DNA from: Scilla litardierei
Lineage: Eukaryota > Streptophyta > Magnoliopsida > Asparagales > Asparagaceae
NCBI GenBank assembly: GCA_030789695.1
Contig: CM061142.1
Coordinates: forward strand, 356,599,486 to 356,663,485
DNA: 64,000 nt
Direction: 5' to 3'
A program made the translations under genes and the position numbers. The notes beneath the pieces were generated by a model that had not been told where the DNA came from, searched no databases, and worked only from the letters and a program-made list of their open reading frames with translations. Below, one piece after another: positions 1 to 64,000 of this stretch. Positions within the stretch are counted from its first letter, which is position 1; each line of letters begins with the position of its first letter.

Positions 1-589
1 CCGATGAGCTCATCCAAGGTTAGCTTTGAAGTGTCGTTGCCCTCTTCAATGGACGAAGCTTTAGATTTCCATTCGGGAGTGAGGGATCTAAGGATCTTGC
101 ATACATGATCCTCTTGTGTGTACTTCTTTCCCAATCCCGCAAGTGTGTTGACGATCTCCGTAAATCGCATGTACATATCCATTATGTTCTCGCCCTTCTC
201 CATCATAAATTGTTCATACCTACCAACATAAAGAGAAGATTTCGATGATTTATCTTTTTCGTTACCTTCATGCGTTACCTCAAGGATTTTCCATATTTGG
301 TGCGCAGAGGTAGCCATGGAGATGCGGTTGAAACCCGTTGTGTCAAGTCTGCAATATAGAATGGGCATCGCCTTGGCATTTAGAGAAACTTTGTCTGTTT
401 CCTTCTTGGTCCACTTTTCTTCCTCAAGAGTGGGTGCTTTATAAAGGTTCTCCACCATTTTCCATAGCTCGTAGGAAATAGAGAGAAGGTAAATTTGAAT
501 CCTATTCTTCCTAGATCCATAATTTAATCCGTTGAGAATGGTGGTTGGGTGGAAGATTGTTCTTTTAGGAATCGAACAGTTGAAGCCAT
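1..589 (-). pseudogene. Copia-type gag (UBN2-like), partial and frameshifted
   Basis: Read on the minus strand from an ATG at 589, this encodes the N-terminal part of a Ty1/copia Gag, the protein that forms the virus-like particle in the cytoplasm. After about 21 codons the frame hits a stop, and the rest continues in another frame, so there is one small frameshift near 525. The second frame is open to the window edge and shows typical family segments: NGLNYGSRKNRIQIYLL, YELWKMVENLYKAPTLEEE, TSAHQIWKILEVTHEG, MEKGENIMDMYMRFTEIVN and ILRSLTPEWKSKA. Family assignment rests on this recognisable gag-polypeptide pattern. The start is supported by the primer-binding site immediately upstream. The C-terminus lies outside the window. 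Confidence 0.85.
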
Positions 590-600
590 ATAGTAACCTT

Positions 601-612
601 GCTCTGATACCA
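601..612 (-). other. Primer-binding site, initiator-Met tRNA type
   Basis: The minus strand reads TGGTATCAGAGC, the standard plant retrotransposon primer-binding site complementary to the 3' end of initiator methionine tRNA. It lies 11 bp upstream of the gag start at 589 and directly next to the LTR end, which fixes the element's orientation. Confidence 0.9.
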
Positions 613-615
613 AAT

Positions 616-1935
616 ATTGGGATCTAAGGTGGCAAATAGAACACTAGAGGGGGGGATGAATAGTGTTTTTAGAAATTAAAATTCCTTTAGAAATTTTCTC
701 CCTAAGATTAATATAGAATTACCTAATATCATTCTTAATCAACAAATACTTGCATCAATGAAATAAGCACAGCGGAAATAATAAATTGCAAGTAAGGAGT
801 CAAACCAAGATAACAACCATGAACACCACGATGTATCCTGATTCCCCACTCCCAGGTAGTCCAGTCCCCGAAACTCTTGTCGGGCTTTAATCCACTATTA
901 TCGGTAAATAGTAGAAACCTCCTCCCGCCAAAAGGATTTACAACCACCTTGCCTACAACAAGGATTTTCCCTTGCCTCACTAGCCGATGACTTTTCCTTT
1001 CCTCACAACCCGAGGACTTTCACAACACACTACACCCAAGTGAGAAAAATACTTACACCTATAACCTTTTCAATTTGAAGCCCAAGTGTTGAAGTGTAGC
1101 TATAGGATGATCTTGATCTAAGAAATTTTGAAGCTTTGGAAGATCAAGAAAATAAGGCCAAAAATATTTGAAAAGCAATTTAAAATATGGCAAAAGAAGA
1201 TTTTGAGAGCTTGAGAAAGAACTTTGAAAACCCTTTTGAAACAATAATTTTACATGAAAAAACTTCTTGTTTGATATCTAAGCTCAATCCCTATATTTAT
1301 AAAGGTGAAAATCATTAAAAAAGCTATTTCAAAAATGCATCAATCAAGGAGATTTGAAATTTGAAATTCAAATTATTTCCAAAAGATTTTTCCAACATTT
1401 ATATGAATTTAAACAAGGAGACTTTTGAAAATAATTTCAAATTTATTTATATGCAATAATTAAAATGAGTTTGAAAATCTAGCCATTTGACCCAGATATC
1501 AGGCTGTCTGCTGGTAGTCGACTCCCAAGATGGTAGTCGACTCCCAGAGACTTCCTAGTATGAGCTTTGGGCTCGAAAACTAAGGAAAAAAATATTCTAA
1601 ATATTTTAAATAATTTTTGGCTTAATCCTAAGTGTGTGTGGGCTTAAATAATATGCCTTAACAAATTCCTAAGACTAAAAAAATTCAAAAAATTACAACA
1701 TTATTTGAGCTAGCATGCAACTCTTTGTCCAATTGCCTTAGCTTTCACTTGAGCTTTTAAACCACGTAGTTTTTGTGCTTATTCTTCAATACTCCTAGCC
1801 GTCCAGCCTTGGATGCAACTTGATTTTTTGCCTTCCTTGATTTGCTTGTACCAACATATAAGTTTGACTTTCATTCTTTGAATCATGGTTCTTAAAATTC
1901 CATGTTTCTTCATCTACATTAAAAATGCACATCCT
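616..1935 (-). repeat. 5' LTR of the minus-strand copia element (outer border approximate)
   Basis: On the minus strand the LTR ends just before the primer-binding site, with the CACTATTCATCCCCCCC stretch (636-665) often seen near the ends of plant copia LTRs. A TATA-like TTTATAAATA sits near 1294-1305. Two copies of GGGAGTCGACTACCA lie upstream of it. The outer end is only estimated, from a TGTAGGATG start near 1935, because no second LTR is in the window to compare. Confidence 0.55.
1513..1550 (-). promoter_or_regulatory. Paired GTCGAC motif in copia U3
   Basis: Two tandem copies of TGGTAGTCGACTCCCA (plus strand), each centred on the palindrome GTCGAC and about 21 bp apart, lie about 200 bp upstream of the LTR's TATA-like sequence. 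Their function is unknown. The placement resembles the palindrome arrays in the Athila and T3 LTRs of this window. Confidence 0.5.
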
Positions 1936-1975
1936 ACAGACAAACTCAATGAAATCATTAGTAGCATAATATGCT

Positions 1976-2558
1976 GCTTATCATCAAAATAACCACAGAG
2001 TGGCGACTCAATATCCAACAATTTGGCCCATCAAAGAGGGGGGCTGCTCGGTCGAGCGGGGAAGCCGCTCGACCGAGCGAAGTAGGTAGAGAGTCCAAGG
2101 CCAAATGGGGGTCGTCTGCAGAGAGGCGCTTGATCGAGCAAGGTGGGTCCCTCGGCCGAGCGACCCCTTGCAATTTTCCCACTCAATACAGGATCACAGC
2201 TCGATTGAGCGTGTGGCACGCTCGACCGAGCGACCTAGAAACTCTCTCCACCTCTCTTCATTCTTTACCCTCTTCTTTCCTTCTCTCTTTCTTTGTTCCT
2301 TCTCTTCTCTCCTTCTTCCTTCTTCTTCTTTCCTTAGCTCCTATGAGTCATCGAGCATGGTGACGTGAGCTTCGATTTCCAATATTCATGTCAATCACCC
2401 ATTATCGCTTCGAATCGCACCAAAGTTCCAGAAAATCCAAAATACATTGGAAGAATCAAATATATCAGGAAAAGAATAATAGAATATAAAATATGAACTT
2501 CTGGCGATCGAAATGCTATGGAAATACACGATAAAACATAGAAAATATGGACACATCA
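1976..2558 (-). repeat. 3' LTR (first part) of Athila-like element A1
   Basis: On the minus strand the LTR starts TGATGTGTCC after a purine tract and runs toward lower coordinates. It has the same order of parts as the A2 LTR at 61545: start, a purine-rich AAGAAGGA stretch (about 2270-2335), then paired CTCGACCGAG palindromes. It stops before any TATA box, where sequence near the copia LTR begins, so it is probably truncated. Confidence 0.6.
2046..2234 (-). promoter_or_regulatory. Array of six CTCGACCGAG-type palindromes in A1 U3
   Basis: Three pairs of near-palindromes occur: 2046-2057 and 2065-2079; 2127-2139 and 2150-2166; 2199-2211 and 2217-2234. Members vary as CTCGGTCGAG, CTCGACCGAG, CTCGGCCGAG and CTCGATTGAG. 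Within a pair the spacing is about 20 bp, and pairs repeat about every 75-85 bp. Confidence 0.7.
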
Positions 2559-3127
2559 AAATCCCCTAACCTTACCCCTTACTCGTCCTCGAGGAAGACG
2601 AATAAAAAGCTCGCCGGAGGATAAAAGTAATAAAGAGGAAAAGAAGTCAAAGTTAGGAAAAACGACTAAATCATCTCCTCATCTCATAAGCACTCGGCAA
2701 CACTCTAACATAGCAATTAAAAACATACAACTCACAAGAATTTATCAAGTCTAACATCAATTATAGAGGATGGATTATCAGCGAATAAGACGAAATAGAA
2801 ATCAAGTATACAATATGAAATTAGAGAGATTCTTATCATAGCTTTTAATTAATATACGAAATCCACGATTTGGATTCAAGTCTCTACAACTCATTCTCTA
2901 TCTAATGTATAATATCATGACCAATCTTTCAAGCATGCAAGATAAATCTTTTTAATTGGCTTTTCATAAATGAAAATAGTAAATTCAATTGAATTTGGAA
3001 ATCACCGCAGTAAACCCTTTCATGAATCATAGAGATCTTCGACCTTGTCATTTCCATATTCTATGTATAAAGTGGGGTAAGTATGTGGGATTTTTCTTTT
3101 TACAATTGGTTTGGATATACGTTCTTT

Positions 3128-3130
<3 letters not shown>
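2559..3130 (-). mobile_element. 3' untranslated end of Athila-like element A1
   Basis: No gene is present. The reverse complement is collinear with the segment before the A2 LTR (about 61130-61544): both have a TCTTGCATGCTTG stretch, a TCTCTAATTTCATRTT stretch, a CTTCCTCGAGRACGAGTAAG motif and a purine tract just before the LTR. The left half of A1 is here and the rest is at 38627-38759 and 58985-59300, separated by insertions. Confidence 0.7.

Positions 3131-3200
<70 letters not shown>
3131..3200. repeat. (TA)35 microsatellite
   Basis: Seventy bases of uninterrupted TA dinucleotides. The 3' flank of the Helitron (38627-38635) also begins with TATATATAT, so this tract is probably the Helitron's insertion site, later expanded. 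Confidence 0.95.
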
Positions 3201-3201
<1 letters not shown>

Positions 3202-4240
3202 TATAAAACACAACCTTTTTTGAATTTTGTCCCAGTCATAAGTCCAGTCATATTTTTGGTTGTCCCAGTCATCAAGAACGGCTTGGATTTACTCTGGTAA
3301 ATGGCAAGGATGTTGCCACGTACATAAGTGGGTCCCACAGGTACGCAGGTGAGAGAAAGATTTGAAATCACTTTTTAAAATCACGATCGATCACAGTTTT
3401 CCAGGCACGTTGGGAGTAAAAATTTGGGGGGGAAACCCAGATCACATTGGGGGGAAACCTCAAAATTTTGGGGGGGAAATTTATTCTCTCTCCCTAGCCC
3501 TCACACCCTCTTCATCCATCAACCCGAATTGTCGCATACAGCCATTAGAACCTTTTTGAAGCTTCCGGAGGGCCATCGGATGCCCTAATGGAGTCAACCC
3601 TCGCCCAAGCTCTCGATCCAAAGCTCTCTATCCAAAGTTCTCGAGCCCAAGCCATCGGAGTGCAAGCATCGTGCAAGCATTGCGTGCAAGCCCTAGCCAT
3701 AGTTCAAATCCAAACACCCGACTGATCCGAGTGTAAGCATCGCTGATTGAGGGAGGATCTAATGTGAAAGTGGTCAGGTGCATCGGGCTAAAGGTTATAC
3801 CTTTCATCAATTTTTTTGATTTTTGGGTTCTTTCCTTTTATGTGATTTGCAAATCTGAAGAATACAACATCGTTGATTGAGGAACGAGCTTACATGAAAG
3901 AGTTTAGGCGCATCGGGCCAACGGTGAGACCTTTAATTCCTTGATTTCTGGGTTCCATGCATACATCTACTTTCTAGGGCCATCTCTATTGATGTGTTGA
4001 TACCACATGAGCTTTTTGATTTAATGCCTCAACGAATCTTAAATTTAGTGTTTTTATTAGCTTAATGCCATGTTAACAGAAGCTGGCGATGCTATGATTG
4101 GGCTGGGATAAAGCTAGCTTTCTGGCGTTTTGCATTATGATAAGATTATAGTTGTTTGTTTACAATGCTGTTTCATGTATGTTTCTTATGATTACATTTT
4201 TCTTGCATATTTGTATTCCTGATTCATGTATTGACCGCAG
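3201..4240. other. Helitron interior, no intact gene
   Basis: This holds a G-run cluster (3424-3477) and a degenerate duplication: 3727-3835 and 3865-3955 share a pattern of CATCG-TTGATTGAGG, ATGAAAG, GCGCATCGGGC and GAGACCTTT...TTTCTGGGTTC. A short reading frame starting at an ATG at 3590 (MESTLAQAL...) is not recognised. The stretch may be 5' untranslated and first-exon sequence captured with the pyruvate kinase fragment. Confidence 0.4.
3424..3477 (+). repeat. Three spaced runs of 6-7 G
   Basis: The motif TTGGGGGG(G)AAA occurs three times within about 55 bp, giving G runs of 7, 6 and 7. It could support G-quadruplex formation, though only three runs are present. Confidence 0.6.
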
Positions 4241-4325
4241 TTCTCACCGTAAAACTATTGATTTGGTCAAGGACTATAATATGCAATCCAAAGAAAATGT
4301 TACTGCCATCATGTTGGATACAAAG
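4241..4325 (+). pseudogene. Captured exon, plastid pyruvate kinase-like
   Basis: The segment is flanked by a splice acceptor (TTGACCGCAG) and donor (GTATGC) and encodes SHRKTIDLVKDYN and NVTAIMLDTK. The MLDTK segment with the preceding helix matches, from memory, the N-terminal catalytic region of plastid pyruvate kinases, where AIMLDTKGPEVRSG follows; the donor falls exactly after the K. Pyruvate kinase converts phosphoenolpyruvate and ADP to pyruvate and ATP. Only this exon is recognisable, and nothing downstream continues the protein, so it cannot make an enzyme. It fits capture of a gene piece with its intron edges. Family identity is likely but not checked by search. Confidence 0.6.
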
Positions 4326-4546
4326 GTATGCTTACTTTTTGAAATTGTCTTTTAAAAATCATCTTATTTTCCCCTGGCATTCTAATTTAAGAAGCATTCT
4401 AGACTGTTGCAAACCACAGTTGCAAATAGTTTAGAGAGAATGGTTTTTTTTTGGGGGGGATTTTGAATCCCATTTTTCTTCTGTTGAATGAGAGCTGCAG
4501 TAATTTTCAAATCATGGGTGATTGCATAATCACACGTTAGAGCATG

Positions 4547-4659
4547 AACGTGCAGAAGCTGAAGCGGTGAGGGCTTCTAACATCAACACCATTCTCAGCT
4601 AAACTGTGAGAGCTTCTAACCTCAATCTCATCTGGAAAAATCGGTGAGAGCTTCTAACC
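4547..4659 (+). repeat. Three copies of a GTGAGRGCTTCTAAC motif
   Basis: GGTGAGGGCTTCTAACATCAA (about 4567), GTGAGAGCTTCTAACCTCAAT (about 4606) and GTGAGAGCTTCTAACCTC (about 4643) are spaced roughly 38 bp apart. No gene is visible around them. Confidence 0.6.
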
Positions 4660-5459
4660 TCTCAGATTTTTGATGTTCTTCAGTTTCTTTGTTGTTTGTT
4701 CATTGTTGATTGAATCAACAACTTCTAATTGCAGGAAGTTTTGCTTCCCAAAGCTCTGATTTCTTCATTAATCCAAGGTTTGGCCCTTGCCCATTTTTTA
4801 TTTTCGATTTTTGGTTTTGTTTGTGATTTAATTTTTACTTATTAATCCCAATTTCATCAATCTTTTGATTGGTTTTTATTAATGATAGGCTGCTTTGTGT
4901 CCTTTCTTTTCAATTTTTGTTGATCTGGAACTGCAATTTAGGTATCGCATTCAAGATTATTAGAAAATTTGAGATTTTATTCCGAGAAAAATATCGTTGT
5001 TTAAATGGTACGGTTTTGTTAAACGTTGTGATGTTAATTTATGTTTTCCTGGAACATGCACTATTTCCTCACCCCCATACCTCATACAGGATATTCTCAT
5101 ATATTTAACAAACTGAGATGTTTTCTTTGATGTAGTAGCTATTTGAACATCCAAACTGAAAAAAATCAAGTAGCCATGGTACACAAAAATCCTGTCATAT
5201 AAAGGTATCAACAAATTTATATGAAACCTATAACGGGTTGAAAAAATGTTAATTAACAACTGAAAACATGTATTTGTAGCTTGCATAGAACATGTATCTC
5301 ATTGAACCGGTTAATTCGAGCATTTCATAGAACATGTGAGTTCATAGAACCTCAATTTGCATATTCAATTGATAATTGAAATACAGGTTATTTCATATAA
5401 GCTCAAAAATGTATTTCATAGAACATGCATTTAATAGAGCAATAGATATCTCTTGCTCT
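4660..5459. other. AT-rich Helitron interior, no gene recognised
   Basis: Short open frames here lack any recognisable domain or convincing splice context. From about 5280 the CATAGAACATG / CATAGAACCTC motif begins, leading into the 60-bp repeats that follow. Confidence 0.4.
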
Positions 5460-5639
5460 CATATTTCATATAACCTCAATTTGCCTTTGCATAGAACCTC
5501 AGAAATATCAATTGCTCTCATATTTCATATAACCTCCATTAGACTTTTCATATAACCTCAAAAATATCTCTTTTCTCTCATATTTCATAGAACCTCAATT
5601 AGCATTTTCATTGAACCTCAAAACTGCTAATTGAAATAC
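5460..5639 (+). repeat. 60-bp tandem repeat, three copies
   Basis: Copies at 5460-5519, 5520-5579 and 5580-5639 keep an exact 60-bp period. Each has CATATTTCATAKAACCTC followed by ATTTTCATAKAACCTC and AAATATC. Degenerate pieces extend upstream to about 5280 and downstream into about 5790. Confidence 0.85.
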
Positions 5640-6330
5640 ATGTTTTCTGATGTTAATTAACAGGTTTTCAGATGAAATACAAGCTTAAATGAAACAATGG
5701 ATTATCTGAAAACCTGTTAATTCATGCATTTTTTTCTTACAATGTTAATTGTGGTTATGTTCTTTGTAGCTTGCATAGAACCTGTGTTTCATATAATCGT
5801 TGAATCACTGGATTTTTTTCTGTTTTTTCAGGTTCTGTTTTTTTATTTGGACTAAAGCTCGCTGTTTTTGAACCTGTATTTCCCATAAACATTGCCAAAA
5901 TGAACCTGTCCTGTCCACCGCGAAATGAAAGGAATGAAGCATTGAATATTTCATTTATAAATGCATCATTGATTTCATTGGCTATACATTTAAATTGCAC
6001 TTAAATTTAAACATTTAAATTTATACTTTTATATTTCATAGGCTATACATTTAAATTGCACTTCTGCTTTCCTCACCATTTAGTAATTAAGTCCTTCATG
6101 TTTTGCAAGATGTGAATGTCAGCATTAATACATGTTCGCCTATCTTGCAGATTTATTATGTGCGGATTTTTAATCGTTTTTGTTAATCTTTTGCAGATTT
6201 TGGTAATTGGATATGCTCATTTCTAGCAGATGCATATGGAGATGCTTATTTGCAGATTTTAATGAATTTTGGTAATTTGAGATTGGAGATGCTCATTTCC
6301 TGCAAATTTTTGGAGATGCTCATTTCTTGT

Positions 6331-6554
6331 AAGCTATCGGGGAAAATACCAGCTGCATTGGGTAGATGTATTGGCTTAGATAGCTTGATGTTGGGTGGTA
6401 ACTGTAAGGAACAATCCCTTTGTTCTTGAGTGCATTATCAGGAATTCAGGAACTTGATCTTTCTTGCAACAATTTATCTGGCCCACTACCAGAATTTCTT
6501 GCGAAAGTAGCAAGGGTTTTTGTATATTGGAACGGTGATCCTTCCATGTTCAGG
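6331..6554 (+). pseudogene. Captured fragment of an LRR receptor-like kinase
   Basis: Two frames encode consecutive plant leucine-rich repeats. 6331-6402 gives LSGKIPAALGRCIGLDSLML, and after a small deletion 6414-6554 gives IPLFLSALSGIQELDL and NNLSGPLPEFLA. The LxGxIP pattern with an LDLSxNNLSGxLPEFL repeat is typical of extracellular LRRs in the receptor-kinase class related to immune receptors. The segment stops at a GT (GTGAG), like an exon edge. No signal peptide, transmembrane or kinase part is present, so it is a dead fragment. Several GGAGATGCTCATTTC repeats precede it (6240-6325). Confidence 0.75.
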
Positions 6555-6669
6555 TGAGAACGTTCGTCATGATCACATGTTCATTCGATTGTGCCACTTA
6601 ACCCATGTCTCTATGATTAATCCATCCTTTATTTGATTTTCAACACTATCAAATTTTTGTCCATATATT

Positions 6670-6764
6670 AACGATGGAACACTGGGAGTTCAGATTGAAG
6701 CTTCTATGAGAGACAACGAAGCTAAAGCCGCATTGCTCGATTTCATCAGCTTGGTAATTATCAG
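6670..6764 (+). pseudogene. Exon-like segment, protein not recognised
   Basis: An open segment encoding NDGTLGVQIEASMRDNEAKA then ALLDFISLVII ends at a possible donor (AG then GTATTT). Codon choice and amino-acid character look like real coding sequence, but I do not recognise the family. It lies about 115 bp after the LRR fragment and before the CP1 insertion. Confidence 0.4.
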
Positions 6765-6995
6765 GTATTTAAAATTAGGATTTTATTTCATCTTCATTTA
6801 AAGTACATCCATTTTAAAAAAAATCAGCATTAGAACGTGCATTAACGATAATAAAGATACAACTTTGTGGTGACACTTTATGATCCTTCCATAACATTAT
6901 TTCAATTGACATGCACCTTTCCAAAGATCAAACAAATTGACAAACACCTTTCCATTTCAATTTGATATATTAGTTCAATTTAACAACCTTTAAAC

Positions 6996-7162
6996 TGTTA
7001 GAAGAGGATTGGAGAGGATTAACCATGGCAAATAGCCATGGTACTATATTTATAAAACTCTCATGTTGATTTGGGAGTCAAAGGGCCTCCCCACTAACTT
7101 AGTGGGGAGTAATGGAGAGTGATGAGGGGAGGGAGGCCAAAGGCCTCCCTCAACTCACAACA
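6996..7162 (-). repeat. 3' LTR of CP1
   Basis: 167 bp, TGTTG...TAACA on the minus strand. It matches 13633-13799 almost base for base and contains TATATTTATAA (about 7043) as a likely TATA box. The TSD copy TAAAC lies at 6991-6995. Confidence 0.92.
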
Positions 7163-7180
7163 CTCCCCCTCATCTCTCCA
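7163..7180 (-). other. Polypurine tract of CP1
   Basis: The minus strand reads GGAGAGATGAGGGGGAG directly before the 3' LTR, the expected position for the plus-strand primer of reverse transcription. Confidence 0.8.
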
Positions 7181-8100
7181 TTACCTTGGGTTAAGCATAT
7201 GAATACTTCAGAATTCAGTATGCCAATGGGGTGGATACTTCTGGATCCAGAGCCACTGTGGTTGCCTCGTTAAAACCTTAGCTGGGGAAAACCCAGTGGG
7301 AAAAACCAGCAGCTTAAGGGAAAAGAGTACAACTATCGAGGGACTCCCCCTGATCTGTACAAGCTTCAGGCTTGCAGATCTCCTATGTATCTATACAATC
7401 ATCTCCTATTCGTCTATACATCCATCATGTTCTGAAAGAAAATACAATTATCACTCATCTATACAAGTTTCACTCATCTAGCGGCTATTGGAAGGCAGAG
7501 TCGCTCTGGAGTGTAATGCTCTTCGAAGTTGGTAGATGACTCCACTAAAGTATTCTTTGAATCAGTCTTCAGTATGTCTGCAAGGTACTGCTAGACCTGG
7601 CTGAGCGTTTTCAATACTTGCTTCGTGGATGATGAGCTTCTCAGAAGATGTAGACATTGGATGATGATGTGTATATATTTAGGAGGTGGCCGGCCTATTG
7701 TGTTTCAGTCATCGCGATGATCTTTAAACCTGCATATGCAATAAATATTCCTTGACCCTTGGAAGTTGCACAGAAGCAGCTTATCCTTGGTCTAGTGGTG
7801 CTCTCCAGGGCAACACTTTATCTGGTTAACAACCTTACTGCAGACGTTCTATCAGAGACACGTGCAGTTGGCCAGATAAAGAAGTGTAACAAGTACACTA
7901 AAGCTAGGCTCTTCGGGACCTAGGATGTCCTCCCCCTCTTCCAGCTACTGGAAGGTGTCATAAATAAGCATACATTTTTAATTGGATGCAAGTGGACATC
8001 ATTCTTCATAAACTCCAGGTGTATGAATGATATTAAAGGATTCCACCACGAAGGTGTTAAACATATAAGCCGAGATAATACCTTGTTATACCTAGGTTTT
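7163..8100 (-). pseudogene. CP1 pol 3' part (RNase H remnant) and pre-LTR region
   Basis: No open frame survives. On the minus strand the segment SSEKLIIHE followed by ADILKTDSKNT (about 7540-7660) resembles the end of a copia RNase H, where LADLFTKSLP is usual. Near 7260-7310 the minus strand carries the conserved copia 3' sequence CCCACTGGGTTTTCC followed by AAGGTTTTAACGAGGCAACC. Numerous stops and indels show long inactivity. Confidence 0.6.
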
Positions 8101-8590
8101 TCATTTACAATGTATGCTTAAAGCTATCTGATTTCTAAATGGTCTCTGCAGGAGATCCTATTAGCTTTAAGTCGACCACATATACGGTGAATATTACAAA
8201 TTCTGTCATCGATCTTTCGAAAAAGATACACAGGCAGAATATTGCTAAGATCAACTAATGATCTTTGTAGCCTTTATGGAGAAGACGTTTCTACGTCTCT
8301 CTTTCCTCTCTGGGGGTAGAGTATACCCTTCTGGAAGTTTTATATAGATCTCTATATCTATATTGCCGTATATATATGCAGTCACAACGTCCATGAGCTG
8401 CATGTATTGGCTTTTGCAGAGAAGTTTAGGCTTAGTAGGAAAATGATCACTTTTCCTTCATTTCAATTTCTTTATGAAATCTGAATTATATTCCACAGGT
8501 TTTTACACATTCAGGTGTATAGACTACTGGTCCAAAGACTTTGCTTTTCAAGAGTGAGTCCAGCTCTACTCTTATTGGCTCGTCCCACTT
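8100..8590 (-). pseudogene. CP1 reverse transcriptase remnant
   Basis: Minus-strand pieces read EWPKWDEPIRVELDSLLKSK and VFGPVVYTPECVK near 8515-8590, then MQLMDVVTAYIYGN and IYIKLPEGY near 8300-8410. These are the start and the DVVTAYLYG region of a copia reverse transcriptase. The catalytic YVDD part is not recognisable. Frameshifts and stops interrupt throughout. Confidence 0.7.
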
Positions 8591-9089
8591 TGGCCATTCT
8601 ATGCGTTTACGCTATAGAAAAGTGGGTAGACGTCATCGTCGTATTCAGCGACGTGAACGGCAATAGCGAAAGCAAAAACCATCGACGACGACTGTGCTAT
8701 ATCTATCCAGTACCTCTCCAGTACGTACGTAATATAATGATGTTTCTCCTGTTATTTCCTCTGCATGGGAAATTAGGAGGGGAGAGGTTGCTGGTCTGAG
8801 CTCAGCATCCTGTGGTTGGATCATTTTGATATATCCAGGAATCTTCCTATTTTGAGGAATTTTATATTTTGATCCTGGCAGGCGTCATCTTTTAAATTGA
8901 GGTACATCCAATTCTGCTGCCGGTGGATTGCATCCATCTTTGGGAATGTCAATCCTAGCTGGCGTGTTGGCAGCAGGGACGTGTGAACGAACAATCTTCT
9001 GGTAGTCCGTAATTTTATCCGGCAATTGATGTACTTTAGTCTGAATGTGAAGGATCTTCTGGATCTCAACTTCACACAGAAAAAAGTAT

Positions 9090-9700
9090 GCGGATCATAA
9101 CGAGATGAGGACTTTTGTGTCCCATGATATCGTCTCAGAAGCTTCAGGCTTCTTTAGACTGCATGCCTATTTCAATGAGAATTTGCTCATCAAAATCAAG
9201 ACTTGGTGGCAAACCATAAGCAAGCAGCATCAGCAATAAGATATGGCAACAAGCGGGCCGTATCGTGATAAGCGCTGCGGAATGCAGTGTAATGGTCCCT
9301 AAACATCAACAGGCAACTGCGATTTTACAATGGACATGAAATCCATTGGAGCCTCTTTACCAGAGACTTTGCTAACACATTATGAGGTTGAACATGCTGC
9401 AGGATGTTCAATTTTAATGCCAGTTGCTTGGCAGAAGTCTTGAATGATATGTGTAGTAAATCCACCCACATTATAAGCTTTTGAGAAAGCTAGGTTGCGA
9501 GTGAATATAAAGGCACACATAAGACCATCTAGTAGATGCATATATCAGTATAGTAATGAAGTACCGATAATGGGCCATTTGCGGGGTGAATATGCCCACA
9601 AAGGTCACCATGTATTCTCTCAATGAAGCCAGGAGACTTTAAACCCACTTTCAGGAGGGAAGGTCTCTATGGTAGTTTTCCCTTATGACAAAGGGGGACA
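9090..9700 (-). pseudogene. CP1 integrase remnant
   Basis: The minus strand encodes GLKSPGFIERIHGDLCGHIH and the following ANGP (about 9580-9650), the start of the copia integrase core where GDICGPIHP is usual. The later ITLHSAALITIRPA (about 9240-9290) corresponds to the integrase C-terminal AILHAAALIRIRP segment. Frames shift repeatedly, so no enzyme can be made. Confidence 0.75.
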
Positions 9701-9975
9701 AGGAAACTCAACCTTTTGAAGGATCTTCAGGTTCTCCAATGGATTCAGTTGATGATGCGTCCATCATCGCTGATCCAGGATGACCAAGTCCATTTTGCTA
9801 GAGTTAAAAACTATGGCAAAGAAAGGCACTTCTGGTGCTCAGTCGAGTTGGCTTTATATAGGATGAATATCTATTGTTATACGGGCCCGACGGGGGTCCA
9901 ATGAAATCGTAAGTAGATGGTCTTCTGGCCATTCTCTTGACGAGTTACATATTGATATTCAATATATATTGTCCA

Positions 9976-10020
9976 CAATTTTCAAGATATTTTCTTTAAA
10001 AGAAATGTCCTTGAAAATTG
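9976..10020. other. Nested hairpin in CP1
   Basis: CAATTTTCAAG and CTTGAAAATTG form an 11-bp outer stem, and TTTCTTT-A-AAAGAAA forms an inner 7-bp stem, together spanning 45 nt. No function is inferred. Confidence 0.6.
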
Positions 10021-10259
10021 GAGATTTCCTATATGTTTAAGAGGAGAATTTGCATCTTATAGTCTCGTTGTATGTGGGAGCAATATCAATGCTACACCAG
10101 TGCAACGAGGCACTGTCCACAATATTCCATACTTCATCTATAACTAAAACGAAATTTTATTTAAGTCAATGAAAAAGACATTTAAAATAAAAGTTCGTAT
10201 TTAAGCAAATTAAAGATGAAGCAACATTGAATATTAAATGCATAGATAAAAGATGAAGC

Positions 10260-11280
10260 TTAATCGAGCAGGTCGTCGTTCTCGAAGTCTTTTGCAGTGA
10301 ACATCATTGGTCGCTGAACAACCGCCAAGTTTGTTTCAGGCAGAGACTTCTGGCTCGCCTGATATAGTTCCTAGAGGTGGCGAGGAGTGCGGCAGATTCT
10401 GGACTAATGGCCAGTCATGCCGCATCTATGGCATTTATCCTCCCAGTTCTTCTTCGGAAGTGACACTTGGTCAGTGTTCTTTTGCTTCCATATGAAGTTA
10501 CTCTTTCCTGTATTGTTGTTGGACGGGAGTGCTACTCCTCGTCCATTCTTCATCACAGCTTTCCCTATGTTATTATTATCCTTCTTCTTGTTTTTCCACT
10601 TCTGGGGAGAAACGTGGTGGGCTTCAGGGATAGGTGCAGTGCCAGGTGGACGTAAATTATGAGGGGCTAGCAGTAAATCTCGATTCTGCTCTGCCCTAAG
10701 TAGGCATGAGATTAGATCAGAGAATTTTGTGAAGTTGCGTTCACGATACTGCTGCATGAGGATTGCATCTTTCTCGTGAAACGAGGTAAATGTCTTTTCC
10801 AACATGCGTTGTTCTGTCACTTCTTCACCGCACAACTTCAGGCGTGAGGTGATATTATGAAGTGCAGAATTATACTCAGCGACGGACTTATAGTCCTGAA
10901 GTCTGAGTTTTTCCCACTCATAACTGGCACGCGGTAATATTACATCAATTTGATGTTTATACCGTGCCTCCAGCGCTGTCCACAGGTCCTTCGGGTCCTC
11001 AACCGTTAAGTATTCGGCCTTTAAGGTCCGATCTATATGTTTCTGAATGTAGATTATGGCTTTCGCATTTATCTACATTGGATTCAGTGGTTGGAGTGCC
11101 GCTGCAAGATGCAGTAGAAGCATCGGCCGCTGCTAGGGCCGAGGAAGGAGGCAAAATGGACCCAAGGAGGGCCATCGAACGCAAGTGGAACTTCAGGTCC
11201 ACTCGCCAACTCAGGTAATTGTTCCCTGCAGAGTCAAGGACTTCGAAATCGACGCATGCCAATTTTTGCCATTTTATCTA
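10260..11280 (-). pseudogene. CP1 gag with zinc knuckle, disrupted
   Basis: On the minus strand a copia Gag is readable: FEVLDSAGNNYLSW near the N-terminus (11230), LTVEDPKDLWTALEARYKHQ (about 10960), YEWEKLRLQDYKSVAEYNSA (about 10900), then a longer open stretch to the zinc knuckle CHRCGMTGH-x-SRIC. In the knuckle the usual tryptophan codon is TAG, a stop, at about 10404. After it the typical copia RTPRHL, ELYQAS and DDLLD tail is still readable to about 10260. Gag packages the element RNA into particles. At least one frameshift lies between 10835 and 11000. Confidence 0.85.
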
Positions 11281-11934
11281 CGCAATTTAAAATAAGCATG
11301 AATTAATTAAAATTGAAATTCACGCATTAAAAATAAAATAAATAAAATGTGGGGATCGGCCAGATACCCAAAGAAATACAAAGTTCAAAGTCCGAATATA
11401 CAGTCCATAAACAAAAGAAAAATACAATTTGGAAACCCAGAATGGGTCCCTATATTTTCCAATTTTTCCTCCGTCTTCATTTGCTGGTGTACCGGTCTTT
11501 CACCTGTCTTTGGCATTAATACATTTAATCCTCACTTACAAAATTCTCTCAAAAAGAAAAAAAATTGCAAGGAATATAAAGGGTATCAAATTGGCCGATC
11601 CCAAAAATCACATTTTCGCTTATATAAACAACCACGCAGTTTATAATATGCTACAGGCACAAAAGAAACAACCACGCAGTTTATATAACACATGCATATA
11701 TTAAATGGAAAAATAGTCTAGAAAATATAATAATCTCTCGGACCACGGGGAGACGTCATACACCGTTAGGTTAGTTAACTAACGGCAGAGCGGTCGCAGG
11801 ATCCTTAAGATAATTATATTTTGAAAAAAAATCCTAATATTCCATAAATTAATAATAATGCAATAGTGTTATAATTTTAGCAATATGACGCAACAGGCTT
11901 ATAACAAAGAATTAAAATAAATTAATATTTTGAA

Positions 11935-12345
11935 TGGGGCTGCAGGCCCATAAATATTAATCATTTTAATATATTATTTATATTTGGGCTGCTGGCCCAT
12001 TTGCCAAAAACTAACAAATAAAGTATTGCAATTGAATTAACTTGGCGTCAGGCCCAATAAGTCAAATAAAAATATTGTTAATATTTGAGCTTCAGGCCCA
12101 GTTACAAAATCTTAACAAACAAATTTAAAAGTAAAATTAGATTAACTGGGCTTCTAGCACCATTTTGGTAGTCAAAATTAATTGTTAATCTAAATGGGGC
12201 GACTGACCCGTAAAACTTATTTTCATTTATAAACCGGTCTTCTGGCCCAAAAAATAGCCCATCTACTGGCATAGGCCCATAAGTAAAATGAAAATCATTT
12301 TAATTGTAATTGTTTATGTACTGGGCTTCAGGCCCAATAAACGGC
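11935..12345 (-). repeat. Array of about nine TGGGC-loop-GCCCA stem-loops in the CP1 leader
   Basis: Variants of TGGGCTTCAGGCCCA occur at 11935-11950, 11985-12000, 12042-12056, 12085-12100, 12145-12162, 12194-12211, 12234-12249, 12256-12280 and 12320-12338, about 40-60 bp apart in otherwise AT-rich sequence. Most keep complementary arms of 4-5 bp and a TTCAG, TGCAG or TTCTG loop. Confidence 0.8.
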
Positions 12346-12499
12346 CCAATAAAATTGTCAATCTTCCTCGTCTTTCTGTGTAACTCGCAAATTCCAAAAA
12401 AAATTGTTGCTCAAGAATAATTCCAGCCATCTGGGCTTAATCCTCCTCATTTCCCCAAAGATTTCAACCATCGGCCTCTTCGAATTCTTGTAGTGAAAA

Positions 12500-12860
12500 G
12501 CATAGCGGGTGAAGAGCCCTCCCCCCGACAGGAGGGGAGGTAGCGAGGTGGTGGGAGGGGGCTGCGCGAACTCAGGGAGGCATTCCGACGAACTCCCTCG
12601 ACAGGAGGGGGCGTGGTAACTCCGGCGCAGAAACATCCCCCATGTCGGCGCTCGGATCTCAGGCTCTTAGATGATAGCCCTTCGGGGGGGAGGAGATGTG
12701 AAAAACCCCCCTCGCCGTCAGAGGGGTATCGCCTGAGCCCCCCGCCCGCTGTCGGGGGGGTTATTTGCCGGAGGCCCCCCCGCTGCTGGGGGGGTCCGTG
12801 ACGACAGAGCCCCCCCTTCAGGGGGGGTCCCAAAAAAGCTCCCCCTTCGGGGGGGTACAA
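12500..12860 (-). repeat. Array of C-run/G-run hairpins in the CP1 leader
   Basis: A sharp island of GC contains at least six hairpins whose arms are runs of 5-7 C and G with short loops. Examples are CCCCCCC-GCTGCT-GGGGGGG (about 12774-12793), CCCCCCC-TTCA-GGGGGGG (about 12811-12828) and CCCCC-TTC-GGGGGGG (about 12841-12855), plus weaker ones at 12520, 12600 and 12740. The open frames across it are by-products of base composition. Confidence 0.8.
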
Positions 12861-12899
12861 GGCGCCGTACAAATCCGTATATAGGGGGACGACAACAAA

Positions 12900-13180
12900 T
12901 TTGTGTGGTGAGAATAACTCATTTTGTGATCCCTGTTAATTTCACGAAATGAAAACAGGACGAGTAGCACAAATTATTTTGACAGGCGTCAGACGAAATG
13001 AAAACTACAAATTTATGATATTTTGTGATATAAACAGAAAACAGGGCGAGTAACTTCTGGATATTTGTGATATCATGATATAATAATTCCACTGCCTAGA
13101 TGTATTTAGTGGAAGTTACTTGCTATCAACTCATAACTACAAATATCCCCATATTTTGTGACAAATGAAAACATGGCGAG
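12900..13180. repeat. Degenerate repeats with GAAAACAGGGCGAGTAAC motif
   Basis: GAAAACAGGACGAGTAGCACA (about 12950), GAAAACAGGGCGAGTAACTTC (about 13037) and GAAAACATGGCGAGAAAATAC (about 13166), each near a TTTTGTGA-type motif, suggest three diverged units of about 90-125 bp in the first part of the CP1 leader. Confidence 0.55.
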
Positions 13181-13614
13181 AAAATACAAATTTCTGATTT
13201 GATACTTCAGGCAAATTTTCCAGATGCCTTGGCAAGGAGTATGCAAATTTCCTAGATTAATTACTCTAGATCATTAGATCGTAAAAACAGATCAAGTACA
13301 CCAAAAAAAACTCAAATGGTTGTGCTAAAGAATTTTTTTTTCATCAAAAGAGGTGTATGTTCTTTATTTTTAGCAAAAAAAATGTTTAATATTTTGCATA
13401 ATCCAATTATCTACGAGCCAAGAAATTTACCTCTAGATCAGTGATCTAGGGAAGAATCAATATAATCCGTAGAAAAGATAAAATCCCAGCTACCATAACG
13501 CCTTGCAGATTCGTCGCAACTTTACCGCAACAAATAAGATTCCTTCGCAAGAGGGAAATTTTGTGGGGAAGATGAAAAAAAAAATTTTTATGGCTCAAAA
13601 ATTTTCTCTAGAGC

Positions 13615-13632
13615 GAATTCGTGCTGATAACA
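13615..13632 (-). other. Primer-binding region of CP1
   Basis: The minus strand directly after the 5' LTR reads TGTTATCAGCACGAATTC. The TTATCAGCACG motif recurs beside LTRs of many plant copia elements, as I recall it. The tRNA used is not determined here. Confidence 0.6.
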
Positions 13633-13799
13633 TGTTAGAAGAGGATTGGAGAGGATTAACCCTGGCAAATAGCCATGGTACTAAATTTAAAAAACTCTCA
13701 TGTTGATTTGGGAGTCAAAGGGCCTCCTCACTAACTTAGTGGGGAGTAATGGAGAGTGATGAGGGGAGGGAGGCCAAAGGCCTCCCTCAACTCACAACG
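13633..13799 (-). repeat. 5' LTR of CP1
   Basis: 167 bp and nearly identical to 6996-7162. Its outermost base has changed (CG instead of TG on the minus strand). The TSD copy TAAAC follows at 13800-13804. Confidence 0.92.
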
Positions 13800-13804
13800 T
13801 AAAC

Positions 13805-14130
13805 ATCCTTTAATAGTTGACTGTAAAAAAGGCCGATTCAGAGCAACTTATTAAAAAAGGCTGTTAAATTAAACTAAAAAGAAATAACCTGATACTGACC
13901 CAATATTAGAGCACAACCTGTGAGTATGCCAGCCGTAATATTTCCTTTGCATATACCATGTTTTATTTATTAGTTAGGCATGAACTTCTAGAGAAAAGCA
14001 TGGGAGAGTTTATGTATTTATGTGTGTCTTCCATGCCACCAATCATATCCTGATGTTAACTTAAAAACCAATGTATTGCAATTTGGATAATCCAAAATAT
14101 TTTTGAGTTTTCCAGTTTTTTTATTGCAGT
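13805..14130. other. Helitron interior after CP1, no gene recognised
   Basis: The sequence continues from 6995 across the CP1 insertion. It is AT-rich with only short frames, and I can assign no element or gene. Confidence 0.4.
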
Positions 14131-14139
14131 TAAATCATT

Positions 14140-14385
14140 GCATTGCAATTTGGATAATTTGGATAATTTGGAATTTGGATAATTTGGTTTTAACTCACAT
14201 CATTTTTGAACTTGGATAATTTGAATTTGGATAATTTGGATAATGCATTTTTGATAATTTGGAAAACATTGCTTGAACTGGATTTTTTGCATGTTTTGAT
14301 AATTTGGAATGGTTTTGCTCACAGTTGGTTCATAACATTGTTTTATCCAAGGATACGCATCTTTGATAATTTGGAACTACTTTTA
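14140..14385 (+). repeat. Minisatellite of TTTGGATAA units
   Basis: Blocks of ATTTGGATA and TTGGATAATTTGGAT are repeated roughly a dozen times, some in perfect tandem (14152-14185, 14215-14242) and others scattered (14262, 14299, 14362). Confidence 0.8.
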
Positions 14386-14827
14386 TCATACTTTCTTTTT
14401 TGATGTGCATTACATACAATTCTGAGGGAAGAAGTACTTCATGGCTTCTACCATCAAAGAATGTAAGGTCTATGTACTCTAATACAGTGTTTAGTCATGG
14501 TTTACAAAGCCCAGGTTGTAGCATTAAAATCCCTGCTGAATTTTTAATGAAGATACTGGTTAATGCTTTAGCGGGGCTGTTTATATTGATCTTTATACAT
14601 ATCATTCGGTTGACAAGAAAGATGACTATTACTTATCATGATGGATGGGGAAGGATAGTATCTAGGTAAATTAAAAAAGTATAAGCCCAAATGTAGCAAT
14701 AGAAGCACAGATTTTATATTGGCTATTGATTGATGTGGCACAAAGTGTGTGCCTGCAATTTCTAATCCTAAAAAATAGACTTCTCTTTAATGGTGGTCTG
14801 TATTGGTCTGTATATGGATTTGTGCAG

Positions 14828-14879
14828 GTTTTTGTCAGAAAATGAAGCTGCTACAGCACTTCAAAAGATGAATGGGCAG
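14828..14879 (+). pseudogene. Captured exon resembling the end of an RNA-recognition motif
   Basis: Between an acceptor (TTTGTGCAG) and a donor (GTGTGC) the 52-nt segment encodes FLSENEAATALQKMNGQ. The pattern F-x-x-E-x-E-A-x-x-A-L-x-x-M-N-G matches the second helix region of RNA-recognition motifs, which bind single-stranded RNA. Only this exon is visible, so the parent gene cannot be named. It is a short match, and chance is not excluded. Confidence 0.5.
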
Positions 14880-15717
14880 GTGTGCATACATGTCTGACAG
14901 GTACATTCATGATGAACTTGCATTGCTTGCTAAAAATTTTGTTGATATATTTTGATAGTGCTAGATATATTTTACTTTATTTGTATTAATTGTTTAAGTT
15001 CATTTTTCAGATTTGTTGGGCTACGGACTACTTAAGGGACAATGTAGAGGTTTTTTCACCTTCTCGCAATTCCAAAGTTATGCATTATTATCTGTTTAAA
15101 AAACCAAACTTACCATTTGATTTGGTTTCATCTATTCCATCTTATTTAGCAATGTGATGGATCCTAAGGTTTTCCTGAGTATTAATCCTATTTTCTTAGC
15201 ATTAAATCTTTTAATTTTGTTGAAACTGGGATTAAATAAGTACCATGTGCCTATGTCATTGGTTGCAAATGCTGTTGCTAAAGGAGCAGGTAGCATTAAA
15301 TCCCATCTCTTTGATTGATGCCGAGGCATTCAACAACCTCCTCCCTCTCTCATCCTACGACGACTATCTATCCTGCAATGGCGAATGCATCATCGGCAGC
15401 AGTACAACTACAATACGTGTTTTCCCCTATTTCCACTCTCTTTTTATTGAGTTACTTCATTTTTATCTTCTTTTACTGTAGATTCAGAATATAATTCATT
15501 TATGTTGCGATCTTTCTGATATCTAAAAACCACATTTCTTTATTTTTTGTGTCCCCCCAACAATTTTTTATTTGAATGGTTGATGTTGATCCTTTAAACC
15601 CATTGATCTGATTCCTTAACTTTTCTATTCAGAGAACTTTTTAAAGTCAGCATCATGTTCTTCTTTGAAAGAAGAGAGCACGTCTCCCTTAGCTTAGGGC
15701 ACGAGACATCACAAATG

Positions 15718-15832
15718 TATTTGTTTTGCAAAAGTTTCAGTTAACTCAAAGTGTAGTTAGTGCTGGAATTTTAAGAGAGTAACCATGATAGAAAGTTTGT
15801 GACAATATTGTAGCTAGGAAAAAAATTCTATT
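15718..15832 (+). repeat. Diverged direct repeat, copy 1
   Basis: Shares with 16372-16479 the landmarks ATTTGTTTTGCAAAAGTT, CAGT-ACTCAAAGT, TTTTAAGARAGTAACCATGA and TTTTGTGACA, ending AAATTCTATT. The copies are about 650 bp apart. Confidence 0.75.
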
Positions 15833-16371
15833 CTGAACATGTTCATTCTTTTGTCTCATCGAGCTCATATTGTCCATGCATGCAATTTAGCAAGTCCATT
15901 GACATTAGTCAGCACATAGAGATATGCCTGTGGATTTGCTATAAATCTGGGTGCCCAAATCAAATGTTGGAAAAAGAACTCATCCCATAAGTAGACCTCA
16001 AAAAATTCTTAATTTTCAGATAACTTTCTTTTAGAAAATTACAGAAAGCATGAAGCGAAGAGAATGCCCTAGATCTGGCAAGAATTCTTGATGAAACTGT
16101 TCATTTATATGCATGACATCCATGCTTTTTGGTTATTTTCTTTTATTTCTTTGTTGGTGTTTTTGTATTCATCTAATGGACTTCCTTCGCATGGTTTATT
16201 TTACAGAAAATTTGCTAAATGATGGCAACTGATTCTCTATCATAAACGAACTATGCCTTTTTGAACATTTGTGTAGGTACAATTCATTTTCCCTTTTGTT
16301 AAAATGCCAAAAAAAATTATGTTAAGATGCGGAAATGGCTTATGCTTTGCATGTATGCTAATTCTTCACCA

Positions 16372-16479
16372 ATGGATTTGTTTTGCAAAAGTTCCAGTGG
16401 ACTCAAAGTTTAGTTTCTGGCATTTTAAGAAAGTAACCATGACAGAAATTTTGTGACAGATGTGTTAGGAACAAATTCT
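16372..16479 (+). repeat. Diverged direct repeat, copy 2
   Basis: Partner of 15718-15832. A local duplication within the captured region is the simplest explanation. Confidence 0.75.
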
Positions 16480-17356
16480 ATTTGACATAAAAAATTAAAA
16501 TCAAGCAAGGATTTCCATCTACTACAACAATTGTCTTATTGTTCAAGACTATTGAGAAAGCATATTCATAGAAAGAATATCCCTTGAGTTTTTTATTTTT
16601 ATTTTTATTATTTTTTGGTTGAAGGAATCTTGATGAGATTGGGATAAGTTTCGCGATTGTAGTTCTTGAAGGAATTCCAAGGTGAGACATGTAGTTGCCG
16701 ATCAAGAAGGACCTGAATGTTGCGTTTTTCAAAGCCACGAATCATGTCGAGTGCCCATCCAAAGAGAGAGACATTAGAAGTAAGTTTTGTGATTGTTGTT
16801 CCTTTTTTATAATTAGTACTGCTTTTGATTGTTGTCTGTACCAATTTTGATCGAAGGGTTTTTGATGAGGAGATTTTGATCGGAGGGATTTTACAGAGGT
16901 GTAGAAGGACAAGAAGACGAAGAAGAAGAAGAATACGAAAGTGGTTGACTTTTTTGGTGCCGATCTCCCACTATGATCTCTTTGTGCAGGTCCAGGTTAA
17001 TCTCATGGGGTTAGTGGTTGCCTTTTTAGTCCTAAATAAGTGTTTATGTGATTTTAAAAAAAGTTTATACATGATTATCATGGTGTGTTCATGTTTTGCT
17101 TGAAAATTTGCATGATACTTCTAATTGTTTAGTGGTTATGCTTGATTTATTAGCATGATACTTTTGCAGCTTTCTAAAGAGCTTCATGACTATATATGTA
17201 AGATGATAAGGGTGCCAGAAACCATAAGAGAAAACAGTAAAAATTTTAATATAAATATGAATAGTGGTCGAACTAAAAATCATACATGCCTACCTGTATT
17301 GGTAGGTGGGTATATGAGTATTGTTAGAATGGATTCTTACACTTTTTTTGAATTTA

Positions 17357-17507
17357 GAGGGGGTTTTGCATGCGAAGAAGGACACCAACCTCGCGATGCA
17401 CCCGCGGATCGATGTGCCCAACCTTTTGATCAAGCCAATGCAGAGCTTTAAGCCTTGGGAGTTCATGAAGGAGACGTTTTCTTAAGAGCATTACTACTGG
17501 TATCCAG
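17357..17507 (+). pseudogene. Captured fragment of ribosomal protein eS10 (RPS10)
   Basis: The frame encodes [20 protein letters not shown], then [22 protein letters not shown], a stop, and EHYYWYP. This matches the N-terminal winged-helix half of plant eS10, where AKKDYNLAKHPEIDVPNL and LMQSFKS..VRETFAW..HYYWYL are usual. Here the tryptophan codon after FS has become TAA. eS10 is a component of the small ribosomal subunit. The segment begins after an AG and ends at a GTATGC donor, so it is one exon with intron edges. The real first residues and the C-terminal half are absent. Confidence 0.75.
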
Positions 17508-19246
17508 GTATGCAATACACGGAACATGACCTAACTGGTGCAAATTATATGTTTCATTATTATCCCTTCATGATATTTTCTATTTCTTTTTTATTTTTAC
17601 TTTTGGAGAAAATGTTATTTTTCTTCGATTAAATTCCCATATGTAGTAGTAATTGCTCTTTATGAATGCAATTCATATTTCTATATGTACAATTGATTGA
17701 AGGATATGTAAAACATAATGATTTATTGTATTTTTGATATTGCATTGTGATTTCAACATGAAAATACACTTTTGTGATATTCTATATGGCATGTAACTTC
17801 TTTTATGAAGTTGTACCCGTACCAGATGGTGACTCCTTTACTAAACATATGCACTATTTGGATGCACTTTACCAGACCACTAATATGAAAATATTGGTTA
17901 CCTTCAATTCTGGGATTTTTGAGCTAAGGTTTCATATAATTTGTTACCTCCTAATCTGGGAAATCATAATATTTATAGGCATCGAACATTATGGAAACAG
18001 TAATTTCATCAAGTGAAGGGTGCTACAGTAACATTGCCTCCTCACTAGGCTGGCGAGCTGCATCGTAGTCAATTTTCCTCCCACAGACCCGTTCCAAAGC
18101 TTCCTCTGGGTAGTCTATTGATTAGGCCAGCTTAGGGGGTCAATGTGCCAATCCCATAATTTTTGATAAGTTGTTTTAATGATTATTAGTTGTGCCCATG
18201 AGGCCGTAAGGTTTTCAGAATTGAGTCAATCATATATATGTAGCAGGGCTTAGCATGAAAAAAAGGGTTGCTGACTAATTATTTTGAATCATATATCTGT
18301 AGCAGGCCATAAAATTTGAGGGATGTTTTGAATAGGGTTGCTGGCTATTTGTTTTGAATTCTAAATTTGTAGCAGGCCATAAAATTTGAGGGATGTTAAT
18401 TGTTATTTTTTTTGTAGTATGAAAATATTCTTTTCCTCCCTCTTTCCAACAAATACTAGGTGTATCTTCAGGGTTTGTAGGTTAGTTGTGAGTTGTTACG
18501 TGTAGGCATTTCCCAGGATGTTGATTGTAGGTTAGTTGTTAGTTTGATGATAAATTATTAATTTCATGATAATGTTTTATATTATAGGATACTAATAAAA
18601 GTACCATGATATTGAAAATACTTTCATTTTTATGAAAATTCCTTTCATTATGTTGGTCTTTGTCATGCAACAGATTCTGAAAAGTAAGGGTTAAAAGATG
18701 GATGAAATTTGAGGTAGAGAAAATATTAACTTTGATAAAACATTGGTTTACAAACAACTTTTTTATTTTTGGTCATTCCAAACAGAAGTAATAATAAGAG
18801 CAAATAAGATCTTAGAATACTTTATGTCAGCATAATCAATAAATCTATCTTAATGCAACCATTTATTTTATTAGTAAGGACATGAAATAACACAAAATAC
18901 ACAACAAACTGGTACCAAAGGAGAAAGGTTTCATGCATTAACAATTTATTTTGCAATACAATGTTTATGAAAAATACTCTTTTTCTCACTATTTCCAACA
19001 AATACCAGGGTTCTCTTCAGGGTTTGCTGGTTCGGTGCCAAGATATAAGAAAGGCTAAATGATCTGGATCCCTTGGGTACATTTTACATTGCAGACACCC
19101 ATATTTCCTGAAGAGAATATATCATTCCAGATTGCAAACTCACATGATCTCAGAATAAAATCTATAGTGATCAGAGACAAAATTCCAGAAAAAATGTTGA
19201 TGCCATCTTAAAACTCGAGAATATCCATTTTCCCCATGTTAGGCTA
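17508..19246. other. Helitron interior with short tandem and dispersed repeats
   Basis: No gene recognised. A frame near 17790-17890 encoding VVPVPDGDSFTKHMHYLDAL might be an exon, but I do not know the family. A GTAGCAGG-containing repeat occurs three times (18222-18400). A block of about 60 bp (18420-18480) is repeated at 18967-19028, sharing TTTCCAACAAATACYAGG and CTTCAGGGTTTG. Confidence 0.4.
18222..18400 (+). repeat. Tandem repeat of about 59-70 bp, three copies
   Basis: Each copy has TTTTGAAT(C/T)...TGTAGCAGG followed by an AGGGTTGCTGRCTA motif. Copies begin near 18239, 18298 and 18368, and the last two share GCCATAAAATTTGAGGGATG exactly. Confidence 0.75.
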
Positions 19247-20226
19247 TTATGAAGGATTCATCCTTTGATTTTCATTCAAGTCAAACAATTCATCTTCCAT
19301 GCCAAAACTAAGAATCCTGGCAATGTCTTTCGTCTTTAATTTTGTCTTTGGGACGTGTTGTTGCTTCAACCATGAATAAACAGTGAAGGCCTTAATCATA
19401 ACAAACAATTCCATGGCCTCATTATTAAACATGCCCATTCTCATGCTCATCTGCCAGAAATTTCACCTTACAAGATATGCTTAATAGTTCATCTAAATGA
19501 AATAATGTATTCAGATATATGAAAGAACCGTTAATTCTATGAAATGCAAATCGTACCTTAATGTTACTTCTTTATTAACATAATGACCATGAAGTATGAA
19601 TTTTGCTTTCACCTAATTCTCTATGGAATTTGATTTAAATTTCATTACTGTCCATTTATGATAAAGAAGGGTAAGTCTGTGGTATCATCTTACTTAGATA
19701 TTGTTTTCCATGCTATTGCATTCTTTATATCAAAAAAGAATATTTGTGATCTAAAATTAAGTAGAGCTTCCATATATTTTTACCTGATGGGGAACCAGCA
19801 TTGCTGCGTATCGAGCAAGCTATACAGCTCTCCAGTCAAGCACCACATGAAACCATGGACAGATAGCATCAAGTCTTACAACCCATAACCTAACATCACT
19901 GAGTTCTGAGAGTTCAAGACTATCATATGGATCTTACCTTTCATAATTGATAGTAAATCCAACTGTATGTTCTAGGAGCTCTTTCGGTGTAACTAGGAGA
20001 CTATCTACATGAATTGGCACATCTTTTAGCCATAATGAATTTTCTTTATAGATTTTGATATTTACACAATGTTAGCTTACCTGATGTTTGATATCCTTTC
20101 AAGCTATTGCATGAAGAGGAGATAAGTCTAGACGTTTTATAGAATCAATATTGAGTATGATTTCAAGACGCCCTTCAGTTGGTAGGAGTGGTGGAGTAAC
20201 TTGATGGTTATCTATGGACAACTCAA
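19247..20226 (-). pseudogene. Multi-exon plant gene remnant, product not named
   Basis: Three exons are readable on the minus strand. The first (20226-20081) has PPLLPTEGRLEIILN and DSIKRLDLSPLHA and ends at CAG/GTAAG. The second (20041-19784) has SLWLKDVPIHVDSLLVTP, KELLEHTVGFTINYE, LSELSDVRLWVVRLDAICPW and LARYAAMLVPHQ, and ends at CAG/GTAAAA. The third (19450-19247) starts after CTGGCAG with MSMRMGMFNNEAMELFVM and runs to a TGA at 19247. Splice signals are kept, but stop codons interrupt exon 1 (after HAIA) and exon 2 (after YER and RAV). The text looks like a real conserved plant protein that I cannot name. It lies opposite to the other captured fragments. Confidence 0.65.
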
Positions 20227-22140
20227 AGAAGGAAAAATTAGAATGTTAAACATAGTTCATGTGCGTATAAGCCCATAACGCTGTTTTCAAGCTTTCAATG
20301 CTGGCATCTATGAAAGTGAAAGAAAAGCCAAGTTTAGAAGACACTGAGCTAAAGCAAGATATAAAATCAGGACAAATATTGCAACATCTACTTAAGAGAG
20401 GGATTTAAGTTAAATAGTTTCACAGAGAGAGAGGGACATGGATATAGAAGGGTTCATTGTTATCCGATCATTTTGTTGTTTGGATCTATTGAGGTCACAG
20501 GCAACATCTGCTGAATCAGATCGTCTCATAGTTTGTAAAAGATTATTGATTAAAGATATATAAATGGTGATTTTCGTTTCTTATTTTGAGGTTCATTGAA
20601 TTTGAGCTTTGGATGCTTGCTTCTTATTACTAATCATGGTTTTATTGATAGATTTGGGTTCCATCTTTTTGATGTATTATTTTTCGTCATTTTTGTTGGT
20701 TTGTTCTCTGCTTCAATGGCTGATAGTTCAGATTGGTGGCTTAATGTTTAAATATGAAGCTGAAATTTTTATTGTGATTATCTGTGGATCTTTTTTAGCA
20801 GTAGTTTTGGCCTGCTACTGTATGGTAAAATTATATTGTTAGATTATTGATTGTTATCTGCTAAATTCTTTTTTTTCTTTGTTAAAAAGTTGTAATTTTG
20901 GATATCATCATCAGTGGCTATAATTTGATTCAAATGGTAATAGCTTGCTTCAACTGGCATATATATAATCACAAGTTGCATTTGCAAAAATTTATGTTCT
21001 TTTGTTAATTAATTGGATTGCATTGAATTATAGAGGCATCTAGCTTTATATTTTGCATATTTGATAAACTGTGTAAATAGGGCTACATGCATATTTTGTT
21101 AAGATTTGTAGACATCATCATATTTTGTTTCTTGACTTTCATATCTTTCATATGAATTATTATGTAACATGACACTTTGATTTTTCATTTGCAGATATGG
21201 GATTTTCTTTTATAGCTTGGGACGTTATCTTTGAATTTAATTGGTGTCAAAAAGAAACAACAGGAACAATGTGAAAGTGTTATGCTGCTGGGGATATGCT
21301 ACTAAGATATGTGAGGTGTTATGCCGCTGTATGTGAGAGTATTTTGCTGTTGTATGTGAAAAACAACATAAACAATATGAACAATTTGTACAGTGTGAAC
21401 ATATTATGTTGATGTATGTGAGGAGTGAAATGCTGCTGTGGATTAAGAAGGGAGTTGTTGGCCAGATGACTTTGCTTGGTGGAACTCTTGATTGTGATTT
21501 CAATAAATTTGAAATTAGTAGGTGCAATATTTGTATTGTTAATTGTACATATATGTAATTTTGTAGTGGTTATGAATGAGGTAAAATGTATTCTTTTTTG
21601 GTAAGTATGAAAAGTAAAACGAAACAACAAAAAAACAAACATCAGTAGGATTACGCAGGCCTGAATCCCTAATAAGATGAACATTTCATGTATTTTGCTA
21701 GCTTAATATGAACGTATCTGATTTTCGGTTTTGTTTTGTTTTTGTTGTATTTTTTATTTTTCCCCTTCTTTATATTTTTAGATCTCCTTCAAGTTTGCAT
21801 GTTTTGTGTACTGATTTCTACTTGAAGAGGAAAAACTTTTGTATTTTGGGGGTAACTTTTTGGAGAAAACATATATCCATTCATTTATGTGATTTAATTT
21901 GGTAATGAAATTCGATATTTTTAATTTAAGAGGCCTTGGAAGTTGAATAGCCATTTAATTTACAATATTTATAACAAAAATAAGGAAAAGTTATATTATC
22001 AATGAATTATATGTTGCATATTCAAATCATCCTTATCTATCAGGGCATTTGACTTCCTCGAGAAGAAAAGATACAAATGGGATAATAGAGCGTCGTAATT
22101 AATACACTCACACTGGGCCCCGCATGATGTCATTATTAGG
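20227..22140. other. Helitron interior, AT-rich, no gene recognised
   Basis: Only short frames are present. A loose repeat of GTGAGxxGTTATGCYGCTGTAT occurs about four times at 21270-21440. Part may be introns or untranslated sequence of the captured genes on either side. Confidence 0.35.
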
Positions 22141-22164
22141 GTGACCGCGCACGTCGACTTTTTT

Positions 22165-22458
22165 ACGCTAATTTGTTGTTCCACACCGAAGGCACCCACT
22201 CCAAATTTGTTGTTCAATGCTAATTTGTGTCTGCACCGAAGGCGCCCGCGACGAATTTGTTGTTCTGTGTCGAAGGGACCTGCGTCGAATTTGTTATTCT
22301 GCGCATTAATTTTTTTACGCTAATTTGTTGTTCCGCACAGATGGCGCCCGCTAAATTTTTTTAACGCTAATTTGTTGTTTCGTGCCTAATGCGCTCGAGC
22401 AAAATTTGTTGTTCCTGGTCGAAGGCGCATGCGTCGAATTTATTGTTTCATGCCATAT
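22165..22458 (+). repeat. Minisatellite of about 35-45 bp near the Helitron 3' end (left part)
   Basis: About eight diverged units contain AATTTGTTGTTC followed by GCACCGAAGGCGCCCGC or a variant. T1 inserted into one unit, and the array continues at 38465-38530. Confidence 0.8.
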
Positions 22459-23045
22459 TGTAACGACCACTTTTCGTGGTAAGTTGTTCGTGCACGTGCT
22501 TTTGTCCGTGCACGTGTTTGTTTTAGACTTTGGTTGTTTGTGAACACTTTTGTGTGATATGCCGTTGTGAACGTCTCTGAGAGTATTAAATAGTGGCACT
22601 AATTTGGAACGACGTTTCTCGAGTCGTTTTTCCACAATTTAAACTTACTCGATGAGACGTGACGATTCTCACTCTTGACGGGAGACGTTTCTATTTTTAG
22701 TTTCGTCGTCCGACGTCGAAATTGAGTTCCGTCTTCTTAGTTAGCTCACATTCGTCGCCACGATCACCACGATATTTATTTTATAATTTTTGGAGTTTAT
22801 TTGACCACTTTTATATTTTTAACAAGCTTTAAAATATTTTTAATAATTAATTTATAAATTATTTTCGGCCAAATAAAATTTATTTAAGTTTTAAACGTTT
22901 TAAAAAATTTTTGAGCCAATTTCCAGCTCATTTGGACCAGGTCAAATCCTTGGGTGAGTTGGAGTAGTTGGAATTAAAATTTTAAATTATTTTAATATTC
23001 TAATCCTATTAGATTTAGACCTAGACCAAGTCAACCCATCTATAC

Positions 23046-23052
23046 TATATAA
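23046..23052 (+). promoter_or_regulatory. TATA box of T1 LTR1
   Basis: TATATAA about 590 bp into the LTR. Equivalent boxes sit at the same place in the other T1 LTRs and in T2 (47266-47272 and 54885-54891), so transcription probably starts near 23078. Confidence 0.75.
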
Positions 23053-23117
23053 GCAACCCCTAGGAAGTCCTATTTTCGCAAGAAATTAGCCCTAGCCTCT
23101 TCCAAAACTCAAATTGG

Positions 23118-23142
23118 ACGTTGCGACGATTCGTCGCAACGT
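23118..23142 (+). other. 25-nt perfect inverted repeat just inside the R region
   Basis: Arms ACGTTGCGACGA and TCGTCGCAACGT flank a single T, and half of it repeats directly after (GTTGCGACG). It is also present at 29638-29662, 36136-36160, 47338-47362 and 54957-54981, always about 70 bp after the TATA box. Confidence 0.85.
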
Positions 23143-23256
23143 TGCGACGTTCAGCCACCGCAGCGACCGAAGGAAACGGCCCCGTTCCCCGCTCCGACCG
23201 TAGCCCCGCCCCGCACCAAGCCGCTCCGCATCGCTGCAGCCGCTAGCCGCTCCGTT

Positions 23257-23275
23257 CCCTCGGTCTGACCGAGGG
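23257..23275 (+). other. CCCTCGGT-CTG-ACCGAGGG hairpin
   Basis: An 8-bp stem with a 3-nt loop, shared by all T1 and T2 LTRs. It contains the same CTCGGTC/GACCGAG half-sites seen in the Athila U3 arrays. Confidence 0.7.
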
Positions 23276-24223
23276 ATTGGCCCGCACCAAGCAGCTCCGC
23301 ATCGCAGCACAACGCTCGCACCGTCGCCCGCTTGTCGCCCCGCTCCGCAGCCCGCACGACCGACCCGCAGATCCGCATCGACCGCTGTTGCAAGCGCTGC
23401 AACGTTGCAACGCTGCCCCGCCCCGCATCCAAGCGCCTGACCGAGGCTTCCCATCGATCTGACCGAGAAGAAACCCCGCACCAAGCACTGCACCGCAGCC
23501 GCTGCACAGCCCAAACGTCGCAGCCCCGCATTTTGAGCGCACGACCGACGGATCTCCCCGCATTGGCTGTGTACGACCGAGAGCCACTCGTCGCAACCCC
23601 GCATCCATCGCACCGCTTGCCACCGTGGGCCCCCCAAGTTCTCCAGAGTTATTGTGGGTCCCCCAAAGGCCCCTAGGACTACTGTGGGCCCCACCTAGGT
23701 GCTTGCTCTTTGAGGATTCGTCGCATACGACGTCGTCGCACGTCGTAGCCCGTCGTCGCACGTGCGAGCTTTGGAATCTGGAATCGTCGCTCGGTCGATT
23801 GCTCTGAAATTTCCAGCGAGGAATCTAATTGGAATCTGGACTTGGAGCGCGATCTTTTATTCCAACCCCCGGCGTCGCTACCCGACGCCGGTGTAGCTTT
23901 CGCGTCGTGTTGAGGTAACGCTTTGCACCCCTAGGACCCCCAACCCAATGCATGCTAATCAAGACTAAAATCAGTATTTTTAAAGTATTTTAAATGTTTT
24001 AAATTCACTAATCAAGATTAATAATATGGACTTTAGGCCGGTGGACTTGTGCACGTAGGATAATTGTGATTTTTGGACTCATTGGACGGTGTGCTCAGAC
24101 GTCGTAATTGCAGGCAAGTGAAACTTGCCAACTCTTGTGTAGGGCCATGTTTTTAGGCCACTTCCTTGCTTTTAGCGTAAAAGAGACTAGTCAGTGAAAT
24201 GATAGCTGGCTAGACGCCTACTT

Positions 24224-24289
24224 GATCTAGTTTGACAACGAAACTAGATCCGACACCTAATTGATCTAGCTTGACAACGAAGCTAGATC
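24224..24289 (+). other. Twin stem-loops with identical loop and compensatory stem change
   Basis: 24224-24250 is GATCTAGTTT-GACAACG-AAACTAGATC. 24263-24289 is GATCTAGCTT-GACAACG-AAGCTAGATC. Both have perfect 10-bp stems that differ by one compensated pair. Equivalents lie at 48444-48509 and 56053-56118 (T2), and a single related hairpin occurs in T3 (39868-39894 and 57616-57642). Confidence 0.85.
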
Positions 24290-24604
24290 CACCCCTTTAA
24301 ACTTGTTGTTCATGCATACTAAACTATCACGTTTACTTTCCTTATCTGTGCGCACTTTTAACTGCCATGCATTGCATTCTACATGTCATCCAAGTTGAAT
24401 ATTGCATTCGTAGCACACGCTACATACTTGTACTTGCTTGTCCTGGCTAGGTGCACCCCTATGCCATCATGAAAAACACTTCCTGGCTCGTGTTCCAGAA
24501 GCGAGCATTACCGTTCGGGGGTAAGGCCCTGGCTCGATACACGTGGGATGGGGTAAGAGTTAAGCGGCCAATCAGCTGGGAGTCTGCCTGATCAGCAACT
24601 GCAG

Positions 24605-24740
24605 CTGTAAGGCGTAAACTCTGGGTGGGGCGGAGTTAAGCGACCAATCAGTGTGAAAGAAAGTCATTTCAGCTGTAAGGCGTAAACTCTGGGTGGGGCG
24701 GAGTTAAGCGACCAATCAGTGTGAAAGAAAGTCATTTCAG
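24605..24740 (+). repeat. 68-bp direct tandem repeat in the T1 LTR
   Basis: 24605-24672 and 24673-24740 are identical, and a partial third copy follows. The same duplication is present in LTR2 and LTR3, so it predates T1's spread. Confidence 0.9.
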
Positions 24741-25446
24741 CTGTAAGGCGTAAACTCTGCACTTGACATGAAAACATGACTAGAGAAATCCTTGTAAATA
24801 TTATTAGTCTTGCCACACTTGCCATGCCATTCTAGTTTACTTGTTGTTTTCTTTACCTGCTGCACTCAAACTTTAACTGCCATGTCATTGCATCATGCTA
24901 GAACTGCTAGGTTGCTTTACTTTCAGTTTCAGTTTCCTTGCACAAGTCTCTTGTAAACTTGCTGACATGTGCCCCTTGCTCTTTTGGGTGTCACATGTTA
25001 GACCCTGAGCCAGAGACCGTTGCTGAGTACGTGATGATTTGCTGACGCTGAGTCTGAGTCCATGATTGCCCAGGAGGATTTTGGTGGACACCGGTGACCA
25101 TTCTTTGAATCTTTGTTGAGCTTTATTTTGTTTTAGGCCTTTTGTTAGTTGTTGGTGCGCAGCACCGTTGCTTTGTACGCTGTACTTTTGTTGGCCATGT
25201 TTGGGCCTTTGGTTTTTTTTTCTTTTAGCCTGGTGGCTTTTCTGCGATGTTGGAATTTATATTTATGGATATTCTGAGATTATTCTTTAGTCTCATTTCA
25301 TTATTATTATCTTGTTTCGCTCGCGTTGCAAGGACCTGCAGTTTTAAATTTGTTCGACTCTTATCGGACTTGCAGCTTTGTAGCTTCAAGTCTGAGCGGA
25401 CCTTCTCACGCTTCGCCTCCATATTTTTGGGAAGCGGGGCATGACA

Positions 25447-28400
25447 GGTTTTGTTGGTGGCCCATGCAGGTCCAGTCTTGCAATTGCGAATTAACGAAAC
25501 AACGATAATAACGGAATGTCCATTAAATAAATTGCAACATCCGAGTCATAAGCCCTGAGTCTAGTTGTTTTCTTAGGACACTAGGTGATAAGAAGGCCTA
25601 GTTAGACGTCTGTGCTTGCTAGTTAGAGGCCCTGATTGTAGTTAGACTCCCTTTTAACAATTGATTTAATCGTCGTAGGAGTTACCTTAGTGGTCCTTGC
25701 CTAACCCCGACCATATTAGACTTCTAGATTTTCCTTTAGTCGTTCGCTTGGGCTCATCGATTTCGGACCAAGCTGAACGCACTTCGTTTCCGTCTAACCT
25801 TTGGAAGTCTTAGCGTCTAGTTCCTAATCTTTAGTTGGTCGACCGTAGGAGTTTCCCCGTAGACTCTTCTGATTCATATCCTAGGCGTAAGTATGATTTG
25901 ATCATCCAACCAATTTCCTTGCCTCGATTCACGAGTTCGCCCCGTGACGATCATCGTCAATTTCCGAACATCGTCAATTTCCGAACATCGCCATTGCAAA
26001 ACTTGAACCTTCTGAAAGTATTTTTCAATCTTCTCGTCCACTAAGTTTAATTTTGTTCAAAATTTTAATATACTTATACTTCATACTCCTTCATTGGTCT
26101 AAATTTTAAAACGCTTGTCGGAATTTTTTGGAATACTAGTTTATAGTATTTTCCCAGCCTACGTTTTTCGTACTTAGGTAAATGCGTCGTCCCTTCATAT
26201 ATTAATTCTGAATCGTACTTTTATTTTGCCCTATTTGATTTATGATTTGCCTTCTTATTTATGCCATTCGAATGATACGTTGTGTTTACTTTAATATACT
26301 TTCAAGACACATGGAATTTCAGCTTTCAGCAAGTTGGTTTTGCTCGTCGATTTTTGCAAAATTACTATTTTCATAACCACTTCCTAATTTAGACCCTCCA
26401 TGATTTGATTTTAAAGACTTGCTATTCGATCTTGATAATTCTACTACTAAGTCATTATTATTATTTCTCAGTGCACCATACATACTTTCAATTATTTTTA
26501 TATTCGTACCAGACTGGTTGTGCTCGTATATTAAGAACCTTGTGTAAATCAGTTTCTCATTTTTGGCAAATCCTGATTTCTCTAAAAGAAGTTTCAATAT
26601 TGATTTTCCATAGCCTAAAAGTTTTGAAAGCATTTAACATGAGTTTAAATTTTTCCGTTACTTGATTTCATTCTTCGACTTTCCAAAACTTTTTGACAAA
26701 ATTATATTAAATTACTGACGTATAAATTTCCTAAACCACATCCTTAATACTCGTGTAAATGATTTACTTCCTTTCTTAATGATTTTTGATAAGCCAATAA
26801 AACACTTTCTCTTATTATGAATATTTGACTCAAACTTATTTTGAACGACTCGTTTTATCGATCTCCAAATATTCCTTTTCAGACCGGGATTTCAACTTTT
26901 GAAGTACAACAGTTTTCAGATTTCGCGTATTTTAGCTTGTGCCATTCACCCTATTTCCTTTTCTGTATCCTATTTAAGCATCACTACATCTCCTTTTCCT
27001 TCAACCTAAACATCACCATTGATTCAATGTTTCGTCTAACCAAGCTGTCTCCTTGTACTCGTCATGTCTGAACTCGTGCTTATCGATCCTTCCCTCGTCA
27101 CGCTCCCGATCTCTCTTTATTGCTTAGGCCTTAGGATCCTTCAATGTCTGTGTCAACTCTTAGTTGTTAGTAGACCCTTGGACCCTTGTGAGGTTGTCGT
27201 GGTGCACGTACCTAAGTTGTGTACGTGGGCTTGAATGAAGATCCCCATAGTATATTGATGTTTGCCTATTGAGTGATATATATATATATATATACCCGGA
27301 GTTATTCGTAATAGTATGAAGTTGTGGTGTGTTAGTAGTTATAAATTTTTGTGTGGATAGCTATACTATACTAGGGATGCCTGTGTATATAAGAGTTAGC
27401 GTTGAAATATCTAAGTTGTGTATGTAGTAAGAGATACTTATAATGGTTGAAATAAATGATTGGTAAAGCTATGTGTATGTTAGTAGTGATAATAATAAGA
27501 GTACGCATGGTTAAGAGGGTAGGCCTATTATGGGATCTATATGTTAGCACGTATGAGTGTGTGCACGTATGTGGGTATGTATTGTGTTTAGACGTAAGTA
27601 GTTATGTTTTGTTGCCTGAGTATATAAGTGTTATGCATATGGTAGTAGGTTATAATTTTGATTAGTATTGTTTGCTTTTCGGGATGTTGCATGCGTGCAT
27701 ACCGTGAGGTATACACGACTATTGCACATCTTAATTATGTATGTATAGGTGTATTAGTATACTAATTATAGGTAGTAGGCTATGGTGTGAATATATACAT
27801 TATTTATGTGTGACTATACGGTGAATGTTTGTACTAGAGAGGGTATTATAAATATGTGGGTGCTGATGTCTGTAATGTTATTATTATGGTATATAATTAG
27901 ATTGAACTATGTGGGTGTTATCTGACTAAACATTAAGTGTGACTGATTTATGGAATGTATATGGTTGTATTGGTAGATGTATATATATGGGAGTGGTATT
28001 GGTATAGGTATGAATGTCGTGTTACATATATAGAATATTCTAATTGAGTCTCACTCAAGCTTGAGTGGGTATACTCTAAGTATATTGAATGTATGTTTGT
28101 AGTTCGAATATAGCAATGTTTGATGTATGTATAGCGATAGGAGTGTTTGTGCCTGGTTGTGCTACGCACATGATTGTGGGTCGCTACGCCAGTATATAGT
28201 TATAGGTGCTGGTCTTGTGGTATATCTATTTACTCAGGACTTGCTTGTGTGAACGTATGTGTACTAGCTAAAACTAGGTGTGTATGTGTGCTAGTTATAT
28301 AATGGTATGATTGGTGTATGTAAATGAAATGTTAGCGTGTATGGGTGTGCACCATGCACGGGTAAGTATGTGCTTAGTTATAGGTATTGATGACTATGAT

Positions 28401-28978
28401 ATATGTGGCGTGTCGTAAATGCAGTTATAGGACCGTACGTGAGGTGAATGTATGGTGAAATATTTGAATGCATTGAATGGCTATATATCGTGAAATTATA
28501 GTAGTGATGAATGTATATTAGATATAGTGAATTTGATTTAATAATGGTATGGTGTGACTATATGTGCTGAGATGATGGTATTGGATGAATATTAGAGGGT
28601 AGTGTACCCTTGAGGTTTGTGCATAGGTAGCTATCTATACGTAGAGCAATGATTGTATTTGCTAGTATGAGATCATACCTATATAAGTATCTGAACTATT
28701 GTTTTGTGAGTAGCAGTTATATAAGGGATGTATGTTTATATACCTGATTGAAATACATGTATGAATTTGACTTACCATAATAGGTATAAGTGTATACGTA
28801 TGTGAATGTATATGTATACGTGGTGGTAGTGTTAATGTTTGACTACCTAGTGCGTATATGAGCACTTGTAATGACTATACTTGGTTTAAATTATAATGTG
28901 GCTTGATTGGGGTAGTTACTAGAGTAACTAGCTATATTAGAAAGTCCGAGGACGGACTTTATTCTAAGGTGGGGAGGA
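25447..28978 (+). other. T1 internal region 1 (non-coding)
   Basis: 3532 bp. It starts with GGTTTTGTTGGTGGCCCATG as in T2 and shares about 120 bp of leader with T2, then diverges completely where T2 has gag. No frame has retroviral homology. About 25700-27130 is C-rich and G-poor on this strand, and 27200-28960 is the reverse, with many TGTATG-type words. It contains a 17-bp duplication (about 25966-25999) absent from internal 2 and the palindrome CACTCAAGCTTGAGTG (28052-28067). It ends with two hairpins and a polypurine tract. Confidence 0.85.
28913..28978 (+). other. Two hairpins and polypurine tract ending T1 internal 1
   Basis: TAGTTACT-AG-AGTAACTA (28913-28930), then AAAGTCCG-AGGA-CGGACTTT (28941-28960), then the purine tract AAGGTGGGGAGGA (28966-28978) directly before LTR2. 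The second hairpin and tract recur before the T3 LTR with a compensated base-pair change. Confidence 0.85.
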
Positions 28979-31966
28979 TGTAACGACCACTTTTCGTGGT
29001 AAGTTGTTCGTGCACGTGCTTTTGTCCGTGCACGTGTTTGTTTTAGACTTTGGTTGTTTGTGAACACTTTTGTGTGATATGCCGTTGTGAACGTCTCTGA
29101 GAGTATTAAATAGTGGCACTAATTTGGAACGACGTTTCTCGAGTCGTTTTTCCACAATTTAAACTTACTCGATGAGACGTGACGATTCTCACTCTTGACG
29201 GGAGACGTTTCTATTTTTAGTTTCGTCGTCCGACGTCGAAATTGAGTTCCGTCTTCTTAGTTAGCTCACATTCATCGCCACGATCACCACGATATTTATT
29301 TTATAATTTTTGGAGTTTATTTGACCACTTTTATATTTTTAACAAGCTTTAAAATATTTTTAATAATTAATTTATAAATTATTTTCGGCCAAATAAAATT
29401 TATTTAAGTTTTAAATGTTTTAAAAAATTTTTGAGCCAATTTCCAGCTCATTTGGACCAGGTCAAATCCTTGGGTGAGTTGGAGTAGTTGGAATTAAAAT
29501 TTTAAATTATTTTAATATTCTAATCCTATTAGATTTAGCCCTAGACCAAGTCAACCCATCTATACTATATAAGCAACCCATAGGAAGTCCTATTTTCGCA
29601 AGAAATTAGCCCTAGCCTCTTCCAAAACTCAAATTGGACGTTGCGACGATTCGTCGCAACGTTGCGACGTTCAGCCACCGCAGCGACCGAAGGAAACGGC
29701 CCCGTTCCCCGCTCCGACCGTAGCCCCGCCCCGCACCAAGCCGCTCCGCATCGCTGCAGCCGCTAGCCGCTCCGTTCCCTCGGTCTGACCGAGGGATTGG
29801 CCCGCACCAAGCAGCTCCGCATCGCAGCACAACGCTCGCACCGTCGCCCGCTTGTCGCCCCGCTCCGCAGCCCGCACGACCGACCCGCTGATCCGCATCG
29901 ACCGCTGTTGCAAGCGCTGCAACGTTGCAACGCTGCCCCGCCCCGCATCCAAGCGCCTGACCGAGGCTTCCCATCGATCTGACCGAGAAGAAACCCCGCA
30001 CCAAGCACTGCACCGCAGCCGCCGCACAGCCCAAACGTCGCAGCCCCGCATTTTGAGCGCACGACCGACGGATCTCCCCGCATTGGCTGTGTACGACCGA
30101 GAGCCACTCGTCGCAACCCCGCATCCGTCGCACCGCTTGCCACCGTGGGCCCCCCAAGTTCTCCAGAGTTATTGTGGGTCCCCCAAAGGCCCCGAGGACT
30201 ACTGTGGGCCCCACCTAGGTGCTTGCTCTTTGAGGATTCGTCGCGTACGACGTCGTCGCACGTCGTAGCCCGTCGTCGCACGTGCGAGCTTTGGAATCTG
30301 GAATCGTCGCCCGGTCGATTGCTCTGAAATTTCCAGCGAGGAATCTAATTGGAATCTGGACTTGGAGCGCGATCTTTTATTCCAACCCCCGGCGTCGCTA
30401 CCCGACGCCGGTGTAGCTTTCGCGTCGTGTTGAGGTAACGCTTTGCACCCCTAGGACCCCCAACCCAATGCATGCTAATCAAGACTAAAATCAGTATTTT
30501 TAAAGTATTTTAAATGTTTTAAATTCACTAATCAAGATTAATAATATGGACTTTAGGCCGGTGGACTTGTGCACGTAGGATAATTGTGATTTTTGGACTC
30601 ATTGGACGGTGTGCTCAGACGTCGTAATTGCAGGCAAGTGAAACTTGCCAACTCTTTTGTAGGGCCATGTTTTTAGGCCACTTCCTTGCTTTTAGCGTAA
30701 AAGAGACTAGTCAGTGAAATGATAGCTGGCTAGACGCCTACTTGATCTAGTTTGACAACGAAACTAGATCCGTCACCTAATTGATCTAGCTTGACAACGA
30801 AGCTAGATCCACCCCTTTAAACTTGTTGTTCATGCATACTAAACTGTCACGTTTACTTTCCTAATCTGTGCGTACTTTTAACTGCCATGCATTGCATTCT
30901 ACATGTCATCCAAGTTGAATATTGCATTCGTAGCACACGCTACATACTTGTACTTGCTTGTCCTGGCTAGGTGCACCCCTATGCCATCATGAAAAACACT
31001 TCCTGGCTCGTGTTCCAGAAGCGAGCATTCCCGTTCGGGGGTAAGGCCCTGGCTCAATACACGTGGGATGGGGTAAGAGTTAAGCGGCCAATCAGCTGGG
31101 AGTCTGCCTGATCAGCAACTGCAGCTGTAAGGCGTAAACTCTGGGTGGGGCGGAGTTAAGCGACCAATCAGTGTGAAAGAAAGTCATTTCAGCTGTAAGG
31201 CGTAAACTCTGGGTGGGGCGGAGTTAAGCGACCAATCAGTGTGAAAGAAAGTCATTTCAGCTGTAAGGCGTAAACTCTGCACTTGACATGAAAACATGAC
31301 TAGAGAAATCCTTGTAAATATTATTAGTCTTGCCACACTTGCCATGCCATTCTAGTTTACTTGTTGTTTTCTTTACCTGCTGCACTCAAACTTTAACTGC
31401 CATGTCATTGCATCATGCTAGAACTGCTAGGTTGCTTTACTTTCAGTTTCAGTTTCCTTGCACAAGTCTCTTGTAGACTTGCTGACATGTGCCCCTTGCT
31501 CTTTTGGGTGTCACATGTTAGACCCTGAGCCAGAGACCGTTGCTGAGTACGTGATGATTTGCTGACGCTGAGTCTGAGTCCATGATTGCCCAGGAGGATT
31601 TTGGTGGACACCGGTGACCATTCTTTGAATCTTTGTTGAGCTTTATTTTGTTTTAGGCCTTTTGTTAGTTGTTGGTGCGCAGCACCGTTGCTTTGTACGC
31701 TGTACTTTTGTTGGCCATGTTTGGGCCTTTGGTTTTTTTTTCTTTTAGCCTGGTGGCTTTTCTGCGATGTTGGAATTTATATTTATGGATATTCTGAGAT
31801 TATTCTTTAGTCTCATTTCATTATTATTATCTTGTTTCGCTCGCGTTGCAAGGACCTGCAGTTTTAAATTTGTTCGACTCTTATCGGACTTGCAGCTTTG
31901 TAGCTTCAAGTCTGAGCGGACCTTCTCACGCTTCGCCTCCATATTTTTGGGAAGCGGGGCGTAACA
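28979..31966 (+). repeat. T1 LTR2 (middle LTR)
   Basis: 2988 bp, ending GTAACA instead of GTGACA. It serves as 3' LTR of the first unit and 5' LTR of the second. By eye it has its own private substitutions and is not simply a copy of LTR1 or LTR3. Confidence 0.93.
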
Positions 31967-34900
31967 GGTTTTGTTGGTGGCCCATGCAGGTCCAGTCTTG
32001 CAATTGCGAATTAACGAAACAACGATAATAACGGAATGTCCATTAAATAAATTGCAACATCCGAGTCATAAGCCCTGAGTCTAGTTGTTTTCTTAGGACA
32101 CTAGGTGATAAGAAGGCCTAGTTAGACGTCTGTGCTTGCTAGTTAGAGGCCCTGATTGTAGTTAGACTCCCTTTTAACAATTGATTTAATCGTCGTAGGA
32201 GTTACCTTAGTGGTCCTTGCCTAACCCCGACCATATTAGACTTCTAGATTTTCCTTTAGTCGTTCGCTTGGGCTCATCGATTTCGGACCAAGATGAACGC
32301 ACTTCGTTTCCGTCTAACCTTTGGAAGTCTTAGCGCCTAGTTCCTAATCTTTAGTTGGTCGACCGTAGGAGTTTCCCCGTAGACTCTTCTGATTCATATC
32401 CTAGGCGTAGGTATGATTTGATCATCCAACCAATTTCCTTGCCTCGATTCACGAGTTCGCACCGTGACGATCATCGTCAATTTCCGAACATCGCCATTGC
32501 AAAACTTGAACCTTCTGAAAGTATTTTTCAATCTTCTCGTCCACTAAGTTTAATTTTGTTCAAAATTTTAATATACTTATACTTCATACTCCTTCATTGG
32601 TCTAAATTTTAAAACGCTTGTCGGAATTTTTTGGAATACTAGTTTATAGTATTTTCCCAGCCTACGTTTTTCGTACTTAGGTAAATGCGTCGTCCCTTCA
32701 TATATTAATTCTGAACCGTACTTTTATTTTGCCCTATTTGATTTATGATTTGCCTTCTTATTTATGCCATTCGAATGATACGTTGTGTTTACTTTAATAT
32801 ACTTTCAAGACACATGGAATTTCAGCTTTCAGCAAGTTGGTTTTGCTCGTCGATTTTTGCAAAATTACTATTTTCATAACCACTTCCTAATTTAGACCCT
32901 CCATGATTTGATTTTAAAGACTTGCTATTCGATCTTGATAATTCTACTACTAAGTCATTATTATTATTTCTCAGTGCACCATACATACTTTCAATTATTT
33001 TTATATTCGTACCAGACTGGTTGTGCTCGTATATTAAGAACCTTGTGTAAATCAGTTTCTCATTTTTGGCAAATCCTGATTTCTCTAAAAGAAATTTCAA
33101 TATTGATTTTCCATAGCCTAAAAGTTTTGAAAGCATTTAACATGAGTTTAAATTTTTCCGTTACTTGATTTCATTCTTCGACTTTCCAAAACTTTTTGAC
33201 AAAATTATATTAAATTACTGACGTATAAATTTCCTAAACCACATCCTTAATACTCGTGTAAATGATTTACTTCCTTTCTTAATGATTTTCGATAAGCCAA
33301 TAAAACACTTTCTCTTATTATGAATATTTGACTCAAACTTATTTTGAACGACTCGTTTTATCGATCTCCAAATATTCCTTTTCAGACCGGGATTTCAACT
33401 TTTGAAGTACAACAGTTTTCAGATTTCGCGTATTTTAGCTTGTGCCATTCACCCTATTTCCTTTTCTGTATCCTATTTAAGCATCACTACATCTCCTTTT
33501 CCTTCAACCTAAACATCACCATTGAGTCAATGTTTCGTCTAACCAAGCTGTCTCCTTGTACTCGTCATGTCTGAACTCGTGCTTATCGATCCTTCCCTCG
33601 TCACGCTCCCGATCTCTCTTTATTGCTTAGGCCTTAGGATCCTTCAATGTCTGTGTCAACTCTTAGTTGTTAGTAGACCCTTGGACCCTTGTGAGGTTGT
33701 CGTGGTGCACGTACCTAAGTTGTGTACGTGGGCTTGAATGAAGATCCCCATAGTATATTGATGTTTGCCTATTGAGTGATATATATATATATACCCGGAG
33801 TTATTCGTAATAGTATGAAGTTGTGGTGTGTTAGTAGTTATAAATTTTTGTGTGGATAGATATACTATACTAGGGATGCCTGTGTATATAAGAGTTAGCG
33901 TTGAAATATCTAAGTTGTGTATGTAGTAAGAGATACTTATAATGGTTGAAATAAATGATTGGTAAAGCTATGTGTATGTTAGTAGTGATAATAATAAGAG
34001 TACGCATGGTTAAGAGGGTAGGCCTATTATGGGATCTATATGTTAGCACGTATGAGTGTGTGCACGTATGTGGGTATGTATTGTGTTTAGACGTAAGTAG
34101 TTATGTTTTGTTGCCTGAGTATATAAGTGTTATGCATATGGTAGTAGGTTATAATTTTGATTAGTATTGTTTGCTTTTCGGGATGTTTCATGCGTGCATA
34201 CCGTGAGGTATACACGACTATTGCACATCTTAATTATGTATGTATAGGTGTATTAGTATACTAATTATAGGTAGTAGGCTATGGTGTGAATATATACATT
34301 ATTTATGTGTGACTATACGGTGAATGTTTGTACTAGAGAGGGTATTATAAATATGTGGGTGCTGATGTCTGTAATGTTATTATTATGGTATATAATTAGA
34401 TTGAACTATGTGGGTGTTATCTGACTAAACATTAAGTGTGACTGATTTATGGAATGTATATGGTTGTATTGGTAGATGTATATATATGGGAGTGGTATTG
34501 GTATAGGTATGAATGTCGTGTTACATATATAGAATATTCTAATTGAGTCTCACTCAAGCTTGAGTGGGTATACTCTAAGTATATTGAATGTATGTTTGTA
34601 GTTCGAATATAGCAATGTTTGATGTATGTATAGCGATAGGAGTGTTTGTGCCTGGTTGTGCTACGCACATGATTGTGGGTCGCTACGCCAGTATATAGTT
34701 ATAGGTGCTGGTCTTGTGGTATATCTATTTACTCAGGACTTGCTTGTGTGAACGTATGTGTACTAGCTAAAACTAGGTGTGTATGTGTGCTAGTTATATA
34801 ATGGTATGATTGGTGTATGTAAATGAAATGTTAGCGTGTATGGGTGTGCACCATGCACGGGTAAGTATGTGCTTAGTTATAGGTATTGATGACTATGATA

Positions 34901-35477
34901 TATGTGGCGTGTCGTAAATGCAGTTATAGGACCGTACGTGAGGTGAATGTATGGTGAAATATTTGAATGCATTGAATGGCTATATATCGTGAAATTATAG
35001 TAGTGGTGAATGTATATTAGATATAGTGAATTTGATTTAATAATGGTATGGTGTGACTATATGTGCTGAGATGATGGTATTGGATGAATATTAGAGGGTA
35101 GTGTACCCTTGAGGTTTGTGCATAGGTAGCTATCTATACGTAGAGCAATGATTGTATTTGCTAGTATGAGATCATACCTATATAAGTATCTGAACTATTG
35201 TTTTGTGAGTAGCAGTTATATAAGGGATGTATGTTTATATACCTGATTGAAATACATGTATGAATTTGACTTACCATAATAGGTATAAGTGTATACGTAT
35301 GTGAATGTATATGTATACGTGGTGGTAGTGTTAATGTTTGACTACCTAGTGCGTATATGAGCACTTGTAATGACTATACTTGGTTTAAATTATAATGTGG
35401 CTTGATTGGGGTAGTTACTAGAGTAACTAGCTATATTAGAAAGTCCGAGGACGGACTTTATTCTAAGGTGGGGAGGA
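31967..35477 (+). other. T1 internal region 2 (non-coding)
   Basis: 3511 bp. It matches internal 1 except for about a dozen substitutions by eye and two length differences that together account for the 21-bp gap: one copy of a 17-bp repeat and two TA units. Confidence 0.9.
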
Positions 35478-38464
35478 TGTAACGACCACTTTTCGTGGTA
35501 AGTTGTTCGTGCACGTGCTTTTGTCCGTGCACGTGTTTGTTTTAGACTTTGGTTGTTTGTGAACACTTTTGTGTGATATGCCGTTGTGAACGTCTCTGAG
35601 AGTATTAAATAGTGGCACTAATTTGGAACGACGTTTCTCGAGTCGTTTTTCCACAATTTAAACTTACTCGATGAGACGTGACGATTCTCACTCTTGACGG
35701 GAGACGTTTCTATTTTTAGTTTCGTCGTCCGACGTCGAAATTGAGTTCCGTCTTCTTAGTTAGCTCACATTCATTGCCACGATCACCACGATATTTATTT
35801 TATAATTTTTGGAGTTTATTTGACCACTTTTATATTTTTAACAAGCTTTAAAATATTTTTAATAATTAATTTATAAATTATTTTCGGCCAAATAAAATTT
35901 ATTTAAGTTTTAAACGTTTTAAAAAATTTTTGAGCCAATTTCCAGCTCATTTGGACCAGGTCAAATCCTTGGGTGAGTTGGAGTAGTTGGAATTAAAATT
36001 TTAAATTATTTTAATATTCTAATCCTATTAGATTTAGCCCTAGACCAAGTCAACCCATCTATACTATATAAGCAACCCCTAGGAAGTCCTATTTTCGCAA
36101 GAAATTAGCCCTAGCCTCTTCCAAACTCAAATTGGACGTTGCGACGATTCGTCGCAACGTTGCGACGTTCAGCCACCGCAGCGACCGAAGGAAACGGCCC
36201 CGTTCCCCGCTCCGACCGTAGCCCCGCCCCGCAACAAGCCGCTCCGCATCGCTGCAGCCGCTAGCCGCTCCGTTCCCTCGGTCTGACCGAGGGATTGGCC
36301 CGCACCAAGCAGCTCCGCAACGCAGCACAACGCTCGCACCGTCGCCCGCTTGTCGACCCGCTCCGCAGCCCGCACGACCGACCCGCTGATCCGCATCGAC
36401 CGCTGTTGCAAGCGCTGCAACGTTGCAACGCTGCCCCGCCCCGCATCCAAGCGCCTGACCGAGGCTTCCCATCGATCTGACCGAGAAGAAACCCCGCACC
36501 AAGCACTGCACCGCAGCCGCTGCACAGCCCAAACGTCGCAGCCCCGCATTTTGAGCGCACGACCGACGGATCTCCCCGCATTGGCTGTGTACGACCGAGA
36601 GCCACTCGTCGCAACCCCGCATCCGTCGCACCGCTTGCCACCGTGGGCCCCCCAAGTTCTCCAGAGTTATTGTGGGTCCCCCAAAGGCCCCTAGGACTAC
36701 TGTGGGCCCCACCTAGGTGCTTGCTCTTTGAGGATTCGTCGCGTACGACGTCGTCGCACGTCGTAGCCCGTCGTCGCACGTGCGAGCTTTGGAATCTGGA
36801 ATCGTCGCCCGGTCGATTGCTCTGAAATTTCCAGCGAGGAATCTAATTGGAATCTGGACTTGGAGCGCGATCTTTTATTCCAACCCCCGGCGTCGCTACC
36901 CGACGCCGGTGTAGCTTTCGCGTCGTGTTGAGGTAACGCTTTGCACCCCTAGGACCCCCAACCCAATGCATGCTAATCAAGACTAAAATCAGTATTTTTA
37001 AAGTATTTTAAATGTTTTAAATTCACTAATCAAGATTAATAATATGGACTTTAGGCCGGTGGACTTGTGCACGTAGGATAATTGTGATTTTTGGACTCAT
37101 TGGACGGTGTGCTCAGACGTCGTAATTGCAGGCAAGTGAAACTTGCCAACTCTTGTGTAGGGCCATGTTTTTAGGCCACTTCCTTGCTTTTAGCGTAAAA
37201 GAGACTAGTCAGTGAAATGATAGCTGGCTAGACGCCTACTTGATCTAGTTTGACAACGAAACTAGATCCGTCACCTAATTGATCTAGCTTGACAACGAAG
37301 CTAGATCCACCCCTTTAAACTTGTTGTTCATGCATACTAAACTGTCACGTTTACTTTCCTTATCTGTGCGCACTTTTAACTGCCATGCATTGCATTCTAC
37401 ATGTCATCCAAGTTGAATATTGCATTCGTAGCACACGCTACATACTTGTACTTGCTTGTCCTGGCTAGGTGCACCCCTATGCCATCATGAAAAACACTTC
37501 CTGGCTCGTGTTCCAGAAGCGAGCATTACCGTTCGGGGGTAAGGCCCTGGCTCGATACACGTGGGATGGGGTAAGAGTTAAGCGGCCAATCAGCTGGGAG
37601 TCTGCCTGATCAGCAACTGCAGCTGTAAGGCGTAAAATCTGGGTGGGGCGGAGTTAAGCGACCAATCAGTGTGAAAGAAAGTCATTTCAGCTGTAAGGCG
37701 TAAACTCTGGGTGGGGCGGAGTTAAGCGACCAATCAGTGTGAAAGAAAGTCATTTCAGCTGTAAGGCGTAAACTCTGCACTTGACATGAAAACATGACTA
37801 GAGAAATCCTTGTAAATATTATTAGTCTTGCCACACTTGCCATGCCATGCTAGTTTACTTGTTGTTTTCTTTACCTGCTGCACTCAAACTTTAACTGCCA
37901 TGTCATTGCATCATGCTAGAACTGCTAGGTTGCTTTACTTTCAGTTTCAGTTTCCTTGCACAAGTCTCTTGTAGACTTGCTGACATGTGCCCCTTGCTCT
38001 TTTGGGTGTCACATGTTAGACCCTGAGCCAGAGACCGTTGCTGAGTACGTGATGATTTGCTGACGCTGAGTCTGAGTCCATGATTGCCCAGGAGGATTTT
38101 GGTGGACACCGGTGACCATTCTTTGAATCTTTGTTGAGCTTTATTTTGTTTTAGGCCTTTTGTTAGTTGTTGGTGTGCAGCACCGTTGCTTTGTACGCTG
38201 TACTTTTGTTGGCCATGTTTGGGCCTTTGGTTTTTTTTTCTTTTAGCCTGGTGGCTTTTCTGCGATGTTGGAATTTATATTTATGGATATTCTGAGATTA
38301 TTCTTTAGTCTCATTTCATTATTATTATCTTGTTTCGCTCGCGTTGCAAGGACCTGCAGTTTTAAATTTGTTCGACGCTTATCGGACTTGCAGCTTTGTA
38401 GCTTCAAGTCAGAGCGGACCTTCTCACGCTTCGCCTCCATATTTTTGGGAAGCGGGGCGTGACA
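35478..38464 (+). repeat. T1 LTR3
   Basis: 2987 bp, with a 1-bp deletion near 36123 relative to the other two LTRs. It ends GTGACA, followed by the right TSD copy CATAT. Confidence 0.93.
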
Positions 38465-38535
38465 CATATTAGTTGTTTTGGGTCGAAGGCGCATGCATCA
38501 AATTTGTTGTTTCGTGCTGATTTGTTGTTGTTTAA
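38465..38535 (+). repeat. Minisatellite near the Helitron 3' end (right part)
   Basis: Continues the 22165-22458 array after the T1 insertion, with GTCGAAGGCGCATGCATC and AATTTGTTGTTTCGTGCTG units. Confidence 0.8.
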
Positions 38536-38597
38536 ATTTTGTCAGTGGATATAATTTTTGGGGGAACAAAGATTTCGCGGTGAAAATCTTAAGTGAA

Positions 38598-38626
38598 CCG
38601 TGCCCGCGGGCACGGGTTATGACTAG
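38598..38626 (+). other. Helitron 3' terminus: palindrome plus CTAG
   Basis: CCGTGCCCGCGGGCACGG (38598-38615) is a perfect palindrome followed by GTTATGA and CTAG, then a T in the flank. This combination of a GC-rich hairpin, short spacer and CTRR is the diagnostic end of plant Helitrons. Confidence 0.8.
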
Positions 38627-38759
38627 TATATATATGTGTGCATATATTTTCTTCTTTATATCTTTTTTCTTTATATACACAAGATAAACTCAATATATAA
38701 AAGGAAGCCTATGCATCCCAGACCAGAAGATCTTAGGGCATCGGGTTATGAAGAACCCC
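38627..38759 (-). mobile_element. Middle piece of Athila-like element A1
   Basis: The reverse complement of 38700-38759 joined to 58985 onward matches A2 around 60880-60965 (shared words include GATCTTAG-GCATCGG and ATGCATCCCAGA). The flanks of the Helitron and of T3 are therefore both A1 sequence. The TSD copy ACCCC of T3 is 38755-38759. Confidence 0.7.
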
Positions 38760-40497
38760 TGTCACGCTCCGCTTCCCTAAAATGGAGGCGAGACGTGAGA
38801 AGGTCCGCTCAAACGTGGAGCTGTGAAGCTGCACGCCTGATAAGCGTCAATTTAGTATAAGCAGGTCCCTGTAATCGCAAAAGGAACAACAACAACAATA
38901 ATAATAAAGAAACAGATACGAAATACCAATCCCAAAGTTTATCCGCAAAATATTCAACATCACAGAAAAGCCACCAGGCTAACATGAAAGAGTCTAAGGC
39001 CCAGAACAAGGCCAAACAAAAGCAACACAAACATAACAGAGTATCAAACTAGGTGCCACGCACCGACAACTAAGCAGTCTAACAAAAGAAGCTAAACAAA
39101 GACACTAAGACTGATCCCCAGTGTCAACGAAATCCTCGATCAACGCGGGTTCTGACTCAGCGTCAGCGAACACCTCGTCCTCAGCAAGTAACTCAGGCTC
39201 GGGCTCTAACATGTGTCACCCAAAAGAGAAAAGGGGCACATGTCAGCAAGTCGAAAGACTTGTGCAAGGAAACAGAAAGAAGGTAAACTAGCAACCTAGC
39301 AGTTAAAGTATGGTGCATGACAAGTAAAGTAAGGTGGTAACAAGTAGAGTAAGGTAAAGTGCAAGTAGCAAGTATCAAGTAGTAGGGGTGACGTGTAATG
39401 TCAAGTAACAAGTAAAGTACAAGGGATCACTCAACGAGTGCCCTATTGCCCTCAGGCTGTGTTTAAGTATCAAGTACAAGGGATCACTCAACGAGTGCCC
39501 TATTGCCCTCAGGCTGTGATGAGCTCGTCTTCTGGAACACGAGCCAGAAAGTGTATTTGGCAAGGATGGTGCCCACGCAAGGTGGGTGCCTAGCCGGGAC
39601 GAATGGTATAAGTATGTAGCGAAGCTATGCAATCACGATGAGTATTCAAGCATGCAATGACATGAGCAGATATTCGCGTACCGTTAATTGTATTTAAACG
39701 TGACAGGCAAAATGCAATGACATGAACATATTCGCGTACCGTTAATTGAAATTAAACATGGCAGTTATAATGCAATAACAGTTAAGGATGCATGGATGAC
39801 ATGAACAGTTAATACGCGTACCGTTAAGGGAAAGTAAACATGACATACAAGCATGATGAGGGTGACGGACCAAGCTTCGTTGTCAAGCTAGGTCAATGGC
39901 GTCTAGACGGCTATACTTTCACCGTCTAGTCTCTTTTACGCTAAAGCAAGGTAAATGGCCTAAGACATGGCCTAAATCAAGGGATGCAAGTTTCACTTGC
40001 CTGATACCGGGATTGACGAGCAATGAAGATCGTCACACAAGCTAACTACGGAATGGATCACTGTTATGGCAAAACAATCTTTAGCGCAATGATTCTAAAT
40101 AGGTTTCTTATTAGAACCCTAATCATCTAACAATCCATTTTATTAGGGTTTCACAATGTCAATGTGGGTTATGCTAAAACTAAAGGAATCGAGTATTACC
40201 GCGTAGGGAACGGGAGAATAACGCCGAGCAACCACGGTGACGGAAGAAACGCTCCGGGGAACCTAGGGTTCAGATCTGGAAATGATTAGAGAAGTTTGGA
40301 GAAATAGGGGTTTGGGGGATTTTGGGGATTTGATGGAGATTTGGGGAAGAAGAGAGGTAGAATGGGTTGAGGGAGGGTTTGGATGATGGAGGATGAGCTT
40401 GGGATGAAGGATTAATGGTTTGAGGAAGATGGGGGCTCAATGGGGGAGAAATTAGGGTTTTAGGTCGTGAGGGAGGAGAAGAAAACGTTTGGAGGGG

Positions 40498-40505
40498 TAT
40501 TTATA
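40498..40505 (-). promoter_or_regulatory. TATA box of the T3 LTR
   Basis: TATAAATA on the minus strand, about 45 bp downstream of the palindrome array. The same arrangement is at 58247-58254 in the other LTR. Confidence 0.75.
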
Positions 40506-40549
40506 GAGTTTGGTGGTGGCTAAGGCAAAACTAGGGTTTCCTGCACTGC

Positions 40550-40972
40550 TTAGTCGGTCAAAGAACAACTGTTGACCGACTAGTTTGAGAACTAGTCGGT
40601 CGGTTGACCAACGCAGACCGACTAAGTGTAAACAGTAGCTCTAGTCGAAAACCTGAACTAAGAGTTAGTCGGTCCAAGGACAACTACTGACCGACTAGTT
40701 TGACATCTAGTCGGTCGATGAACGTTCTTAGACCGACTAAGAGTAAACAGTAACTAGTGTCAAAAATAGTTGATGAGTTAATCGGTTAAAGAAGCATTGC
40801 CGACCGACTAGTTTGCAACCTAGTCGGTCAACCAACGTTCTTAGACCGACTAACGACAAACAGTAACTCCAGAATAATTTAGAAAGCCAACTAGTCGGTT
40901 CAAGAAGGTTTACCGACCGACTGGATCGTCATCTAGTCGGTCGGTGGCCCTTCTTACACCGGCTAATTAGCA
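40550..40972 (-). promoter_or_regulatory. Array of 16 alternating TAGTCGGTC/GACCGACTA sites in T3 U3
   Basis: Four tandem units (starting 40550, 40665, 40778 and 40891; period 113-115 bp) each hold four half-sites in forward-reverse-forward-reverse order. A copy lies at about 58298-58723 in the other LTR. Half-sites are better conserved than the spacers between them. Confidence 0.85.
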
Positions 40973-41236
40973 CCAAAAGTTCCGATATGGAGCGCGGAGC
41001 TCCGGGATCTATTCCTAAGACTCCTAGGCTTGATCTAACAATAAGATATGACCAATACGAAGCCCGTCACGAATGACTTGCTCCAAAATCGACGATCCTA
41101 CGGAAGAAGCTAAGAAAACACGACGATATGATCGAAAATGAAAGTTATGGAGACGAAAACCACATATAAGGAGAAAATCCATCAAAACATATAATATAAT
41201 ATAATAAATCCAGATACAAGAAAACCAGTCGTTACA

Positions 41237-41274
41237 TCCTCCCCAACTTAAGAAAAATTCCGTCCTCGGAATTT
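41237..41274 (-). other. Hairpin and polypurine tract before the T3 3' LTR
   Basis: On the minus strand AAATTCCG-AGGA-CGGAATTT (41274-41255) precedes the purine tract AAGTTGGGGAGGA (41249-41237) and the LTR. It corresponds to the T1 hairpin with the same loop and one compensated pair change. Confidence 0.85.
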
Positions 41275-41282
41275 CCCAACAC

Positions 41283-44200
41283 TCACGTGTCCGGAAACAA
41301 AAGTGGGAAACGCTCTCGCATCTCATCCTTATTCTCCCAAGTAGACTCTCCGGGCGAGCCGTGTCGCCACATCATTCTCACAAGATTGACAACCTTGTTC
41401 CGAAGTGACTTCTGACGCCTGTCCAAAATCTGTACTGGATGCTGGTTATACGTCATGTCGGGGTGAACGGTGATCTCCGAGAAATCCACAGCATGAGATG
41501 GATCACTAATGTATCGACGAAGCTGCGACACATGGAAAACATTGTGAACTCCCTCCAAAGATGGCGGCAAGGCTAAGCGATAAGCTACCTCGCCAACTCT
41601 CTCCAGAATGTCAAACGGTCCAATGTATCGCGAGCTCAACTTCCCTCGCTTCCCAAAACGAATCACACCACGATTCGGGGAAATCTTCAGAAACACATGG
41701 TCTCCCGGCTGAAACTCCAAAGGACGACGTTTAGCATCCGCCCAATGCTTAAAACGGTCCTGAGCAATCCTCAACCTCTCCCGAATGATCCTGATGATAT
41801 CCACAGCCTCCACAATCATCTCAGGTCCCAACAGCTCCCGATCACCAACGTCATTCCAAATCAATGGCGATCGACATTTCCTCCCATACAAAGCGGTGAA
41901 AGGCGCCATGCCAATAGACGCCTGGTAGCTGTTGTTGTAAGAGAACTCCACCAAGTGTAGATGGTCCTCCCACGAACCCTTGAAATCTAACATGCACGCC
42001 CTCAGCATGTCCTCCAAAATCTGAATCGTCCTCTCGGACTGGCCATCCGTCTGCGGATGGTACGTCGTGCTGAAACTCAGACGCGTACCCAAACTCTTCT
42101 GCAAACTCTGCCAGAACTGAGATGTGAACCTCGTGTCCTTGTCTGACACGATGCTCACGGGGACTCTGTGAAGTCGCACAACCTCCTGCACGATTCACGT
42201 TACATCACTATCCAAACTAGGAAAAGGAAATAAAAACGGAGGGTAAAGGAATTTACCTCCATATATCTCCTCGCTAGCGCCTCAGTGGACTGTCCCACTC
42301 GGAATGGAATAAAGTGCACGGACTTGGTCAATCGATCTACGATCACCCAAATCGCGTCATTCTGCTTCGGACTCCGAGGTAGTCCAGTCACGAAATCCAT
42401 AGTGATGTGTTGCCATTTCCACTCCGGAATCGGAAGCAGTTGTAGCAACCCGACCGTACGCTGATGCTCTGCCTTCACTTGCTGGCAAACCAGACACTTG
42501 GCCACACTCCGAGCCACACTCCTCTTCATACCATGCCACCAATAGTTCAGACGAAGATCCTGGTATATCTTGGTGCCACCAGGATGCACAGAATACGGCG
42601 AACTGTGTGCCTCCACCATCAACTCCTCTCTAATATTCCCAGCTGGCACACACAACCTGGCTCCAAACCTCAGCGAGCCATCCTCATGAATCAAAAAGTC
42701 AGTCCGCAGACCGGCTTCCACCTGCTCCCGAATCTTCACCAGCTTCGGATCCTTAGCCTGTCCAGCCTTAATCCGATCCATGATCGTCGACTGTACCTGC
42801 ATGTACATCAATGAAGAAGCCTCCCCAGGAAGAACAATCTCAACACCAGACTCGCAAAAATCATGCTGCAATCTCCACTGCGAGGTCAAGATCATCACCG
42901 TTGGAAGCCTACTCAGCGCATCAGGAACCACATTCACCTTGCCAGGGTGAAACTGCAAATCAATATCATAATCCGCCATAAGCTCCAACCATCGACGATG
43001 TCGCATGTTGAGCTCCTTCTGAGTAAAAATATACTTCAAGCTTTTGTGATCGGTGAAAATCTTCACTTTCTCACTCAGCAGGAAGTGCCTCCAAATCTTG
43101 AGCGCAAACACAACAGCAGCCAACTCCAAATCATGCGTCGGGTAATTCTTCTCATGAACCTTAAGCTGACGAGAAGCATAAGCCATAACATGCCCGTGCT
43201 GATGCAACACACAACCGAGACCCTTACCAGAAGCATCGCAAAAGATCTCGAATCCACCGCTGCGATCAGGCACAACAAGAACAGGGGCAGTCATCAGCCT
43301 CTCCCTCAGAACACCAAAAGCACTCTCACAATCACCCGACCAAACAAAAGGAACATCCTTCCATGTCAACCTGGTCATCGGCTCAGCAATACGGGAAAAG
43401 TCCTTAATGAATCGCCGATAGTAACCAGCAAGCCCAAGGAAATTTCGAATCTCAGACGCTGACGACGAAACGGGCCACTCTCTGATGGCCCTAATCTTCT
43501 CGGGATCCACTGAAATACCATCTCCAGTCACCACATGCCCAAGAAAAGCAACTCTATCCAGCCAAAACTCGCACTTTGAAAACTTAGCATACAACCGATG
43601 CTTCCTCAGAATCTCCAATACCGTCCTCAAGTGCGAGGCATGCTCTTCATCTGACTTCGAATAGATCAGGATGTCGTCAATAAAGATAACGCCAAACTTA
43701 TCTAAAAAGTCGTAGAAAATCAGGTTCATCAGATTCATGAAAACTGCGGGTGCGTTAGTTACGCCGAAAGGCATAACCACAAACTCGTAGTGTCCATACT
43801 TCGTCCTGAACGCTGTCTTCGGAACATCTCCCTTCTTCACCTTCAACTGATGGTAACCACTCCTCAAATCCAATTTAGAAAACACCCTCAAACCTCCTAG
43901 CTGATCAAAGATATCATCGAAGCGAGGCAACGGGTATTTATTCTTGATGGTCACCGCATTCAGCTCCCGATAGTCCATGCACATGCGACGCGAACCATCC
44001 TTCTTCTTCACCAACAACACCGGTGCTCCCCACGGAGACACACTAGGATTGATATAACCCTTCTGCAAAAGCTCATCCAGCTGCTTCCTCAATTCCTCCA
44101 ACTCAGCGGGTGCCATTCGATACGGCGCCTTCGAAATCGGCTGCGCTCCCGGAACAAGATCAATGGAAAATTCTAAAGCTTGATCAGGTGTCAAACCAGA

Positions 44201-44676
44201 CATCTCCTTGGGGAAGACGTCACCAAAATCTCGCACCACAGCTGGCCACTCCAACTCCATCTGCATAGCCACAACATCCACCGGTCTGGCCTGAAATCTG
44301 ACCGGACCCAGCGAACTGCTACCACGACTGAACTCAAATACCGGATGTCCGAGAATCTCGAACACCACCTTCTTCCTCCGACAGTCAATTGTAGCATAGA
44401 AGCTCGCAAGCCAATCCATCCCAATGACCGCATCGTAATTGATGATGTCGTGGACAATGAAATCAGCACAAAGCTCACATCCACAAACCACCAACGGGCA
44501 AGAATTGCACCCACGATGCACCGAGACCACACCATTCCCTGTGACGATATTCCAACTCTTAGGAAGAGAGGACGTCGACAAGGAATGCTTCTCCACAAAG
44601 CTCCGGGCCAAAATGCACATCGACGCACCAGAGTCAAAGAGGACTCGTGCAGGAAATGTGCAAACCAAAACCACAC
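41283..44676 (-). CDS. pol: T3 pol: protease, reverse transcriptase, RNase H, integrase (two exons)
   Basis: Exon 44676-42257 has 806 codons after completing the codon split by intron 1. Order: protease (LFDSGAS near the start), reverse transcriptase ([14 protein letters not shown], then [11 protein letters not shown] near residue 335), RNase H (FEIFCDASG near 480), integrase zinc domain (HPGGTK...CLVCQQ) and the first catalytic Asp ([10 protein letters not shown]). Intron 2 (42256-42186) then interrupts integrase. Exon 42185-41283 continues with the second Asp (SDKDTRF), the Glu in DGQSERTIQ, and a C-terminal chromodomain-like stretch ([26 protein letters not shown]). All catalytic residues I can identify are present and no stop interrupts either exon. 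Unspliced reading would end inside intron 2. The products copy the element RNA into DNA and insert it in the nucleus. Confidence 0.85.
42186..42256 (-). other. T3 intron 2, inside integrase
   Basis: 71 bp, GTAAATTCC...ATCGTGCAG on the minus strand, phase 0. Removal joins RRYME to the codons for EVVRLH and keeps the integrase fold continuous. T2 has a 71-bp intron at exactly the same codon (53281-53351). Confidence 0.85.
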
Positions 44677-44785
44677 CTAGCAAACAATCTAACAATCAAA
44701 TCCTATCCTAGTAACAAGCATGAGCAAGCAACCAACAAAATCAACAATCAAACTAAGGGAGATAAATAGCTGGAGTGAGCGTTAC
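44677..44785 (-). other. T3 intron 1, between gag and protease
   Basis: 109 bp, GTAACGCTC...TTTGCTAG on the minus strand, phase 1 (splits a glycine codon). Spliced, gag runs in frame into protease (DEVISG then VVLVCTF). Unspliced, Gag would end after about 12 further residues at a stop inside the intron. T2 has the same intron at 50747-50860. Confidence 0.85.
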
Positions 44786-45918
44786 CTGAAATAACCTCAT
44801 CCACGGCCATGCTCTCCTCCTCAGTCATCAGAAAGGCCTGCCCTCTCGGTGGAACAGCCTGCCGAAAGGCCTGTCTCTGTGGAACAAGAGGCGCTCCACG
44901 TCCAACGGGCACAGGAGCTCGCTGTTGCAACGGCTGTGCTGCAATAGGAGCCCGCCAAGGCTGCTTCGACTTCAGACACTCCCTGATGGTGTGGGCAGGA
45001 TCTCTGCAGACAATGCACTGTCCTAGAAACCTCCTACACTGATCCCTGAGGTGTCCAATCTTGACGCAGAAATGGCAAGTCTTCAGAATAGGCCCTCCTG
45101 GCCTCTTGAACTGCACCGGATGATTAGGCTTGAAACTAGGCCTAACCACCGCCCTGGCCTGCTCCATAGGCCTCTTCCCAGCTCCGAAAACATGTCCCTT
45201 CCTCTGGTTCAAATTCAACTCCTGCCGACTCGCAGCAATCAGAACTTTCTGATATGTCTCCAGGTCAGAAGAGGTCACAAAGCTCTGAAGCTCAAAGGCA
45301 AGTCCCTGAAGAAATCGCTGAGCTTTCTCATCGGCATCTTGCACCATCTTTGGTGCAAACCGACTGAGCCTCGTGAACTCTTGGTGGTACTGATCCACCG
45401 ACAAGCTCCCCTGCTTCAGATCTATGAAGCGCTGCAGCATCACCTGCCTAGCAGCCTTCGGGAAGAAACTCTCCATCAAATCTGGACTTGAAGGTAGCCC
45501 AAACTATCGGCTCCACCAACATCTTCTCTTCAGCATCCCACCAGTTTCTGGCATTGTCCTTCAGCTGCCTCTTAGCCAAATCAACCCATCCAGCAGGGTT
45601 AATCTTCGCCATCGCCAGGTTATCCTCAATGTTTCGAATCCACTCATCGGCAGCCAGAGGACCCTCAGACCCATCAAAATATGCAGGACCCAGCTCCCGA
45701 AATTGCTTCGCTCTCGGCTCGGAGCGAGGGACATCCGGAAGAGCCCGGGCAGCTCGAGCAAGTGGAGCATTCTGGACTTGCAGGAGCACGCCCTGCTACA
45801 CTTGCATCATCTGGATCATCATCCGCATCATCTCTCCATTGGTGGGTTCCCGCTCAGGCTCCTCATCATGAGGGAGCGCACCACTACCCCCACCACGGGT
45901 GAATCGCCTTCCTGCCAT
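44786..45918 (-). pseudogene. gag: T3 gag with two zinc knuckles, one stop and one frameshift
   Basis: Starts at ATG 45918 (MAGRRFTRGGG), the same start as T2 gag, directly after an acceptor-like TGTCATTAG. It contains the Retrotrans_gag domain (FDGSEGPLAADEWIRNIED, KDNARNWWDAE, SVDQYHQEFTRLSRFAPKM) and two CCHC knuckles, CHFCVKIGHLRDQC and CIVCRDPAHTIREC, that bind RNA. A TAG replaces a Gln codon near 45799, and a single-base frameshift lies near 45475. Gag assembles the cytoplasmic particle, so this copy could not supply full-length protein itself. Confidence 0.88.
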
Positions 45919-46062
45919 CTAATGACACAGAAAACGAAGCAGATTAGACTCATAGCTTATGACTCGGATATCGAATTTATTTGTTGGACAATCTTATATT
46001 ATTATTATTATCCCTGATAATTGCTGTTACAGAGAGGACCTGCATGGGCCACCACTAAAACC

Positions 46063-46677
46063 TGTCACGCCCCGCTTCCCTAAAATGGAGGCGAGACGTG
46101 AGAAGGTCCGCTCAGACGTGGAGCTGTAAAGCTGCACGCCTGATAAGCGTCAATTTAGTATAAGCAGGTCCCTGTAATCGTAAAAGGAACAACAACATTA
46201 ATAATAATAAAGAGACAGATACGAAATACCAATCCCAAAGTTTGTCCGCAAAATATTCAACATCACAGAAAAGCCATCAGGCTAACAGGAAAGAGTCTAA
46301 GGCCCAGAACAAGGCCAAACAAAAGCAACACAAACATAACAGAGTATCAAACTAGGTGCCACGCACCGACAACTAAGCAGTCTAACAAAAGAAGCTAAAC
46401 GAAGACACTAAGACTGATCCCCAGTGTCAACGAAATCCTCGATCAATGCGGGTTCTGACTCAGCGTCAGCGAACACCACGTCCTTAGCAAGTAACTCAGG
46501 CTCGGGCTCTAACATGTGTCACCCAAAAGAGAAAAGAGGCACATGTCAGCAAGTCGAAAGACTTGTGCAAGGAAACAGAAAGAAGGTAAACTAGCAACCT
46601 AGCAGTTAAAGTATGGCGCATGACAAGTAAAGTAAGGTGGTAACAAGTAGAGTAAGGTAAAGTGCAAGTAGCAAGTA
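46063..46677 (-). repeat. T3 5' LTR, inner part
   Basis: The 3'-most 615 bp of the LTR, matching 38760-39374, cut at the T2 insertion. The last five bases, AAGTA, are the T2 target-site duplication. Confidence 0.93.
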
Positions 46678-49508
46678 TGTAACGGTACGTTTTCGTTGTA
46701 CTTTGTTCGTGCACAAGCTTTTGGCCGTGCACGTGTTTATTTTAGATTTTATTTGATTGTGAACACTTTTGTGTGATATGCCGTTGGGAACGTCTCTGAG
46801 AGTAATAAATAGTGGCACTATCTTGGAACGACACTTCTCGAGTCGGTTTTCCACAATTTAAACTTACTCGATGAGACGTAACGATTCTCACTCTTGACGG
46901 GAGACGTTTCTATTTTTAGTTTCGTCATCCGACGTCGAATTTGAGATCCGTCTTCTTAGTTAGCTGACTTTCATCATCACGATCACCCCGATATTTATTT
47001 TATAATTTTTGGAGTTTATTTGACCACTTTTATATTTTTAACAAGTTTTATAATATTTTTTAATAATTAATTTATAAATTATTTTCGGCCAAATAAAATT
47101 TATTTGAGTTTTAAACGTTTTAAAGAATTTTTGAGCCAATTTCCAGCTCATTTGGACCAGGTCAAACCCTTGGGTGAGTTGGAGAAGTTGAATTTCAAAT
47201 TTTAAATTATTTTAAACTTCTAATACTATTAGATTTAGCCCTAGACCAAGTCAACCCATCTACACTATATAAGCAACCCCTAGGAAGACATATTTTCGCA
47301 AGAAATTATCCCTAGCCTCTTCCAAAACCCAAATTGGACGTTGCGACGATTCGTCGCAACGTTGCGACGTTCAGCCACCGCACCGATCGAGAAAACCAAC
47401 CAAATTTCCCCGCTCCGACCGCTAGCCGCCCCCGCATCCATCCCCGCTCGCATCGCAGTGCATCGCCCCGCTCCGTTCCCTCGGTCTGACCGAGGGCTTG
47501 GCCGCACCCCGCTCGCATCCCCGCTCCGCATCAACTCCGCACAGCGCCCGCACCAACCCCCGCCTTGTCGCCCCGCTCCGCACAGCGCCCGACCGACCCG
47601 CATCCCCGCACCGACTGACGATTGCAACGCTACAACGTTGCAACGTCGCAGCCCTCGCATCCAAGCGCACGACCGACGCGCTCTACCGCTCCGATCGAAG
47701 GAGGCCCCCGCATTCGCTGCTGCGACCGACCCAAACGCTGCACAGCCCCGTTTCCCCGCAGCGACCGAGAGAATCTCCCGCATTGGCTGGGTACGACCGA
47801 GAGCCATTCGTCGCAACCCCGCATCCGTCGCACCTCTTGCCTCCGTGGGCCCCCCAAGTTCTCCAGAGGTATTGTGGGTCCCCCAAAGGTCCCTAGGACT
47901 ACTGTGGGCCCAACCTAGGTGCGTTCTCTTCGACGATTTGCCGCGTACGACGTCGTCGCACGTCGTAGCCTGTCGTCGCACGTGCTAGCTTTGGAATCTG
48001 GATTCGTCGCCCCGGTTGATTGCTCTGAAATTTCCAGCGAGGAATCTAATTGGAATCTGGACTTGGAGCGCGATCTTTTATTCCAACCCCCGGCGTCGCT
48101 ACCCGACGCCGGTGTAGCTTTCGCGTCGTGTTGAGGTAACGCTTTGCACCCTTAGGACCCCCAACCCAATTGCATGCTAACCAAGACTAAAAATCAGTAT
48201 TTTAAAGTATTTTAAATGTTTTAGAAATCACTAATCAAGATTAATAAAACGGATGTAGGCCGGTGGACTTGTGCACGTAAGAATCGTGACTTTGGACTCG
48301 TTGGACGGTGTTTTATTGACGTGATAGTTGCAGGCAAGTGAAACTTGCCAAATCTTGCTTAGGGCCATGTTTTTAGGCCACTTACTTGTTTTTAGCGTAA
48401 AAGAGACTAGTCAGTGAAATGATAGCTGGCTAGACGCCTACTTGATCTAGTTTGACAACGAAACTAGATCCGTCACCTAATTGATCTAGCTTGACAACGA
48501 AGCTAGATCCACCCCTTTAAACTTGTTGTTCATGCATACTAAACGGTCACGTTTACTTTCCTTACCTGTACGCTTTACTACTTGCCATGTCATGTCATCC
48601 ATGCATTGAATGTCGCATTCGTAGCACACGCTACACTACTTGTACTACTTGTCCGGCTAGGTGCACCCATACGCCATACTTGTTTAAAACACTTCCTGGC
48701 TCGTGGTCCAGAAGTGGGCCTCATGTGTTGGCTGAAAACCAATGCCCGATACACGTGGAGGGGTAGGGATAAACGGTCACTTGAGCTTAGGAGTTGGCCC
48801 GCGCAGCCACTCTAGCCAAAAGACGGAATCTCTGTGCACGAGGTGCTTACTTTACTTGTCTTGTACTTGTCTTGTGAATGTCATGCCATGCTCGTACTTT
48901 ACTTTACTTTACTTTACCTGTTGTACTCATTACTTTAACTGCCATGTCATTGCATCATGCTAGAACTGCTAGGTTGCTTTACTTTTACATACTTCCAGTT
49001 TCCTTGCACAAGTCTTCCAGACTTGCTGACATGTTCCCCTTGCTCTTTTGGGTGTCACATGTTAGACCCTGAGCCAGAGACAGTTGCTGAGGACGAGGTG
49101 TTTGCTGACGCTGAGCCCGAGCCTACGTTCGTCGAGGAGTTTGAGGACACCGGAGACCAGTCTTAGAGACTGATTTTACTTGGTTTTGCTTTAGGTTGCT
49201 GTTAGTTGTCGGTGCTTGCACCATTGCTTTGTTTTCGTACTTTGTACTTTTGTTGGCCATGCTGGGCCTCTTTTAGACTCTTTTATTTTAGCCTGGTGGC
49301 TTTTCTGCGATGTTGAGATTTATTATTATGGATATTCTGAGATGTTCTTTTGTCTCTTTTCGTTATTATTATCTTTGTTTCGTTTCGCGTTGCAAGGACA
49401 TGTAGTTAAAATTGATTGACGCTTATCGGACTTGCGGCTTTGTAGCTTCAAGTCTGAGCGGACCTTCTCACGCTTCGCCTCCACGTTTTTGGGAAGCTGG
49501 GCGTGACA
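46678..49508 (+). repeat. T2 5' LTR
   Basis: TGTAACGGTACG...GCGTGACA. TATATAA is at 47266-47272, the 25-nt inverted repeat at 47338-47362 and twin hairpins at 48444-48509. A GAG/GTAACG donor-like site lies at 48135-48136. The GC-rich stretch at 47340-47990 gives long but meaningless open frames on both strands. Confidence 0.93.
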
Positions 49509-49540
49509 GGTTTTGTTGGTGGCCCATGCAGGTCCTATCT
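49509..49540 (+). other. Putative primer-binding region of T2 (non-standard)
   Basis: The LTR is followed by GGTTTTGT and then TGGTGGCCCATGCAGGTCC. The same block follows T1 LTR1 and LTR2 and the T3 5' LTR. It starts with TGG as primer sites do, but it is not the usual TGGTATCAGAGC, and I cannot assign a tRNA. Confidence 0.45.
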
Positions 49541-49656
49541 TGCGATTGCAAACTAACGGAACAACGATAATGAACGGAATATCCATTAAATAAATTGCAA
49601 CATCCAAGTCATTAAGCTTTGAGTCTAATCTGTTTGTTTGTTTTCCTTGTCCTTAG

Positions 49657-50746
49657 ATGGCTGGACGACGACAGACCCGATCTGGCAGTGGGCCCAATCG
49701 TGCTGAGGAGCCAGATAGAGAGCCCACCAATGCTGAGATCATGAGGATGATGCATCAGATGATGCAGGTGCAGCAGGGCATGCTCCAGAACACTCAAAGT
49801 GCTCCTCGCCTCGAGCCAGGAGCGAAGCAGTTTCGGGAGCTGGGCCCGACTTACTTTGATGGATCTGAGGGACCGTTAGCTGCAGAGGAGTGGATCAGAA
49901 ACACTGAGGATAATCTGAAGATGTCGAAGGTCAACCCGGCTGGATGGGTTGATCTGGCGAAGAAGCAGCTTAAGGATAATGCCCGAAACTGGTGGGATGC
50001 AGAGGAGGAGCTGTTGGTGAGCCCTATACCTTGGGCTACTTTCAAGTCCAGATTCGATGAGGAGTACTTTCCGAAGGCTGCTATGAGGGAGATGTTGCAG
50101 CGCTTCATTGAGCTGAAGCAGGGGAGTCTGTCGGTGGACCAGTACCACCAGGATTTTACTAGACTGAGCCGCTTCGTGCCTAAGATGGTAGAGGATGCTA
50201 AGGAGAAGGCTCATAGGTTTCTGCAGGGTCTTTCTCTAGACTTGCAGAGTTTGGTGTCTACGACAGACATGGAGTCATATCAGAAGTTGCTGGTAGCTGC
50301 TCGGAGACAGGAGAGGATTGCGAAGCAGAAGAGAGGACTGATTTCTGGAGCTGGGAAGAGGCCTATGGAGCAGGTCAGAGGAGTGGTTAGGCCTGGGACT
50401 AGGCCTAATCAGACGGTGCAGTTCAAGAAGCCAGGTGTGCCTCCCGAGAAGACTTGCTATTTCTGTGGCAAGACCGGGCATGTCAAGGATCAGTGTAGGA
50501 AGATGTTGGGTCAGTGCCTGATTTGTGGAGACCCTACTCATGCTATGAAGTAGTGCCCGAGATCTAAGCTACCTTGGAAGGATCCAGTCGCCGCACAGCC
50601 GTTGCAGCAGAGAGCACCTATACCTGCAGGTCGTGGAGCACCCCTCGCTCCTCAGAGGAAGGCTTTTCAGCAGGCCATGCAGCCGAGGAGGCAGGCTTAC
50701 CTGATGACGGCAGTGGAGAGCGAGGCTGTGGATGAGGTTATCGCAG
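49657..50746 (+). pseudogene. gag: T2 gag with two zinc knuckles, one premature stop
   Basis: ATG at 49657 follows an acceptor-like CTTGTCCTTAG. The frame covers the Gag domain (FDGSEGPLAAEEWIRNTED, KDNARNWWDAEEE, SVDQYHQDFTRLSRFVPKM) and two CCHC knuckles. The first, CYFCGKTGHVKDQC, is intact. The second, CLICGDPTHAMK-x-C, has a TAG (50551-50553) where T3 has an ordinary codon, one residue before its last Cys. Beyond the stop the frame stays open to the intron 1 donor at 50746/50747 (SEAVDEVIAG). Similarity to T3 gag is high along the whole length. Confidence 0.9.
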
Positions 50747-50860
50747 GTAACTCTCAAACTAGTTGTTTCCTTCCTTTGATAGTTTGATTGATTGCTTATG
50801 TTTGTTGCTTGCATATGTTTGTTTGTTAGAATAAGGTTTGATTGTTAGATTGTTTGTTAG
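50747..50860 (+). other. T2 intron 1, between gag and protease
   Basis: 114 bp, GTAACTCTC...TTTGTTAG, phase 1. It sits at the same codon as T3 intron 1. Removal makes gag and protease one frame. Retention ends Gag at a TGA at 50785-50787. Confidence 0.85.
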
Positions 50861-53800
50861 GTGTGATTTTGGTTTGCACATTTCCTGCACGAGTCCTCTT
50901 TGACTCAGGTGCATCGATGTGCATTATTTCATGGAGCTTCGTGGAGAAGCATTCCTTGACGACTTCCCCTCTTCCCAAGAGTTGGAACATCGTTACAAGA
51001 AACGGCGTGATCTCGGTGCATCGTGGGTGCACTTCTTGCCCTTTGGTGGTCTGTGGACATGAGCTTTATGCTGACTTTATTGTCCACGATATCATCAACT
51101 ACGATGCCGTGCTCGGGATGGATTGGCTTGCGAGCTTTTATGCTACGATCGATTGTCGGAGGAAGAAAGTGGTGTTTGAGATCCCCGGACATCTGGTGTT
51201 TGAGTTCAGTCAAGGTAGCAGTTCGCTTGGCCCTGTCAGGTTTCAGGCCAGATCGGTGGAGCTTGTTGTTATGCAGATGGAGTAGGATAGACCAGCTGTG
51301 GTACGAGAATTCGATGACGTCTTCCCCGAGGAGTTGTCTGGACTGCCGCCCGATCGAGCTCTCGAGTTTTCGATCGACCTTGTTCCAGGAGCGCAGCCTA
51401 TTTCGAAGGCACCGTATCGGATGGCACCAGCAGAGTTGGAGGAGTTGCGTAGGTAGCTGGACGAGCTTTTGCAGAAGGGATACATCAATCATAGTGTGTC
51501 TCCGTGGGGAGCACCGGTGTTGCTGGTGAAGAAGAAGGATGGTTCGCGTCACATGTGTGTGGATTACCGGGAGCTGAATGCTATGACTATCAAGAATAAA
51601 TATCCTTTGCCTCGGATAGATGACATCTTTGATCAGCTCGGAGGATCGAGGGTGTTCTCTAAGTTGGGTTTGAGAAGTGGTTACCATCAGCTTATGGTGA
51701 AGAAGGACGACATCCCGAAGACAGCTTTCAGGACGAAGTATGGTCACTACGAGTTTGTGGTTATGCCCTTCGGCGTAACCAATGCGCCCGTAGTCTTTAT
51801 GAACCTGATGAATTTGGTCTTCTACAACTTCCTAGACAAGTTCGTCGTCATCTTCATTGACGACATCCTGATCTATTCAAAGTCGGAGGAAGAGCATGCA
51901 TCGCACTTGAGGACAGTGTTGGAGATCTTGAGGAAGCATCGTTTGTATGCTAAGTATTCCAAGTGCGAGTTCTGGCTGGATAGAGTTGCCTTTCTCGGGC
52001 ATATGGTGTCTGGTGATGGGATTTCTGTGGATCCCGAGAAGATTGTGGCTATCAGGGAGTGGCCGGTTCCGCAGTCGGCGTCTGAGATCAGGAGTTTCCT
52101 TGGGCTTGCAGGATATTATCGGCGTTTCATCAAGGACTTTTCTCAGATTGCTGAGCTAATGACCAGACTGACGCGGAAGGATGTGCCTTATGTTTGGTCT
52201 GATGATTGCGAGAAGGCTTTTGGTATTCTGAAAGAGAGGTTGACGACTGCCCCTGTACTTGTTGTGCCTGATCGGAGTGGAGGATTCGAGATCTTTTGCG
52301 ATGCTTCTGGCAAAGTTTTAGGATGTGTGTTGCATCAGCATGGGCATGTGGTTGCGTATGCTTCTCGTCAGCTTATGGCTCATGAGAAGAATTACCCGAC
52401 ACATGATTTGGAGTTGGCTGCCATCGTGTTTACGCTGAAGATTTGGAGGCACTTCCTGCTGAGTGAGAAGGTGAAGATCTTCACCGATCACAAAAGCTTG
52501 AAGTATATCTTTACTCAGAAGGAGCTCAACATGCGACAACGTCGATGGTTGGAGCTCATGGCAGACTATGAGATTGACTTGCAGTATCACCCTGGCAAGG
52601 TGAATGTAGTTCCAGATGCGCTGAGCAGACTTCCAGCGGTGATGATGTTGACCTCGCAGTGGAGATTGCAGCAGGATTTTTGCGAGACCGGTATCGAGAT
52701 TATTCTTCCTGGAGAGACTTCTTCGATGATGAGTATGCAGATACAGTCGACGATCGTTGATAGGATCAAGGCTGGACAGGCTGGAGATGCTAAGCTTGTG
52801 AAGATTCGGGAGCAGGTGGAAGCCGGTCTGCGGACTGACTTTTTGATCCACGAGGATGGTTCGTTGAGATTTGGAGCCAGGTTGTGTGTGCCAGCTGGAG
52901 ATATCAGAGAGGAATTATTGGTGGAGGCACACAGTTCGCCGAATTCTGTGCATCCTGGTGGCACCAAGATGTACAAGGATCTTCGTCTGAACTTTTGGTG
53001 GCATGGAATGAAGAGGAGTGTGGCTCGGAGTGTAGCCAAGTGTTTGGTTTGCCAGCAAGTAAAGGCGGAGCATCAGCGTACGGCAGGGTTGCTACAACCG
53101 CTTCCGATTCTGGAGTGGAAGTGGCAGCACATCACTATGGATTGCGTGACTGGACTACCTCGGAGTCCGAAGCAGAACGACGCGATTTGGGTGATCGTAG
53201 ACCGATTGACCAAATCTGCACACTTTATTCCCTTCCGAGTAGGACAGTCTACTGAGACGCTAGCGAGGAGATATATGGAGGTAAATTCGTTTACTCTCCG
53301 TTTCCATTTCCTTTTACTAGTTTAGATAGTGATGTAACGTGAATCGTGCAGGAGATCATACGACTTCACGGAGTCCCCGTGAGTATCGTGTCGGACAGAG
53401 ACACGAGATTCACATCTCAGTTTTGGCAGAGTCTGCAGAAGAGCTTGGGTACGAGTCTGAGTTTCAGCACGGCGTACCACCCGCAAACGGATGGCCAGTC
53501 CAAGAGGATGATTCAGATTCTGGAGGATATGTTGCGAGCTTGCATGTTGGACTTTAAGGGATCTTGGGAGGATCATCTCCATCACGTTGAGTTTGCCTAC
53601 AATAACAGCTACCAGGCGAGTATTGGAATGGCGCCTTTTGCCGCGCTATATGGAAAGAAATGTCGATCGCCAGTGAGCTGGGATGACATTGGAGATAGTG
53701 AGCTGTTAGGACCGGAGATGATCGTGGATACCGTGGATGTTGTGAGGAATATTCGAGAGAAGCCGAGGATTGCGCATGACCGTTTCAAGCATTGGGCAGA

Positions 53801-54256
53801 TGCTAAACGGAGGCCTTTGGAGTTTCAGCCTGGCGATCATGTATTCCTGAGGATTTCTCCGAACCGCAGAGTTATTCGATTTGGGAAGAGAGGCAAGCTG
53901 AGTCCGAGGTTCATTGGACCGTTCGATGTTCTGGAGAGAGTTGGAGCTGTGGCTTATCGCTTGGCGTTGCCACCGTCGCTTGTGGGAGTTCACGACGTAT
54001 TTCACGTATCTCAGTTACGTCGATACGCTAGTGACCCATCCCACACTGTGGATTTCTCGGAGATTACAGTTCGTCCGGATCTGTCTTATGATCAGCAGCC
54101 CGTTGAGATTCTGGATCGTCGACAGAAGCAGCTGAGGAATAAGACCGTCGACTTGGTTGAGTGCAGTGGCGTCACGGTTCCCCTGGTGAGTCCACCTGGG
54201 AGCGTGAAGATGAGATGAGAGAACGTTTCCCGCACCTTTTCCCGAGCAGTGCTTGA
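50861..54256 (+). pseudogene. pol: T2 pol, two exons, with stops, frameshift and altered integrase
   Basis: Exon 50861-53280 has the same 2420-bp length as in T3. It covers protease (LFDSGAS), reverse transcriptase ([25 protein letters not shown]), RNase H (FEIFCDASG) and the integrase zinc and first catalytic region ([10 protein letters not shown]). In-frame TAG codons lie at 51283 and 51454. Intron 2 is 53281-53351. Exon 53352-54256 has the second Asp (SDRDTRF), but the catalytic Glu of DGQSERTIQ is Lys here (DGQSKRMIQ). A one-base deletion near 54160 shifts the frame before the chromodomain-like tail, which is still readable ([15 protein letters not shown]) to a TGA at 54254-54256. This copy should be unable to move by itself. 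Confidence 0.9.
53281..53351 (+). other. T2 intron 2, inside integrase
   Basis: 71 bp, GTAAATTCG...ATCGTGCAG, phase 0. Same codon and same length as T3 intron 2. Without removal the frame ends at a TAG near 53323. Confidence 0.85.
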
Positions 54257-54260
54257 TGTT

Positions 54261-54297
54261 GATTCCTAGGGCGGAATCATTTCTAAGGTGGGGAGGA
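54261..54297 (+). other. Hairpin and polypurine tract before the T2 3' LTR
   Basis: GATTCC-TAGGGC-GGAATC (54261-54278) precedes AAGGTGGGGAGGA (54285-54297), the same purine tract as in T1. The hairpin is shorter than in T1 and T3 but in the same place. Confidence 0.75.
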
Positions 54298-57117
54298 TGT
54301 AACGGTACGTTTTCGTTGTACTTTGTTCGTGCACGTGCTTTTGGCCGTGCACGTGTTTATTTTAGATTTTATTTGATTGTGAACACTTTTGTGTGATATG
54401 CCGTTGTGAACGTCTCTGAGAGTATTAAATAGTGGCACTATCTTGGAATGACACTTCTCGAGTCGTTTTTCCACAATTTAAACTTACTCGATGAGACGTG
54501 ACGATTCTCACTCTGACGGGAGACGTTTCTATTTTTAGTTTCGTCGTCCGACGTCGAATTTGAGATCCGTCTTCTTAGTTAGCTCACTTTCGTCATCACG
54601 ATCACCCCGATATTTATTTTATAATTTTTGGAGTTTATTTGACCACTTTTATATTTTTAACAAGTTTTATAATATTTTTTAATAATTAATTTATAAATTA
54701 TTTTCGGCCAAATAAAATTTATTTGAGTTTTAAACGTTTTAAAGAATTTTTGAGCCAATTTCCAGCTCATTTGGACCAGGTCAAACCCTTGGGTGAGTTG
54801 GAGAAGTTGAATTTCAAATTTCAAATTATTTTAAACTTCTAATCCTATTAGATTTAGCCCTAGACCAAGTCAACCCATCTACACTATATAAGCAACCCCG
54901 AGGAAGACCTATTTTTGCAAGAAATTAGCCCTAGCCTCTTCCAAAACCCAAATTGGACGTTGCGACGATTCGTCGCAACGTTGCGACATTCAGCCACCGC
55001 ACCGACCGAGAAAACCAACCAAATTTCCCCGCTCCTACCGCTAGCCGCCCCCGCATCCATCCCCGCTCGCATCGCAGCGCATCGCCCCGCTCCGTTCCCT
55101 CGGTCTGACCGAGGGCTTGGCCGCACCCCGCTCGCATCCCCGCTCCGCATCAACTCCGCACAGCGCCCGCACCAACCCCCGCCTTGTCGCCCCGCTCCGC
55201 ACAGCGCCCGACCGACCCGCATCCCCGCACCGACCGACGATTGCAACGCTGCAACGTTGCAACGTCGCAGCCCTCGCATCCAAGCACACGACCGACCCGC
55301 TCTACCGCTCCGATCGAAGGAGGCCCCCGCATCCGCTGCTGCGACCGACCCAAACGCTGCACAGCCCCGTTTCCCCGCAGCGACCGAGAGAATCTCCCGC
55401 ATTGGCTGGGTACGACCGAGAGCCATTCGTCGCAACCCCGCATCTGTCGCACCTCTTGCCTCCGTGGGCCCCCCAAGTTCTCCAGAGGTATTGTGGGTCC
55501 CCCAAAGGTCCATAGGACTACTGTGGGCCCGACCTAGGTGCGTTCTCTTCGACGATTTGTCGTGTACGACGTCGTAGCCCGTCGTCGCACGTGCTAGCTT
55601 TGGAATCTGGATTCGTCGCCCCGGTTGATTGCTCTGAAATTTCCAGCGAGGAATCTAATTGGAATCTGGACTTGGAGCGCGATCTTTTATTCCAACCCCC
55701 GGCGTCGCTACCCGATGCCGGTGTAGCTTTCGCGTCGTGTTGAGGTAACGCTTTGCACCCCTAGGACCCCCAACCCAATTGCATGCTAACCAAGACTAAA
55801 AATCAGTATTTTAAAGTATTTTAAATGTTTTAGAAATCACTAATCAAGATTAATAAAACGGATGTAGGCCGCTGGACTTGTGCACGTAGGAATCGTGACT
55901 TTGGACTCGTTGGACGGTGTTTTATTGACGTGATAGTTGCAGGCAAGTGAAACTTGCCAAATCTTTCTTAGGGCCATGTTTTTAGGCCACTTACTTGTTT
56001 TTAGCGTAAAAGAGACTAGTCAGTGAAATGATAGCTGGCTAGACGCCTACTTGATCTAGTTTGACAACGAAACTAGATCCGTCACCTAATTGATCTAGCT
56101 TGACAACGAAGTTAGATCCACCGCTTTAAACTTGTTGTTCATGCATACTAAACTGTCACGTTTACTTTTTTTACCGGTACGCTTTACTACTTGCCATGTC
56201 ATGTCATCCATGCATTGAATGTCGCATTCGTAGCACACGCTACACTACTTGTACTACTTGTCCGGCTAGGTGCACCCCTACGCCATACTTGTTTAAAACA
56301 CTTCCTGGCTCGTGGTCCAGAAGCGGGCCTCATGTGTTGGCTGAAAACCAATGCCCGATACACGTGGAGGGGTAGGGATAAACGGTCACTTGAGCTTAGG
56401 AGTTGGCCCGCGCAGCCACTCTAGTCAAAAGACGGAATCTCTGTGCACGAGGTGCTTACTTTACTTGTCTTGTACTTGTCTTGTGAATGTCATGACATGC
56501 TCGTACTTTACTTTACTTTACTTTACCTGTTGTACTCATTACTTTAACTGCCATGTCATTGCATCATGCTAGAACTGCTAGGTTGCTTTACTTTTACATA
56601 CTTCCAGTTTTCTTGCACAAGTCTTCCAGACTTGCTGACATGTGCCCCTTGCTCTTTTGGGTGTTACATGTTATACCCTGAGCCAGAGACAGTTACTGAG
56701 GACGAGGTGTTTGCTGACGCTGAGCCCGAGCCTACGTTCGTCGAGGAGTTCGAGGACACCGGAGACCAGTCTTAGAGACTGATTTTACTTGCTTTTGCTT
56801 TAGGTTGCTGTTAGTTGTCGGTGCTTGCACCATTGCTTTGTTTTCGTACTTTGTACTTTTGTTGGCAATGCTGGGCCTCTTTTAGACTCTTTTATTTTAG
56901 CCTGGTGGCTTTTCTGCGATGTTGAGATTTATTATTATGGATTTTCTGAGATGTTCTTTTGTCTCTTTTCGTTATTATTATCTTTGTTTCGTTTCGCGTT
57001 GCAAGGACCTGCAGTTAAAAGTGATTGACGCTTATCGGACTTGCGGCTTTGTAGCTTCAAGTCTGAGCGGACCTTCTCACGCTTCGCCTCCACGTTTTTG
57101 GGAAGCGGGGCGTGACA
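54298..57117 (+). repeat. T2 3' LTR
   Basis: 2820 bp, collinear with 46678-49508. TATATAA is at 54885-54891, the inverted repeat at 54957-54981 and twin hairpins at 56053-56118. It ends GCGTGACA, followed by AAGTA. Confidence 0.93.
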
Positions 57118-57122
57118 AAGTA

Positions 57123-58984
57123 TCAAGTAGTAGGGGTGACATGTAATGTCAAGTAACAAGTAAAGTACAAGGGATCACTCAACGAGTGCCCTATTGCCCT
57201 CAGGCTGTGTTCAAATATCAAGTACAAGGGATCACTCAACGAGTGCCCTATTGCCCTCAGGCTGTGATGAGCTCGTCTTCTGGAACACGAGCCAAAAAGT
57301 GTATTTGGAAAGGATGGTGCCCACGCAAGGTGGGTGCCTAGCCGGGATGAATGGTACAAGTATGTAGCGAAGCTACGCAATCACGATGAGTATTCAAGCA
57401 TGCAATGACATGAGCAGATATTCGCGTACCGTTAATTGTATTTAAACGTGGCAAGCAAAATGCAATGACATGAACATATTCGCGTACCATTAATTGAAAT
57501 TAAACATGGCAGTTATAATGCAATAACAGTTAAGGATGCATGGATGACATGAACAGTTAATACGCGTACCGTTAAGGGAAAGTAAACGTGACATACAAGC
57601 ATGATGAGGGTGACGGACCAAGCTTCGTTGTCAAGCTAGGTCAATGGCGTCTAGACGGCTATCCTTTCACTGTCTAGTCTCTTTTACGCTAAAGCAAGGT
57701 AAATGGCCTAAGACATGGCCTAAATCAAGGGATGCAAGTTTCACTTGCCTGATACCGGGATTGACGAGCAATAAAGATCGTCACTCAAGCTAACTACGGA
57801 ATGGATCACTGTTATGACAAAACAATCATTAGTGCAATGATTCTAAATAGGTTTCTTATTAGAACCCTAATCATCTAACAATCCATTTTATTAGGGTTTC
57901 ATAATGTCAATGTGGGTTATGCTAAAATTAAAGGAATCGAGTATTACCGCATAGGGAACGGGAGAATAACGCCGAGCAACCACGGCGACGGAAGAAACAC
58001 TCCGGGGAACCTAGGGTTCAGATCTGGAAATGATTTGAGAAGTTTGGAGAAATAGGGTTTTGGGGGATTTTGGGGATTTGATGGAGATTTGGGGAAGATG
58101 AGAGGTAGAATGAGTTGAGGGAGGGTTTGGATGATGGAGGATGAGCTTGGGATGAAGGATTAATGGTTTGAGGAAGATGGGGGCTCAATGGGGGAGAAAT
58201 TAGGGTTTTAGGTCATGAGGGAGGAGAAGAAAACGTTTGGAGGGGTATTTATAGAGTTTGGTGACGGCTAGGGCAAAACTAGGGTTTCCTGCACTGCTTA
58301 GTCGGTCAAAGAACAACTGTTGACCGACTAGTTTGAGAACTAGTCGGTCGGTTGACTAACGCAGACCGACTAAGTGTAAACAGTAGCTCTAGTCGAAAAC
58401 CTGAACTAAGAGTTAGTCGGTCCAAGGACAACTACTAACCGACTAGTTTGACATCTAGTCGGTCGATGAACGTTCTTAGACCGACTAAGAGTAAACAGTA
58501 ACTAGTGTCAAAAATAGTTGATGAGTTAGTCGGTTAAAGAAGTATTGCCGACCGACTAGTTTGCAACCTAGTCGGTCAACCAATGTTCTTAGACCGACTA
58601 ACGACAAACAGTAACTCCAGAATAATTTAGAAAGCCAACTAGTGGGTTCAAGAAGGTTTGCCGACCAACTGGATCGTCATCTAGTCGGTCGGTGGCCCTT
58701 CTTACACCGGCTAATTAGCACCAAAAGTTCCAATATGGAGCGCGGAGCTCCGGGATCAATTCCTAAGACTCCTAGGCTTGATCTAACAATAAAATATGAC
58801 CAATACGAAGCCCGTCACGAATGACTTGCTCCAAAATCGACGATCCTACGGAAGAAGCTAAGAAAACACGACGATATGATCGAAAATGAAAGTTATGGAG
58901 ACGAAAACCACATATAAGGAGAAAATTCATCAAAACATATAATATAATATAATAAATCCAGATACAAGAAAACCAGTCGTTACA
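57123..58984 (-). repeat. T3 5' LTR, outer part
   Basis: Continues from 46677 after the T2 insertion and matches 39375-41236. It contains the palindrome array (about 58298-58723), the TATA box (58247-58254) and the hairpin at 57616-57642. The TSD ACCCC follows at 58985-58989. Confidence 0.93.
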
Positions 58985-59300
58985 ACCCCTCGAGCCTTTT
59001 ATTTCGGATATTTTTCTTTTTGTTTTTGGGATTTTTGCAAACTCATGTAAACACGATGGAATGCAAAACACGATCAAAGATCGTTATTGGCTATATACAA
59101 ATATAAAAATAAAAAGATAGAATTTGGGACGTGGCTTAGTATCAGAATCTATGACCAACGCTACTCAAGTGGGTTATCCAAATTCTTTCGAATTACCATT
59201 CATTATGAAAATATGTCATTATTCACACAATCATGCAATTAGTCATTCAATCTTTAATTAATCATGCAACTTTACCTTAACTGTTTCGAGGATACTCATT
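58985..59300 (-). mobile_element. Right piece of Athila-like element A1
   Basis: The reverse complement is similar over its whole length to A2 at about 60590-60900, with shared landmarks CGAAACAGT, GGATAACCCA, TTTGTATATAGCCAA and TTTGCAAAAATCCCAAAAAC. Beyond about 59300 the similarity fades, so A1 is truncated or diverged there. Confidence 0.75.
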
Positions 59301-59466
59301 GTGGAGAAATGAAATCAAATCTTGAAATCAAATCAAATCATGAAACGGCATATTAAATCACATTAATCAAGGAAGTATCTCTAATTCATTCAATCCAGGA
59401 AAGTATCGTCTACCACTATTTATTTCATATACTTCTATAAACGATCCTCTCTGGAATACTTTAATT

Positions 59467-59694
59467 ATGATGGTAAAAATTTTGCAGCGAACTTATGCAT
59501 CATATTCTTTGCAGGGTACTGGTGGAGTCCTTGTAGGAATGCGGGAGAATTCATTGCTGGAGTTCGTTGGTGTTCGTGAAGGTATGCATCTGGCAGAGCC
59601 ACGGAAAGTTCAGTTGGACCAATTACATACACAGTTGAAGATTCTAGATCCACAGTTTGAATTAGGTGATACCAATCCAGTAATGTGGCAATAG
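59467..59694 (+). CDS. Small unidentified open frame
   Basis: The frame encodes GTGGVLVGMRENSLLEFVGV, then REGMHLAEPRKVQLDQLHTQ and DPQFELGDTNPVMWQ, and ends at TAG. Its composition looks like genuine protein and not a chance frame, but I do not recognise the family or connect it to Athila gag, pol or the env-like region. The N-terminal 15 residues before QGTGG are probably outside the original exon. It may be another captured or flanking gene fragment. No function is proposed. Confidence 0.35.
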   Translation: MMVKILQRTYASYSLQGTGGVLVGMRENSLLEFVGVREGMHLAEPRKVQLDQLHTQLKILDPQFELGDTNPVMWQ

Positions 59695-59699
59695 TGTAA

Positions 59700-61544
59700 A
59701 ATTTTATGCTTTCAATAATCTCGAATCCACTCGACAGCGAGAGGACCGTATAGGTTTACTGCTTTCTTAGTTAGTTAGAATAATTTACCCCCATGATGTC
59801 GGTAACAACATTTTACGCACCCCATACCATATGCTTTATTGATTGTCTTCTTCACATTATATTGATGTCTCACCCTTCTGCTCACAACCCATCGAGCACT
59901 TCTTTCATGACAAACTTACTTTCTTATTCATTTGACTTGATACGCTTGGCAAAGTCGTGATTTTATTGATCGAGTCAATGAACATGATTGTTTGGTTTAG
60001 CTTGGGGGAAGGCACTCTCATGCATCATTGCATGTTCATGTAGTTGCATTGGGATTTCAAGTAATTTAATTCATCATTTTCCATTCACCCCCTCATATTT
60101 ATCGTTGTTCCTGATAATTATCTTTTATGATCACATTGAGGACAATGTGTAGTTTAAGCTTGTGGAGTGCATTTCCATGCCATTTAGTTACATTAGTTGC
60201 ATTTTTACTTTATTTTTAGGATTTTTAGAATTTTCAAATTTTTTGCATCATATTTTTCAATTTTTCATCTTATTTTCGTTTTGTGTGCGTGTTCATGCAT
60301 CATATTGTGTGCTTGTTTTTCTTTTATTTCTTTTCTTTTCTTTTTTAAGACTAGAAATGTGTTTCCATAATTGCACTTTGTAGCTATGCACACTCTGCTG
60401 AGATTTTCTTTGCACACTCACGTAACATTTTTCTTGAGTCTTTATGCTTTAATAGTATATTTATATGATGGACTTTATCTTGAACTCTTAGTTGATATAG
60501 AGTTATTTCCTTGAGTAGATTGCCCTTTTCAATTTGCTTTTCCATAGCTGAGTTTATTTTTCCATAATATATATTCTCGAAACAGTCAAAAAGATTGCAT
60601 AAATTAATTATGAAAATGAATGAATTATTTGCATGATTTGAGTGATAACTAAGTACGTTTCATGAATGAGTATGATTCAAGAGAAATAGGATAACCCATG
60701 AAGCTTTAGTATTGATGAGTAGAAACTCTGATACTGAGCCCATGTCTAGATTCTATGCTTTTGCCATTTCTTTTGTATATAGCCAAATAAATGGTCAAAG
60801 ACCATCTTTGCATTCCATCGCGTTTACGTAAGTTTGCAAAAATCCCAAAAACAAAAATATAAAAAATGAAACAAAATTCCTAAATAAAAGGTCCTTGGTA
60901 TTCTTTGTAATCCGATGCTCTAAGATCACCTGATCTGGGATGCATAGATTGCTCCTTGCACTCCATTACGTTTATGCAAGTTTGCAAGACAAAAAGCCAA
61001 AAAAATAGTCACAAGTATAACAAAACAAAAATTCCATATCCTTATCTACATTTCTGTTTAGAATAAAGACATGGGCAGAGTTGAAGTGTTTCTAGGATTT
61101 GTGAAAAAGTATAGTGTAGTGATCTCTTAACTTCAATCGAATTCATTATCGCATTTCGTGAACTACAAATTTATATCTTGCATGCTTGGTATTTCATCAT
61201 GATTCATTTATGCTGGATAAAGAATCCGTTGTGGAGTTTCAATTTAAATTCTATGGATTGAGTATATTGTCTGGTAGGCTATGAAAGGATTTCTCCTCTA
61301 ATTTCATGTTAGTGTTGAGTTCTCTATACTTAAATGGAAATCCATAATATATGCATGATGATGGACTAGGATACTATGTGTAGATGTGCATTCACATTTA
61401 TTACTCAGTTGGTGTTGTGTTTGCTATATGAGATGAGGAAACGATCTTGTCACTCCTACTCTTTGCTTTCTTTTATTTTTATTCTCCGGTTTGCTCCTTG
61501 CTAGCCTTCCTCGAGAACGAGTAAGAGGTAAGCTTGGGGGATTT
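59700..61544 (+). mobile_element. 3' untranslated region of Athila-like element A2
   Basis: No gene is visible. Two purine-tract-like motifs (TAGCTTGGGGGAAGG near 60000 and TTGAGGACAATGTGTAGTTT near 60140) are typical, as I recall them, of the long 3' region of Athila elements. A block around 60815-60860 is partly repeated at 60950-61000 (GCATTCCATCGCGTTTACG versus GCACTCCATTACGTTTATG). The final purine tract AAGCTTGGGGGA is at 61530-61541. Confidence 0.65.
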
Positions 61545-62045
61545 TGATATGCCTGTATTTAACACATTTATTCTCATACATTCATATCATGTTTCACCCT
61601 CCAAATACCAATTTTTTCGATGAATATTTGGAACTATTTCACTTTCGGAGCGTTTATGTTGATTTCAGTGAATTTGGAGCAAACTGGAGCGATACGGTGC
61701 AATCTGAAGATGAAGCTATGATTGATGATGCAAGGGCAGCAAGAATACCCTTGGAAATGAGTTGAAAGCACCAAAAGGTAAGGAAGAAAGATCTATGAAA
61801 TTTGGAGCAAAGAAAAAGAAGAAACAAAGCTAAAACGCAAGAAACACCAAATATTTACGCACTACGTCCACCTTGTATTGATTTCTGCTGTCATTCCAAA
61901 GGCCATCTCGACCTGTGAATATTTTTCAATTATATTATACTTCATGACGGTTCCAACGCTGCCAAGAACGTGCAAAATGGAGGTCGGATAAATTTTCTAG
62001 AATTTCTGCAACAGGTAGCAGTGCTGAAATTTCACGTATCAGTGT

Positions 62046-62161
62046 CACTCGACCGAGTGAGATCTCACTCGGCCGAGTGACCAAAAAAATAGAATGCTGA
62101 TTTTTGGAGTTTCTACAGGAAGTTCCACTCGACTGAGTGACATTTCCACTCGGCCGAGTGA
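62046..62161 (+). promoter_or_regulatory. Four CACTCGACCGAGTG palindromes in A2 U3
   Basis: CACTCGACCGAGTGA (62046-62060) and TCACTCGGCCGAGTGA (62065-62080), then CCACTCGACTGAGTGA (62125-62140) and CCACTCGGCCGAGTGAG (62146-62161). Two pairs lie about 80 bp apart, with the TATA box about 85 bp further on. Confidence 0.8.
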
Positions 62162-62243
62162 GCCGACGGCCAGAATTCTGAAATTCTGTTATAACTAGGG
62201 TAAAGGGTATTTTGGTCAACTTTTTCTTCGCGATTTTGGGAAA

Positions 62244-62254
62244 CTATAAATACA
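62244..62254 (+). promoter_or_regulatory. TATA box of the A2 LTR
   Basis: ACTATAAATAC in a GC-poor promoter context, downstream of the palindrome pairs and about 700 bp into the LTR. Confidence 0.65.
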
Positions 62255-63269
62255 ACTTTGTAGCCTCATTGAGGGGCATTCCTATTATTTTTGGAGACTT
62301 TTTAGAGGCTAGGCCATACCCTAGGCCTCCTTTTGGTTCTAAAAGCTTGTATTTGGATTGGATTTCGTCATGAAATCTAAGTATCTTTGTTATCATTATT
62401 TGAATCTTTGGGTTGATATTTTTTTATACGCAAGAAATGTTTCGTATTGATTTATATATCATTATTGCTATGCTTGGTTGATTCTTTCTCTAGGGTAAAA
62501 GGATGAACCCTATAGATCTAGGGTTTGATATGTGAAATTGATTAAAACCCATGTTGCTAAACTTATTTTAGGGTTATATTATGGTTGATCTACTACGAAT
62601 ATCTAGGGATTTCTACTTAGATCTTGAGAGCTCGAGAGAGGATCTTGATCTATTGGAAGCCCTAGATATTTGATTTTGATCTATAATCGAGATATCCTGG
62701 AATTGGTGCGCGAGAGCGACCAAAACTAGCATCTTTATTATATTTCTATAACTATATTTGTCTGTACGACGGTAAGACGAATACGAACCATCATAATCTA
62801 GATTCGAATTCATGTTGCATGAGAGTGAACTTAAGCGAGGATTGAATTATATTGTCGATCATAATGCTAATAATTTAAACTAGGCTTGCACGAAAGCAAA
62901 GTTCTAGCTTAAGTTATTATAGACTTGCGTAGTGAGAGAGCGTGCACTAGTTCTCAATATAGTTGCGACGATTTCACCCAAAAATAAGAGTTAGTAATAT
63001 GGAAGTTCATATTCACATTGATACTCGAAAATCTATAGTGGGGATTCCCTAGTCCTAGACATTTTTATTGATTGAATTTACAACTGACATCTTTATCATC
63101 AACACCGACATCCATCACCATTGCCATTACATCATACCATAACTATCTCCACCGATAAACCTTCGTAGTCAAGCCAACCTAAGATAGAGTGGAGCCAATA
63201 CCACCTCACTGAGGATATGATACCCGCTTGACACTAGACCATGCACTTGCGGTAAAACTACGTTGTTTT

Positions 63270-64000
63270 GGGAGCATATCCCGACGCGATCATTGTTTTT
63301 GCTGTTGATAAGGCTGGCGGTTATAATATCCTGACGGTCTATAAGGCCCAGATGGCTTAAATCCATACTGCTACTGCTGTGGAGGTGGATCTTGCTGGGA
63401 TGGAGGTTGTGGCGGCCTTGGTTGAGCAGGTGGTTGTATGGCTCTGTTCGGGTTTCTATAGGAGAATCCTGGATGTGTCTTCCATGTCGGGTTGGACCAT
63501 TGCGGTCTTGGATTGCTCCCTTCACCTTTGACATAACTGATTTGCTCCACTGGTATGTTTGTTTCATCATAGGAACCTTCAATCGGAGTGTACACTTGCA
63601 CAGTGTAACCTTCACATGTCGCATAGACTGGAGCCTTTGAAGAAGAGGGAACGACGCTCAACCTTTGTTTAATTCGTGCAACTTGCTTAGAGAGGGACTC
63701 AAGTGGCACATCAAGATGTGTAGCTAACTTTATCTCAGAATGGCCCACACCAGTGCCTCTAGATGATGAGCATTCGTAGCTCCATTATTGGTTGTTGGAG
63801 GCCATCTGCTCCAAAAGTGATGTGGCCTCCTCGGGTAGCTTTGCCAATAGTGCGCCATTTTGTAGAGGTGTCAATACTCATTTTCGTGTCTGGCTACAAT
63901 CCGTTATAAAAACTCGGAATAAGGTCCCAAGCCTGAACACCCTGATGTGGGCATTGATGCTGAAGATCCTTGAAGCGTTCCCAAGCTTGGTAAAGAGATT
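63270..64000 (-). pseudogene. Athila-type gag, partial and broken
   Basis: From the window end the minus strand encodes SLYQAWERFKDLQHQC and VQAWDLIPSFYNGL, the hallmark of Athila/Tat Gag proteins, then a TAG (about 63893). A second piece (63748-63371) reads MGHSEIKLATHLDVPLESLS, VYTPIEGSYDET, then PQWSNPTWKTHPGFSYRNPN, the region before the Gag C-terminus. A proline/glutamine-rich tail follows to about 63300 with further stops. Orientation is opposite to A2, so this belongs to a different element truncated against the A2 LTR. It cannot make Gag. Confidence 0.8.

What the first reader, a model, noticed from the sequence alone, without database searches (positions are those of the whole stretch)
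50747..53351. Two spliceosomal introns at identical positions in the gag-pol of two Tekay/Del-like elements
In T2 (plus) and T3 (minus) the coding frame is interrupted at the same two places. One is 114/109 bp between gag and protease (50747-50860; 44677-44785). The other is 71/71 bp inside integrase (53281-53351; 42186-42256). Both start GTAA and end AG, and their removal restores the frame at the same codon in both elements. The exon between them is exactly 2420 bp in each. T3 pol is otherwise free of stops, so the interruptions are not simply decay. Plant Ogre elements are known to carry an intron in their coding region, but I know of no description of a two-intron gag-pol in this chromovirus clade.
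Basis: partly seen in the sequence, partly recalled or inferred. Interest (0 to 1): 0.9.

Follow-up and report, generated by a model that had tools for sequence, protein, structure and literature searches.

The report
Two-intron gag-pol in plant retrotransposons
Two related plant jumping genes carry what look like two genuine introns in the gene for their copying machinery, so their RNA would have to be spliced to make the proteins but left unspliced to be copied, which is unusual for this type of element.

Summary
T2 (+) and T3 (-) are Ty3/gypsy LTR retrotransposons whose gag-pol is broken at the same two places: 114/109 bp between gag and protease (intron 1) and 71/71 bp inside the integrase core (intron 2). 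Both begin GTAA, end AG and stop the incoming frame; the exon between is 2420 bp in each.

Spliceosomal introns are strongly supported. Against homologues, exons 2 and 3 abut with no residue missing or extra. Donors rank 1 and 2 of 301 GTs (T2) and 1 and 3 of 319 (T3). The intervals are T-rich; dN/dS is 0.08-0.16 on exons 2 and 3 and the tested part of exon 1. Four database relatives (two of them near-copies) open exactly at the intron-2 acceptor on unrelated tails ending in Q. In a tree of 46 rows chosen by me, all sure intron-2 carriers share one supported clade with three rows that read straight through.

No RNA evidence was available. Intron 1 was not confirmed outside this window. "Tekay/Del" was not tested against named references. 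Intron-bearing plant LTR elements are known (Ogre, BARE1, EVADE); ten paper searches listed no two-intron chromovirus gag-pol. New variant of a known kind.

The parts
46678..49508 (+). T2 5' LTR; target-site duplication AAGTA at 46673-46677 and 57118-57122
   Evidence: LTR pair 97.5% identical; flanks read
54298..57117 (+). T2 3' LTR
49657..50746 (+). T2 exon 1: gag (Retrotrans_gag, Ty3_capsid, zf-CCHC, matched in the part before its in-frame TAG at 50551-50553)
50747..50860 (+). T2 intron 1, 114 bp, phase 1, CAG|GTAACT...TTGTTAG|GTG; 50% T; branch-point-like TTGAT with its A 20 nt from the intron end
50861..53280 (+). T2 exon 2: protease, reverse transcriptase, RNase H, integrase zinc-binding domain and first part of integrase core; 2420 bp; two in-frame TAG
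53281..53351 (+). T2 intron 2, 71 bp, phase 0, GAG|GTAAAT...GTGCAG|GAG, inside the integrase core domain
53352..54218 (+). T2 exon 3: rest of integrase core, SH3-like C-terminal domain
44786..45918 (-). T3 exon 1: gag, with an in-frame TAG and a 1-bp length difference from T2
44677..44785 (-). T3 intron 1, 109 bp, phase 1, CAG|GTAACG...TTTGCTAG|GTG
42257..44676 (-). T3 exon 2: protease-RT-RNase H-integrase first part, 2420 bp, no stop
42186..42256 (-). T3 intron 2, 71 bp, phase 0, GAG|GTAAAT...GTGCAG|GAG
41283..42185 (-). T3 exon 3: rest of integrase core, SH3-like domain, weak chromodomain match (15.1 bits, under the Pfam cut-off of 25.1)
38760..41236 (-). T3 3' LTR; target-site duplication ACCCC at 38755-38759 and 58985-58989
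46063..46677 (-). T3 5' LTR, inner part (the outer part lies beyond the T2 insertion)
57123..58984 (-). T3 5' LTR, outer part

Best explanation
The two intervals are spliceosomal introns in the gag-pol gene of a lineage of plant Ty3/gypsy retrotransposons, probably chromoviruses. Spliced RNA joins the gag, protease-RT-RNase H-integrase and integrase C-terminal exons into one reading frame and serves as mRNA for Gag-Pol. Unspliced RNA is the genome that is packaged and reverse transcribed, which is why the introns persist; if translated, it yields Gag with a 12-13 residue tail ending in intron 1. RNA spliced only at intron 1 would give protease, RT and RNase H with a broken integrase. Partial splicing would thus set the Gag to Pol ratio. 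Shown here: the anatomy, the shared positions, purifying selection on the exons, and signs of intron 2 in other elements of one clade. Inferred: that splicing takes place, that it is partial, and that it sets the ratio. The confidence given is for introns that are removed to make Gag-Pol; for the ratio-setting step alone I would say about 0.6.
For: (1) Same positions, GTAA...AG ends and stops in the incoming frame in both elements. (2) The end of exon 2 and the start of exon 3, searched apart and never joined, abut with 0 residues between them in 197 of 212 anchored homologues for T2 and 196 of 210 for T3 (many rows are near-copies from melon). For junction 1 the T2 exon ends are separated by exactly the one residue of the split Gly codon in 95 of 106. 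(3) Donors rank 1 and 2 of 301 GTs (T2) and 1 and 3 of 319 (T3); acceptors rank 17 and 22 of 416 and 19 and 17 of 371 (matrix recalled). (4) T content is 50/45% (intron 1) and 41/42% (intron 2), against 28/30% in exon 2; of the exon-2 windows of equal length, 0 of 2304, 0 of 2309, 0 of 2347 and 19 of 2347 reach it. (5) dN/dS between T2 and T3 is 0.121 (exon 2, dS 0.49), 0.081 (exon 3, dS 1.21) and 0.160 (213 codons of exon 1, dS 1.20), so the protein stayed functional in lineages that share the introns. (6) P0001, P0009, P0010 and P0018 open on tails MNVQ, MNLSQ, MNLSQ and MSNIELGNSQ placed exactly at the intron-2 acceptor, as a frame entering from an intron ending CAG would; T2's own frame reads ...*IVQ|E there. 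P0009 and P0010 are near-copies, so these are three independent cases. (7) All six sure intron-2 rows (these four, T2, T3) fall in one 13-row clade with support 100/98; against 30 run-through rows the label is clustered, only 1 of 500 shuffles needing as few changes.
Against: No RNA evidence at all. Intron 1 is certain only in T2 and T3: the gag search found no homologue, and the T3 junction-1 test placed only 9 of 107 rows at the expected one-residue distance, its short query landing elsewhere. Both copies carry other defects, so neither is shown to be active. Intron 2 has no branch-point-like YTNAY closer than 36 nt to its end. Acceptors are good but not top ranked. Three clade members read straight through the intron-2 site. 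dS differs along the gene and the middle is more alike than the flanks, which hints at recombination, so intron 2 and the neighbouring exon may have been shared more recently than the flanks.
Confidence: 0.9

Rival explanations
1. The intervals are two insertions into a dead ancestor, inherited by both T2 and T3, which were copied in trans by other elements.
For: Both copies carry other stops and length defects.
Against: dN/dS of 0.08-0.16 over dS of 0.5-1.2; gap-free abutment at the exon 2/3 junction; signs of intron 2 in other relatives.
Confidence: 0.04
2. Interval 1 is a translational device between gag and pol (frameshift, bypass or reinitiation) and only interval 2 is an intron.
For: A gag/pol border is a usual place for recoding (recalled); intron 1 was not confirmed outside the window.
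Against: Stops in the incoming frame and lengths of 114 and 109 that differ in phase; donor CAG|GTAACT is the best-scoring GT of T2; T-richness.
Confidence: 0.05
3. The introns are real, but they do not set the Gag to Pol ratio; they persist by drift and only the export of unspliced genome is special. (Not exclusive of the best explanation: it denies only its last step.)
For: Close relatives that read through the intron-2 site exist in the same clade (P0005, P0123, P0061), so that intron seems dispensable.
Against: Persistence of both introns in T2 and T3 despite a life cycle that can erase them; unspliced RNA ends the frame just after gag in both.
Confidence: 0.35

Closest known systems
Ogre (Tat lineage, non-chromovirus Ty3/gypsy)
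   Different: In Ogre the intron lies between the gag-protease and RT-RNase H-integrase frames; here there are two, one between gag and protease and one inside integrase.
BARE1 and EVADE (Ty1/copia)
   Same: Plant LTR elements with a functional intron that separates Gag from Pol output (passages of PMC3735527, and PMC12786077).
   Different: There splicing gives a Gag-only message and unspliced RNA encodes Gag-Pol; here splicing would be needed to make Pol.
CRR (rice; its place in the CRM chromovirus clade is recalled)
   Same: A Gypsy element whose transcripts are spliced, according to one sentence of PMC3735527.
   Different: Described there as removing rt and creating two ORFs, not as restoring a full gag-pol frame.
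Intronless Ty3/gypsy elements of seed plants of the same general type
   Same: Same domains and high protein similarity.
   Different: 95 of the 120 listed exon-3 homologues scored as reading straight through the intron-2 position.

Membership tests
Ty3/gypsy LTR retrotransposon | LTR pair with target-site duplication | tested here: met
   T2: AAGTA; T3: ACCCC; LTRs about 97.5% identical
Ty3/gypsy LTR retrotransposon | Domain order gag-PR-RT-RH-INT | tested here: met
   Pfam matches in that order over the exons; the split integrase core matches only weakly
Chromovirus | Chromodomain at the integrase C-terminus | tested here: inconclusive
   T3 15.1 bits; P0001, P0005 and P0009 18.7-20.9; all under Pfam's cut-off of 25.1; none listed for the shortened T2 exon 3. 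Several listed homologues carry a precomputed PF00385
Tekay/Del clade | Position among named reference elements in a tree | not tested
Ogre | Intron between protease and RT | tested here: not met
   The introns lie between gag and protease and within integrase
Spliceosomal intron (U2 type) | GT...AG ends at the exact frame-restoring junction | tested here: met
   for junction 1 in T3 the homologue test was unclear (9 of 107)
Spliceosomal intron (U2 type) | Removed from RNA | not testable with these tools
   No transcript data

The most novel reading that the evidence does not exclude
A whole clade of plant chromovirus-type elements keeps a two-intron gag-pol over long times although each copying of spliced RNA could erase the introns. 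Selection would then maintain them as a switch between genome and mRNA, with a way to export unspliced genome, perhaps helped by the conserved 35-codon ORF in their LTRs.
Probability: 0.3. Interest if true: 0.8.

Novelty: new variant of a known kind. Interest (0 to 1): 0.62.

Why it matters
Retrotransposons copy themselves through RNA, so an intron in an essential gene should be lost whenever spliced RNA is reverse transcribed. Elements that keep two introns must separate RNA for translation from RNA for copying. They offer a natural test of how plants export unspliced RNA, how Gag and Pol are balanced, and how introns are gained and lost in mobile genes. Practically, annotation that expects one open frame could call such elements degenerate.

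Tried and rejected
Looked for DNA of relatives in viral contigs with a 300-residue piece of exon 2 and in genome contigs with exon 3: no relative. The gag search found no homologue at E <= 0.001 among 287 candidates, so intron 1 could not be checked outside the window. P0123 (70% identical over exon 2) has no evident gag sequence before its protease (by eye), which may be an intron 1 or a frame break; left undecided. The intron-2 donor was not tested in relatives: the exon-2 list is filled by long proteins, mostly from melon, and I read only nine of its 120 in full. A leader intron ending at TTAG|ATG before gag was considered: CTAAT precedes it in T2 and T3, but the acceptor is not among the four best listed; unproven. 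A programmed frameshift as sole explanation was rejected on interval phases and stops. Rfam gave no match in the window. The search of the window's own assembly did not complete. The first tree held two long rows, P0146 and P0148, probably cut at the wrong place; its label count compared sure rows only with uncertain ones (4 changes, at least 3 forced; 94 of 500 shuffles as low). I rebuilt it without those two and counted against run-through rows.

Full report
What is there. The 38.7-59.0 kb part of the window holds two nested LTR retrotransposons. T3 lies on the minus strand, with its 3' LTR at 38760-41236 and its 5' LTR split into 46063-46677 and 57123-58984 by the insertion of T2. T2 lies on the plus strand, with LTRs at 46678-49508 and 54298-57117. 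Both have 5-bp target-site duplications (AAGTA for T2, ACCCC for T3) and LTR pairs about 97.5% identical. Pfam finds gag, protease, RT, RNase H, integrase zinc-binding and Tf2-1-like SH3 domains in order. The integrase core is cut in two by interval 2; the part in exon 3 matches rve weakly.

The intervals. T2 is interrupted at 50747-50860 and 53281-53351, T3 at 44785-44677 and 42256-42186. Exon 2 is 2420 bp in both and aligns without a gap (87.5% identity); interval 1 is 79.8% identical with 5 gap columns and interval 2 91.5% with none. Reading on from gag, the frame ends within interval 1 after GNSQTSCFLPLIV (T2) or GNAHSSYLSPLV (T3); reading on from exon 2 it ends within interval 2.

Are the junctions exact? 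I compared the exon ends with homologous proteins separately, without joining them. The end of exon 2 and the start of exon 3 abut with no residue between in 197 of 212 anchored homologues for T2 and 196 of 210 for T3; about two thirds of the rest are proteins that open at or near the junction. A first attempt with gapped BLAST gave 101 of 191 at zero and 88 at three for T2, and 186 of 190 at zero for T3; the threes all but vanished in the ungapped test (1 of 212), so I take them as an alignment effect. For junction 1 the T2 ends are one residue apart, the Gly whose codon the intron splits, in 95 of 106; the T3 query did so in only 9 of 107, its short end matching better further upstream, chiefly in melon near-copies. 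Junction 1 therefore rests mainly on T2 and on the T2/T3 alignment. Rows are not independent: many are near-copies from melon.

Splice signals. With an approximate plant matrix (recalled), the proposed donors rank 1 and 2 of 301 GTs in T2 and 1 and 3 of 319 in T3; the acceptors rank 17 and 22 of 416, and 19 and 17 of 371. T content is 50/45% in intron 1 and 41/42% in intron 2 against 28/30% in exon 2; A+T is also high, though 14 of 2309 and 80 of 2347 exon-2 windows reach that of T3's two introns. U-richness is a stated mark of plant introns (passage of PMC3735527). Intron 1 has TTGAT with its A 20 nt from the end in both elements; intron 2 has no such motif closer than 36 nt.

Selection. Between T2 and T3, dN/dS is 0.121 (bootstrap 0.092-0.156) in exon 2, 0.081 (0.058-0.122) in 268 codons of exon 3 and 0.160 (0.104-0.230) in 213 codons of exon 1. 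The protein was thus kept functional over long separate histories in lineages that share the introns, which argues against inheritance from a dead ancestor. dS is uneven: about 1.2 in exons 1 and 3, 0.49 in exon 2 and 0.28 at the end of exon 2, with identity highest over about 50.8-53.5 kb. Recombination between lineages is a likely reason and is a caveat for dating the introns.

Relatives. Exon 3 was searched against 5.8 billion proteins (7996 scored, best 120 listed). Of the 120 listed, 18 gave no usable start of exon 3, 95 scored as reading through the junction, and 7 had other residues or too few before it. Of these seven, P0001, P0009, P0010 and P0018 carry tails MNVQ, MNLSQ, MNLSQ and MSNIELGNSQ, unlike the LYI-type residues of other elements and ending in Q, as a frame entering from an intron that ends CAG would; P0009 and P0010 are near-copies. 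P0008 (MQ), P0012 (ME) and P0108 (MK) are ambiguous, because MQ, ME and MK also occur there in run-through proteins. I take these to be unspliced predicted frames that show genomic structure, but I could not read their DNA.

Tree. I chose 44 proteins from the lists and added T2 and T3 (46 rows; an earlier version with 48 rows is, where one chosen protein, P0131, dropped out as too short). All six sure intron-2 rows lie in one 13-row clade (100/98) with four uncertain rows (P0004, P0012, P0026, P0030) and three run-through rows: P0061, and the pair P0005/P0123 that sits beside the P0009 group (83/93). Against the 30 run-through rows the sure rows need 3 changes of the label, of which well-supported branches force 1, and 1 of 500 shuffles does as well. 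One gain with two later losses fits, but separate gains are not excluded, and near-copies help the clustering.

Mechanism. If spliced, RNA gives Gag-Pol; if not, it gives Gag with a short tail and is the copy that keeps introns in the genome. That separates mRNA from genome and could set the Gag to Pol ratio. This is the reverse of BARE1 and EVADE, where splicing makes the Gag-only form, and resembles Ogre. The ratio and regulation are inference.

Novelty. A 2025 review says plant LTR retrotransposons generally lack introns, naming Ogre and EVADE as exceptions (passages of PMC12786077); PMC3735527 adds BARE1, CRR and the env RNA of the clade that includes Bagy2 (passages). Word finds gave nothing on introns of the elements themselves in a survey of Beta chromoviruses (12 of 13 passages of PMC3605345 shown) and no use of 'intron' or 'splic' in a paper on plant centromeric retrotransposons (PMC3059260). 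Ten paper searches were answered and none listed a two-intron chromovirus gag-pol or an intron in integrase of such an element; I saw titles, starts of abstracts and the passages named, and most subscription journals are not held. The host plant was not identified.

Noticed in passing
49059-49166 and 56668-56775 (+); 46515-46408 and 39212-39105 (-): A 35-codon acidic ORF (MLxPEPE...FADAExEP...DTGDQS*) in both LTRs of T2 and T3, with dS 0.65-0.88 and dN 0.14-0.20 between the elements, as under purifying selection, though on few sites. It could be a small regulatory ORF or an exon; the frame looks broken in T1.
   Followed up: partly
49509-49656 (T2), 46062-45919 (T3): The leader ends in CTAAT, a pyrimidine-rich stretch and TTAG directly before the gag ATG, like a 3' splice site; T1's similarity to T2 ends about 20 bases before that ATG.
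   Followed up: partly
22459-38464: T1: three LTRs in a row separated by two internal regions of about 3.5 kb without a nucleotide match to the gag-pol of T2/T3; repeats about 99.3% identical, flanked by one CATAT duplication; LTRs 86-88% like T2's over about 2 kb, so perhaps a non-autonomous partner of T2.
   Followed up: no
49509-49540 and 46062-46031: The sequence after the LTR (GGTTTT..TGGTGGCCCATGCAGGTCC), kept in T1, T2 and T3, does not look like the initiator-Met primer-binding site usual for such elements (recalled); the primer is unknown.
   Followed up: no
50814-53513: T2 and T3 are more alike here than in the flanking gag and 3' integrase, which suggests recombination between element lineages.
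   Followed up: partly
10407-11072 (-): A copia-type gag fragment (Retrotran_gag_2).
   Followed up: no
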